A stretch of 64,000 nt of DNA from Ulota crispa (lineage: Eukaryota; Streptophyta; Bryopsida; Orthotrichales; Orthotrichaceae): positions 20,378,358-20,442,357 of the forward strand of contig OY987244.1 of assembly GCA_963920765.1 (NCBI GenBank). Reading direction: 5' to 3'. The notes under the pieces are model-generated. The model had not been told where the DNA came from. It searched no databases and saw only the letters and a program-made list of their open reading frames with translations. Each line of letters begins with the position of its first letter. Positions within the stretch are counted from its first letter, which is position 1. Of the stretch, positions 1 through 64,000 are shown in pieces. The position numbers and the translations under genes are program-made.

Positions 1-214
1 GGTCATGTTAATTATTTTGCAAGGACCCCCTCGCGTGATAAATGTTTGACATAGCTTGGGGACTAAAGTGCGTTGTGTTCAGAAGGCATGTTTTGGTTGT
101 GAGCAATACTACAATTGCATGCAAGAACTCAAATGTAAAAACTGAAATTTTGGCCCAAAAAAATGATAATTCTACACAATTAAAAAGAACCTTCATGGTT
201 GCAATTACAATGTT
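1..214. other. AT-rich flank left of CACTA element A
   Basis: No convincing gene is seen. By the inversion argument (gtt at 212-214 pairs with aac at 8439-8441), this stretch was once continuous with the reverse complement of the DNA just left of 8441, so it is probably the downstream flank of the acidic-protein repeat. Two short opposing open frames here look like chance frames in AT-rich DNA. Confidence 0.4.
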
Positions 215-473
215 CACTAGAAGAAAATTCAGCACAAAATCAACAAAATTTCAACCAAAAACTGTTGATTTTTTCTGTGAATTTGGTCAAGTTGATTTGG
301 GTACTTTTTTGTTGATTTTATGTTGATTTTTTGTTCATTATTTACAATTTTTTGTTAATTTTTTAATGATTTTTGTTACGTATTTTATGTTGTTCAATTC
401 TATTTCTTTTTAATTTTAAATTTCTTTTTTCATAGAATTTTATTTTATTTTATGAAAAAGTGAGCTTTTTAGG

Positions 474-592
474 GGACGGGCAGCTGCCCCAACCGCCGGG
501 TAGCTATCGACAGTGGGGTTTGAACCCCTCACCTCTATCCTCACACTCCACAACTCTATCACATTCTCAAAAACCACTAGAGAATGTGCAAA
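474..592 (-). mobile_element. SINE-like tRNA-derived segment inside element A
   Basis: On the minus strand this GC-richer segment contains GGGGTTCAAACCCC, a good RNA polymerase III B box, preceded by a weak A-box-like TAGTGGTTTTTGAG about 60 bp upstream. The same segment is in element B at 11088-11206, so it was present before A and B separated. No poly(A) tail or target duplication was defined. Confidence 0.45.
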
Positions 593-1100
593 TACACATG
601 CACATAATAATATCATGATTCTATTTGAACATTAAATATTCATGTCTTTAATAATCTAGTAGACTTTAGAGACTATTTCCGTCCATTAAAGGACTCTTTT
701 TCAAAAAACTTAGAACTAAAAAAAGTTGGTAAATGTGCTTTACTTTCACCTCCAACAATTTTTTTTGGATTTCAATCTTTTTATCAAAAGTTAGCTAAAA
801 TCAGAGAAGTTGTTTAGAAATTTTAAATAAATTGTTTATTTCCATCCTTTTGATTTTGTTTATAAACTTTTTTTGGAATTCACAAATCTCATAAGGATTG
901 TTGCATGCAAAGGTTGGATTCATTAATAATCATTATTTAGTGCTAGTTTTTTTTGTAAAAAGAACCTTATTTTGTTAAAATTGCCTCCATAGTTTGATAG
1001 CTTCAAATAACATGAAGTTGTGAAAAGTTATGGAATTAAATCCTTGCAATTATAAAATCAAAATTCTATAGACTTTTGAATAGTTTTGGATATTTTTTAA

Positions 1101-3694
1101 GGGCATTAATATGTGAACCACACCCTTTGAACTACTGTACCACACCCCCGGTGTCTTGATGGAAATATCTCCATCATGTAGATACTCGTTACATATTTAT
1201 GTTTGTGTTGATTTCAATAAATCACCAGTTGAGGCAAAAGGGGTGGTTCGGGTGAGGACCACGGTTTGGTGACAGCGCAGCGGCCATAGATTCCAGTGCG
1301 CTGCGCCGTCTTGTCACATGTACAGCTCAAGGGGGTAAATAGCGGGTTGGCTGGGCCAATTTCCTGCCTCACTAGCTGCCAAGCCGTGAGCCGCTATCAC
1401 CGCTTGACGAGTTCGATGAGATTCAAACCCGGATTAGCGAGCGACCAGAGACGACCGCTTCTCCAACCAACCAAGTCCACGACTTAGCGACTAAAGACAA
1501 GCGTTTGACGCTATTATATGCTCGCAAGGGCACGTGGCCATTTTACGATGGCATTTATTTTGCAATTTAATCATTTTCATATGTTTATCTAGATGTTTTG
1601 GAAGGCTCATATATTTTGCCTTTGTTTGAATAAAAATACTAAGAGTTTAGAAGTCAATGGGAAAGGTGTGAAAGGAAAAAGGATTTGGCATCTATGGTGG
1701 AGTTAGGATAGGGAGGGCATGGGCTGATGTGCCCCACCTCCCTACCTTATATAGGATCAAAATTATGGAGGAAAGATCGTTTAGTTGTTGAAAGTTAGTG
1801 TATGAGTATTGGTGGGAAGAAGGGAAAAAATCCCAAAACTTTAATGTGAGATTTTTTTTTGTGTATGAATGATTTTGAATTGAAATTTGAGGAGGTTGTT
1901 CCTTGTGTGATTACCTTTTCAAAATGAGTTTGCAAGTTTGATTTGGAGTTGTGATGCAAAAGTTATGAATGTTTGAATTTTGGAGTCAAAAAGCCAAACT
2001 ATGAAGAAAGGCTGAGACTTCGACAGGCCATAACTTATGATTTGTATATCATTTTGCAACAAGATTTGGAGAGAGTGTTTATCTTAGTCTTGGCTTTCTA
2101 GAAAGTCTTTAAACTTGAGGTTTAAAGCTTGGAAAATAAAGTTATGGAAGTGTGAAGGTTTGGAGGTGGCTGCCCTTTTGTTAGAAGAAGGCCAAAACTT
2201 TGAAGAACTACAACTTTTGGACAGTATGAGATTTTCTTCTCAAATTTTTAGGAGTGATAGTTTGTTGTTATAACTTTCTTAACTGTCTTTAATCATTTCA
2301 TTTGGAATTTTATTGAAGAAGTTATAATGGGTAGAAGTTGGAGATTTGGATGCTCTCTAAAAAATTAAGACCCACACTTTGATTGACTAGAGCTTTCGGA
2401 CAGAGTTTTATTTTGAAGTGCAAATTTTATAGGTTGTAGCCAGTGATATCATCTTTCTAAATTAATATCACGTTTTTATGGGTGATGTATAGAACAAAAG
2501 TTATAGAGGTTTATAGAGGCAGTGTTTAGTGTGTAAGAAGAAAGAAGAGCCTCTACTTTGAACCCGCATAACTTTTGAACGATATCTCATATTGAGTTGA
2601 AATTTAGAGAGATGTTACAGGGTTAGAAGAGCTTTTCAAATTGCTATTATACTTAGCATTTGAATCTTTGAGCCATCTGTGGCACTAGATAGAAGGCCGC
2701 TGCTTTTCTAGAACTTGTTATTTGTGAGTTTCCTCATTGTTTTTATTAAAACATGAAGATTTGGAGACTTGAAGACATGAAGACTTAAAGATCTGAAAAT
2801 ATGAAGACTTGAAGGTTTGAAGATATGAAGATTTCAAGAGGAATGTTTTGGATTTATTTTTTATGTATGTGTAGGATGTGACTTTGTTATTCCTAGCCGG
2901 TTTTGGAGGCTCGTTTGTCAATTCATTTCCATTCTGTTTTGTAAACCTTGTTGCAAGCAGTTTGGGTTAAATCGAATTTAACCCCATTGTTGTGGTGACG
3001 AAGTGGAATTGATCACCCACATGGTCGAGACTTGCTCTGTTCTCACGATCTGAAGTTTTGGCAAGCAGATCGTGAATTTGATTTTAGTATCCCGTCATAC
3101 GGACGGCAGCTTGTGTCTGCTGTCACGATCTACCCGTCCCGTATCCAATGGGCTCTTATCCCTACCTTGACCATTATACCCTTAGAGCCAGTCACAGGAT
3201 AGGCCAACGAAATACTGAAGACTGAAGATTTGAAGAAAAGATCAAGACTGATGATAATTTTAGTCGGCAATGCACGATCGCAGCAAGACACCCTGCGTGT
3301 TCCCAAGGCGCGCTCCTCTCAACCCGACACTGGAGTAAATTTTAGATTTCTACCATCAAAAATTTGAGTTTGAAAATTTTGAATTCAAATTTGGAGTTAC
3401 AGACCATGATATTGTCTAGGACCATAGAAAAGGTTGCAATTCAATAACACCCAATGAAAAAGCTTATCTTTTTTTACAAACAAAAGTAAAATTAATAATT
3501 TTCTCCCTAACTAAACTTTTTCATTGGGTGTTGTTGAATTGCAACTTTTTTTATGGTTCTAGACAATACCATGGTCTCTAAGTCCAAATCTGAATTCAAA
3601 ATTTTCAAATTCAACTTTTTGATGGTAGAAATCTAGAATTTATCCCGTGATGTGGTATAGTAATTGGAAAGGTGTGGTACACATATCAATTCCC
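1101..3694. mobile_element. Palindromic Mutator-like MITE in element A, split by an LTR-like insertion
   Basis: Its ends (GGGCATTAATATGTG and CACATATCAATTCCC) form a terminal inverted repeat. The flanking 9-mers ATTTTTTAA (1092-1100) and ATCTTTTAA (3695-3703) match at 8 of 9 positions, the target-duplication length of Mutator-like elements. Without the insertion it is 412 bp, the same as the copy in element B. Much of the element is self-complementary. Other copies lie at 10168-10579, 19233-19643 and 30145-30558. Confidence 0.75.
1152..3329. mobile_element. Solo-LTR-like insertion (2,178 bp)
   Basis: Sequence present in element A but absent from the otherwise colinear element B. It starts TGTCTTGATGG and ends AACCCGACA, so it has the TG...CA ends of an LTR with a 4-bp TGTC/GACA inverted repeat. 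CCGG at 1148-1151 and CTGG at 3330-3333 look like a 4-bp target duplication with one C-to-T change at a CpG; element B has a single CCGG at this place. A TATA-like CTTATATAGG at about 1743-1753 fits an LTR promoter. No second terminal repeat and no protein gene are visible inside, hence solo LTR, although a gene-free non-autonomous element is possible. Confidence 0.65.
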
Positions 3695-4548
3695 ATCTTT
3701 TAAAACTTATAAAAATATTTTATAAGATTGTTTTTTTTAGTTCATTTTGTTAGTAATAGAAGGAAAAATACTAAAAATACCCTTTAAGTCTTTCAAAATA
3801 TCAAGTTTATGCCAAAAACATGTGAAACATAAAAAATATTCCTTATTTTTTGTAGGAATATCAATTATACTCCTGTTATTTTGGAAAATTAATAAAAAAA
3901 CTCTTCTATTTTGAAATGTTAAATATATCCTTGTGTTATTTGAAATGTAAAAATCACCTTTGGTTTCTTGTAAGAATTTGCATTAAACTATACACTTGGT
4001 TATCATATAACACAAAGATATTTTTGGTACTTTTAATCCTTAAGGAACATATATGATTTCTTCAAAGAATTGAGGAGCATCTTTTATATTTGTTTGTAAA
4101 GAAATTTTGGCATTTAAAACAACAAAATGTTGTACTTTTTATATAAAATTTTGTTGAATTAGTGAAGTTGTGTCCAAAAGTGTCAAGATCAACAGAAAAC
4201 TATTGATTTTTTTGTTATTATGGTCATGTTTTTACTTGACTTTAAAGGCTGCTAATTTTAAATCTTACCAAATTGTGAAAAGTAAAGAAAATAAAACCAG
4301 TCAATGTACACTCAAACTTCTAAAAGATTCTTTTTTTTTGAAAACTTCTTTTATTTTTTAAAACTTCAAAACATTTTAATGAGGTCCAAAAAGATTCTAG
4401 AAAGATTTCAAAAACAAACCTAAACTATTGTAATAGCTTTTTATTAAAAATATTTTAAAGTATTTTGATGAATTACAAAAAGATTCCTAAAGGACTCTAA
4501 TTCAATCTAAGAGATTCTATTTCTATAAATATTTTGAAGTACTTTAAC

Positions 4549-5270
4549 AAATTTCATAAAGATTTTAAAAAGATTCTCAAAGATTCCAAAAAGGTTCTTG
4601 AAAATTCTCAAAGATTTTCAAAGATTTTTTGGATTTCCAAAAAGATTCTCAAAAGATTTCCAAAGATTCCCAAAGATTCTTAAAGATTCTCAAAGCTTCT
4701 CAAAGCTTCCAGAGAGATTCCAAGATTATTCATAAAGATTTTCAAAAATTCTCAAAAAAATTCAAAATTCCTAGAACATTTCCAAAGATTCTCAAATATT
4801 CCAAACTCTTCTCAAAGATTCCCAAGAATTCTCAAATCTTCCTAAAAGATTCTCAAAGATTCCTAAAAGATTCTCAAAGATTCTCAATTGTTCTCAAACA
4901 TTCTCAAAGATTCCAAAATAACTTGAAAAGATTCTCAAAGATTCTAAAAGATTCTCAAAGATTCCTAAAAGATTCTCAAAGATTCTCAATTGTTCTCAAA
5001 CATTCTCAAAGATTCCAAAATAACTTGAAAAGATTCTCAAAGATTCCAAAAAAACTTGAAATGATTCCCAAATATTTCCAAACATTCTCAAAGATTCCAA
5101 AATAACTTGAAAAGATTCTCAAAGATTCTAAAATCTTGAAAAGATTCTTAAAAATTCTTAAAAATTCTTAAAAATTCTTAAAAGATTCTCAATGATTCCC
5201 AAAAGATTCTTGAAGATTCTTAAAGATTCACAAAAAATTCCCAAAAGATCCTCAAAAGATTCCAAAATTT
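4549..5270. repeat. Degenerate AGATTCTCAA tandem array in element A
   Basis: About 700 bp of imperfect 10-14 bp units built on AAAGATTCTCAAAGATTCC. A longer block of roughly 80-100 bp around 4910-5040 is itself duplicated. The open frame through it (4629-5105) translates to a monotonous Lys/Ser/Phe/Gln repeat and is not taken as a gene. Equivalent arrays lie in element B (8584-9300) and element C (11683-12200). Confidence 0.85.
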
Positions 5271-5423
5271 TTGTTGATTTAGATAATGGTGTCCAAATCA
5301 ATAGAACGTATTTAGTTTTTTACAGAATTTTGTTAAATTAATCAATTAGCGTGGGCAAGTGCCCAAATCAATAAGAAACTATTGGTTTTTTGTTGTTTTG
5401 GAAGGAGTTTTCTACTAGTGTAT

Positions 5424-6151
5424 TTACATTTGAAGTGAAAAAAAAGGTTTCTTTCGTGTCCAAAAAATTTAGAAGCATTTGACCACTCTTACATGAAAAA
5501 TATTGCTCTACACAAAGTTGAGGTTTATTTTTCCATGTAGAAGACCAAGTTAGGGTTGTGTGGAAAAATTTTGAAATCAACTGGAACTATACAACACATG
5601 GGAAAAAATAGTAAGTAATAAGAAATAGAGAATGAGCCAAAACACTAAATTGTTAAGAATTTAATTATAGGAATGAAAAATGCAAATCCCCACCGTTATA
5701 ATGTTGTAATAAACAATCTACTTCCTTACGTTTAGTTCTTTTTTCCAAAATACTAAAAACTGTGGAAAAAAAAGGACTTAAAAGTTTAATTTAGAGTAGA
5801 GGATCCAAAAATGCCCACAAACTAAAACATCTCATTACTTGAAGGGGAATGATTCAAAGCTCCCCACATATGAAAATATCTAAAGAACCAAATTCTGATT
5901 TTTATTTTAAAATATATAAATTTTAAAGACGTTTTTGGGCTACCCGGATTGCCCTCCCACCCTCAAGCAGTAGAAATTCTTGCATAACTTCTTTGTCAAA
6001 TGTCAAAATGAAGAATACATTAAATTCCCATAAAGATTTTTGAATTCCTCATCTTCCATAAAAGTTTCAAAAAATTACACAAAGTAGTTTAGCCATAGGT
6101 ACATGCTCAAAATCCAAATTGTCCCCCAAAGGGACAACGGTCCTCTAGCGG
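5424..6151. mobile_element. Larger fragment of a TTAA-flanked element, displaced by inversion
   Basis: The sequence resembles 17864-18454 read in reverse (for example the parts around 5441-5620 and 6040-6150). The right end is GTCCTCTAGCGG followed by TTGA (6152-6155), a decayed TTAA. The rest of the same element lies at 11469-11525 and 14567-14656. The pieces are separated because CACTA elements B and C inserted into it and the segment 5421-8441 was then inverted. About 310 bp at roughly 5635-5945 has no counterpart in the 17.9-kb copy and may be a further insertion. Confidence 0.6.
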
Positions 6152-6423
6152 TTGAAGGCAAGGTTCATGAACGATAACTTTTTGTATTTGATTTTTCATC
6201 TACCAATCTAAAATAAAAGGTTAATTGTTCTTTTACTTTTCATCTAGCAATGTCAACCATTACATTCATCAAGCATTTTTCTTTTACTTTTAGTCCACCA
6301 ATACAAATCACAAAGATCAATGGATGAATATTTTACCTTTTACTTTTCATCTTCCAAGACAAAAAACAATACTTTGGGATGAAAAAGAAATGACATTTTA
6401 CTTTTCCCTCCCTAAATCTATTT

Positions 6424-6435
6424 TCTATATAAACC
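6424..6435 (+). promoter_or_regulatory. TATA box of the acidic-protein gene, copy 1
   Basis: TCTATATAAACC lies about 140 bp upstream of the ATG at 6570. It is kept in copy 2 at 46725-46735. Because it sits inside the longer open frame that begins at 6324, it argues that translation starts at 6570 and that the upstream frame is promoter and leader. Confidence 0.55.
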
Positions 6436-6569
6436 ATCAACCATTCCTTTTACTATTCACTTCTCATGTCCCATGTTTCCTTCAAATTACTACATCTCTT
6501 GTGTTTACATCTCTTGTGTTTTACTTAGAGTTGTTTAAGAGCTTTTGTGTATTCACGCAATTATTTACC

Positions 6570-7691
6570 ATGGGGATGCCACCAAAGAAGAGAGCTATTG
6601 AAGATAAGGAGACAAGTAAGGAAAAGATGAAGAGAAAGAAAGGTAATACAAATGTGAGGATACTCAAATGGTCAGAAAGTGCAACAAGTGACCATATTAA
6701 GTCATTGCCAAAAGAATGTCCGGATTTCAATTCCGGACTGCACACTTTTTGGATGTTTGTCAATAAAAGTGTATCTCAACCTGGCTATAAATGCTTAAAC
6801 AAGGATTGCCCTAGAGAAGCCTACACTATTGGGGGCAAGACCTTTCCTATAAAGAAGAAAGTTAGTGATACCCAATTAACTAGAATTTCCCGCCCTTGCA
6901 AAACCAAAGGAAAAAATGCTAGGAACACTACAAGCAAAGATTGGCAAAGCACAAGCTTTTACTCATTGGCTAACAAAGTCCAAGTTACCACAATAATTGA
7001 AACTGAAGCAAGTAATCTTGAAGAACAAGAAGCATTTGACATTCTAGAAGTCTTTGATTTTGGGGAGAGTGATACTCAAGATAGTACAGATGACGAAACA
7101 AGTACGGATGATGAAACAAGCACGGATGACGAAACAAGCACAGATGACAAAACAAGCACGGATGACGAAACAAGTATGGACGATGAAAGTGGTTTGGATG
7201 ATGAACATGATGATGAAGACAATCCAAACGATGAAAGCAGTTTGAATGAAGACGAACGTTTGGAACATAGAAATGGTGCTGGTGACGAGGCCACCAAAGG
7301 CATATTGTATATGGATGAGAAATGCCATTTGGATGACAGTTTGGAAGCGGGCATCGACAAAAATGCTGATGTGGATATTGAGGGCATTTTTGATGAGGAT
7401 GTTGAAGAGAGGTTTTACAACAGTGACGATACGAATATGGAAGGCAACTTGGATGATAAAGGCAAATTGAATGAAAATGGGCTCAAAGTGAGGAGGATGA
7501 CAAATGAAGAAAAAGAGGCTGCAGATGCAATTTGTGAAGATTATTGTTATTTAGATGAATTTGTTGATGAAGAGGGTGTAGAAGTAGAACATTTTGTTTT
7601 TGTTGAGTATATGGATGAGTCTATGGATGAAGATGAAGGAACAAGTATTGAGAGAGATTCAAAATCTTATCAAAGTTTCCTGCTAATTTAA
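6570..7691 (+). CDS. Transposon-associated acidic nuclear-type protein, copy 1 (373 aa, unknown function)
   Basis: I do not recognise this protein. The start at 6570 is chosen because ACCATGG is a strong start context and a TATA box lies about 140 bp upstream; the frame is open back to 6324, but that part encodes an unlikely hydrophobic stretch over the promoter. Visible parts are: a lysine-rich N-terminus (residues 4-26, PPKKRAIEDK then KMKRKKG) resembling a nuclear localisation signal; four cysteines at about 50, 75, 80 and 110 that could bind metal; five STDDET-type hexapeptide repeats at about 172-201; and a very Asp/Glu-rich C-terminal half. It is intronless in this reading. The copy at 46871-47992 encodes the same 373 residues. 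It could be an accessory protein of a transposon or a captured host gene fragment; no transposase motif is visible. Confidence 0.6.
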   Translation: MGMPPKKRAIEDKETSKEKMKRKKGNTNVRILKWSESATSDHIKSLPKECPDFNSGLHTFWMFVNKSVSQPGYKCLNKDCPREAYTIGGKTFPIKKKVSDTQLTRISRPCKTKGKNARNTTSKDWQSTSFYSLANKVQVTTIIETEASNLEEQEAFDILEVFDFGESDTQDSTDDETSTDDETSTDDETSTDDKTSTDDETSMDDESGLDDEHDDEDNPNDESSLNEDERLEHRNGAGDEATKGILYMDEKCHLDDSLEAGIDKNADVDIEGIFDEDVEERFYNSDDTNMEGNLDDKGKLNENGLKVRRMTNEEKEAADAICEDYCYLDEFVDEEGVEVEHFVFVEYMDESMDEDEGTSIERDSKSYQSFLLI

Positions 7692-8583
7692 TGACAAAGT
7701 TTTGTTATTTATGCATATTCAAGACATTTACATCATGTCCATTTAAGGATAGATCATGAAAATTCAAATATTTACAAGTTACTAAGATGAATTTTTGGCA
7801 CGCAAAAATAGGGAGTGAGCTCTTGTATATATGTGTGTATATATGTATATTATTTTATTTTTGAATCCATTTTATTGATGTGAATACAATTATTGCAAGA
7901 AATTATTTTGTTGCATTTTGTTTGAAGTTTAAACAAGATTTTAGAGTTGATATACTACATGTTCTTTAAATTGTTACCTTTTCATTGAGTTTTTTAATTA
8001 GCTTTATAGTATTGTTTGATTAGATGTAGCCTTCAATCTTCATTGATCTAGTTGAAATCATCTATGGTCTCTATGTATTTGTCTGGTACTTGTTTTCATG
8101 TGTTCTTGTTTTACCTTGTGATTTTGAGGTTTCAACCAATACATTCTTTTTGTATATGTGTGATGGATTATGTATTTATTTTTGTTAAAAATTAGTTTTG
8201 TTCCTTGTTTACAATTATTTTGAAACTATTTTGAGGGGTAAAAAAGTGATTCATGTATTTCTTCCAAAGTGTTGGGTCACAATAAGATACAAGGAAATGA
8301 GATGTTGCTTGGTGACACAAATACCTAGTCTCTAATTTTGACACTTGGGATTTGAACCATGATTATTATGTACTTCAAAAAGTAATGGGTCACAAAAATT
8401 ATATTGTATTTCTTATGATTTTCTAAGAAAGAAAATTGAACCACTAGTAGAAAACTCCTTCCAAAACAACAAAAAACCAATAGTTTCTTATTGATTTGGG
8501 CACTTGCCCACGCTAATTGATTAATTTAACAAAATTCTGTAAAAAACTAAATACGTTCTATTGATTTGGACACCATTATCTAA

Positions 8584-9300
8584 ATCAACAAAAATTTTGG
8601 AATCTTTTGAGGATCTTTTGGGAATTTTTTGTGAATCTTTAAGAATCTTCAAGAATCTTTTGGGAATCATTGAGAATCTTTTAAGAATTTTTAAGAATTT
8701 TTAAGAATTTTTAAGAATCTTTTCAAGATTTTAGAATCTTTGAGAATCTTTTCAAGTTATTTTGGAATCTTTGAGAATGTTTGGAAATATTTGGGAATCA
8801 TTTCAAGTTTTTTTGGAATCTTTGAGAATCTTTTCAAGTTATTTTGGAATCTTTGAGAATGTTTGAGAACAATTGAGAATCTTTGAGAATCTTTTAGGAA
8901 TCTTTGAGAATCTTTTAGAATCTTTGAGAATCTTTTCAAGTTATTTTGGAATCTTTGAGAATGTTTGAGAACAATTGAGAATCTTTGAGAATCTTTTAGG
9001 AATCTTTGAGAATCTTTTAGGAAGATTTGAGAATTCTTGGGAATCTTTGAGAAGAGTTTGGAATATTTGAGAATCTTTGGAAATGTTCTAGGAATTTTGA
9101 ATTTTTTTGAGAATTTTTGAAAATCTTTATGAATAATCTTGGAATCTCTCTGGAAGCTTTGAGAAGCTTTGAGAATCTTTAAGAATCTTTGGGAATCTTT
9201 GGAAATCTTTTGAGAATCTTTTTGGAAATCCAAAAAATCTTTGAAAATCTTTGAGAATTTTCAAGAACCTTTTTAGAATCTTTGAGAATCTTTTTAAAAT
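8584..9300. repeat. Degenerate AGAATCTTTGAGAATC tandem array in element B
   Basis: Reverse-complement counterpart of 4549-5270, with the same internal block duplication. The minus-strand open frame 8757-9233 has the same low-complexity translation as in A and is not considered a gene. Confidence 0.85.
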
Positions 9301-10167
9301 CTTTATGAAATTTGTTAAAGTACTTCAAAATATTTATAGAAATAGAATCTCTTAGATTGAATTAGAGTCCTTTAGGAATCTTTTTGTAATTCATCAAAAT
9401 ACTTTAAAATATTTTTAATAAAAAGCTATTACAATAGTTTAGGTTTGTTTTTGAAATCTTTCTAGAATCTTTTTGGACCTCATTAAAATGTTTTGAAGTT
9501 TTAAAAAATAAAAGAAGTTTTCAAAAAAAAAGAATCTTTTAGAAGTTTGAGTGTACATTGACTGGTTTTATTTTCTTTACTTTTCACAATTTGGTAAGAT
9601 TTAAAATTAGCAGCCTTTAAAGTCAAGTAAAAACATGACCATAATAACAAAAAAATCAATAGTTTTCTGTTGATCTTGACACTTTTGGACACAACTTCAC
9701 TAATTCAACAAAATTTTATATAAAAAGTACAACATTTTGTTGTTTTAAATGCCAAAATTTCTTTACAAACAAATATAAAAGATGCTCCTCAATTCTTTGA
9801 AGAAATCATATATGTTCCTTAAGGATTAAAAGTACCAAAAATATCTTTGTGTTATATGATAACCAAGTGTATAGTTTAATGCAAATTCTTACAAGAAACC
9901 AAAGGTGATTTTTACATTTCAAATAACACAAGGATATATTTAACATTTCAAAATAGAAGAGTTTTTTTATTAATTTTCCAAAATAACAGGAGTATAATTG
10001 ATATTCCTACAAAAAATAAGGAATATTTTTTATGTTTCACATGTTTTTGGCATAAACTTGATATTTTGAAAGACTTAAAGGGTATTTTTAGTATTTTTCC
10101 TTCTATTACTAACAAAATGAACTAAAAAAAACAATCTTATAAAATATTTTTATAAGTTTTAAAAGAT

Positions 10168-10579
10168 GGGAATTGATATGTGTACCACACCTTTCCAATT
10201 ACTATACCACATCACGGGATAAATTCTAGATTTCTACCATCAAAAAGTTGAATTTGAAAATTTTGAATTCAGATTTGGACTTAGAGACCATGGTATTGTC
10301 TAGAACCATAAAAAAAGTTGCAATTCAACAACACCCAATGAAAAAGTTTAGTTAGGGAGAAAATTATTAATTTTACTTTTGTTTGTAAAAAAAGATAAGC
10401 TTTTTCATTGGGTGTTATTGAATTGCAACCTTTTCTATGGTCCTAGACAATATCATGGTCTGTAACTCCAAATTTGAATTCAAAATTTTCAAACTCAAAT
10501 TTTTGATGGTAGAAATCTAAAATTTACTCCGGGGATGTGGTACAGTAGTTCAAAGGGTGTGGTTCACATATTAATGCCC
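10168..10579. mobile_element. Palindromic Mutator-like MITE in element B (412 bp)
   Basis: Ends are GGGAATTGATATGTGTACC and an inward-reading GGGCATTAATATG. Flanking 9-mers TTAAAAGAT (10159-10167) and TTAAAAAAT (10580-10588) match at 8 of 9. The two halves are largely self-complementary around a centre near 10370. This is the intact form of the MITE that is split in element A. Confidence 0.75.
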
Positions 10580-11087
10580 TTAAAAAATATCCAAAACTAT
10601 TCAAAAGTCTATAGAATTTTGATTTTATAATTGCAAGGATTTAATTCCATAACTTTTCACAACTTCATGTTATTTGAAGCTATCAAACTATGGAGGCAAT
10701 TTTAACAAAATAAGGTTCTTTTTACAAAAAAAACTAGCACTAAATAATGATTATTAATGAATCCAACCTTTGCATGCAACAATCCTTATGAGATTTGTGA
10801 ATTCCAAAAAAAGTTTATAAACAAAATCAAAAGGATGGAAATAAACAATTTATTTAAAATTTCTAAACAGCTTCTCTGATTTTAGCTAACTTTTGATAAA
10901 AAGATTGAAATCCAAAAAAAATTGTTGGAGGTGAAAGTAAAGCACATTTACCAACTTTTTTTAGTTCTAAGTTTTTTGAAAAAGAGTCCTTTAATGGACG
11001 GAAATAGTCTCTAAAGTCTACTAGATTATTAAAGACATGAATATTTAATGTTCAAATAGAATCATGATATTATTATGTGCATGTGTA

Positions 11088-11206
11088 TTTGCACATTCTC
11101 TAGTGGTTTTTGAGAATGTGATAGAGTTGTGGAGTGTGAGGATAGAGGTGAGGGGTTCAAACCCCACTGTCGATAGCTACCCGGCGGTTGGGGCAGCTGC
11201 CCGTCC
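11088..11206 (+). mobile_element. SINE-like tRNA-derived segment inside element B
   Basis: Plus-strand counterpart of 474-592 with B box GGGGTTCAAACCCC at about 11153-11166. It shares the GC-rich tail GGCGGTTGGGGCAGCTGCCC. Confidence 0.45.
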
Positions 11207-11468
11207 CCTAAAAAGCTCACTTTTTCATAAAATAAAATAAAATTCTATGAAAAAAGAAATTTAAAATTAAAAAGAAATAGAATTGAACAACATAAAATAC
11301 GTAACAAAAATCATTAAAAAATTAACAAAAAATTGTAAATAATGAACAAAAAATCAACATAAAATCAACAAAAAAGTACCCAAATCAACTTGACCAAATT
11401 CACAGAAAAAATCAACAGTTTTTGGTTGAAATTTTGTTGATTTTGTGCTGAATTTTCTTCTAGTGATA

Positions 11469-11525
11469 TCTCCCTCCACTCCATCTAGAATGACTTGATT
11501 TTTTTCCCACAAGTACCTCTTCTAG
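11469..11525. mobile_element. Small fragment of the split TTAA-flanked element between CACTA B and C
   Basis: The 57 bp between the right flank of element B and the left flank of element C matches 18287-18333 of the intact relative, including the shared CAAGTACCTC. It is the piece of the host element left between the two CACTA insertions. Confidence 0.55.
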
Positions 11526-11682
11526 CTCTAGTAGAAAACTCTGTCCAAAGCAACAGAAAAGCAACAATTTCTTGTTGCTATGGGCACTTGCACATTCTAA
11601 TTGACTAGTTTAACAGAATTCTGTAAAAAACTACTTAAGTTATGTTGATTTGGACACCATTGTTTAAATCAACAAAAAAATC

Positions 11683-12200
11683 AGAATCTTTCAAAGTCTC
11701 TTTTGGAATCTTTGAAAATCTTTTGAGAAACTTAAAGAATATTTTTGGAATCTTTGAGAATTTTAAAGAATGGTTGAGAATCTTTTCAAAATTTGGAAAT
11801 CTTTTGAGAATCTTTTTGGAATCTTGAGAATCTTCAAGACTATTTGAGAATCTTTTCAAAAGTCTAAGAATCAATGAAAATCTTTTGGGAATCTCAAAGA
11901 ATCTTTTTGAAATCTTTGAAAATCTTTGAGAATTTTTTCAAAATTTTTGAAAATCTTTAAGAATCTTTTGAAATATATTGAGATTCTTTTAGAATATTTG
12001 AGAATCTTTGAAAATCATTTAGGAATTTCTTTGAATTTTTGAGAATCTTTGAGATTCTTCTTAGAATCTTCTTGGAATCTTTGACTCTTTTAGGAATCTT
12101 TGAAAATCTTTCAAGGATTTTTGAGAATCTTTGAGAACCTTCAAGAATCTTCTTAAAATCTTTGAGAATCTTTGGAATCCTTGAGATTCTTCAAATCTTT
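11683..12200. repeat. Degenerate AGAATCTTTGAGAATC tandem array in element C
   Basis: The same type of 10-14 bp imperfect repeat as in A and B, but with more scrambled units. The short open frames crossing it on both strands are low-complexity and are not called as genes. Confidence 0.75.
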
Positions 12201-14116
12201 AAGAATATTTTTTTAATATTTTTGGAATTCATTCAAATACTTCAAAATCTTTATAATAATAGAATCATCTAGAATCTTTTTAGAATCTTTTAAAAATTAT
12301 TTAAATTCTTCAAAATCATATATGTATAAACCCTTATAATCTTTTTAGAGTTTTTTTGAACTTCATTGGAATATATTAAAATTTTAAAAAATGAAAGAAT
12401 ATTTCAAATCTTTTTAGAATCTTCTAGAGTTCTTGTTGTATATTGAATTTTTTTTCTTCACTTTTCAAAGTTTGACATGATTTGAAATTAGTGGACTTTA
12501 AAGTCTACTAAAAAATGCATGTTTATGAAAACTTGGTTTTTTGATGTTGTTTTGGTCGTGTTAATTGAGTTCACTTTTTTGTTGAAATCAGTAGGTTTTT
12601 GTTTAGATTACTAGATTTTTGTCCAAGTCAACAATAAAGTGAACTCAATCAACGCAGTCAAAATAACAGAAGAAACCCAAGTTTCTACTAGTGATGACCG
12701 AAACAACACAAAATTAATAGTTTCTTGTTGATTTTGGACACTTTTGGACACAACTTGACTAATTCAACAAAATTTCATATAGAACATACAACATTTTATT
12801 GTATTAGATACCACAATTTTTTATGAAAAAATAAACAAAAATGCCATTCAATATGTTGAAAGAATCAAATACATCCCTCAAAGATCAATTTAAATTATCA
12901 AAAATACCCTTGGCTTTTTGAAAAAATATTAAATGTACCCCTAATATTTTGGATAATATTAAAAATGCTCCTCAACTATTTTGATTTATCAAATATATCC
13001 ATGTTTTATTTGAAAAATATTTTTTACCTTTGGTTTTGTGTAAAAATGCTAGTTAATCTTTATTCTTGGATTTTGAAAATACCATAAATATTTCTAGGTT
13101 TCTTTTGCCTTATTATTGCAATTTTATTTTAATTATTTATAAAAAAAAAACACTAAGCAAGTTAATGCAATAGTTTTTGCAATGATAAATCTATATGCAA
13201 AAATTTTGCAAAGAGTTTGAACAACTTGACTATAAGATTGAGTTTACATTTAACTTGATTCTAGTTCTTGTAATTTTTGTTGTCATTCTAGTAATTACAA
13301 ATACTGGTAATAAAAAACAGTGAATTATGGGAACTTCCAAAATCCTCAAAAATAACCAAGGGTATATAGTTTAACTGATATACTTACATAAAACCAAAGG
13401 TAGTTTTTATACTAGAAATAACACAAGAGTACTTTTTATATTTCAAAATAAAAGAGCATTTTTGGTATTATCTCAAAACGCTAGGGGTGTAGTTGATATT
13501 CCTACAAAAAGCAAGAGTATTTTTGATATTTTCAATTCTATTATTAACCAAATCAACAAAAAAATTAATCCCTTCTGAAATATATTTGGAATCTCTAAAA
13601 AAGATTCAAATATCTTCAAAATATTATAGAATCTTATTTAATCTTTTGGATCCATTTGAAATTTTGATTGTATAATTGCAAGGTTTTTGTTTCAGTAACT
13701 ATTCAAAATTTGATGTTTTTTAAAGCTAGCAAACTATAGAGGCTATTTTCACGTAATAGGAGTTTTGTTTTCACAAAAAATTAAACTTAGATTTTTTTAA
13801 AGAAATGAAGCCAACCTTCTCTTGTAACAATCATTTTGAGATTTATATATTCCAACAAAAAGTTATAAAGTAATATCAAAATGGTGGGGGAAATAAATAA
13901 TTTTGTACAAATTTCTGAACCCCCACTTTGATTTTTGCTCATAACTTTTGATTCAAGATCTGAAAGTTGAGAAAAATTGTTGGAGGTGACAGAAGACTAC
14001 ATTTTCCAACTTTTTGTAGTTTTATGTTTTTTGAAAAAAAAATCCTTTACTATGTCAAAATAGCCTTCAAACAAAAGTTAAAACTATACAAGTAAGTTTT
14101 CAAAGACTATGTATGT

Positions 14117-14240
14117 ATGAACCCGTTGGGGGTGGTGTGGTGGATGGGGTTGTGATCTCCCACCCACAAGGTGGAGGGTTTGAACCCTATCCCAGCATGT
14201 CTGACCGGTTGGTTTGGTGACTATGACCAGCTGCACCGGT
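14117..14240 (+). mobile_element. SINE-like tRNA-derived segment inside element C
   Basis: A GC-rich island containing GTGGTGTGGTGGATGGGG (A-box-like D-arm region) and, about 50 bp later, GGAGGGTTTGAACCCTATCC (B box in a T-arm-like hairpin). The spacing resembles a tRNA gene. It differs from the SINE-like segment of elements A and B. Confidence 0.4.
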
Positions 14241-14566
14241 AGGCCGCCATGGGTCCGAGGGTTTCCAGATGGCAACCATGGCTAGTTTGTGGTTTCTAGA
14301 TGGTAGCCTCGGCTGGTTTTTCACCGGCTAAGGGCTGATATTGTCAAATTTTTCTAAATTTTTAAAAATAAAAATTCTTATTGAAAAAAACAACAAATAA
14401 GTATCATAAAAACAACAAAAAATCAACACAAAACAATAGAAATTAGCAGAAATCAACAAACCCTTGTTAAAAAGTATCCAAACTAACACATCCAAAGCAA
14501 TAAAAAAAATCAAGAGTTTGTAATTGATTTTCTGTTGATTTTGCATTAATTTTTCTAATAGTGTAG

Positions 14567-14656
14567 TCTAAGGCAAGATCTTACGATTGGAGTTCCCAAA
14601 AAAGAAAAAAAAACCTACCTTTTTACTCATCCCCTAGAAATGGCAATTTTTAAGGG
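14567..14656. mobile_element. End fragment of the split TTAA-flanked element
   Basis: Ends in AAGGG followed by TTAA at 14657-14660, and resembles 18336-18454 (shared AGCAAGATCTTAC, CATCCCC and TTTTCAATG-like parts). With 5424-6151 and 11469-11525 it rebuilds one element of very roughly 870 bp. Confidence 0.55.
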
Positions 14657-14660
14657 TTAA

Positions 14661-14757
14661 AACAACTAACATGTAGTGTTGTTGTTTAGGCATTCACTTG
14701 ATTTAAAAAGAGACAAGCAAGTTGTTAGGTTTGCGAGTGGTGTGCATAATGGCAACA
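14661..14757 (-). repeat. Displaced left extension of the acidic-protein repeat, copy 1
   Basis: Its reverse complement matches 46357-46452, the sequence immediately left of the TTAA empty site at 46453-46456 in copy 2. In copy 1 it is separated from the rest of the repeat by the TTAA-flanked element, by CACTA B and C, and by the inversion. Confidence 0.65.
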
Positions 14758-14759
14758 AT

Positions 14760-15075
14760 ATTGGACATGTTTGTTGGGGACTATGGGAACAACAAGAACA
14801 TGGATCAATGGACACAGTGGGAACAGTGGGAACAATGGGAATGGGGGACAATGGGAATGTGAGATGATGCAAAGTTCCAAATGTAGAAAACTTTAAAACT
14901 ATGGAATGCTGTGTGCGTGAAACGTAAAAACTATGGAACGCTGTGTGCGTGAAACGTGGGAACAGAGGAAACTAGGGAACAAAGGAAACATGGGAAAGAT
15001 GGGATTGTGGGAACAATGTGAATGTGGGAACAATATGACGTGAGAATGATGGGAATCATAGGAATGTGATTTTGT
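14760..15075. repeat. Degenerate GGGAACAATGGGAATGTGG repeats
   Basis: Short purine-rich tandem repeats. A near-exact direct repeat of about 40 bp is centred on CTATGGAATGCTGTGTGCGTG and CTATGGAACGCTGTGTGCGTG (about 14897-14960). Open frames across it on both strands are repeat artefacts. Confidence 0.7.
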
Positions 15076-16912
15076 TCCCATTGCATGTTGTAGTGCTATA
15101 ATTTTTTATATGTAAGTTATGTATTATATTTCTATTTATTTTTGTTGATCAACAACACGCACCTAGAATTGCAAGGAAGTAATAAAAAGATAGAAAGAAT
15201 CATCCATATGTTCATTTTTATTCATGAAATCTACTGGTATTGATACATTTCATCCAAAGTTTAACAAATATTTAGTTTCTTTGAGATCCGCTTGCTCAAT
15301 ATTTTTTTAAGTGTCAAGGTAGCTAATGTCAAAATGAGGTAAAATTTTGACAAAAATTTGTAACTAAAAGTACTGCTAAATAATGATTTTTTAATAGAAA
15401 ATGGTGACAATGGTGTGTATGACTTTCTTGTCAATAATGAGAATACTTGATTTTTGTTAGTTATGTTATGCAAATTAGAAAGTCCAAAATCTAGTGGATG
15501 GGATTCTGTATGCACTTTACAAATACTAGTGCACATTAGAAAATATAGACTTACATAGGAACTCTATATCACTTATTTTGGTACTAAATTGAAATTAAAT
15601 TGTACATAACTCATAATAGATTCTTCATGTGATCACGGACTTTCTAAAAAAAATCTTGAAAGTATATAAATCTCCTTACTTTTTGTATATATCTCCCAAT
15701 ATTTGACTATTGGAGTGAAGAAATTGCCATGGATGATGAAAGTGAAACATAAAAATCATAATAAAATGAGTTTCCAAATTTCATATTAAGCTTGATGCTT
15801 AGAAGTGAATAATTGTCCATATACGACTATGTACAATTAGAAGGGAAAGAGTTTCAATGAGGCAAAATACACCAATGCTAAAATTGTGGATACAACATTG
15901 GGTATGAGGTTTTTGAATCTTGATTTGACCAAGGAAAAATCAAATTGGAGTTAATTTTGATGACGTGCCACCACCTACTGTCAAGCTCACTAAGGCTTGT
16001 CATTATCCTCAATTGTAATCCAATTTAGTATCATGGAATTCTTCACAATTTTCAATTACATTTATAATGAAGTTTCAACATCTTATGAACAATTCAACAC
16101 AATGTCTCGCACAATGTCTATTGTTTACCTTAATAGACTTCATTACTCACCTATATATTTATACTTTTGTAATATAGAAAACTTATTCAAATTTTCGATG
16201 TAAATTCTTCAATGTAAATGTTATATAATTCTTATATATTTTTGTCTTGTATATAAAACTTTAAATTGTAATAGAACACTCGTTTTTTTTAAAGCCTCGA
16301 TAAACGACATTGCCATGATACAGCAATTTTATTATTTGGCAATGGTTTCATATCGAGGAAGGAAATTTGATTTATTATTTGTATTTGAGATTTGTTAATG
16401 AGGTCACATGCATAGATTAGACCACATCCGAACTATACTTTTGCTACCACCTTCTCTAGTATCACATCTTTTTTGCTCCCACCAAAGCCCAATGGATTTT
16501 TTAATTCAAAAATGCACACTGTGATTTTCAGATTACACTTGGTCATCAAATTCTTACAAGAGACTGAATACAAATGTAATAATAAGGAGGATTATATGTG
16601 AGGAAAGATTTGCAAATAACCCTTGTGACTGTAATAGTTGTAAGTATTTTGTTTAATATTACTTTCATGTGCAAAGTCATTTCTTTATTTGCATAACAGC
16701 ACACCTGTGTTCATAAAATTAAATCCTGGACCAAACATGAAAATTCTAGGACTCACTAGGTTCCCTTGAGCCATTGGAAGATGTACCTGTAGTCTTTATT
16801 ACAAATTCTTACAAATCCAAGTTGTAGATAATTTTCAAAAGAATGTCATATAGTTTTGTACTCTTTCTTGTACTTTGATTGCCAAGGCCAAATAATTAAA
16901 AAAGCACGTTAA
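15076..16912. other. AT-rich DNA without a recognisable gene
   Basis: Only short open frames are present (longest about 90 codons, AT-biased). No RNA gene, splice pattern or transposon end could be supported here. Confidence 0.5.
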
Positions 16913-17172
16913 CTCCTAAAGGATCAAGCTGCTTTTTTTCTGGCAGCATAGCAATTTTGGGCAAGTACATGTGATTGGGGTTTTTTGTATTTTGGGCTGA
17001 AATTTTAATAGAAGGTGGAGATAAGGAGTATCTTTTGTATGCACTTTGTTTTCATGACATTTAAAATTACAAGTAAAATGTTATGGTTTAATAGATTGTT
17101 TTTTTCTCTAGAAGGGTACTAAGGGCACATTTATTAACACTACAATTGAAATTTTGGGATCTTGCCCAAAGG
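16913..17172. mobile_element. Short TTAA-flanked element (260 bp)
   Basis: TTAA (16909-16912) is followed by CTCCTAAAGGATCAAGCTGC. The other end, GATCTTGCCCAAAGG, is followed by TTGA (17173-17176), a decayed TTAA. It is related in reverse orientation to 58531-58852, sharing GGGCAAGATCCCAAATTTTA and the GCCCAAAAT/TTGCCAAAAAA region. Confidence 0.5.
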
Positions 17173-17176
17173 TTGA

Positions 17177-17859
17177 CGGGCAGAGACATTTTGTTGTTAG
17201 ATCTAACACAACCTCATTCCATGAAGGCATTTGTCTTTTGCTTAATTTTGGGGAGGTCACTCTATGTATATTTTGAGTACCCCGTGCGGCAAGGGTTTTT
17301 TTTTGGGAGGGCTATTAATCTCATGGGCAAGAACTAAAGGATCCTTGTAATTACTTATAATTGGAAAAATGGCTTATTTGATGGAACTCTATCATTACTT
17401 ATACTTTCTATTTCAATACAATTTATTCTAGACTATATTCTTTATGAAGAAAAACCTAGAATTGAAAAACAAGTTGAAAGGAGAAAAATTAGACAAAGAA
17501 GTACACAACCCTTTTTTTCTTCCTAAAGTCTTGAAGCTACCCATTTGAATCTGAAGAAATTGGGCATTTAATTGCCAAAAAGAAAAAAAAATGTTTGACC
17601 CAACTATGCACCTAATTGTAAACACATGCTATAGTAAATTTAGTTTAGAGGATCCAATAGATGACAAACTAAATTATGTACAAAACACAAATGACCCACA
17701 TTTGAAAGCTACCTAAATTACTTATAAATGAATTTTGGTATTTAATGGCCTTGATCTTATTTTTAAACTTTTTATAAATTTTACCCAAGAAGAATAAAAG
17801 GCTATCTATATTTTGCCGGACGTTGTTTCTAAAATGCGATAAGTGACCTCCCCAAGTGC
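17177..17859. other. AT-rich DNA without a recognisable gene
   Basis: No supported gene. A stretch near 17640-17760 vaguely resembles parts of 5797-5940 and 36775-36890, so it is probably old transposon debris. Confidence 0.4.
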
Positions 17860-17863
17860 TTAA

Positions 17864-18454
17864 TCCCTAAAGGACCATTGTCCCTTTGAGGGACAAATCA
17901 AATTTTGGGAATGTATCTATGGCTAAACTATTATGCATGATTTTTTGAAACTTTTATTGAAGGTGAGGAATTCAAAGATCTAAGTGGGAATGTAATTTTT
18001 TCTTCATTCCGACATTTATTGAAGAAGTTATGCATGAAAATCTAGAAAATGCCGCTCCCCCTCGTTCTCTACTTTGTACTTACCAATTTTTCCCATGTGT
18101 TGTATAGTTTCAATTGATTTGAAAATTCTCCCACACATACCTAACTTGGTCTCTTACATGGGAAAAGAAAACCTCAACTTAGCATAGAGCAATTTTTTTG
18201 ATATAGGAGTGGTCAACAGCTTTTGAAATTTTTGGACAGTACAAAAAAAAACTTTTTTCTTCACTTCACATGTAAATATCTCACTCTTTTTCATTTGGAA
18301 TAAGCTCATTTTTTATTCCCAAGTACCTCATACTGTGCAGAGCAAGATCTTACAGATAGATTTATAAAAATAAAAAAAGTACCATTCCTTTCATCCCCCA
18401 AAAGTTGCAGTTTTCAATGTTTTTCCTAAAGAAAGGGGCCTAGTCCTCTAGGGG
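17864..18454. mobile_element. TTAA-flanked piggyBac-like element (591 bp), intact reference copy
   Basis: TTAA at 17860-17863 and 18455-18458 flank ends that read inward as TCCCTAAAGGACCATTG and CCCCTAGAGGACTAGGCCCC. A TTAA duplication with CCC-starting inverted repeats is the piggyBac hallmark. It is too short to encode a transposase. It matters because its uninterrupted CACATGTAAATATCTCACTC (near 18275) shows what 5421-5440 and 11466-11480 looked like before CACTA B inserted and the inversion took place. Confidence 0.6.
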
Positions 18455-18458
18455 TTAA

Positions 18459-19062
18459 TGAACTATACTTCACCTATGTTGGAACTGGCCCTATTTTGAT
18501 CAAGCTTGTCATTGAAGCCATAGTTTTTGGCCAATTTTTTTTTTTTCCCTCCTCTAAAGCTAGCTAAAATCTGAAACTCCACCATACATATTTTGAAAAT
18601 ATTTTTGTATGTGGAAGCCAAAAATTGTAAAAAAAAATTACTTTGTATGAGAGTTTTCTTAAAGCTAGTTTCCTATTCTAAATTTTTAGTGTTTTTTCCC
18701 TAATTCAAAATAATATGAAATTTTTTAGGCATGTGACTAACTCTATTGCAAAAGTTAATCTAAAGAATTACAAATATAAAAAGTGATACTGATTGGTGCA
18801 AAATGCCTTTTCAAACTAGAATTGCCAAAAAAAAGAATGCCCCATAAAAAAAACTATTTTTCAGTTCAAAACTTATAACCTTACAATTTTTGAGGTAAAT
18901 ATCTTTTGATTATTTACTTTATCATAAGGAAATAGTCTAATACTAGAACCTATGGTTCATTGCGCCAAGATTTGATTTCTCAATTATTATTTTTTGCCTT
19001 TGCTATCAAAACGACCCATTTTTAGAGTTTTTTGGTGTAACATAATTAGAGACCTTTAGGGG
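18459..19062. mobile_element. Probable second TTAA-flanked element sharing a TTAA with its neighbour
   Basis: The right end GACCTTTAGGGG is followed by TTAA (19063-19066). The left end after TTAA (18455-18458) does not show the expected CCCC, so the left boundary is doubtful. The interior (around CTCTAAAGCTAGCTAAAAT) matches 58270-58490 in reverse. Confidence 0.35.
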
Positions 19063-19232
19063 TTAAAGAGATCTAGACTTATTCAACAAAAACACGTGGA
19101 TGAATGAATGTTGTCCGTTTTTGTTTTGTTTTGGGGTAATCATTTTTTTAGAGAATGTAGTGTGATTGGATGAAAATTGAATGAAGAATACCAAATTTGT
19201 GACAATATGTTATAATCTGTCAATTTTATTTT

Positions 19233-19643
19233 GGGAGTGATATGTCTACCACACCCTTTCAGCTATTCTACCACACCTCGAGGTAAATTTTAGATTTCCA
19301 CCATCAAATAGTTGAGTTTGAGAATTTGGAATTTAGATTTGGACTTAGAGACCTTGATTTTGTCTAGAGTCATAAAAACAAGGTTGTAATTGTACAACAC
19401 CCAATGAAAAAGCTTAGCTTGGGAGAAAAGTATTACTTTTACTTTTGCTTGTAAAGAAAAATAGCTTTTTCATTGGGTGTTGTTCAATTAGAACCTTTTT
19501 ATGATTCTAAACTAAATCACGGTATCTAAGTCCAAATTTGAATTCCAAATTTTCAAATTCAGCTTTTTGATGATGAAAATCTAAAATTTACCCTAGGGGT
19601 GTGGTAGAATAGCTAAAAGGGTGTGGTAGACATATCAATCCCC
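19233..19643. mobile_element. Palindromic Mutator-like MITE (411 bp)
   Basis: Begins GGGAGTGATATGTCTACC and ends with the inverse. It is flanked by a perfect 9-bp duplication TTTTATTTT (19224-19232 and 19644-19652). The two halves pair with each other around about 19435. Same family as 1101-3694, 10168-10579 and 30145-30558. Confidence 0.8.
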
Positions 19644-19652
19644 TTTTATTTT

Positions 19653-20462
19653 TATACTATGAAATATTTTGTACAGAATTCTCCGTTTCCAAATATCACT
19701 TAAAATTTTCAAAATAGGATGATATTGCTAAGTTCTTGATGAATATTTAGGTGCATACATTTAGATGAATAATTAAGTTTCATCCATAATGTGGACATAT
19801 GTAAGTTAGTTTCATTTTGTCAATGAGGATCGCAAGTTCGAAATCCACTGCAAACCTGCTCTCTCCCTGCACCATCGATTTCGCCACTCGGATTTTGCTA
19901 CGTGGATTTTGGCACATCGATTTGGCCACATGGATTTTGCCACGACGATTTCCAACTCATCATCGTAACCCTTTTCTGACGACACGGAATCCCTTCAAAA
20001 CGTCGAGCTGGCAAGGAGACATGACAGGCGGGCCAACGGTCATAAAGCCCGCCAATACGAGCATTCAAACCCGCCTCGATCGGGGCTCCACCTCCCCGCA
20101 AGTCTCCCACCTCTGTTCCGATTTTCCTTTTCAGGTTTTCCAAACCAACGTATGTGCTCTGTGGCTCAGGAGTGGAATCGTAGCTTAGTTGCAGCAATCC
20201 GAAAACACGAAGAATCTCGCTCTTCTCTTCTGATAGCTTTCTCTTTCGTATGATCGTCGCTTTGATCGACGTCGTGTGATGTTTGTTAGTGATTTTGACG
20301 ACGGGCGCTAGTTTTGTCGCAGCCGGTTTTTTGCTTCTCAAATGAAAGGTGGCAAGGTGCCATTGCGGTGCTGGAGATGAGGGGGACAGGGATGTTCTCG
20401 ACGATGGTTTCAGTTGAGACTTAATACGTTGAAGACGTTCAAGGGTTTTGACGGGGAAATGA
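19653..20462. other. Upstream and leader region of CENP-C
   Basis: The composition changes from AT-rich to gene-like near 19820. A short array of GGATTTTGCCAC-type units of about 17-20 bp lies at 19875-19950. Open frames here on both strands (for example minus 19898-20593) overlap CENP-C exon 1 antisense and are regarded as shadows. No clear TATA box was fixed. Confidence 0.4.
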
Positions 20463-23400
20463 TTGGTATGTGAGGGGGCGATGGAAGGCGGAATGGCGGG
20501 GTTAGTCGTGGACGACAAGGAGAATACGCCGGTGCGGGGTGACGGGAAGAAAGGGAATGAAACGAGAAGAGTAGGGCGAAGATTAAGTATCAACGGGTCG
20601 AAGTCGCATGCGCATTACCTGAGGGCAATTGCGAACCGGTTCAAGCGAAAGGGAGGTGCGGGGCGGGGACGTATACTTGTGCATCGTCCTCTTCGTATTG
20701 ATGACAGTCCCTTCGAATTCGACTCCAGGTATGATCATTGTGTATTCAGTATGGTTCTTTCTTTTCTGCTGCACCTCAGGCTATTAGCGAGTTTGCCTGT
20801 TGTGGCACATTTGTGCATTGTATATGAGCAGCTTCGATCGGAATCGCGGCTTCCTATTATGTCTCTAAGCTGGTTCATCTGTTTCACTGCGTTCGAGAGG
20901 TGCACATTTGAAGTGCAGAATTCTGAATATGAGGCGCAGCAGTTGGAATGATATCTTTAGAGAGTACAGGGATTATCACTCCGATTATTTGCACGAGAAC
21001 TACTTAGTTTCGCCCTGGAGTTCATTCTCGAGATATATTGGCATATGACTTTGGCATAGGCTGTCATAAACGAGCATCTGTAGGACGGAAGGGATTGATT
21101 ATTTCCATTCATCAGTACCGGGAAATTGGATTTCTCCCTTCTCAATGGTTTCGTCTGAGAGTCTCTAAAATCGTGGTATACAGGTCTGATGGAGAGAAGA
21201 GAAAGTCATTTGTGGTTTTTGAGGACGATGTGGAGTTGTTGAGCTCTAAATCAAAAGAACTTGCACCTGAGGTGGAGACCACGCAAAAGGTTTCGCTGGG
21301 AGCCAGGTCCAAGAATGTTGCCCTGGGGAAATGCAGGACGCTCATGCCACGCGGCGCAGGAGAGCAGACTGTTTCCAGAGAATTAGTCCAGCAGGAGTGG
21401 AAATATCACGCCCTGGACAGTGTAACAGCCTTTCGAGCTCGCGCCAAGGGTATGCTGAATTCTATCTCAAACTTCACTGCACGATTAATCTGCGCATGCA
21501 AACTAAAGCTCCTATTGAGTTGAAACTATGTGGTCATATTTATCTGAATTTAAGCTCATTCTTCCGAATGAAAAACTCCAAGCCATATTTTGCAGAATAC
21601 TAAACACTTGAGATTAAATGGCACTGCTCTCGTTTTCTTACCCATGAAACAGGCGTCGTTTCTTGTTGCTGGAGTGAAAAGGGCTGCCTTCAGAATTCTG
21701 GCCTTATCACCTGAGAGTCAATATTGCAAGTATTTTATTGATACCTCTTTAGGTTTCTGAGTCCGCCACCATCAGAATGCTCACATGTCTGTGCTACACT
21801 TTGGGCTCGCAGCTATGTTTGCCGTAAAGTCAAGATCACCAGCTGTAGCTCCACTAGTGGAGGCTGCCAATCAGGAAGAGTTAAGCTCAAGAATGCCTTT
21901 AGGAAGTCAACCACGAAGGTTGCTGCGTGGAAGAGGTGTGAGAGTGTATACCCAGTGCTCACTTGATATGGGCGAGCTTGAAGATATTGAGCAGGCTTTC
22001 AAAAAGATGGATGAAGAGGATCTGGGGGAGGAGTTGCGCAAAAATGAACTTGATGGGGAAATGGACAAATTTGACCTCGCTAAAGAGACACAAGAGAGAG
22101 TTCACCGAGAGATTGAAGAGTTGTCTGTTTCTGCAAGAGTCAGCGAGGCGCATGAGACAGGTACGTGATTCTCATTTTTAAGACCAAAAATATTCCAGCT
22201 AGTTCACATTTAATGCAAATGCTCCTTGATTAACTAGTTTGAAAATGTTTTTAAACCGATGTTTACTTTCCATACTATTCTCTTAGCCGTGGTGCTATGA
22301 TCATATTTCTCACACTGCAAGTTCTGGATCACAGTCGAGATACATGTGGGAGAGCAAGCAATTGTTTGTGAGGTGGCGCCTGAACCATTGAACAGTCAGG
22401 ACTGGGGACTCTTAAACCCGATGTTTGGCGGGCTAGAAGTCGAGGGTGAAATTTCGAACGTAGATTTAACCACGCCTCAGCTTAGGCTGGACCAGGAGGA
22501 ACCCGTCCCAAGACCCTCGCCTGTTATTTTGGAGCTTGGAGTTTCACCTGAGACATGTGATGGTGATAAAGGTAACTGAAATTGCCTCTTGGATACATTT
22601 ATTGCTTCCGATACTCTGTAAAAAACCTTCCCGACTTCTAAAATACAGTAGTTGGTTGTGGCTGCTCATTATGGGATTGAGTATGATGTTATGCTCTTTG
22701 GGGCAGTTGCAATGTTCCAGTGCTGGTTTGCTACTACCTGGGTTGATACGGGTTCTTTTACTTGTTTGTTTTGTTAGCCTTCGTCTGCAATTGCACTTAA
22801 CTATATAACAGTGTGCAGTAAGTGAGCTTGAAACTTCGAGTGTTTAATCATCTGTTGACATAAGTTGACATGTGGTGTCCAACAGCTATCAAGCGACTGA
22901 CTCCAGTACGCCACCCATTTTCTGGTTGCAACAACCAAGACTTAGATACTCTTCAGCAAATCCCTGGAGAATGTGAGTATAACATTCCATTCACATTCAG
23001 TTTTATGCTTACTTGTATCGTACTTCTTAGTTGATAAACGGTATAACTGAGTATTTTCAGTGAAGGCATGTCATGCTTGGAGAATTTAGATATGCAACCG
23101 CAAGCAAGAAAACAGTCCAGCTAGTACTTATTCAGTGAGCTTATATTGCAGTACTTGGAAGTGCTGATTATGTGCGAGCTCTTTGATGTTTCATCAGATC
23201 AATGCTATATTAATCGTCTTCTTCTTGCAATTGAATGCATTCTACCGTTTTCTTTCGAGATGTTGTATTTCGTGTCCGTGTTGTGTTCGGGATCAAAGAC
23301 AGTTCCGCGTCTTTTTGATACTGTTTGCTTTGTGTGTATTTTTTATCAAACAGTTGAATCTCAACTTGCACAGACTGTAAAAGACGTTCTAGTCTGGTCA

Positions 23401-26400
23401 GTGGAGTTGGATCCCAGTCGCAGAAGACGAGAGCTCATGGAGGACTACAGAAACTGGCGTTCCCCATGGCTAGAAGGGCTTGCCCGCTCCTCACTTCGAT
23501 CGGCCGACCAGGTGCCAGGTTCTGCTAATGACGTGTCGAGAACGACCTCTGAACTCAATATCCGCGTGCCGTTGTCTTCTTTAAATTTTAGTCAGTTAGA
23601 CATGAATGTACCAGCTAAGAAACTGGAGGAGGCCTATGAAGGGGAGTTCGAATCAACCGATTTGCCTTCCTCAGGAAATGACCAGAGCGGAAAAGAGGAG
23701 GATGTAGGGATAACTGATGGCGGATTGTTAACTCGTCCTGATCAAGCTACGATCAATGAGGATGAAATGCACGTTGCATTGATAGAGAATGAACGTGAAA
23801 TGCGAACTTGGAGGGATAGCAAAGCGACCTTGAGAAGCAGCTGGTCTTCCTGGCCAGATCAAAGCCCAGTGCGTCCTATTGACTTATCCGCACAATGTAT
23901 GGGTAGTTTCAACGAGAACCCATCCGAAAGCTCTCTTGAATCCCCATCCTTACAATTAGCAGAACTCCTTAGGAGAGTGGAGTCTGTGACGGCTACTACT
24001 CCTTTAGAACAGGCTTCCTACGACACAATTGGGATGTCCCCAACTCCTCCAAGGGACTTCTGCCTTTATTTGGGGAATCCTTTTGGACAGATGAGTAGTG
24101 AGGAACTTAGCCGAAGATGGTTGCAGTTCTGCGCCTCTCCTTCTGTTTTCTCAGATGTCATAGCTAGAAACAAAAAAATATGGAAAGGTGAATCTCCTTT
24201 CACTAAACCCACGTGTTTGGACCCCACTACAAGTTTTCCAAGCGAACAGGTGAGCAGTTCTCTTCCTTGATTTTCTATATTCAGAAGTGCGAGGTTCATA
24301 GAGCTACAGTGTTCTAGTTACTTGGTGCGCTTTTGTGTTTTTTTTTCCTATTTTTACATCTCAAATTGGACAAATACTATCGGCTCTGTTGCTCACGGAA
24401 TTCTTTTAAAGTGGAAACTTGTGTGCAACATTTAGCAGCAGTGAAAGCACAACTCACACCTATGGTGTAGCTCTGAATAATTTACGACCCACTTATGCTT
24501 TAGAGCTTAGTGTTGCAATTTATAGTTTATATCTTTTTAGGAAGAAAATGCTTTTGGTACTGAACTGGACCATATAAAACGTGAGTTCTGCCTATCACAC
24601 CCTGCTGCCATGGTGTCAATCCTCTCACATCGTGGATGTGCTTCTTCTGACAGTTATTACAAACAACTGTTGAGGCTGATGTGCCTCCAAACACTGAAGA
24701 GGAGGAGGTAAGTAGTGACGGTTTAGATCGGAAGACATCAACGCACGAAGAAGACTTGCTTCCAAATGCTACAGAGGAGGCTTTAAGTAGTGACAGTTCC
24801 GATGGTAAGACGTCTATGTACATGCTACCTGCATGTACTCTCCACCTGCGTTACAATGTTAACATAAATTTCCTAGTTAGCTCCGATGTCAGCTATATAT
24901 TCTCCAAAAATACCTGGCAACATAGTTTCCCCTTTTGTACGCAAGTTGTACATCTACATGATTCAATTGATGTGTTATTCTAACCTATAATTTTACGAAT
25001 CGCAGGAGTAATGGATTATGAAAATGATATCGATGATATGAGTAATGATTCGACTCAGATTATTCAAACCGGAGCATCAACTGCCTACAATGAGCAAGAA
25101 GGAACCAGTGCCTTGAAAGAGTGTCCACAGGAAGATGTGCCGCTTGGCGAGGACGTGCTTTCTCTTAATTTGACACCCTTAAGAGGTAACCTGTGGTTTT
25201 ATGGATGTTCTCTTTGATTGCAGTTTCAGTGATCTTTCTCAAATTTTATAGTCTTTTTACTTGCTCAAAGAAATACTGTAGCTGAAGTTTGCGAAAGGAC
25301 GCCATCTCTATATTTGTTGTTTTTTGCGTCTATTTTTGGAAACAATTGAACTCTACTTATGGCACTGTGTTGAGGAGTATCTCTTATGGTCTTCATTGTG
25401 ATGGTTTCTTTCGTGTTCTTAAAGATTTGTGGCAATGTAAAGCTGCAGGCATTGTTTCTTATATCTTCCATTGCTTTGATGGAGCAGGAAGTGTCGTCTT
25501 AATTAAACAGGTATATATTTTGTGTGGTCATCTTTTACCTGGTGAAGAGTGGTATTCATCTATCGCGTCTCACATGTTTTCCAGATAACAATCCAGTGGC
25601 GGCAATTATTGACCCTGCTGAGGAGCACTCTTTAACCCATCTAGAGGAGGAGCATATCGACCAGTTTATGAGCTCTTTGCAGGTAATTATCCTGTGCATG
25701 AAGTAGCAGGATTATCTTGCATAAGACAGTTCATTATAGATCAGGTTCACATGGAAGGCTTCAGTCTGCTTGCGAATCTAATGACTTACATCCCTTATAC
25801 CTGAATTATAATTCATCGACAACCGTTTGACGATTTGCTGTTATGCCTCAGGTGACGCCAATTGTGGACGAGTCATGCGTGGAAAGGCCAACTATCAATG
25901 GTATCGACTCTGCTCTTGCTCACTAATGTTTATGTTTGTACTTTACCATCTGAGTATGTTAATTGAGAACCGTCTGGCTTTTTCATAAGAGGTGGTATGT
26001 TGATGGGCTTGTTTTCGTCATTGGAAAACATTATTAATACTCAAGATCACAGGTTATGAAGTAGATGCCCTCATGCTGTAATTTTCCATCAATAGCCCTT
26101 CATCTTTACTATTTGTGAATGTGGGTTCAGGTGAAGACGTTTCAAAGGTCAGCTATAACGGTCACGCTCCTGCCGGAAGCGGTGGACATCTCGGTATAAT
26201 CAAAGAGCTGGTAACTATACCACCAAAGCTATGTTTGATGTCACTTCTAAGGTTGAATTGCTTAGTGATTAGACTTTTCCTGTCTGGAGACTTGGTCTTT
26301 GAATGATGTGACGGACAATGCAGTAGTGCGCAGTCGGTACTACACAAAATGATTTTCCTTTAATTAATGCTCCGGAATTAAACAAACTGGTCTCTGAGAA

Positions 26401-27271
26401 AAATACTTCCTGGTTCATTTGGTAATGAAATCTGTTTGAATGAGCTGAAGTTAATGGGTCGTTCGTGAGTGCTGTGTAGTGACATTTTGATTTTTTGAAA
26501 TGGTTTGATATGCGCAGAGCACCCCTGGAAATAAGGAGAGCAAGTCTTCACCTGAGGCACAAGATGAATGTACTCCTGTGCAGAAACAAACGAAGTCGAG
26601 ACGATCAAGAAAGAGTACGAGGACTAAGAAAGTTGATAGTCCTTTGGGTAAGATTCTCACTTCGACTGGGTAGCGGTCTGACATAAGTTTATGTATTCAT
26701 TTAATCTACCATCAGCTCCTTGGCAAGCATGCCTTCAGTAGGTCACAAGTCCTGAACAATGAAGCTTGGCTTTTATCTTCAGATGCTGGTTCGAAATGGT
26801 CGAATGGAAAGCGACAGAGCACACGTATAAGATCAAAACCTTTGGATTGGTGGAGGGGAGAGAGAATGCTTTATGGCCGTGTTCATTCCAGTAAGCGACT
26901 TCTTAAATTCTTGCTATTTCCACGATGCCTGTTGTTATTTTCCCGTTTTATTTGGTGTTCCTACTTCACCTATCCATCTTATTTGTGAGAGCTACATATG
27001 TAGAGCTATTCTAATCGGGTTGTCCTTTATTTTGAGGCTCTTGGAAGAATCCAAGGGCATTATCAAACTCGTATCTCGTACTCATGTACTTCCTATTGAT
27101 GTTGTGCCAGGTTTGAACACTTTGATTGGAATCAAGCATTTGTCACCTGATCCTGTGTGGCCTAGACCTCAAACAAGAGATAGGAAGAACAAAGTGGTCC
27201 CTCGGAAATTTAAAGTGGATTCCTTTGTGTCCGACGAACACAATGAACTACTTCGGTTGGCAGCACAATGA
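20463..27271 (+). CDS. CENP-C: Centromere protein C (plant-type CENP-C), 14-exon model
   Basis: CENP-C binds centromeric nucleosomes and links CENH3 chromatin to the outer kinetochore. The C-terminus is diagnostic: [20 protein letters not shown] (26820-26879) is the CENPC motif, followed by LNTLIGIKH and [14 protein letters not shown], the conserved plant CENP-C tail, ending at a stop at 27269. Exon model: 20463-20728, 21184-21449, 21813-22160, 22335-22571, 22886-22972, 23354-24249, 24654-24804, 25006-25185, 25585-25682, 25852-25900, 26131-26210, 26518-26647, 26783-26890, 27111-27271. All junctions are GT-AG and phases are consistent, mostly phase 1. The sum is 3,057 nt, or 1,018 aa, longer than the roughly 700 aa usual in flowering plants. 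The middle is acidic and low in conservation, as is normal. The start could be 20463 or the ATG at 20481, and the exon 3 start could be 21843. Exons 1-5 are inferred from phase and composition only. Confidence 0.85.
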
Positions 27272-28452
27272 TGCGAGTTACAGTCTTTCTTGCCATCACT
27301 TTAATTAGCATTTGTGTTTCATCTCCAAGCAGCTTTGGACGAAGAGCCGGGAACAAAAACACTTCTACGTAGGATCTTTTCTTGTATACTACCCCGTCAA
27401 CGCTGTACAGTACTGTGGCTGACTGACAAACAACCGTGCTCTTGCACTTTGTGACTTGATAGTGTAAATTTGGGCTGCCTACATGCAGCCCACATTTGAT
27501 CAATGAAAACTTCACCATACGTCTCATCCTGCAGGAGGTAGTGCTTCGTGTTTATGTTAGCATTGCGAATCCTTGACTGGTCCGTTAAATAAGTGCCATC
27601 CAACGCGTGCCAAGTAAGCAATTAGATCGTTTGATTCTCTAGGTTCAATCAGTCAAAGACACGGTCCAATTGTAGTCTAGATTTGTGATTTCAGTTGGTT
27701 CATTTAGATTCCTAATGAATGAGACATATTTTAATGCACTATAATCCTCTCAAACACGATGTTTATTAATTTGGGAAAAAGTCTTTCCCAATACCGATTT
27801 TAGGATACCGAATTTTGCATTTGTGAGAATAGTTTAATGATTTGAAGTGGTTTTTTTGATAGCTCCTTCAAGGCATTTCATCATTAATGTAAGGTCTTGA
27901 AGAAATTATCATAATATTCATTCTAAATCACCAAAAACCTCTTAAAAACATAAAAACCAAGAGTCTCAATTTTGCTGTTTTTTCCCATGTTAACAAATAT
28001 CGCGGTACTCAGAAGTTGTGGACAAGACTCTAGCAAAAAGTCCACCTCTTATATCGGAAACAAATTCATATTAGCGAAAAGCTCACTATCAATAATTGTG
28101 ATTTGGGTCTTATTAGCATATTTTGAGATGCATCATTTGGGTGCCGAATGAAAGAGCACAATGGCTTTTAAAAGTATATTGGCAGAAATACCTGCTAATT
28201 GCACCTTGTTCTGATGTCTGATGGCCATCAGCAATATCTACTTTAGTCTATAGAAAGTCTGCACGAAAGTGCAGATGTTTGGTTCTGACAGTATCCATGT
28301 CCATGAGAAAGGGTGCAGTGTGCATACCCCTTAGAGATGCAAAAGAAGGTCACTTGTCATAGTCGAAATGGCTAAGCTTAGCCGCTGCGCTTCTCTCTGC
28401 GCAAACATTCTCTTTTACTCGCCGTCGAGACCTGCTGGTACGGGTCGATTTG
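27272..28452. other. 3' flank of CENP-C and AT-rich spacer
   Basis: The first 300-400 bp probably holds the CENP-C 3' untranslated region. The remainder to about 28380 is AT-rich without a supported gene. Short antisense open frames at 27210-27621 are chance. Confidence 0.4.
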
Positions 28453-29022
28453 CTATGGTATTTTAGGAAAGACTGGAAAGCTGGGCAACTTCCGAAGGTA
28501 GCTGTCTACATCAAGGCCAAGTCCAGCTTGTACCCGATTCTCAAACGTTCCAAGCCACGGAATTCGCCTGCGGAGGCCCCGGGAGGTCTCGGCTTGGAGG
28601 TGATCCACCTGTGGAATTCCCTCATCATGCGGTTTCGGTTTGGGAACGAAGCGTCGGCGTGGAGGTCGGGGCAGCCCCGCTACTGTTGAAGATACCCGTG
28701 GAGTTGCAGGGTCAGCAACACCATGGCTGCCCCGCGCTCTTCTGCGCAATCTCCGAGGCTCTGTCTGTGGCACGACATCCACACCGCGGCTCTTCTTCGT
28801 GCTAGGAGGCTTCAACGTCCTGCCATTGGACAGCCGTCTCTTGCGCTCATAGCTCCAGCTACAGGGGAGGGCTGTGAACACAATGGCTTCGGGAGCATCA
28901 TTCGAAGTCGATCCTCCTTCATCATCGCCACCTCGCAACGGGGCACCCAGCTCAGAAGGTGGCTCACCTTCGAAGGGAACTGTACCGGTATCAGTGCCTA
29001 TCAGTATACCTTCTAACTCAAC
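28453..29022 (-). CDS. Unrecognised Arg/Pro-rich coding segment, probably a 3' exon
   Basis: A GC-rich minus-strand frame of about 190 codons ending at the stop at 28453. It has no internal methionine. An acceptor-like TTTGCGGTGCAG on the minus strand just before about 29022 suggests it is a terminal exon whose upstream exon lies to the right. The product is hydrophilic: an acidic N-terminal part (GGDDEGGSTSNDAPEA), a basic stretch (YERKRRLSNGR, RRLRRRARGSHG) that could be nuclear-targeting, and a C-terminal LPSFPVFPKIP. I do not recognise the family. Composition differs sharply from the AT-rich surroundings, which supports coding, but overlapping frames on the plus strand are also open. Confidence 0.4.
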   Translation of the reverse strand, partial: VELEGILIGTDTGTVPFEGEPPSELGAPLRGGDDEGGSTSNDAPEAIVFTALPCSWSYERKRRLSNGRTLKPPSTKKSRGVDVVPQTEPRRLRRRARGSHGVADPATPRVSSTVAGLPRPPRRRFVPKPKPHDEGIPQVDHLQAETSRGLRRRIPWLGTFENRVQAGLGLDVDSYLRKLPSFPVFPKIP

Positions 29023-30135
29023 CTCTCTGCACCGCAAACCGTCACCACTTCAGAGGTTTACACACTGCACAATGATTCGTTCAAAATAGCTCTTAACAAC
29101 CCTGATTAATTAAGAGATGATTTTCTACAAAGCTCGTGCTCGTCACTCGTCACGAAGTCTTCAATTCAAAGCATAAATTTTTTTGAACGAGTACAACTGA
29201 GTTGGAGATTTGGAAACCAAATAATAAAAAACCTAGTCCGCTCCTTTCGTCAACGTTAAAGATGGAATGAACTCAGAAAAAGCTTCTTCCTTGTAGCCAA
29301 TATTTTTGGCTCTGACAAGGTTGTCAACACAGTTCGCGTGATCTGTGTTCGGTGGAGTTGTAAAATATGAATGTTTGAGTTGACGGAAGCAACAGCACTC
29401 CTTACCTTTCCCCTTGTTTAGTTCGACAGTTGCGAACGCAAAGCGACACGACGCCAGATGTGACGGTGCCCAGAAACAAGAACACGACTCCCTGCGTCCA
29501 ACCGAGCTCAGAGGGTGTCATCCTCAAGCTTTTCGCACTTGCTCTTCCGAACAAGATATGAAGATCTTCACTCCTCAAGCCTTAACTCCGACTCCTCCTC
29601 CGCTCACACACACACCCTCTTCCTGCACGTCGTCTCCACGAGACACGTACCCGATCGCAGCAAGCAAACTGACTTCACCGACAGTTACAATCGCCGTTCC
29701 ACAGACCAGGCTTCATCTCTCGGATCCCCAACTGTACTACACCACTAACATCTAACGCTACTGACATAATAAATGGAGCTCAAAAATACAAACTCACGGT
29801 AAAAACTTGAACTGCCCCCAGCCCACACAGTTAGGAAGAAGACGGCCCACAGTCGGCAATTGGCAACCCCTCGATCCATGAGCAATATGTTGACACGTCA
29901 CAGGCGGCTATGCCTACTCGAACGGTGTCGGAGAGATGAAGACCGGGTCCCTGGCGAACCTCTGTGGTTTCATGGAAGCATCCCTCACAGAAATGTTGCA
30001 CCCGTTGCTTCCTTGCTCCTGAGGGACCCATTGAATTGCACTTCGAGTTGAGACCATCATAACTTGAGGCTGTTTGACCCAAAATTTCAGTGCATAATTA
30101 TGGTCTAGTACACCAAACAGTGCATTTAGGTTGCC
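29023..30135. other. Moderately GC-rich spacer with doubtful short frames
   Basis: A plus-strand frame at 29414-29755 (113 codons, Pro/Ser/Thr-rich) and minus frames at 29831-30165 are open but show no motif. An upstream exon or promoter for the 28453-29022 segment probably lies here; none could be fixed. Confidence 0.3.
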
Positions 30136-30144
30136 CCATACTAA

Positions 30145-30558
30145 GGGAATTGATATGCGTACCACACCTTTTTGACTATCTCACCACACCTCAAGGTAAA
30201 TTTTAGATTTCTAGCATCAAAAACCTGAATTTGAGAATTTGGAATTCAGATTTGGACTCAGAGACTTGAAGTTTGTTTAGAACTAGAAAAAGAAGTTGTA
30301 ATTGAACAACATCCGATGAAAAAGCTTATCTTTTTTATAAACAAAAGTAAAAGTAATACTTTTCCCCCAAGCTAAGTTTTTTCATTGAGTGCTGTTCAAT
30401 CACAACATTTTTTTTATGGTTCTAGACAAAATCTAGGTCTCTAAGTCCAAATCTGAATTCCAAATTCTCAAATTCAACTATTTGAGAATAGGAATCTTAA
30501 ATTTACCCCAAGGGTGTGGTGGGATAGTTAAGAAGGTGTGGTATGCATATCAATTCCC
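30145..30558. mobile_element. Palindromic Mutator-like MITE (414 bp)
   Basis: Begins GGGAATTGATATGCGTACC and ends with its inverse. It is flanked by a perfect 9-bp duplication CCATACTAA (30136-30144 and 30559-30567). Same family as the copies at 1.1, 10.2 and 19.2 kb. Confidence 0.85.
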
Positions 30559-30567
30559 CCATACTAA

Positions 30568-31001
30568 TTATTTTGACATTTCACTTTGTTTACATATTTA
30601 TACATATTACAATAATTTTTGTCATTGTGATAAATAATGGAGGAAGCTAGAAAAGTTAGGCACAACAACAAGCGTCAAAGTCAAGGAGCAAGGAAGTTTA
30701 GACCAAATTAGAAACGATTGTAGCACAAAAAGAATTGCATGCCCCTCCAAGTGGCCAAGGGTGAGTCATGAGAAAACTTTACCAAGGTAAGGAAACCTAA
30801 TTGTTAAGGCAACCTAAATGCACTACTAGTATTTGTTTTAGATACTTTCATGAAAGTTGAGGCAGTAACTTTTGGTATTGAAAAGTTAGAATTGAAGGAA
30901 TGAGAAGGAGACCAACAAAAAATCTAGCTCCATGCTTTGGTGATGATTAATCTAGGAGTTTTGTAATTTTAATTAACTAAATATAATTGTGTTTCAATTA
31001 A
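30568..31001. other. AT-rich DNA without a recognisable gene
   Basis: Nothing could be supported beyond the TTAA (30998-31001) that flanks the next element. Confidence 0.5.
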
Positions 31002-31916
31002 CCCCTAATGGCCTAAGGAGCCCACTTTGGGCTTTATGAGAACTCGAGCAGGCTCTATTGACTTCATAATTTGGAATTTTTTCATGAAGTTTTTAGGATG
31101 GATGCTACTCATCATAATCTACATGTGAAGCTTTATTTCATGTCATTCTGATAAGTATTGCAAAAGTTATAAGGTTTTTTCAATTTCAATGTCAAACCAG
31201 GCAGCAAAAAATATATTCTATATTCTTATTTTTATTTTTTGTAGAATTTTATAGATTGATACCTACTCAATAAATGTCGAATCACTCAATTCCAAATAAT
31301 CAGGTTAGAGTTAAAAGGAATTTTATTTTGCAGGCAATGAAGGTAGGAAGAGGGTAGAAAAAACATATAAAGTTATTTTTTACTCTCAATTTTGAAAACA
31401 TTCAAATGAAAATGAAAAAATTAAAGTTATAAATTGTCTATTAGAGCATTCTCACCATTGGGATTAACAATTTTCAAATTCTTCCAAAACTTATTAGCAT
31501 ATTATTTATATCTTTCATTCATCAATACCTTTCACTTTACAATTTTTGTAAAAATGAATCCAAATTCTTTTTTGGTCAAGTTTTTTAATATATGCTTTCA
31601 ACCCATTTTCCAACATATTGCCAAAATTGCACAAGAAATGCAACATACGAATTTTTCTCTAAAAAGTTTGAAAAACAATATTTCACCTTTTGGAAGGACT
31701 AGAAAAGTCTACATTTTGAAGTTTAGGCACATCGATCTTGCAATTGGTGGGGATATTCATTTTGAAATTTTGGGGCAATGTACTTGTGCAAGTCAACCAA
31801 AAGATCCTACGGTTGGATTTGTTAAGAAGTAAGTTTCAATGAAGATTTTGACCTTGGTTTGGGGACTAGTGTTTTGAAGCAGTTTTGGGCCTCTAAACAC
31901 AAAAGAATTTTAGGGG
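31002..31916. mobile_element. TTAA-flanked element (915 bp)
   Basis: TTAA (30998-31001) then CCCCTAATGGCCTAAGGAGC. The right end TTTTAGGGG is followed by TTTA (31917-31920), a likely decayed TTAA shared with the next element, which begins immediately with CCCCTAAAGAACC. The plus-strand open frame 31434-31832 inside it is AT-biased and shows no domain. Confidence 0.45.
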
Positions 31917-31920
31917 TTTA

Positions 31921-32776
31921 CCCCTAAAGAACCAAACTCACCAAAGAGCCCAATATGGCCAAATGGGGTTTTTGGAGGTATAAAAGTAGATAAAAAAGGC
32001 ATTGCATGCTTGAGTTTTGGTTTGCATCTCAAGTCCAAATGGAGCTTTTGGAGGTATAAAAGTAGATAAAAAAGGCATTGCATGCTTGAGTTTTGGTTTG
32101 CATCTCAAGTCCAAATGGAGCTAAAAGTCCAACAAAACTTTTGGATTGGCTTATTGTTTCTTGAAGCCTTTAGATTTTGCACCCAAACATTTGAATTTTA
32201 CTATTTTTAATATTAATACTATTAGTGGGAGTGTATATAGGCATTGTACATTGCATTGTGGATGGAGGAATTTTGGATGGGATGGGTTGGAATCCCACAC
32301 TCCCATGGATAGGGGAGAAGGTTGGTGACATGTCACTTTTTTTTTTTCTCGATTGGGTAAGGTTTTTGTAGCTCTGAAGTAGTGAGCCAACTAGATCCAC
32401 TTACTTTGAAAGACCATAAGTTTTGGAGTTTTTTCCCATCTAAGAAGTTTTTTTTCCATCAAGTATAGCTAGACACGGTCTCATGGGATCAACCATTAGG
32501 TAATTATTTTTTTTGGGAAAAAATCACATCAAAGTCCAAAATCCATGTTATGAATTGCTACCCAAATTAACAAATATGAGATTCTTAACAGTGGAGATTT
32601 TGCAAATTTACTTGGATTTGAAATTAAATTAGCCTTAAACTTTTGATTTATAGTTGGGTATAGAATGACCGGTTTGGATTGTGTGAATACTTGTTTAGCT
32701 TCCTAAAAATTGAGGGAATGTGCTGAAGGTTCCATATTGGAGATATGCTAAATTTTCTTAGCAAGACACTTAGGGG
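31921..32776. mobile_element. Probable TTAA-type element back to back with the previous one
   Basis: The left end is CCCCTAAAGAACC and a candidate right end CACTTAGGGG is at 32767-32776. The flanks TTTA and TCAT are too decayed to prove the duplication. It contains the 76-bp tandem duplication at about 31968-32119. Confidence 0.35.
31968..32119. repeat. 76-bp tandem duplication
   Basis: Two almost exact copies of a 76-bp unit starting TTTGGAGGTATAAAAGTAG (31971 and 32047) and running through CATTGCATGCTTGAG. The unit carries a TATA-like GGTATAAAAG. The small number of differences suggests a recent event. Confidence 0.85.
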
Positions 32777-32896
32777 TCATCAACCCAATGAAATAAATAA
32801 ATTTTTGTTTTGTAGACAAACCAATTCTTGAAGCTGCGTTGTCTTGGATCTTGTCTTTGAGTATAAACTTTACTTCAAAGTTATTGGTCATTTTAA

Positions 32897-33426
32897 CCCC
32901 TAAACGCCCAAGGGGGTAAGGGCAAAATATAGATGCATTTTTAAATGATATTTATGTAACTTTGATGAAGTTTGCTTCAAAAGGGAAAACAAAAATCATG
33001 ATGTTCAGTTATTATCCACATAGTCAAACATTCAAAAAAAGTTTTAGATTTTTACATAATGAATTTAAAGGCATTTACCATTTAATATTCACCAAAACTA
33101 CAAATTTTAATCATAGATTTTAAATTTTGGTATGATTGATTAAATACATACATTCTATAATAAACTTCAAAATGCGCTGCTTTTAACATCATTAGTTTCC
33201 TAAAATAGTAAATTTTACAACACTAGCAAATATTGAAGTGTTTGTCTTTGAAAAAATCTCCTTGATGGAATTTAACTTGGATTGACATGATTAAAGTGGG
33301 GCTAAAAAGTAGACTTGATTTCCTATTTACAAGTTTTTTAAAATTTTCAAAAATTTTTTTTTTCATCTCAGGCAGTCCGCAAAAAACGGGCAGCAACTAG
33401 AAAATGGTTGATCGAGCGCTTAGGGG
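32897..33426. mobile_element. TTAA-flanked element (530 bp)
   Basis: TTAA at 32893-32896 and 33427-33430. Ends read inward as CCCCTAAACGCCCAAGG and CCCCTAAGCGCTCGATC. The terminal CCCCTAA(A/G)CGC is shared by both ends. Confidence 0.6.
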
Positions 33427-33734
33427 TTAAAAATATTCCACCAAACTCATATGCTTGATAGCTTTTAGAAAGTGAGTGACTGTTGATTCATGGGAAAGAA
33501 ATTTTTGTTCTCCAAAAACAAGCTTGTCTTGTAGAAACTAACCCTTCTATAGTGCAATTGCTTGTTGTAGATTGATATGATGGCAAATACAACCAAACTT
33601 AAAGCTTTTTTTTTTTTTTTTTTTCCAATACATGGCTTTTGAACAATTTCAGATTATAATCATTAGTAAATGTGATAAAAAAAAATCATCTAAGGGAAAG
33701 TTCACACTTCGTACCACATCTTAACTTTGCTTAA

Positions 33735-34455
33735 GGGTATTTGCAAGAAACACTTCACTGTTTTGTCTCAAACACCCTTAGTACTAGTAGTACTAGTAGT
33801 ACTACCAAGCTTTTGGAATAATTTTTTAAAAAATAAAATAAAATATGGAAAATTTGTAAAGCACTTAAAATAGCATACTCATGAAAATTCAGACCTAGAA
33901 CTAAAAGTTATGCACAAAACAAAATCACCTACAAAAAGCCAAATTCTTTCTTGCTTTTTAGAAAATAGTAAAATAACTCAATAAAATAAAATAAAAATTG
34001 GCCATTTGAGAACCCATTAAAAAAATTCACATGGTACAATTGCTTTGATGAGGAATTTTTTTGTATTTTGCCAATGAAGGAAGATAGGATGCCCACTTTG
34101 AGACAATGTAGATGCCATGGAATTTGTAATTTTGCAAAACCCTTCTAGAAATGCGTGTAGGCATGCTCTATAAACAACATCCCTGATTTATAGCCCTAGA
34201 AAAGCTTTTTTGGACCCAAAATAGTACTAAAAACCCCCAAAATGGCCAAGGTAGACACCTATTTGGGGGCTGTTTAAAAATAGTAAAATAATTTTAAAAA
34301 AACCTCAAAAATTATGGAAGGTTTGTAACTATGACATGTACCTTCTTCTTAAATTTCAGCTCAAAAGATCTTGCTGCGCAGAAGTTACAAGCAAATAAGC
34401 ACTTGCGGGAGGTGAAGGGGACAAGAAATAGTACAAGTGTTTCTTGCAATCACCC
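33735..34455. mobile_element. Second type of TTAA-flanked element (721 bp) with GGG-starting ends
   Basis: TTAA at 33731-33734 and 34456-34459. The inverted repeat reads GGGTATTTGCAAGAAACAC on the left and GGGTGATTGCAAGAAACAC on the right, about 20 bp with few differences. The terminal bases differ from the CCCCTA family, so it may be a separate TTAA-targeting lineage. No coding capacity is seen. A TAGTACTAG microsatellite-like stretch lies near its left end (33779-33805). Confidence 0.55.
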
Positions 34456-34459
34456 TTAA

Positions 34460-35242
34460 TGCCAATTCTATTCTTGCAAGGTTTGAAATTCAATAAAAAT
34501 GGCAAAATAAAATACTGAATAAAGCTTTGAGTATTTCAAGCAAACAAATTGTGGGACTTGGTTTCAAAGTTGTGTTTCTATTTTAGCTACACCCAACTCT
34601 TGAGCAAAGTACCATAAGCTTACCCTAGAGTTCCACTATTGTGGTGTCTACACTTCTAAAAATTGCTGACCCTCAAGCCTTTCTAAGGGCATTGAAGCAC
34701 TTTACACTAGAAGACATGACCAAGAAATTTCAAAGATTGAGGAATCTTACTAAAGCTATTTTGCTAGCAAAGAGCTAAAAACTAGTTCATGACTAATTCT
34801 AAGGGCTTTTCAATAGGAATTGGAATCAAGAATGTGAAAAGGACATGAAACCTATATGATAACAATTTGGGGTCAAACTCTCATGCATTTAGCCCAAAAC
34901 ACATGTACCTATCAATTTCTCAAACCAAACTTCCAACTTGGGACTAATGTGCACCTTAACAATGTACATGAAGTAGTAAATTTTGAGCATTTTTGTTAGG
35001 GCTCCAACCCCTCATCTCATCACCCTTTGCTTGCCTTGCCCTTCTTTACTCTAACCTCCCTTCCTTCCTACCCTTCTTCACTCTTCTACTCTCTTTTTTA
35101 ATTGGATGTTCTCTCTACTTTAATTAGATTCAATGGCTTCTTATGGTATAAGGTATTGTTTAAAGGCTCCATTTTGCAATGTTTAAATTGAACTCACAAT
35201 TATTCCCAAGGCCTTCATATTAAGAGTGAGGATTAACATACA
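34460..35242. other. AT-rich DNA without a recognisable gene
   Basis: No supported gene or transposon end. Composition and lack of long frames suggest old repeat debris. Confidence 0.45.
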
Positions 35243-35919
35243 CTAGTATATAGGCACACGCTTTGCGTGAGTAGAACATGTATGAGTAATTTAACATTTA
35301 ATTTTACAAAAAATTAACATCTCACAAACCAGTTGGTCTAGAACCTACTTTTGATGTACTACACAAATACACAAATCAATATCTCACAATTGGTGGAGAA
35401 TCTAATCCACATGCACCATCATTTTGGTCCTTTTTTGAAACCAACAATACCAATTGCTTTCAACACAATGTTACCCTTTTATGTTTTGCTAGGAGGCACT
35501 TGGTATTTTATTGATTTCTAGCACATGGTTGGAGGGCATTTGGTGCTCTATATTTGGGGCATCCTTTATTGTTTCAACTTCCACCAAAAGTTCTACAAAA
35601 TTTTGGAAATGGACATGGTTGTAGGGCACTTGGTGTTTTCTATCTTGGACGTCCTTTGTTGCTCCAACTTACAACAAAAAATTCTATAAGGTTCTGGAAA
35701 AGGGCGCACATAGAGAAATCCTCCCACTTAGTAGTATAGATAGATAGATTTATGAAGGAAGCTCAAGGATTAGTATAAAGAAGCTCAACGGTTTGTTTAA
35801 AGGAAGCTCAACAACCTTAACATGAGGTTTCCCAAAGACTGTTGATCTTTCATAGTTTAAGAGTTCTAGAAGATTATAAAAAAGGGCATGAAGTGAGTGC
35901 TCTCACTTAGTAGTATAGA
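35243..35919 (-). mobile_element. Helitron-like non-autonomous element (677 bp)
   Basis: Read on the minus strand it begins TCTATACTACTAAGTGAG (35919 downward), preceded by host A. It ends with a hairpin CACGC-AAA-GCGTG, then TGCCTATATA and CTAG, followed by host T (35242 complement). TC start, 3' hairpin, CTRR end and A/T insertion are the Helitron rules. A second 5'-like TCTATCTATCTATACTACTA at about 35720-35738 suggests a nested or truncated copy. No Rep/helicase gene. Confidence 0.6.
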
Positions 35920-35920
35920 T

Positions 35921-36391
35921 GTTAATATTTTAATACATATTGGAATACAAGAGCAAAATTTTGTTTTATACATGAATTATTATTTCTTTGCGTGTGTTGG
36001 GGATCACCTATTCCCATGCTAAACATTTACTCTTACTTTTTTTTCAAATCTTATTTCAATGGATAAAAATTACACAATTATCATTTATGTCTAAATATGC
36101 CTTGTTAATATTCTTTGATTGACGTACATTCATCAAAAATTGACACAAAAAGTTATTAAAGAAAAGCGTCCAATTTTCTATCAACACATAAAACAAATTT
36201 TTATTGAAATTTCGTTCAAAGTCTATTATATTCATGTTCAATGATTATTTTTGGTGTTCTATTGGTGATATATACACCTATATCATCAAAAAAAAATTGT
36301 AAACTCTTTTGTCTCCATTTCAATTAGTGTTTATCTAGGATCACATGTAAAACCATGCTAAGGAATAATTATGAATCATAAATAGTATTGG
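35921..36391. other. AT-rich DNA without a recognisable gene
   Basis: No supported gene; the 61-codon antisense frame near 36056-36241 is AT-biased and is not called. Confidence 0.45.
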
Positions 36392-36395
36392 TTAA

Positions 36396-37132
36396 CCCCT
36401 AAAGGCCTAAGCAGTGTTTTTTGGCAACATAGAGATTTTGGGCAGCTCACTAAAAATGGGATTTTCAATTTTTTTCTTTGAAATTTTCACACATGATGTG
36501 CCCAAAAAGTAGCTTTAAGGTCTCACAATTTTCATAACTTTTGACGACATGGATCAAAAGTTATTGCATGATATGTTGTTTTCTTTGTTTGGCGGGTAGT
36601 CCGGGTAGACCGAAAAACTTTTTTAAAAATTATATTTTTCTGATTTTTTTTTGGAACTGGTTCTTTAGATTTATTTATATGTGAGAAGCTTTGAATCATT
36701 CAGTTTTGATTTGTGAGATGAAAGTTATGAGACATTTTAATTTGTGGGTAGGTGTGGTTTTAGAGAGACTCCATACCTACCCACAAACTAAAATGTCTCA
36801 TAACTTTCATCTCACATATCAAAATTGAATGATTTAAAGCTTCTCACATGTACATAAATCTAAAGAACCAGTTCCAAAAGAAAAATTAAAAAAATGTAAT
36901 TTTTAGAGAAGTTTTTTATTTGCCTAGACTGCTTGCCAAACAAAGGAAACAACATATCATGCAATAACTTTTGATCCATGTTGTCAAAAGTTATGAAAGT
37001 TATGGGACCTTAAAGCTACTTGTTGGGCACATCATGTATGAAAATTTCAAAGAAAAAAATTGAAATCCCATTTTTAGTGAGCTGCCCAAAATCGCTATGT
37101 TGCCAAAAAAACACTACTTGGGCTTTTGGGGG
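36396..37132. mobile_element. TTAA-flanked foldback element (737 bp near-perfect palindrome)
   Basis: TTAA at 36392-36395 and 37133-37136; ends read CCCCTAAAGGCCTAAGCAGT and CCCCCAAAAGCCCAAGTAGT. The two halves are inverted copies of each other over about 340 bp each, meeting at TTTGTGGGTAGGT and ACCTACCCACAAA around a loop of about 21 nt (near 36757-36778). A transcript would fold into a very long hairpin. Sequence inside relates to 5797-5940 and to other family members. Confidence 0.75.
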
Positions 37133-37440
37133 TTAATGCATGATTGCATATGGATAAAAAATTAATGTGGATGAGGTTTGGTAATTAAACTAAGCAATCC
37201 AAAAAAAACAATAACCATGGAACTAATGAATAATATAGAAAAACATTTCAACAGTTGGATCTTGAAGGCACATTTACTTTTCAAAGATAACTATCTTGCA
37301 TGATAAATGGCTCATTGCCAACATGTACAAAACTCAAAATTAACATGAAAGAGATCCGTTTGTTGCCTTTCCAAGTCTCTTTAATGCTCTTTTTCTATGG
37401 CAAAGGAGTTCTAAAATCTTCTATATTTACAAAGCATTAA

Positions 37441-38916
37441 CCTCTAGAGGACGAAGCCCATTTTTTCTCTAAAAAACACTCAAAATTTTCATTTCTAATC
37501 ATTTGATCCCATGAATAAGTTTTATTTTTACTTTTTACAAATTTAACAATAGGATCTTGAATTAGACTTATGTAAAGAGCCATAAAGTTTCATGATGCTT
37601 GACAATATAGATTGAGAGATAACATTGTGCGTGAACTCTTGTAAAAATGTGATTATTACATAATCATTTTAGTAAATCATATAGCACAAACTAGACTAAT
37701 AGTAGAATTTGACATCAACAACAGTGGATTGCAATTTTATGTACGCAATTTGCAATTCTCAAGTATATTGTATATAGTAACCAAGAAGAAAGTCCAAACT
37801 TTAAAGTTCTAGCTCAAAACTTATATTTTAGCATTGGTGATACAATTGTAGAAAGCTTAAAGAAATTTAAGAAAAAATTGAAAGTTTTAACCTAAACACC
37901 CAAGCCCATTTTTTTTGAAAAGACACTCAAAACTGCCATTTTTAGTCATTTGATCCCAAGAACATAACCTTTATTTTTTCTACAAATTCAACCATGTGGT
38001 CTTGCATTAGACTTATGCAAGGAAACATGGTGAATTTTTCATGAAGTTTGACTATATGGATTGAGAGATACAAGTGTTTGAAGTTAGTATCAAAAGTTTA
38101 TTTGACTTTTGTTCAAAATTTGAAGTTGCTTTGACTACATGGTATGGACATTTTTTCACTATGGATGCAAGAGAGATTTATCCAACATGGACTAGATTAT
38201 GTTAGAAATGTTTTTATAAGTTTAAATATAATAATGTATTTCTCTAATACACTATTACTTTGGATATACTTCAATGATGGATCATGCCTTCATAGGTTGC
38301 CCTTAGGAGAAGTTAAGAAAAAATGGCATGCTAAGCCTTATGGTTGTCACACCACAAAAATTGTTTATTTGCTTGTTGATTCAAAACGCCCAATTGAGTT
38401 CTTGATTGTTTGACGTAATCAACTCATAGTTGACTTCAAAAATGATAAAAATAGCTCACCTTGTACATGCTAGTTACACACATTGTTGACATTATTGACA
38501 GCATGAAGTCAAAATGCAAATGTAAAGCCATATCACGTAGTAAAATTAAAAATTAGTAATCTCATTCTCCCTTTTTTTAAGTCAAAACCCTAAAACTCAA
38601 TATTGAACAAACACATTTGCTTCTATTGTCTAGACTTTAGACTACTTGTTTTCTTGTCCACATATCTTGTTTGTTGACCAAATCTTGTCCAAAGTAACAA
38701 CCATGCTAAGCCTGCCCCTTGAATAAAAATACACAAAACACTAATAAATTTTGAACCATAAATCTAATTTTAGTAAAAACTATACCCCGTGTAATCCTTA
38801 TAGAACTCTATTTCAAAAAAACAAAAAACAAAAAATGATCAAAAATCCCAATAGAACAAGCCTGCCTAAAAACCCATTTTGTCCTGTCCCCTGTAAGGAT
38901 AGTGAGCTATTAGGGG
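37441..38916. mobile_element. TTAA-flanked element(s), probably nested
   Basis: Two left-type ends in the same orientation, TTAA-CCTCTAGAGGACGAAGCCC (37437) and TTAA-CCTAAACACCCAAGCCC (37887), and one right end, CTATTAGGGG-TTAA (38911-38920). After each left end the sequence continues with a related CCCATTTTTTCT...AACACTCAAAA stretch, so one copy or a truncated duplicate precedes the full one (37891-38916). The 89-codon frame at 38144-38413 inside shows no motif. Confidence 0.45.
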
Positions 38917-38920
38917 TTAA

Positions 38921-39103
38921 ACAAAACAATTGTAAACTCTTGGTTATACAGTCAGTGGGCTCCATTTTTTGCTGCACCACTTTCTTAGCGCCCCAACTAC
39001 ATGTATACTTTAAAGTGAACCAAGCCTTGGGGACTGGGAAAGTCCAGCCGCCACCAATCAGATTCTAAAATTTCGTCGAGTCCTGGGACCTGGATCATGG
39101 GAC
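38921..39103 (+). promoter_or_regulatory. Presumed promoter region of the OGDC-E2 gene
   Basis: The composition shifts to GC-rich here. A CCAAT box (GCCACCAATCAG, about 39049-39060) lies upstream of the proposed start. No TATA box was identified. Confidence 0.3.
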
Positions 39104-42100
39104 GTGGGACGTGGGCCACGGTGTGAACCGCTCATCCGATTGCGTTCAGACCGTCAAAGGAGAGACGCAGACACAAAGGCAAATGGAAAGGAAAGCAAAC
39201 AGTCTCGAAGGGGACGGCCCCGCCACGCTTTGAGCCGCCTTCACCAGCAGCTGCTGCTGCATTCAAGCCCCTCGCACTTGCAGCACCTAAGCTTACACCG
39301 ATCCCTCTCAAAGCCTGCTCATGCCGCTCCTTTTCCCTTAAGACCGGTGCCAACGTCGTCAGTCTCTGGATCCTTTCTTCATAAGTTTGCATTCTGCCTG
39401 TTTCCGACATTGATTCCTTCGCATGACATTGGAGACGTGGTGCACACCCGAGGCTTAGTTACCTTCGTGTTGCCATCTACGGCGCCCCTCTCATGGAGCG
39501 CGCTCTCGTGCGATTGCTCCGTCCGCACAGCTTGCGCGCTTTTCGCTGCACGTTTCTTCAGGTCAGAATCTGCTTCTTTGCCATCGAGTCCGCGTGTTTT
39601 TGTTTCTGGATCAGTATGATTCTTTGAAGATTTTTTTCAGTTGGCAGTCTTTGTTACAGATTCGACTACATTGCAATTTCTTTAGGAAGTAGTGGATGAC
39701 TGATTGACGAGGGAGAGGTTTTTGATTTTACAATCTTTGATCGTCCATTCGTCATTGCAGAGGAGAGCTTTCAGAGTGTCGCAAAATCTGCGACATTACG
39801 TTGTTGGATCGTCACCAGGTGATTTTCTCCTTCTCGAGCTGTTGTGATGGACCACCGACGATTGAAATAGGGTTAGGTTTTGGTTTCATTCTTTGCGGCC
39901 TCGGTATTGCATATTCATGAGATTAATGCCTCGGTTATGAGACTATGGAAAATCCTCGCTCTTCGGCTACTAATCAGCAAAAATGTGAACGTCTTCCAAC
40001 GCTTTCCAATCCTTGTATGTGCTCTGACCGCAGCTTAAGAACATAGTATTTTAAAACAAATTCAACAGAACCGTAGTGTAAGACTATCATAATCGCAATT
40101 GAAAATTGTGAGAACAAGAACGTTCTGTTTTCCAGCAACGCAGATTAAGCAAGTGCTGAGTTTAGCCCGTGGACAAGTAATACGAGGACAGTGCATTACA
40201 AATACAATGTTGCTCTTGTGCTGAGACTTAACGAAGGGCTTATCAATTTTCCTCTTACATTTCCATTGTGTCGTGTTCTTCGCAGATATCTTTTCACGAA
40301 ATGTGTTTCGGTACGTATCTACTGATGCCTTCTTTTTTCTCTCTGTTCTTGTTATTTTTCAGCAGGATTCGGAAACAATTGTTTCTCGTATGAGAATTTA
40401 GGCTGTCGTGTTGTGAATAGTTAGTCTCGTATCGGTAGCGTGGCTTGTTCAGCGTTTTTCTAGGTGGTATGGTCTGTAGCACTGCTTTAAAGTAGTTGCG
40501 CTTGGACTTGAATCGGTATTTGTAAATTGAGGGGAACGAAATCACTGGGATGTCTGTTTGAGAGAGCGTTCAGAAACCCTGGGGTGCTTGATTTCTGTGA
40601 GTGTTCGCGTCTGCCTTTCACGACGGCATGCCTAGTCCAGAGTCCAGATCTCCGTTATATGTAGCCCACAGTTGCCTCTTTTGGATTCCAAACCTTAAAT
40701 CCTTAACATGTGAAGATCTTAGAGTTTCGTTGAATTTTGTATGTAATTTAGGAAAACCATGGGAGCAATAGCTGATGTTTATTTTGATTAAACATACTAA
40801 ATAAAGCTTCTATTGAGATCTGGGAGCGCAACTGTGATCTATTTGTTTATAACAACTATATATTTTATGAATGGTTCTGGTAAGTACTTTGGTGCATAGG
40901 ACTGACCAATATGTTACTGATAAATTTTGCAGAGATCTATATGCTGCTAAAACGCTGCCAGCTTGGCAGGGTTGGAGCAGAGGCTTTGCCGATGTAAAGG
41001 GTAATAAGCCATTTTACACAACGACAAAACCAGATTGCTTCATTTTAGAAATCATTGGGTTCTTCGGTTGGAAAACTAACCATTGTGCATCCACCTACAT
41101 TGATGACTGTCAGATGTCAGAATTTTTTAAAGTACAAACCCATCCGTAGATCGTGTTTATTTGACAGTACTTTTCTTAACAAAGCGTCTGTTTAAAAATG
41201 ATTTGTAGAAAATCTGCATATTTTTTCCAAAGTCACAGCAAGCATTCTATTGAAACTGTAAACGGATATCGTAAAGGCTAGAGTTTGAACAGGTTGATTT
41301 AGGATGTAGTCACCCTTGGGGCTATTGTATTTCGCTAAAGATTTGCATGTCAGGGCGAAACTCATAGTGATGGTCTCTTGTTTGCTGAAATGCAGGTGCC
41401 CCAAACGAAATTGTTGTTCCCTTCATGGGAGACTCGGTGCCAGATGGCAATCTTGCTTCAACATTGAAGAGTAAGTTGCGGTGTCCTGCTAACCCTCCCG
41501 GTTGTTGAGTGCTTTTCGCCAGCTGGTTGCTTGGAATCTAACTATGGATGTCTGTGTCCTTAGCCAATGTAATATTTCGCAGTGATTAAAGCTAGAATAC
41601 TGCTTCAGGCACTTCTTTCCTCTGCATTATTAGCAGAGCGCTGTAATATTCATGTGCTCCCAATAATTCTAACACAAGTCTTCTGTACATAAGCTTTAGT
41701 TCTTGTTACACATTCTGGTCGTTCTCTTCAGAAGCAGCTTTCAAATATGTCGTCTTTTCAGTTAGTGCATTTTTTGCGTGCACATTCTCATGAATCATTT
41801 CCTTGCTTGAAGTTACATCAATTGTGGGATTTCAGAGGTTGGGGATGCTGTAGCTGTTGATGAGATTGTCGCTCAGATTGAGACTGATAAGGTCTTTTTA
41901 CATCGGACTCTTTACGTTCCAATACTGCTGACGACATCGATCTGTGTGATATAATACAATATTCTCGATATTATGTAACTAGTCCTTCACTTGGCATTTT
42001 TTATAACAAAATGGGTAATTCAGGTCTTTTTCATCAAAGGATTGTCTTGGTTTACCAGGTAACAATTGATGTGCGAAGCCCGGTTGCTGGAAAGATCGAA

Positions 42101-44640
42101 CAGGTACTGAAGTTCACCTCTGTTGGCCATTGCATTTGATAATTTCATGCAGATATCATTTGTATAAAACACTTACTAAAGCCAATGTTCCCTCAATCGA
42201 CAGAAGTCTAGTTCAAATCGTATTTCCAATTCGCATAATTTTTAAAAACAGGCTGAAGAAAGCAATATTTCTCAATTTGATTTCTCGTTTAGTCTTGATA
42301 ATTTTAATCTTGGCTTGGCCTTGCACAACTTGGGTCATGTTTCGTCCGGATTCCTTCACGAATGGATAATCGACTGATATAATTCTTCATCCAGGCGTTT
42401 ACACAACGTTTCGATTAAGCATTAGAAATCATTCAGTCTGAAATCTGAACACACTGGAATTTGTCCCGTGACTTATGGATGATATTTCAGCTGTCATATT
42501 TTCGTATTGGCGTACCTATGTATCTGCAACTAATACGAATTCCCAGAAGGTTAATGAAAATTAATTGCTATTTTAACAGATTTTAGCCAAAGAGGGAGAC
42601 ACCGTCACTCCTGGAACAAAAGTTGCAATCGTGGCTATTGGAGAAGCTGGGGCTGCCTCTACTCCAGCCCCGAAAGCTTCTACTCCAGCCCCTTCACCAA
42701 AAGAAGCAGCAAAAGCAGCTGCACCACCACCCCCGCCACCACCCTCTCCACCAAAAACACCAGCAAAGGCTGCTTCTCCATCGCCTCCACCTAAACCTGC
42801 AGCCGCCAAACCTGCAGCACAAGCGCCACTTCCACCACAGGGTGGAGAGCGTAGGGTAAATTCTCCGTTAATTATTTTTCTGAGTAAATATATCTTGCAG
42901 GTTACATTGGGTCAGTAGTGTCAGAATTTTGGTGTTTGTTAACATTTATCTCCTGAAATTCGTGACAGGTTGCAATGACTAGGTTACGGAAACGGGTTGC
43001 TACTCGGTTGAAGGACTCTCAAAACACATTTGCTCTGCTTACGACCTTCAACGAAATCGACATGTGAGTTTCTAGCTTTGAAGTTTATTGTCCTGCACAT
43101 GCTCAACTTAGCTCAGAATCTGTAATAACCTCCTTTCTTCACGTAATTGTATGTTTTACATTGTTACCATGTCCCGAAGTTGAATTCAAATTTATTATTG
43201 ATGAATTTTACGACTTCAGGAGTACCATTATGGCGATGCGTGCTCAACACAAGGACGCGTTTATGGAAAAGCATGGAGTGAAACTGGGATTCATGTCGGG
43301 ATTTGTGAAGGTAATGATGGCTTTCTTTCCGTTTCTGAGAGTTCAAAGGTCCAGTCAAAGTCGCCGCAGTTTTCAGTGTTGCTCTTCCCACGATGCAATT
43401 TCAAGTTGTAGTTTTATAAAACTGCCTCCTAAGTTTCTTGAGGCATACGTATAGATCAGGCACATTTTTCATGTGAAGGTAATTTCTTTGCTTTCCGCTC
43501 CCTCTACTGCAGCATCATCAGATGATTTTTTTGATCTGAACACTTGAAATTTACTATCTAGCCTTACGTTCGTTACTGTGAAATCCAGGCATCTGTGAGT
43601 GCACTCCAACAATTTCCTGCAGTCAACGCTGTAATTGATGGGGATGATATCATTTACAGGGACTACATTGACGTGAGCATTGCTGTCGGAACTAAAAAGG
43701 TCAGCAAAATTATAATTCGCATTGTCCAAATGGTAGTCAGGCGAGCGACCGTTATCTTATTGGATGTTCGAGTTGTAAGGTTCCATGTTAAATTACCAGT
43801 ACGTTACTGACAAGTACCTGGTATTTGAACCGGAAAGAAAATCTACTTCTTACTTATTACTTGATAGCAGATTCAGTGATGCATGTCAGCGGCTTATCAT
43901 TCTATTGATGTTTTATGTAGAAAATGTAGGGTATGAGGTAGGGGTACATGAGGTATGAGGGCACGGAGGCACTTGACCTGTGTATTTTAAGAATTCTTTG
44001 TTCATTTGATAGCTTCTGTACTTCTGTGGCATAGTGTAATTTCTTGCGTCTTTGTGTTCAGGGACTCGTGGTGCCGGTCCTTAGAGGGGTAGATACTATG
44101 AACTTCGCACAGATAGAGAAGACAATCAACATGCTTGGGAAGAAGGCTAATGATGGAACCATGTCAATTGATGAAATGGCGGGAGGAACCTTTACCATCT
44201 CCAACGGAGGAACGTATGGAAGTCTGATAAGCACTCCTATCATTAATCCTCCACAAGTAAGTCAAACCTCTTTCGTGAGGTACTCTTTACATGTTCCCAC
44301 TGCCATGTTTTGCTGGCAAGTGAAAGTGATTTCGAGACAATTCTCGCGGATGTCTTGCATACTTAAGCAGCTCCTCAATACGATTATATGTCAGAAAATA
44401 TGACTCCAATGAATTTTGTGAACTGATGGAGTTCATGCTGTAATGCAGTCTGCAATTTTGGGAATGCACGCCACCAAGAAGCGCCCAATGGTTGTAGGAA
44501 AGGACATTGTTGCCAGACCTATGATGTATGTGGCCCTAACCTATGATCACCGTCTCATTGACGGGCGAGAAGCGGTCTTGTTTCTGCGTGCGGTAAAAGA
44601 CAATGTTGAGGATCCAAGACGCTTGCTCCTAGATATATAA
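39104..44640 (+). CDS. Dihydrolipoyllysine succinyltransferase, E2 of 2-oxoglutarate dehydrogenase (11-exon model)
   Basis: Mitochondrial TCA-cycle enzyme that transfers the succinyl group from E1 to CoA through a lipoyl arm. Exons: 39104-39561, 40933-41000, 41396-41470, 41836-41891, 42059-42103, 42580-42855, 42969-43063, 43220-43310, 43589-43699, 44062-44256, 44449-44640 (1,662 nt, 553 aa, all phases consistent). Order of parts: a long Arg/Ser-rich N-terminus (exon 1, probably mitochondrial targeting); a lipoyl domain with ETDKVTIDV, where K carries lipoate (junction 41891/42059); an Ala/Pro/Lys-rich linker (42655-42850); and the catalytic domain with [10 protein letters not shown] (44548-44577) holding the His and Asp of the active site. 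There is no E3/E1-binding domain, as in plant OGDC-E2 and unlike PDC-E2. Exon 1 is the weak point: its only in-frame ATG is 39104, giving an N-terminus longer than usual, so the true start may differ. Confidence 0.9.
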
Positions 44641-45365
44641 GACTTAGGTGGAGGGTTCAAATGATTTAATTGGTATGTTAGATAGGCAAGCGGATGAAAA
44701 TATGAGAAACGACGGTTCGTGCCTTGGCACTCTTCACTGAGATGCAGGTACGGTTGACAGGTAGCGTCATTATTTGTATCCTTAACGACGCTAGGTGCTT
44801 GCAGCAGAAGTTGAGATTTCAGCCAATAAGCATCCTATGAAAGCTGTCGTGGTAGGTCATATTGATAACAGGCATTTGTGAAGATCGATACTCATGCTGT
44901 GGAATGCTTCTGATCTCAAGTGGCTCAAGTTTTGAAGGTAAATCACCATTGTTAGGGCTGGGTGCAGCACACAGACTCCGCCCCGAGATGCATAACTTGT
45001 TCCGTGTCATGTGTGAATGTTTCCTACACTGAACATGATAAGTGGATACGAACACCTATTTCAGAAATTATTTTGATTGTGTCATTCATGGTTGGGAGAC
45101 AAGATTTACACGATTATAGAACTACAATAATCCGAACTACTGTTATTCTGCATGATGATACTGTTATAGGCCCTTCACCTTTAAAGTTTCACATCCATGG
45201 TCAAGTGAGAACAGGGAGTTTACGTCAAAGAGTTCGTTGTTTCGTGTTCTCGTTGTTAACCCGGAGTTAGGTGTAATGGCGAATTTGAACCAATTCCGAA
45301 GAACATAATTAGGTCGGTTGACAAAGGATACTATTGCTACACAGACGTCTTCAAAATCAAATATA
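44641..45365. other. 3' region of the E2 gene
   Basis: Gene-like composition continues to about 45300, consistent with a 3' untranslated region and flank. No further gene is supported; open frames at 44819-45270 show no motif. Confidence 0.4.
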
Positions 45366-45614
45366 GGGAATTGTTAAAGTAACACCTAAAATTGCTAAAG
45401 CAACACCAATTAGAGAATTCTTGATCCAAGTGGCATATCATTCCTTTAATTATGGCATTACCACCTCCTTAAAAAAAGAACAAATGCAAATTTTTAACAA
45501 ATACAAATTTTTATTGAATCTTGATTGCACCATTACTTATTTAATATGTGTATTTTTGCTTTATATGATTCCAAATTTCGTGGTACACCTTGGGATGTTG
45601 TTTTAGCAATTTCC
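45366..45614. mobile_element. Short inverted-repeat element (249 bp)
   Basis: Starts GGGAATTGTTAAAGTAACACC and ends with the inverse of GGAAATTGCTAAAACAACA. A second internal AAAATTGCTAAAGCAACACC follows the left end. The flanks (TCAAATATA and TAAATGTAT) show only a weak possible duplication, so the class is uncertain. Confidence 0.45.
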
Positions 45615-46356
45615 TAAATGTATATTATAAAGCTCATCCCCTTTTACTACAGTATTACCAACTCCCTTGTCTCATTTGTTCATAATTCATAGATTTGATT
45701 GGAGTTGAATAGATTTAGTGAACCTTTTAATCCAATAACTTTAACTCATCTACTCATTTGGTTTATTTATACAATTTATTGGGGTTGGGTAGACTTAATT
45801 AAATTTTAACCCTTGTTACTAAGTTCTATGTATAGATTTGATTAGATTTATCAACCAAATGTATAAGTGATTAAAATTTAGACCCGTCTAAATGTTTCAT
45901 AGTCCCTTTTTGGATGGTGGACAAAGTGCTTGCTTGAATATTCAAATAGTGACTTGTCTTACTGAATCAACAAGTTGAAATTGAAGTAAATGATAGTTTT
46001 GTTCATATCTTTTAGAGAAAGTATGTAAAAATATCCCTGAAAAAAATGCTAGAATTTAGAAATGGAATATGACACTACAAGGTTAAGAGAGGTTACACTT
46101 ACTCCTAAAGATCGTTTGTACAACAAACTCAAACAATGAGGGTCTTGCAAGCTAGACTTGCAGCGTGCAAGGTTGAACATCTTGAGCACACTAGCTCCAT
46201 AATAATGATCATTTTTTGTAAAAAAAAGTAAATATTATAATTCAAGTGGAAGGGTCACTTTGTCTAACTCTTGTACTCAAAGATAATTATAATGACCAAC
46301 ATTTTTGTACTCAAGCTTGTTGGAGAAAAAGTTGAACTATTATATGAAATTAAATG
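45615..46356. other. AT-rich DNA without a recognisable gene
   Basis: Nothing supported between the short inverted-repeat element and the left limit of the acidic-protein repeat. Confidence 0.45.
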
Positions 46357-46724
46357 GTTGCCATTACGCACACCATTGGCAAACCTAACAAATTACTTGT
46401 CTCTTTTTAAATCAAGTGAATGCTCAAACAACAACACTACATGCCGGTTGTTTTAATGGCAAGGTTCATGAATGTTAACTTTTTGTATTTGTTTTCTCAT
46501 TTACCAATCTAAAATAAAAGGTTATTTATTTTTTTACTTTTCATCCACCAATGTCAACCATTACATTCATCAAGCATTTTTCTTTTACTTTTAGTCCACC
46601 AATACAAATCACAAAGATCAATGGATGAATATTTTACCTTTTACTTTTCACCTTCCAGGTCAAAAAACAATACTTTGGGATGAAAAAGAAATGACATTTT
46701 ACTTTTCCCTCCCTAAATCTATTT

Positions 46725-46735
46725 TCTATATAAAC
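46725..46735 (+). promoter_or_regulatory. TATA box of the acidic-protein gene, copy 2
   Basis: TCTATATAAAC, conserved with copy 1 (6424-6435), about 140 bp upstream of the ATG at 46871. Confidence 0.55.
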
Positions 46736-46870
46736 TATCAACCATTCCTTTTACTATTCACTTCTCATGTCCCATGTTTCTTTGAAATTACTACATCTCT
46801 TGTGTTTACATCTCTTGTGTTTTACTTAGAGTTGTTTAAGAGCTTTTGTGTATTCACGCAATTATTTACC

Positions 46871-47992
46871 ATGGGGATGCCACCAAAGAAGAGAGCTATT
46901 GAAGATAAGGAGACAAGTAAGGAAAAGATGAAGAGAAAGAAAGGTAATACAAATGTGAGGATACTCAAATGGTCAGAAAGTGCAACAAGTGACCATATTA
47001 AGTCATTGCCAAAAGAATGTCCGGATTTCAATTCCGGACTGCACACTTTTTGGATGTTTGTCAATAAAAGTGTATCTCAACCTGGCTATAAATGCTTAAA
47101 CAAGGATTGCCCTAGAGAAGCCTACACTATTGGGGGCAAGACCTTTCCTATAAAGAAGAAAGTTAGTGATACCCAATTAACTAGAATTTCCCGCCCTTGC
47201 AAAACCAAAGGAAAAAATGCTAGGAACACTACAAGCAAAGATTGGCAAAGCACAAGCTTTTACTCATTGGCTAACAAAGTCCAAGTTACCACAATAATTG
47301 AAACTGAAGCAAGTAATCTTGAAGAACAAGAAGCATTTGACATTCTAGAAGTCTTTGATTTTGGGGAGAGTGATACTCAAGATAGTACAGATGACGAAAC
47401 AAGTACGGATGATGAAACAAGCACGGATGACGAAACAAGCACAGATGACAAAACAAGCACGGATGACGAAACAAGTATGGACGATGAAAGTGGTTTGGAT
47501 GATGAACATGATGATGAAGACAATCCAAACGATGAAAGCAGTTTGAATGAAGACGAACGTTTGGAACATAGAAATGGTGCTGGTGACGAGGCCACCAAAG
47601 GCATATTGTATATGGATGAGAAATGCCATTTGGATGACAGTTTGGAAGCGGGCATCGACAAAAATGCTGATGTGGATATTGAGGGCATTTTTGATGAGGA
47701 TGTTGAAGAGAGGTTTTACAACAGTGACGATACGAATATGGAAGGCAACTTGGATGATAAAGGCAAATTGAATGAAAATGGGCTCAAAGTGAGGAGGATG
47801 ACAAATGAAGAAAAAGAGGCTGCAGATGCAATTTGTGAAGATTATTGTTATTTAGATGAATTTGTTGATGAAGAGGGTGTAGAAGTAGAACATTTTGTTT
47901 TTGTTGAGTATATGGATGAGTCTATGGATGAAGATGAAGGAACAAGTATTGAGAGAGATTCAAAATCTTATCAAAGTTTCCTGCTAATTTAA
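46871..47992 (+). CDS. Transposon-associated acidic nuclear-type protein, copy 2 (373 aa, unknown function)
   Basis: Identical in residue sequence to the product of 6570-7691 from the ACCATGG start onward; the only protein differences in the long frame are in the presumed leader before the start. It has the same lysine-rich N-terminus, cysteines at about 50, 75, 80 and 110, five STDDET-type repeats, and a long acidic C-terminal half ending DSKSYQSFLLI. The unbroken frame in both copies, plus a conserved TATA box, suggests the gene is or was recently functional. Function unknown; the acidic tail suggests a chromatin or DNA-mimic type of role only by analogy. Confidence 0.6.
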   Translation: MGMPPKKRAIEDKETSKEKMKRKKGNTNVRILKWSESATSDHIKSLPKECPDFNSGLHTFWMFVNKSVSQPGYKCLNKDCPREAYTIGGKTFPIKKKVSDTQLTRISRPCKTKGKNARNTTSKDWQSTSFYSLANKVQVTTIIETEASNLEEQEAFDILEVFDFGESDTQDSTDDETSTDDETSTDDETSTDDKTSTDDETSMDDESGLDDEHDDEDNPNDESSLNEDERLEHRNGAGDEATKGILYMDEKCHLDDSLEAGIDKNADVDIEGIFDEDVEERFYNSDDTNMEGNLDDKGKLNENGLKVRRMTNEEKEAADAICEDYCYLDEFVDEEGVEVEHFVFVEYMDESMDEDEGTSIERDSKSYQSFLLI

Positions 47993-48233
47993 TGACAAAG
48001 TTTTGTTATTTATGCATATTCAAGACATTTACATCATGTCCATTTAAGGATAGATCATGAAAATTCAAATATTTACAAGTTACTAAGATGAATTTTTGGC
48101 ACGCAAAAATAGGGAGTGAGCTCTTGTATATATGTGTGTATATATGTATATTATTTTATTTTTGAATCCATTTTATTGATGTGAATACAATTATTGCAAG
48201 AAATTATTTTGTTGCATTTTGTTTGAAGTTTAA

Positions 48234-48873
48234 CCCCTACATGCCCATGGCCTTGCTGAACTTCTTGGCATTTTCAGAAAAGTGAAGAATCAACCAACCT
48301 TTTCATAAATCTCATCAAGTTTTTTTAAACTATAACCGTACAAATTTAAACTTGTCATGTTAGAAATTACATGGAAAAAGAAAACACAACAATATCATTT
48401 ATAGTTTGAAAGATTATAATGTTTGAACATGAGGGTGTAAAAACTATAAAAGTGACTTGAAGTCTTCTAATCCTCATTTCAAATGTCAAATCTAAAAACT
48501 AAGTCATCAAAAAAATATGAGGTTTAAGGTCATTACATGTTCAAACTCAACCAATTTATGACTTTCAAAATCTACTCATGTATTAGTTTTAATTGGATTT
48601 CTAATTCGGATTTTTCTCCAAGCTCTAGTGTATTTAAGGCTTCAAGATCTTCCAACACTAGAAAACTCAAGATTGCAATGGACACCTTTGTACAAAATTT
48701 TGAATAGAAAAATCATGAACTTTCGTTTTTAAAATCAGATTTTTGATATTGATAGTAGACTTCAAAACAAACTTGTATTCAAAAGAAAATACCAAAAATA
48801 GTGATTTGATAAGATTTAATTTGTGTTCAAAGTTTTGCAAACACCCAAATTGGGTGCCTTAGGCATGTAGGGG
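48234..48873. mobile_element. TTAA-flanked piggyBac-like element (640 bp) with a proven empty site
   Basis: Inserted in copy 2 only. Ends read CCCCTACATGCCCATGGCC and CCCCTACATGCCTAAGGCACC inward, with TTAA at 48230-48233 and 48874-48877. Copy 1 has GAAGTTTAAACAAG with one TTAA at 7929-7932, so the insertion duplicated exactly TTAA and added 640 bp. This is the best evidence in the window for TTAA-targeted transposition by the CCCCTA family. No transposase coding is seen. Confidence 0.8.
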
Positions 48874-49327
48874 TTAAACAAGATTTTTGAGTTGATGTAC
48901 TACATGTTCTTTGAATTGTTACCTTTTCATTGAGTTTTTTTATTAGCTTTATAGTATTTTTTGGTTAGATGTAGCCTTCAATCTTCATTGATCTAGTTGA
49001 AATCATCTATGGTCTCTATGTACTTGTCTTGGTACTTGTTTTCAAGTGTTCTTGTTTTACCTTAGCAATTTGAGGTTTCAACCAATGCATTCTTGTTGTA
49101 TATGTGTGATGGATTACATATTTCCTTTTGTTAAAAAATAGTTTTATTCCTTGTTTACAATTGTTTTGAAACTATTTTGAGGGATGAAAAAGTGGTTCAT
49201 GTATTTCTTCCAAAGTGTTGGGTCACAATAAGCTACAAGGAAATGAGATGTTGCTTGGTGACACAAATATCTAGTCTCCAGTTTTGACACTTGGGATTTG
49301 AACTTCATGATTATTGTGTAATCTGGA

Positions 49328-49516
49328 TTGGGCCCCTCCCTACCAGGAGGGAAATTGGGGCGACGCACGCAGGTCAAGGCAGCAAGCTACCGAATAGACC
49401 CGCACCCACAGAAAAATTAGATTAATATCATGAGGCTCGATGAGCTTCGTATCAGATATTAAACTGATAAGAACAGATACTACACTTGATCTTAGCCAAA
49501 AGGCCGAGGAAAGTAT
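49328..49516 (-). ncRNA. U2: U2 spliceosomal snRNA
   Basis: On the minus strand the gene starts ATACTTTCCTCGGCC at 49516 and contains the invariant GGCTAAGATCAAGTGTAGTA with the branch-site-pairing GTAGTA, then TCTTATCAGTTTAATATCTG (stem IIa). An Sm-type AATTTTTCTG follows. Stem III can form between GCGGGTC and GACCTGC, and stem IV between CCCTCC and GGAGGG. Length is about 189 nt, as expected. I could not find a canonical upstream sequence element or TATA box at the usual distances to the right (49517-49620), so either the promoter is divergent or this is a well-preserved pseudogene. Its 3' end abuts the limit of the acidic-protein repeat. Confidence 0.85.
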
Positions 49517-50209
49517 TCTACAGGGGCCCAAACCTGCCATTCTTGTACCCCTCCAGCCCTCTCTCTACGCCTACAAAGAATATGGCACAATTAATCCACT
49601 GTTACAAGCTCTACAAGGCTCAGAATTTTTCTCCTCCACCAACCAATATATGGGACAAGCTCCTTGCCGAAGAGATGGTGCATCCAAAGGAAGAATAGCA
49701 TCGGCTTCGTCAGTTGGACTAGTCGAAAAAATGGTGTCAACTTCAAAGACATAGTAATTAACCATGATCAAAATCAAGTACTGTTGAATGTCTCGTTATT
49801 GCAAGCATGTTTGGGCTAGCAATTGGTAACGAACATCTGTATTGAATAATTACTCTATCAATGTTCTCAGGACGAAACTACCGAGAGGAATAATTCTCCT
49901 ATAACTCACTCTTCAGGCCTTTATCCGTATGCCACTTTGTCTAGCAAAGACGAATCTCTAACAATAAATTCATGTCCTGGGAAGTTCAAACGGACTTTAC
50001 CTTGCACTCTTGTGAAAAAAGATGAAGATGCAAGCATCCTTGCTTCAAGGACCTGCTATGAGCACAACTTTGCCAATGGTAGTCAGTTGGATTGCGCATG
50101 GAAGAGTAGCTCGAATTTGAGATTCTCTCTGCCCGAGGAACCAACCATCTTGGAAGGACTCCTCCTTCGAGAAGTTCTTCCAGATGCAAAAAATCAAGTA
50201 CTTGGGCTG
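49517..50209. other. Spacer between U2 and the BOR 3' end, with a doubtful plus-strand frame
   Basis: A plus-strand open frame follows an acceptor-like TGTTCTCAG at about 49870 and runs to 50284 (DETTERNNSP... to MPMGSLKL). It has a protein-like residue composition but no recognised domain, and it overlaps the proposed last BOR exon antisense. It could be a real exon of an unknown gene or chance; the region also fits the BOR 3' untranslated region. Confidence 0.3.
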
Positions 50210-53200
50210 TCACAACTGATTTTCGGGTGCAGATTTGGAGGTTCCTGCAATCAAGCAATGCCAATGGGGTCACTTAAATTGTAAGAAGTACACACATTTT
50301 TCTTGCACAAAGAAACACCGACTGCTCGAACAAAACGGAAGTTTCATAAAACGAATTTACTCAATCTGTAAGAAATGTCTACCATGGAATAGCTAACATA
50401 AAAGGAAGAGCCTCTTTGTGAGTGAATCCATGCTTATCACCAAGTGGTGAGAGGTTTCATTTCCGTAACAAGTCTCTACTGTCACGTTATTGGATACAAC
50501 CTCAATAGTTAAATCTAGTTCAGTTATGCTCAATCAAGGCAAAGAATAACATAACACTAAGGAATGATATCATTCTGAGATACGATAACCATGCTCTTTG
50601 TATCCAACGCTTGGTTACCATTTTTACAGAAATGGTTCTATTGCTCTGAACATGCGTGGAAACTAACATGTATATGTTGACTAATATATATTGTGCTTGC
50701 AGAAATTATACTGTAGTACATGGGCAGTTTTGGATTCAAAAAAGAGTTCAACTTCATAGTTTCTGCATATTTTTGAATTGCACAATTTAAAAGTTGAAAG
50801 TATATAATCATTGGATAGTGACAAGCCCAATGTGCTAACGTATAACGATAGATACCTGGGCGATCATAGTGCAGAGGAGATTTATGTTGGTGTTTCATTT
50901 CCCCACGAGCTACAGTTGCGAGGTGGTGCAATGACTCGTCATCAGATGTTTCCGCATTCACAGAAAGGTCGTTACCTTCAGCTTCCTGCAAACAACCGAT
51001 TCCAAATCTTAAGAGAGATCTCTACGAAATTGAGTGCATATCACAGGATCTGCAGTTCGTGACACTTTTATACTTCTTTTGTTGCAGGAAAAGACTCCAT
51101 AGTGGAACATGTGTACAAGTCACAAAGTAAGGTAAGGGATACTACAACCGCTGGGGACCTGATCCCGTCTCTTATACTGAATCCTACTGTCAATAAAAAA
51201 CTTATGTAATCATACACTTGGTTGGCATTCGGTTAGCAAGGCGTGTGGAAGCATGATTTATCCAAATGTCTAGGGTCGTTAATATTTGAACGAAATGCAA
51301 ATGACTACTGTCCCTTCAACTGTAAGTTGCAACCTCCCACTTTGAAAGTGCATTAAAATTCATGCATGGTGACAAAAATTCTATCTCAACAAAATTTTGG
51401 CACTTGTATCCAAGTGATCTCTGCACGCTCTGTAAATCGCCTGCCTAAAATGTAAAAAGTGGCGTACATAGTATGCTCTACCATAGTTGAGACAGAGTTT
51501 TGAAAATCCTAATAATATGGCCGACAACAATAGGTGAGAATGATACCTTCACGGCCACGGTTGGAGGAAGTGGTGCCACCTCTTCGTATTCCGCGGAGTC
51601 GAGCTCTTGCAGGTATTTTTTCTTGAAAAAGCGAGGTAGAAGAAATTGGCGTACAGGGATCAGAAGCATAATCAGGACTGGAAAGAGAACTCCACCAATT
51701 GGAATCCATGTGATGCCGTAGCAGCTAACCAAGTACACCAGTTGAAAAATCGTGAAGGTAGCTGTCACCTTGAAAGGCACCGTATGCATAAACATTGGAT
51801 GGCTACTTCTCAAAGCACTGAAAAATCCACCAGCATGGTAATTAGCTCCATAATGCTAAGTTGACCGGTCAACGCAGATGTGTCAAGTTTTCTTTTATTT
51901 GGTTGAGAAGAAGGTTATAATCGACAACACTGAGTTCAATGAGAGCCCTTTTATGAACCATAACATTCTTGGACATTCTTGACTCGAGAACACTACACAG
52001 CATTAGGTCTTATGTTCAGAAGACGAGCCACAGTAAATTACTAAATTACTAATTTATTTGCAAAGAGGTTACAATGACAAACAACTGAACCAAACAATGC
52101 GATTACTGCGAGCTACACCAGAATTTACAATAAGTTTTATATCTAGGTGTAGTCGTTCCTCTGCATGTTCTATAGTATATCAAGGACTACATAAATATGG
52201 CCTCGTAAACTAGCTCATTTTGTATCAAATAGAAAATGATACCTCTACCTCAAACGTATAGCTAACAGTTAAAAAGACCTATTAGATTTAGTTTGGCCCA
52301 CAGTTGTTTGCATATTTTGGAATAGCTGGCACATCAAAAATATCACTCTATTGTCAGTTACTTACTTGTATCGTCGGGCCGAAGAGGCGAAAAGCAGGCA
52401 AATTCTTTCCCAAAACTGGTTGCCTGGCAAGCTCTCAACAGCCATGAAAGCAAAGTAGCCCCACAATACTGAGGACGGGATCCTTCTCAAGGCAGGCATG
52501 GCACCAATAGATGCTCCAACTAATAGAGATTGCAGTAAGTTGCTCAGCCGCTGCTCTTTTACTTCAACTGGAAGAAGACGATCAATGTCCTTTTCGGGAT
52601 CAAAGTTCACTTTATCCATAGGGCTCCCTAAATCGCCCAGAGGAGTGTTGTGAAAATGAAGGTCTTTCGTAGCCTGCAATACCAGACAAGGATCGTGAAT
52701 CAAAAGGTTTCATTACCTTCAAAAATAACAAAATGAAGTTTGGAAATTTCCAAACACCTACCCGCGGAGCACATGGAGATGGAAGCGGTGTCTCAGTTTG
52801 CCAATATGAATCTTGCAAATCATCCTGGAGCTTCATTGCAGTAGGATGTTGTTCCAGGCTGCTTCTTGCTCGCTTCATCAACTTGTTGCGGACAAGCTGC
52901 CAAAAGATTTGCAGATAATTTCAATAAAATACCGTCTGAAAAATTTGAGTACTGATTGAAAATACCACAGCAGTTCAACGCTCTGGCACTCATGGTTCAC
53001 AACAATAATTTGGATAAAGCTCTATAGGAATTGAATCATTTGAAAGCTCACCTCTTTCTTTAAAGAAGCAAGTGCGCGAGTATGCATAGGTGATTGAGGA
53101 AGGACTCCATGAGAAGGTGGTAGACCGAGAAGTCCACATAGAAGAACCTACAAGAACAGAAGACAATAAAAACTCCATCAATTACTCAAATCCAAGTTGA

Positions 53201-56200
53201 AATTATGTGTTGAAAAACTTCAGTCTGCTGCAAAGATCCTAAATAATATAGCACAATATCCACATATGATTCAAAACAAAGATTGGTACTCTGTATTTTG
53301 CAACCAAAAGCATAACACACTCAAAAAAAAATTCACATAACTCACCATAAATCCAAGGAGTAATAGGTCGAAATGGTAGGCAAACGGTTTTCGTAGATTA
53401 AACTCTGGTTGTTGAGCCAATTGTGCAGATACAGAATGGTCAAAGTAGTAAAGAATAACGATCATTAAGGCTGGAACAATCGCGGCTACCACATAAACTG
53501 CTGGGATGTCGTTCATGTCCTGAAATACAAATTAGATACAGGTCACTGCCACTACATCATGATATTCTACGCACCCAATGCATAGATTTTGTAAGGGCAG
53601 TCGACGAAAGAGAAAGACACAAGTACGAAGGGTAACAAAGAAGAATAGTAATAGATCAAGCAATTTATCAAGTGAACAAATATGGTAAAACACAAAATCA
53701 ACATAAATCGTACTTACCCTAATTACATCCCAATGCTTTGTGGCTAAAGGTGACCATGGGTTCGGGCTAGTCAGGCGCCTTGGTATACCTTCTGGAACAG
53801 ACCCTGTTGGTGCATAGGAGACAGCACTCCATACAATTACCAGTATAGGAACGCCATAGTTTGCAATAAAGCCCCTAATAAAACCTGGAGGAAATGGCAT
53901 GCAATCAATCGTGTCGACTCAGCTGCGAGTCTATAAATGTCCATCTCAAAACTGATTCTATCAACAACTATCGATTAAGAAAACCTGTCCGACAAACATA
54001 CATTGTTGCATGACAAGCGAACTGACATAACCTCATTACTGAAATTAATTGTCAATCAAATTTACCTGGACCATATCTCCAGGACCTTGCATTCCTGCTC
54101 TTTACGGCCGTCCAGAGTAGCCCAAAGGTAAGAATCAACCCAAACATGCCGTTTCCAAAGCGCCAAGAAAACTGAAACTGCTCCTCAGTAGGATTTTCGG
54201 ACTTTGGGATACGGAATTCGTTAACTGCTCCCTGAGTCAAAAATAATAATAAGCTCGCTTCAAAAACAAAGCAGTACACCTAATATAAATAATGATGCTT
54301 CTTATGTCATAAGCTTAATAACGAATGCTCCTGCGAAAAGCGCTCGTCAATGAAAATGAATCACTTCAAATAATGTAAGAGCAATTCCTGCATGAGGTAC
54401 AACCTGCATCATTCAAAGTGATCCTGTTCGTTGAAATAGCAGATGTCGGGGTGCCAAAAATGTGATACTCAAGTGCTTAAAACTCTGACAACTAGTAGTT
54501 TGAACTGCCTAAACCTTTGAGAATTAGAACTTTCAGATGCTGAGACGCATCTGAGACGGGTTTGAATTGGTTGACAGATATCTTGAATTCTAAAATATAG
54601 GACGAGTAAGGATATGAGGTTTAGCTGGGCTTCAGTTTTCAGTCAGGACACGAAAAACTGCCCCAACACCACAGAACTTAGCCTTTACTTTGCCCACCAA
54701 TTTCATGAATCCCGCCATTTAACAAATATGAGGTTATTGTGTCACCAATTTCAAACATCCTCTGGAAGAGGGCCACTAGAAACTAAAGAAGAAGCAACTA
54801 AGATGAATATCTTGACTTGTTCAGAGGTACAAACCTTCACGGCCTGCTGAACAAATAGCAAGGCAATAAGCAGTCCAAAAAGTTCGCCAGCCACCCTCGT
54901 AAATCTGTTGATGAAAGAGCAAGCTCCAAGGATAGCAAGAGTCACTAACATCAATGCTGACCAAACACAAACCCTGGAGACAAATAAGAAATGGAATCAA
55001 CAATATGAATACAAATGGATGTTGTTTCAGAATAAGTGTTATAGCTTCAGGAAAGAGTTCATAGGTAGAAATAAATTCTCTTAATTCATTTGAGAAAGAA
55101 TGCGAAAGCAGAAACCCAACAGCTTGACAATTACAACAAATTGATACATCCATAAGCTGAATATTTGCAAGGCAACAAAATCCTCAAGAAATGATGGACA
55201 TATTGAGTACCCATGCTTCAATCAATTAGGGGCAAATGAGAAAATAGAATTTGTAATGAGAAAAGAAATACATACCAGGCCGCCCATCCTAGAAATAATC
55301 GAAATCCCAACTCAGGCCTATTCTTTGCAAAATTGTACATAAATGTATATACCAAAGAGGTTGGCTCCGATACCCCAACTATAAGAAGTGGTTGACCTCC
55401 AATAATGGACTGAATTATGCCACAAATAGCTGTTGATGTCAAGGTTTGTACTGCCATGATAATTCCATCTAAAATTCCGAGGGAAGATTCTCAGTATAGT
55501 GAAAGAAGCATTAACCCAAGCTACTTGACAAAATATTCAAATTATCCAAGCAAAAAGCTTCTTGTATCAATAAGTGTCTACATCAAGAGAAGGACAATGC
55601 CCTATTCAGCACTTTCTGCATATCAGAATCTTCTTCCAATTTTCATTTCTTCATTTGGTAATGGCATGTCAAGAATTTCCATCACAATTGCAAGAACTCA
55701 AAGTGACAATGCGTGCCAACCAGTCGCTCTATTCTTCAGACACAGAAAGCTAATGGAGTCAATAAAAATGATCCCTCAAACGGTGACATAAAAATTCATG
55801 TAATAAAGTTAGAATTTCCACACCCACCTGTATCCCTGCCAAGCTGCTCTCCAAAAGCGATCACAGGCAGCGCCGATGCAAAAAAGATATATGCTGTTGC
55901 AGCAAGAATCCTGCAATTTTCTAACAAAAAAACCAATCAGTATTTTAGATAGTACAGAATGTAAACTATGCATTCTTATAATAGGTCATAGAAGAGTATT
56001 CACTTGCATACCAAAGCAATAAATTGAGCACAAAAACAAACAACACATCTGATATCGTATCTTCAGAAGGACTTCATCATGAACACATTCCAAATTAAAT
56101 CGAGCACCAATGTCATTACCGACGGCAATATCAATGATTCTCAGACTGCCGAATTGAGCTTGCACACTAAAATATAACGTCTATCCTTGATATTGTTGCA

Positions 56201-56369
56201 TAAAGAAATGATCTCAACAGAATGATTCCCTGAGTAGAACTGATAAATGGCTCATCAATGAACACCTGTATCCTGAGTTGAAGCCACCAGTCCAATCCTC
56301 CTTGTAGCAAGCAAAGCGTCCTCGCAGGTCCTCCCGGACACCCCTGAAAGGCACGACTTTTCGCCCCAT
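50210..56369 (-). CDS. BOR-family boron/anion exchanger (SLC4-like), 13-exon model
   Basis: Plasma-membrane efflux transporter for borate in plants, related to bicarbonate exchangers. Exons in coding order: 56369-56266, 55910-55828, 55468-55276, 54973-54835, 54231-54066, 53884-53718, 53519-53346, 53147-53052, 52896-52762, 52673-52366, 51817-51547, 50985-50856, 50244-50210 (2,001 nt, 666 aa). All are GT-AG with consistent phases. Family signatures: [15 protein letters not shown] near the N-terminus; [104 protein letters not shown]; and [20 protein letters not shown]. The hydrophobic segments fit the multi-pass SLC4 fold. The 35-nt last exon (ending ...APENQL) is the least certain; exon 12 ([14 protein letters not shown]) matches the conserved C-terminal tail of the family. 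Confidence 0.9.
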
Positions 56370-57565
56370 GTTGATCAAGGTTCCTCACAAGCAAAAGAAA
56401 CACACGAATCCTCGAGATTCAAGCCGCCCGTGGAGCAGTAGCGAGGTCCGCCACTGACAGGTCGCTTGCGCCTTTTGGCAAATACGTATTGCCGCTACTA
56501 TTGCTAAGGCCACCCCCGTCATATGTCCAATCAAGGACCTGCTGCACAACCCACGCCCACTCAAGATTAAATCCATGGGCTTTCACAATCCAGCTACCGA
56601 AATGGCGACTTTCACTTATATCGATCCAGCACTATAAATTTTAATTTGTATATATAACACATTCTGCAGCGTACAGTTGCAGATTTCCTGTACGAGCCCT
56701 ACAACTGCAGGCTTCCAGCAAATCACAACTATAATAGTCAATTATCACTTCTCATTCACTCATGGCTTTTAAACACCATTGAAATTTTCACTCACAGCTT
56801 CGAGGACTTTCATCACTATACCTCAGCAGGCAAAGTTTGTTCACTAAAGCCCGCGGCTTGTGAGCTGCCTCTTCAAAAAAATGAGCTGAGCTCGCCAGTC
56901 GTTTCAGTTTCATTCCATTTCTATGTGCAATTTTGGTTACCTGAGACTCTGGTGTTTTCAACTCTGTCTCCAAAAACGCTGTTCTTAAACTGTAAGTGCA
57001 TAAACAAAGATAGAAAGACGTTCAACACGTTTAAATTACTGATAGAGTAGAAATCAGAGAATGGAATAGAACAATTTTATTCCGTTGTCCGTTGGCATTG
57101 GTTCTACTGTCGCGCAATGCATAAAAAACCAGTTTTACGAGACCACAAATGCGTGCTACTGCTACGAGAAAGTCTCCCAACGCACACTATTCTGCCGCAA
57201 TTTAACCAAAACTTACGAAACTCAATTAGTTTGACGACCTACTTCAATTCGTAAGCGCGTCCTCATGAGCTGATGACAACATTTCCCTGTCTTCGTCAAG
57301 AAGCCGCTAGAAGATTTACTTAGCACACTCAAAAAAACGCTCTGACGGCATTTTCCAAACCCCGAGTCCCAGGGGCCAAACAAAATTCTCTAAAACGTCC
57401 GTAAATTTCCTTCGCTTATCTGATTCGACATAGAAGCTGACCACACGTCCTCAGAAGCGCCTTTCACCGCACTCTTCACGGCCACAACTTCAATCCCGAA
57501 AAATTGCCAAATATACAACATATTGCACAAATGCATAAAAAATTTAGTTGCAGATGTCACCTCAC
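56370..57565. other. 5' flank and leader region of BOR
   Basis: Gene-like composition upstream of the BOR start on the minus strand. Probably leader and promoter; open frames here (for example minus 56385-56576) run over the presumed leader and are not called. No TATA box was fixed. Confidence 0.4.
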
Positions 57566-57569
57566 CGGG

Positions 57570-57710
57570 AAGACGAATTCTCCAAACAAAGCTCCGAAAT
57601 CTGGAGCCGAATCCGCAGCGCCTTCGATGCCGGTGAGCTTCTTGCGCTGCTGTGGAACGAGGTGCTCCAGAGTCCAGAGAGATGGCTGCCTGGTAGGTTT
57701 TCAAATCCAT
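57570..57710 (-). CDS. Possible short unrecognised exon or gene upstream of BOR
   Basis: Minus strand: GCTGCCATGG at 57710 is a good start context for MDLKTYQ. In a different frame of the same stretch, a very protein-like segment reads WTLEHLVPQQRKKLTGIEG, then AADSAPDFGALFGEFVFP, and stops at a donor-like CCCGGTGAGG. The two frames do not join without a one-base shift or a small splice, so either the gene is broken, the exon structure is unusual, or one frame is chance. Family not recognised. Confidence 0.3.
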
Positions 57711-58526
57711 GGCAGCTCTGACTGCGTGGTAGTAAGATATCCTATCTTTAAACCTGCTATAGTTGGACGGTAGTAAGTTCCGTCGAAGTGGACACGTACC
57801 TACTCATTATTTTGTCGTTTCATGGAGATGTACGGTACAAGAGACTAACATTCTAGAAACTTTTTAAAAATTCCAGCAACCTCGTATTTTATCTCAGCAT
57901 GTGCATTGGTTTGTTTCAGAAATCTGTTATAACAGTCAGATGTTCCTTCACAGTACAATTTTAGATTCTGTGGTAATGATTTCTTGAGATTCTTGAAAAC
58001 GAATTTTGATAGATTGTTGATACGTAATAGGCCACTCCACACAAGTCACAAGGAAATTATTCAAGTGTCTGCACACACGCCACATTTATTTAATTCTGAA
58101 CTAGTCGTGTCGTTTTGAGTTTCTAGAACTTTTTATTTCATTTTAAAAAAGAGCAAAACATTCAAAGATATCATCATGTTTGGGTAAAATATCAAGAGCT
58201 CATTCAAATCTGGTGGGCAGCTCTAATTTTGGAAGGCTTTTCCGCTAGCTAATTTTAACATTTTGCTTGAACTCCTTTGAATTGATTCTTGTTAAAGAGC
58301 TGGTCTTATGTCCAAAAATATTCATAACATTTTGAATTTGAGAACACATATTGAAAAATTAGACTAGGAAACTAGTTTCAAGAAAATTCTCATATAAAAC
58401 CAATTTTTAAACGATTTTTAACTTTCACATCATACAATGATCTTTTCAAAATGTGAACAATAGGATTTTAGCTTTTGGCTAGCTTTAGAGGTTGGGTTCT
58501 ATCTGGCAAGGAAGATTCTCTGCCCC
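57711..58526. other. AT-rich DNA and transposon debris
   Basis: 58270-58490 resembles 18500-18780 in reverse (TTTTAGCTTTTGGCTAGCTT region), so it is probably part of an old TTAA-type element adjacent to 58531. Otherwise nothing is supported. Confidence 0.4.
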
Positions 58527-58530
58527 TTAA

Positions 58531-58852
58531 CCTTTGGGCAAGATCCCAAATTTTAGCTGTAGTGTAAAAATATTTGCCCGCGTTGCCAAACAAACAAGCA
58601 TAAGTACATATTTCATCATAACTTTTTTTTCTACAAATCAAAATGGTTTGAAAATTGTTGCATTGGAAAGCTACTTCTTGGACACATATCCTCTAGAAAT
58701 TTTGTGGGAATTGTATTTCCCATTTTGTAAATACTGGCGTGCCCAAAATCAATATATTGCCAAAAAAAACCCAATTTGATGCCCATTGACGACCAGGTGA
58801 CCAAAATGTGGTTAATTTCTAGTGTATTTTCAAAACCCTAGTTGTTAAAGGG
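58531..58852. mobile_element. Short TTAA-flanked element (322 bp)
   Basis: TTAA at 58527-58530 and 58853-58856. Ends read inward as CCTTTGGGCAAGATCCC and CCCTTTAACAACTAGGG. Related in reverse to 16913-17172. Confidence 0.5.
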
Positions 58853-58856
58853 TTAA

Positions 58857-60465
58857 AGATGGATTTTTCATCTATGTAAAAAATTGGAAGAATCGCACTT
58901 AGTATCATGTAATTTTTTCAATTGAATAATGAGTTGTTTCAATATTTCAAATGTACAAAAGAATACAAAAACCTTAGCTAGTTTTTAATTAAACTTATAT
59001 TTCTCAAATCTAAAAATGAAAATATTCATGTTGTCATCTATTATAAACAATTTACACTTGATATCCTTGAGAGAAATTGCTCACTTTGGATTCATTAACA
59101 AATCCAAAATCCGATTAAGGCATTATAGAGTCCTACTTTTTTAGAATTCTCTTCATTCTAGTTATTTATATGTTAAGTTTAAGAGAAAAACCATTACTAT
59201 TTAGCCAAGCAAAGTATAGTTAAGGTTGGAACATCCATAAGTGTCATAGTCCCCAGAACTGTCACCTCTGAAGTCTTGGAAAATCTGTGGAAATGAATAG
59301 ATGTAATGACAAAGATGTACAACATGTGAACATGAAATCTTAAAAGTGGTTATGGGTGCAATGCCAATTTGCTCTTTAAAAGTTCACAACTTATTCTCAC
59401 AGTATCCAAATAATACATTCAAAAGTGCAAACTCATTTTTTTCTCTTCCTAATAAGATCCTATAATTTGCTAGTTGTTTGTTAATAGTCATCATGTTCAA
59501 AACCCTTAGTTTGACGTTTATGGGTGCTCCTACCTTACTACATAGTGGGATGAATTGTAAGTATCTTTGTAGATTGGGATTTTGATGTGATTTCTTATAA
59601 TAAAAGTCATAACATTTCAACCCATAAAAATTTGAAAATTGTATCCTCTTACAATAACTTGGGAATGTTTTTTAGAACAATTATTCTAATGTTATCAAAA
59701 TGGCCAATGAAGCATCTTGCATTATAACACCATCATGTCACATTTAACGAATTATTGTTTATCTAGAGTTGGGCTTTTGTTTGCAAAAAAGTGGTAGATA
59801 TATCCAAATCAAAAAACATACAAAACATTTATAAAATTATATGCAAATATTGGGAGTACTACATAAATTTGACTAAAATAATTAGAAGATAGTTTCTTTT
59901 AAACTGAGGGTATCAAACACTACTTTGAAGAATTATTGAGTGTCCAATATGCCACCTTTCTAGAGCTTTGGATGTCCTAAATATATCTATACATATATGA
60001 GTTTTTTCTTTTGTAGTAACCTTAATTTTAAGAATTGTACAATTGAAGAACACCTCTTTATTTTTGAAGCTGTCAAAATAACACTATCTATGAATTTTTG
60101 AGTGTCACAAGGGAAACTTTTGAGTTTTTGGAAGTGTCACAAGACACACAAATACCCAAACCACATTGAAATCCATGCCAAATTTATGAGTTGATTAAGA
60201 GATCCTTCAAGTTTTAGGAACACAAAAAACTCATAATTACATGATTAACCCATAACTAATTGAATGCATCATTTTTAATCTGAATACTACTACTCTTTGC
60301 ACAATAGTTAGTGCAGCTTTTTCTTTTTTCATTACAAATGATGTGTGGAACCTTTTTTTCAACCAATTTTCAATGATAATCAAAGAAAATTTTGAAAGTT
60401 TAGACAACAAGGCAAACCCTTGTAACATCAACTATATTTGAACAGTATTTCCAAAATCGGATCAA
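58857..60465. other. AT-rich spacer downstream of proteasome alpha-6
   Basis: No gene supported; short antisense frames at 59384-59620 and 60237-60431 are AT-biased. The part next to 60465 probably includes the 3' untranslated region of the alpha-6 gene. Confidence 0.45.
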
Positions 60466-63400
60466 TCAATCCCGCTCACTGATAGAAGTCAAGTGGTCGT
60501 CAATCTCTTCTGTTGTCAACACTCGAAAATGTGGATCAGTTTTACTAACAACTCCAACCTGCAAATTTCAGGGTGGTACTTATTTGAAAGGGCATCAGTT
60601 ATGGTACAATCTACTTACAAACAAGTTCAAATAAAATATGGAAGGAATTGAGTAATGATAAGTATGTCAAGTGAGTCATAGGCATCCAAATTTGTACTAG
60701 GTTATATACCTCAATCTCTGTAGGCTTGAAGTCTTCTAACAAGATACTTTGCAATGCACATATTGCTGTCTGTAGCCATAATTTGATGGATAACAAATTT
60801 CACAACATAATCAACATAATAAAAAGTTAGATTCATCTCTAACTTAATGAGCAAAGCACTTTTTAGTAGATACATTCCCTTCAAAATCCAGTATACCATC
60901 GTTACAAAAACCAGACTACTAATCACGCCTTTCATAAATGGGGTTTTTTCTAGCCCTGTGATTCAGTATGAATACAATGAACGTGACATGTGGCCATTCT
61001 AAGCTTCATTATGATTTTTTTAGTTTTTATTACAGAAACTAATGATTTTGCACTAGGAAGTTTTGAGGATCTGTAACACAATTGAATATACAAATTTAGG
61101 AATTTGACACTAAATTTTAAAAAGCAAGTTTCCCTACTACACATACATCTCCTATATCAGATGCTTGGAATGAAACAATGCCTAAAAATGATTTTTTTTT
61201 TGGTAATTAACCAATTAAACTTGCACGCATATCTCATTGATAATTGAAATAATATGATGATTTTAACTAATTTGAACAACACAAAGTTCAAAAATTATAA
61301 TTTATATGCAATACATTTAGAGGTCTCCAATGTTTTGCATATATTATATAAAAATTATTGGAAGAATTATGCAAGAAATTGAGATATTTATGCAAATTTT
61401 TAAGAGACTTATGTCTTCTAACCCGTAAACATCCCATGAAATTAATAGATATGATGTCATATAATTGATAGTTGCTACCAACAAGAAATTTTAATTTGGG
61501 ATCTCAAATAGTTCACTAAAATGAGTAAAATCGCATTGATCTATATTCCAACTTCTTTGTTGTTCTCAAATGTAGTAAAGGTATTGATCCATTCCAAATA
61601 CAAGAAATAAATCTTGTATTATATTAGTCACAAAGACCCTTTCAAACATTTAGGGGTTAATTTTAAGAGGTCTCCCTATGTTTATACACAAATCCCATAG
61701 TTATATGAATATTAACAATTTAGGGAAAAAATGGCATGAATAAGTTGGTGCAAACTTCATTTTGATCATGCAAGTCCGCTAGGGATTGATAATCCTTACT
61801 TGCACAGTTTCATCGTAGGAAAGCTCGGGATTGTTTTTTATCTTCTTGTCTAAGATGTTCACTGCCTCTTGTTCTTTTGCCCCAGAGCTCGTTGCCTTGT
61901 AACCCACAAAATGGCCTGCAGGGTCGCACTTGTATAGGCGAGGCCCATGTTCATCGTCCATCCCAACAAACATTGCAGCTGTAAAGCAATCATTCAAAAA
62001 TTCGATCTTTTGAGTTTCAAACAATTTATGTATTTCAAAATTTGCTACTCTGTCCATTCTTGACAATGCATGAAATTGAGAATCCAAAGTCACAAGTGCA
62101 TGCTTGCCCATATATCAACATATGACTAGGTGATATTTTGTCCAACATTACACTGGAAGCTTGTGCTACTACTTTCTATTATCACTAAAGTACATATTAA
62201 ATGCATTTGATTTAGTGTTCTCTCATACCTAGATGATACACTAATGTATATGCCAATATTTGATTAAGGAATTAATTTTTCACCAATGCGTGTTGGTTTG
62301 ACTTTGACAAAATCATTTTACTAATGTATAGAAGACCATAAGTACGTAAGAAGCTTACAAACTCCAAGAGGTCGCATATATGCATGTTGTGTGTACACCT
62401 GTGACTTATCTGCAAGTCTATCATGAAGCTCAAAACATTACATTCATCAAATTGACATTTCTGCATGAATTTGAGACTTCAATTTTTTTTAATTTAGCAC
62501 CTTGTGTACCTTTCGTTTCTTGAGTTTTTTTTAATATTATGAAAAGTAACGCAAGCTGATGAAAGACCTCGAAAGACCTCTACACATCATAAATACAAAT
62601 ATAATCTTAATTTAAATTAATGCCACAATTAATTTTAGGTGATGCAACTTTGAAAGTATGGAAGGTGCCAACTTATCAAATACAATATCTTTTTCAATCA
62701 AAATTGATTTTAATGTTAAAGAGGCTCTTAAGGCAGTCTCCAACAACAAAAACAAGTCTTTGAGGAGTGCCCTAATTTCCTAAGCTCCCAAGAAAAGTCA
62801 CCTCTTAGCGAGGTAATCAACAGGTATCTCATAACCCAATTTGAAACGAAACTCCGCAGCCTCTGCTCGAGCATGTGCTACCAAGGACTTTGCATCCGCT
62901 GCATATACTCAAAACAATTTTTTTGATTCTCAGGTGATGGATGTGGAATTTTCTTACTAGTGGATAATCGTCAAGAAAAAAATACTAAACCATTTGTATT
63001 GGAGTGAAAGATTATTCATAGTAAAAATTGCTCTACATCATACCTGTCATTCCAGTTGCAAGAAGTCCAATGCGTTTGGTGATAACAAAGAGGTGGCTGA
63101 TGCTTGCTTGGTCTAGAAGCTTGTCCTTCAAGATTGAAAAAGAGGTCGACACAACGTCATGTCTAATGTTTGATCAATTCATTACCTATAAATAAACTCA
63201 ATAAACTGGTAGTTAATCACATTAACATGATTATGAGGGGGCTCCAAACATCATTTTTTTTGGTAACTCATGTCACGATTCACCTCAGTGAATTCATTAG
63301 TGAATATTAAGGTGAGTCACTTCTGAAATTCATTCCTAATGTGTTACACTTTAGGAGTGAACTTTAGAAACTCACTTTTGCGCGGCTCATCCTCACAAGT

Positions 63401-63860
63401 GTTTGAGACGCTCAAACTTTAAACTTGTGCACAAAACCCTAGTTGCAAACTTATGGGTATGTACTTTGAACATGCGAATGAACAAATATAATCCCCTAGT
63501 GAATGGAGACCATGTGAGGTGAGAAACTCGTAGACCAGATTTTATGTTTGAAGCCCCTATTAGTTTAGCAAAGGAAAACACATATTTACCGGAACTTTCT
63601 TTTGAGTGACAACGCATACGGAGTCTCTCCCTCGCACTCCAATTGAGGTGATACCTGATGCTTTGACTGCCTTGAAAGCATATTCTGCTCCAAGAGAATA
63701 CCAGTTCCGTTCAAAAATAAGCAAATTACTTACTCTTCAAGGCACGTAAAATAAACTTGCTGGCGCGGAAGTGACAAGACATACCTACTTGGTATAGGCG
63801 ACCCTCGGGAGAGAAAATGGTGATATGGCGATCATATCCAGCTCCTGCTCCTCGACTCAT
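60466..63860 (-). CDS. PAA: 20S proteasome subunit alpha type-6 (8-exon model, 246 aa)
   Basis: Structural alpha-ring subunit of the 20S proteasome core, in cytosol and nucleus. Exons in coding order: 63860-63785, 63684-63590, 63125-63044, 62898-62802, 62417-62359, 61978-61800, 60769-60710, 60558-60466. The sum is 741 nt, 246 aa, the usual length of plant alpha-6. Recognition: [20 protein letters not shown] at the N-terminus with the alpha-subunit signature [73 protein letters not shown]; and the C-terminus [15 protein letters not shown]. All junctions are GT-AG and phases agree. Introns are AT-rich; intron 6 (60770-61799) contains a TTAA-type element end at 61656. Confidence 0.95.
61425..61656. 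mobile_element. Possible TTAA-type element in intron 6 of proteasome alpha-6
   Basis: The right end CATTTAGGGG is followed by TTAA (61657-61660), the standard terminus of the CCCCTA family. A partial left end CCCGTAAACATCCC occurs at about 61425, preceded by CTAA in place of TTAA. The right end is convincing, the left is not. Confidence 0.35.
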
Positions 63861-64000
63861 GGTTGAGAGGTGTTCAATTCAGTCAATGATCAACTTCGGG
63901 AGCTGCAGTAGAGAGCTCGATGCAGTTTCTAAAGCTCTTGCACCACCTCTTCCTATATATTTAGAATGCTTCACTTGATCTTAGGTCAAGAAATGTAACC
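63861..64000 (-). promoter_or_regulatory. Promoter region of proteasome alpha-6
   Basis: On the minus strand an AAATATATAGG TATA-like element lies at about 63951-63961, roughly 90-100 bp upstream of the ATG, a reasonable distance for a short leader. The window ends at 64000, so more distal elements are not visible. Confidence 0.45.

What the first reader, a model, noticed from the sequence alone, without database searches (positions are those of the whole stretch)
212..11468. Swapped target duplications show that two inverted CACTA copies recombined and flipped the 3 kb between them
Element A is flanked by gtt (212-214) and tat (5421-5423), and element B by aac (8439-8441) and ata (11466-11468). 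Neither element has matching flanks, but gtt pairs with aac and tat with ata in reverse complement. Flipping 5421-8441 restores two perfect 3-bp CACTA duplications. Independently, joining the reverse complement of 5421-5440 to 11466 recreates CAAATGTAAATATCTCCCTC, which is uninterrupted as CACATGTAAATATCTCACTC at about 18275 in a related element. This is strong internal evidence for transposon-mediated inversion of a gene-bearing segment.
Basis: partly seen in the sequence, partly recalled or inferred. Interest (0 to 1): 0.75.

Follow-up and report, generated by a model that had tools for sequence, protein, structure and literature searches.

The report
Inverted transposons that flipped plant DNA
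Two mirror-image copies of an old jumping gene appear to have recombined and turned around the 3,000 DNA letters between them; the same scar was found at two more places in this plant genome, so such flips may be common in it.

Summary
A (215-5420) and B (8442-11465) are inverted copies of a non-autonomous CACTA family (about 700 hits for each terminus). Each has mismatched 3-bp flanks; flipping 5421-8441 restores both duplications.

Paralogues show the unflipped order: the B site at 17862-18456, the A site in a chromosome-C9 relative (70% identity), the pre-insertion order in a copy at 46354-49320, and the left flank in a copy about 150 kb away.

Two more inverted pairs of the family have swapped duplications, with paralogue support for both. 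In pair F the arms differ towards both ends but share a 1,759-bp identical core, a homologous-recombination tract. That argues against aberrant transposition there and makes an assembly flip unlikely.

Best explanation: ectopic recombination between inverted copies, with gene conversion homogenising the arms. Of five inverted linked pairs examined, three are swapped, and these have the three shortest spacers. The kind of event is known (Galileo in Drosophila; human inverted repeats). New here are the CACTA case in a probable moss, its repetition in one genome, and a strong hairpin in the arms that lies inside the tract in 3 of 3 partly homogenised pairs. No reads or related individuals could be examined.

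The parts
212..214 (.). 3-bp flank gtt, left of A; partner of 8439-8441 (aac)
215..5420 (-). CACTA element A (5,206 bp; about 3.03 kb without the nested LTR)
   Evidence: CACTAG termini
1152..3329 (+). solo LTR nested in A only, 4-bp duplication ccgg (1148-1151) / ctgg (3330-3333)
   Evidence: 5 relatives read have 4-bp duplications (4 exact, 1 with one mismatch) of form NCGN; some listed copies stand in pairs about 8.4 kb apart as in a full LTR retrotransposon
5421..5423 (.). flank tat, right of A; partner of 11466-11468 (ata)
5421..8441 (.). inverted segment, 3,021 bp
   Evidence: colinear with paralogues only when reverse-complemented
5421..6156 (-). part of TTAA-flanked element X that was carried along by the inversion
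6570..7691 (+). 373-aa ORF inside the inverted segment; sub-threshold Dof-like zinc ribbon match only
8439..8441 (.). flank aac, left of B
8442..11465 (+). CACTA element B, 3,024 bp
10215..10531 (.). internal palindrome of B (arms 10215-10350 / 10396-10531), strong predicted hairpin; also present in A
   Evidence: z = -21.5 against 100 shuffles
11466..11468 (.). flank ata, right of B
11466..11525 (+). second part of element X
11526..14563 (+). third, diverged CACTA element C inserted in X; flanks tag/tag read directly from the sequence
14567..14659 (+). third part of element X
17862..18456 (+). relative of X without A, B or C: shows the unflipped, empty B site (near 18275)
46354..49320 (+). 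second copy of the segment in the unflipped order: RC(14657-14759) directly joined to 6157-; lacks X, A, B and C, holds another insert (about 48234-48873)
31063..31918 (-). paralogue that shows the unflipped, empty E2 site of the second swapped pair (on C1)

Best explanation
A and B are two insertions of one non-autonomous CACTA family that lay in opposite orientation 3 kb apart. Homologous (non-allelic, probably within one chromosome or between sister chromatids) recombination between them ended once, or an odd number of times, in a crossover and turned the segment 5421-8441 around. That exchanged the inner halves of the two target duplications. Gene conversion between the same arms, with or without crossover, kept or made them 99.9% alike, while their nearest relatives elsewhere are 90-94% alike. 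Shown: swapped duplications and unflipped order in paralogues, at three pairs; a sharp identity tract inside otherwise diverged arms at pair F. Inferred: crossover as the event, conversion as the cause of the A/B identity. More speculative: recurrence, and the hairpin-forming palindrome in each element as the place where breaks start.
For: A/B: exact swapped flanks; X colinear with 17862-18456 only when unflipped; the restored A junction aligns without interruption over 741 bp (70%) to L046 on C9, while in present order the match falls into two pieces on opposite strands; L041 (C3) carries left flank and segment in unflipped order; the 46-kb copy joins RC(14657-) to 6157-. Pair E (C1): AAG[E1]TTA...CTT[E2]TAA; restored E1 site is an in-phase 22-bp tandem array; restored E2 site aligns over 856 bp at 88.6% to window 31063-31918, gapless over the 437 bp around the junction. 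Pair F (C3): GAT[F1]TTG...ATC[F2]CAA; 38 of 38 non-self places listed run through the restored F1 junction, and 33 of 40 non-self rows listed run through the restored F2 junction with at least 10 bases on each side. F arms: 76 mismatches in 2,791 aligned bp, nearly all in the outer parts, with one 1,759-bp identical run. Identity runs amid divergence also at L028/L035 (1,945 bp) and L029/L031 (865 bp), but no long run at L014/L037 or L011/L025 (longest 178 and 100 bp). No near-identical unlinked copy listed for 4 of 4 members used as queries (best 90-94%).
Against: No read data, so the assembly is taken on trust; pair E contains a 200-base run of N and a duplicated spacer, which shows that the assembly is troubled at such a place. 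A/B are too alike to show chimerism, the Galileo-type proof of recombination. The E2 flank reading depends on a mutated terminal base. The junction counts come from the best 40 of 730 and 570 candidates and so favour long matches; the L046 match is only 70%. One unlinked pair (L014/L037) is 97% alike. Conversion of A/B is inferred: I first took the long private branch of the solo LTR as proof that A is older than its likeness to B (67 of 2,133 sites private, branch 5.3%), but the two LTRs of another element (L055/L056) are 99.8% alike although their common branch is 3.3% long, so that dating is weak.
Confidence: 0.85

Rival explanations
1. Aberrant transposition (hybrid element insertion): ends of two sister copies of one element insert together at a nearby target, which inverts the DNA between and leaves two identical copies with exchanged duplications. 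The inversion and the birth of copy B would be one event.
For: Predicts identical copies and exchanged duplications, as at A/B (4 differences) and E1/E2 (2,944 bp identical); model described in PMC2775673 (section 10 part 1).
Against: Pair F has swapped duplications but arms that differ towards both ends around an identical core. E1/E2 differ only in the outermost 16 bp. Recently active transposase should also leave near-identical copies elsewhere, and 4 of 4 searches listed none (40 best candidates scored each). A solo LTR sits in A and not in B. It is not excluded for A/B taken alone.
Confidence: 0.08
2. Assembly flip: the real chromosome has the unflipped order and the assembler turned the segment around inside the near-identical arms.
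For: Arms of 2.1 and 0.9 kb are nearly identical; pair E shows an assembly break inside such a structure. The sequencing technology of this assembly is unknown; a moss of similar size, Hypnum curvifolium (262 Mb), was assembled from 10x linked reads (table passage of PMC13120521).
Against: No N in the 64-kb window. Arms of F differ towards both ends, so reads of a few kb resolve it. Three of the five inverted pairs examined would have to be flipped wrongly.
Confidence: 0.09
3. Recent local transposition made the two copies and an unrelated two-break event inverted exactly the DNA between them.
For: The most alike pairs in the sample are linked ones.
Against: Breakpoints would have to fall exactly at or in both elements, three times over.
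Confidence: 0.01

Closest known systems
Galileo-mediated inversions of Drosophila buzzatii (PMC2775673; section 10 part 1 and passages read)
   Same: Two copies of one DNA transposon in opposite orientation at the breakpoints, with exchanged target duplications; ectopic recombination inferred
   Different: There: P-element superfamily, large inversions polymorphic in populations, uninverted chromosomes sequenced, chimeric copies shown. Here: CACTA, spacers of 0.9-3 kb, three pairs in one assembly, order shown by paralogues, arms partly or wholly homogenised
Human inversions between inverted repeats, e.g. FLNA/EMD (PMC3961182; passages read)
   Same: Segments between inverted repeats, turned around by recombination, with high recurrence
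   Different: Arms there are largely segmental duplications; here they are transposon insertions whose halves are labelled by target duplications; recurrence not shown here
Maize Ac/fAc alternative transposition inversions (PMC8225341; passages read)
   Same: Transposon pair at inversion breakpoints
   Different: Those carry newly made target duplications; the paper says that NAHR inversions instead carry inverted, usually non-identical duplications, which is what is seen here

Membership tests
CACTA (EnSpm) DNA transposon superfamily | Termini CACTA...TAGTG | tested here: met
   (695 and 716 hits with up to 3 mismatches, 0 in reversed-pattern controls)
CACTA (EnSpm) DNA transposon superfamily | 3-bp target site duplication | tested here: met
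   22 of 28 exact, 5 one mismatch, 1 two
CACTA (EnSpm) DNA transposon superfamily | En/Spm-type transposase, in the element or in an autonomous relative | not tested
   A and B hold no ORF of 110 aa or more except one repetitive 158-aa frame each; no genome search for the transposase was made
Inversion by ectopic recombination between transposons (Galileo type) | Same family in opposite orientation at both breakpoints | tested here: met
Inversion by ectopic recombination between transposons (Galileo type) | Exchanged target duplications | tested here: met
   3 of 5 inverted linked pairs examined: A/B, E1/E2, F1/F2; not L028/L035 nor L011/L025
Inversion by ectopic recombination between transposons (Galileo type) | Uninverted order at an empty target elsewhere | tested here: met
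   by paralogues, not by an allelic uninverted chromosome
Inversion by ectopic recombination between transposons (Galileo type) | Chimeric copies | tested here: inconclusive
   A/B too alike; F has a core tract but no parental copies to assign halves to
Hybrid element insertion | The two copies identical along their whole length | tested here: not met
   met within 4 differences for A/B outside the LTR, not met for F
Recurrent (flip-flop) inverted-repeat inversion | Both orientations found among individuals | not testable with these tools
   one assembly only

The most novel reading that the evidence does not exclude
In this probable moss, inverted CACTA pairs a few kilobases apart are standing inversion switches. 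Break-prone hairpins inside each arm start homologous repair so often that the arms evolve in concert and the orientation of the DNA between them is near equilibrium, so both orientations should exist among individuals or even within one plant.
Probability: 0.25. Interest if true: 0.72.

Novelty: new member of a known kind. Interest (0 to 1): 0.5.

Why it matters
Target duplications label the halves of each element, so a linked inverted pair becomes a readable record of whether a crossover happened. With roughly 700 copies in one genome this gives a natural assay of ectopic recombination and conversion tract length. The plastid gene points to a moss. Physcomitrella is described as unique among plants in supporting facile gene targeting by homologous recombination (start of the abstract of PMC4990234 as listed), so a genome-wide footprint of such repair in a moss would be informative. 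It also warns that small inversions between transposons are easily missed or mis-assembled.

Tried and rejected
Dating A by its solo LTR: looked decisive, weakened by L055/L056, so I do not rest the conversion claim on it. Single explanation by aberrant transposition: fits A/B and E alone, fails at F. Naming the species: no named plant collection was available; in the part of the table seen no size equals 274.8 Mb (Funaria hygrometrica 280/314, Hypnum curvifolium 262), and I name none. Print searches, judged from titles and starts of abstracts of the papers listed: exchanged or swapped duplications returned 2 papers, both on Drosophila; CACTA plus inversion terms (15 of 18 listed), inverted repeats plus recurrent inversion (12 of 32), ectopic conversion plus palindrome (10 of 11), moss plus CACTA plus inversion (4 of 4), Physcomitrella plus conversion (10 of 94) and bryophyte terms (8 of 101) showed no such case in a moss. 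Two further candidate inverted pairs (C3:33.99/34.01 Mb; C1:2.81 Mb) were seen but not examined.
Full report
Observation. A (215-5420) and B (8442-11465) are inverted copies with CACTAG termini. Their 3-bp flanks do not match within either element (gtt/tat and aac/ata) but match exactly across elements in reverse complement. A differs from RC(B) at 810, 1145, 3331 and 4587 only, apart from a nested stretch 1152-3329 found only in A. That stretch is a solo LTR: the 5 relatives read have 4-bp duplications of form NCGN (4 exact, 1 with one mismatch), and some listed copies stand as pairs about 8.4 kb apart.

Family. Patterns for the two termini, with up to 3 mismatches, hit 695 and 716 places, with no hit for the reversed patterns, so the family has roughly 700 copies. 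Of 28 relatives with both ends read, 22 have exact duplications, 5 have one mismatch and 1 has two. Among all 378 pairs of these 28, none shows the A/B pattern of own mismatch with cross-match. The best relatives outside the own pair are 91-92% identical to B by BLAST (93.8% for B and 93.9% for A in the multiple alignment of 32 elements), 90-91% to E2, 93-94% to L012 and 91-93% to L033, partial matches included. Each search scored the 40 best of more than 4,000 candidates.

Tests of the unflipped order at A/B. (1) B site: element X, read as RC(6156-5421) + 11469-11525 + 14567-14659, aligns colinearly with 17862-18456, which has no CACTA copy; X carries an internal stretch of about 320 bp that this relative lacks. 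(2) A site: left flank + RC(segment) aligns over 741 bp at 70% to L046 on C9 across the restored junction; in the present order the same locus matches in two pieces on opposite strands. (3) L041, a copy about 150 kb upstream, carries left flank (window -1589 to -1265) and RC(segment) on one strand; it lacks about 1.5 kb between them. (4) The copy at 46354-49320 joins RC(14657-14759) directly to 6157-, i.e. the site before X, A, B and C, in unflipped order.

Second pair, E, on C1. E1 and E2 lie inverted with an 878-bp spacer and are identical over 2,944 bp; their differences sit in the outermost 16 bp. Flanks are AAG[E1]TTA and CTT[E2]TAA (the last depends on one mutated terminal base). Unflipping restores an in-phase 22-bp tandem array at E1 and, at E2, an 856-bp alignment (88.6%, gapless over the 437 bp around the junction) to window 31063-31918; in the present order that match breaks into opposite strands. 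The place holds 200 N and the spacer twice, so its assembly needs care.

Third pair, F, on C3 (21000917-21003709 and 21005995-21008927; spacer 2,285 bp). It was picked because its two members both ranked among the hits and lie close together. Flanks are GAT[F1]TTG and ATC[F2]CAA. The restored F1 junction is crossed in 38 of 38 non-self places listed, and the restored F2 junction in 33 of 40 non-self rows listed with at least 10 bases on each side (only the best 40 of 730 and 570 candidates were scored, which favours long matches). F1 and F2 differ at 76 of 2,791 aligned sites, nearly all in the outer parts, around one identical run of 1,759 bp. Hybrid element insertion predicts copies identical throughout and so fails here.

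Pairs without the scar. L028/L035 (inverted, about 6 kb apart, C6) and L011/L025 (inverted, about 20 kb apart, C1) are not swapped. L028/L035 has a 1,945-bp identical run next to diverged sequence; L011/L025 is 91% alike with no identical run over 100 bp. The direct pair L029/L031 has an 865-bp identical run amid divergence; the unlinked pair L014/L037 is 97% alike with no run over 178 bp. So long identity runs were seen in linked pairs, and 3 of 5 inverted linked pairs examined are swapped. The sample was found through similarity to four queries and is not a census; two other candidates were not examined.

Mechanism. Crossover between inverted copies explains swapped duplications, unflipped paralogues and identity tracts together. 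Conversion explains A/B and E identity in a family for which no recent dispersal was seen. Two of the four A/B differences lie within 7 bp of the solo LTR edges, as expected if conversion stops at heterology; two sites are few. B holds a palindrome (10215-10531) with a very stable predicted hairpin (-109 kcal/mol, z = -21.5), also present in A. In 3 of 3 partly homogenised pairs (F, L028/L035, L029/L031) the longest identical run covers it; with runs this long that is suggestive only.

Segment content. The 373-aa ORF (6570-7691) has only a sub-threshold Dof-like match. Its protein is 100% identical at 46-48 kb; the matches in L041 and L042 hold 4 and 2 stops. The inversion carries the ORF with about 400 bp of the upstream sequence that it shares with the 46-kb copy.

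Organism. PsaB from the 112.5-kb contig C157 matches best the PDB entries 7ksq, 6l35 and 8htu, which I recall as Physcomitrium photosystem I; hence 'probable moss'. Species and chromosome number are not known.

Literature. Galileo (PMC2775673) is the closest match and states the test used here; maize work (PMC8225341) says how the marks of NAHR differ from those of alternative transposition; human inverted-repeat inversions (PMC3961182) show recurrence. The kind of event is known; a CACTA case in a moss was not found in the searches listed under Tried and rejected.

Noticed in passing
6484-7932 and 46785-48233: The two copies of the ORF segment are identical over 1,449 bp but about 93-95% alike on either side (all 16 mismatches of 6157-7932 lie in 6172-6483; 92.8% beyond 7929): a likely conversion tract between direct copies 40 kb apart.
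   Followed up: partly
48234-48873: About 640-bp insert with TTAA duplication and inverted ends CCCCTACATGCC in the second copy; the identity tract stops at it.
   Followed up: no
17862-18456; 5421-6156 + 11466-11525 + 14567-14659: TTAA-flanked element family X with ends near CCCCTAGAGGAC, a target type I recall for piggyBac-like or Kolobok elements; superfamily not tested.
   Followed up: no
19238-19645 and 30143-30552: Stand-alone relatives of the palindrome carried inside the CACTA copies examined: a foldback element perhaps captured by the CACTA family before it spread.
   Followed up: partly
L050-L056; 1152-3329: LTR retrotransposon family with about 2.15-kb LTRs and 4-bp duplications of form NCGN (5 relatives read; L050 shows acgt/atgt): apparent CpG-centred target preference.
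   Followed up: partly
L048:4999-5492: A 200-base run of N, probably a scaffold gap, with the spacer present on both sides inside an inverted near-identical pair; may be an assembly artefact or a sign of both orientations in the DNA sample.
   Followed up: partly
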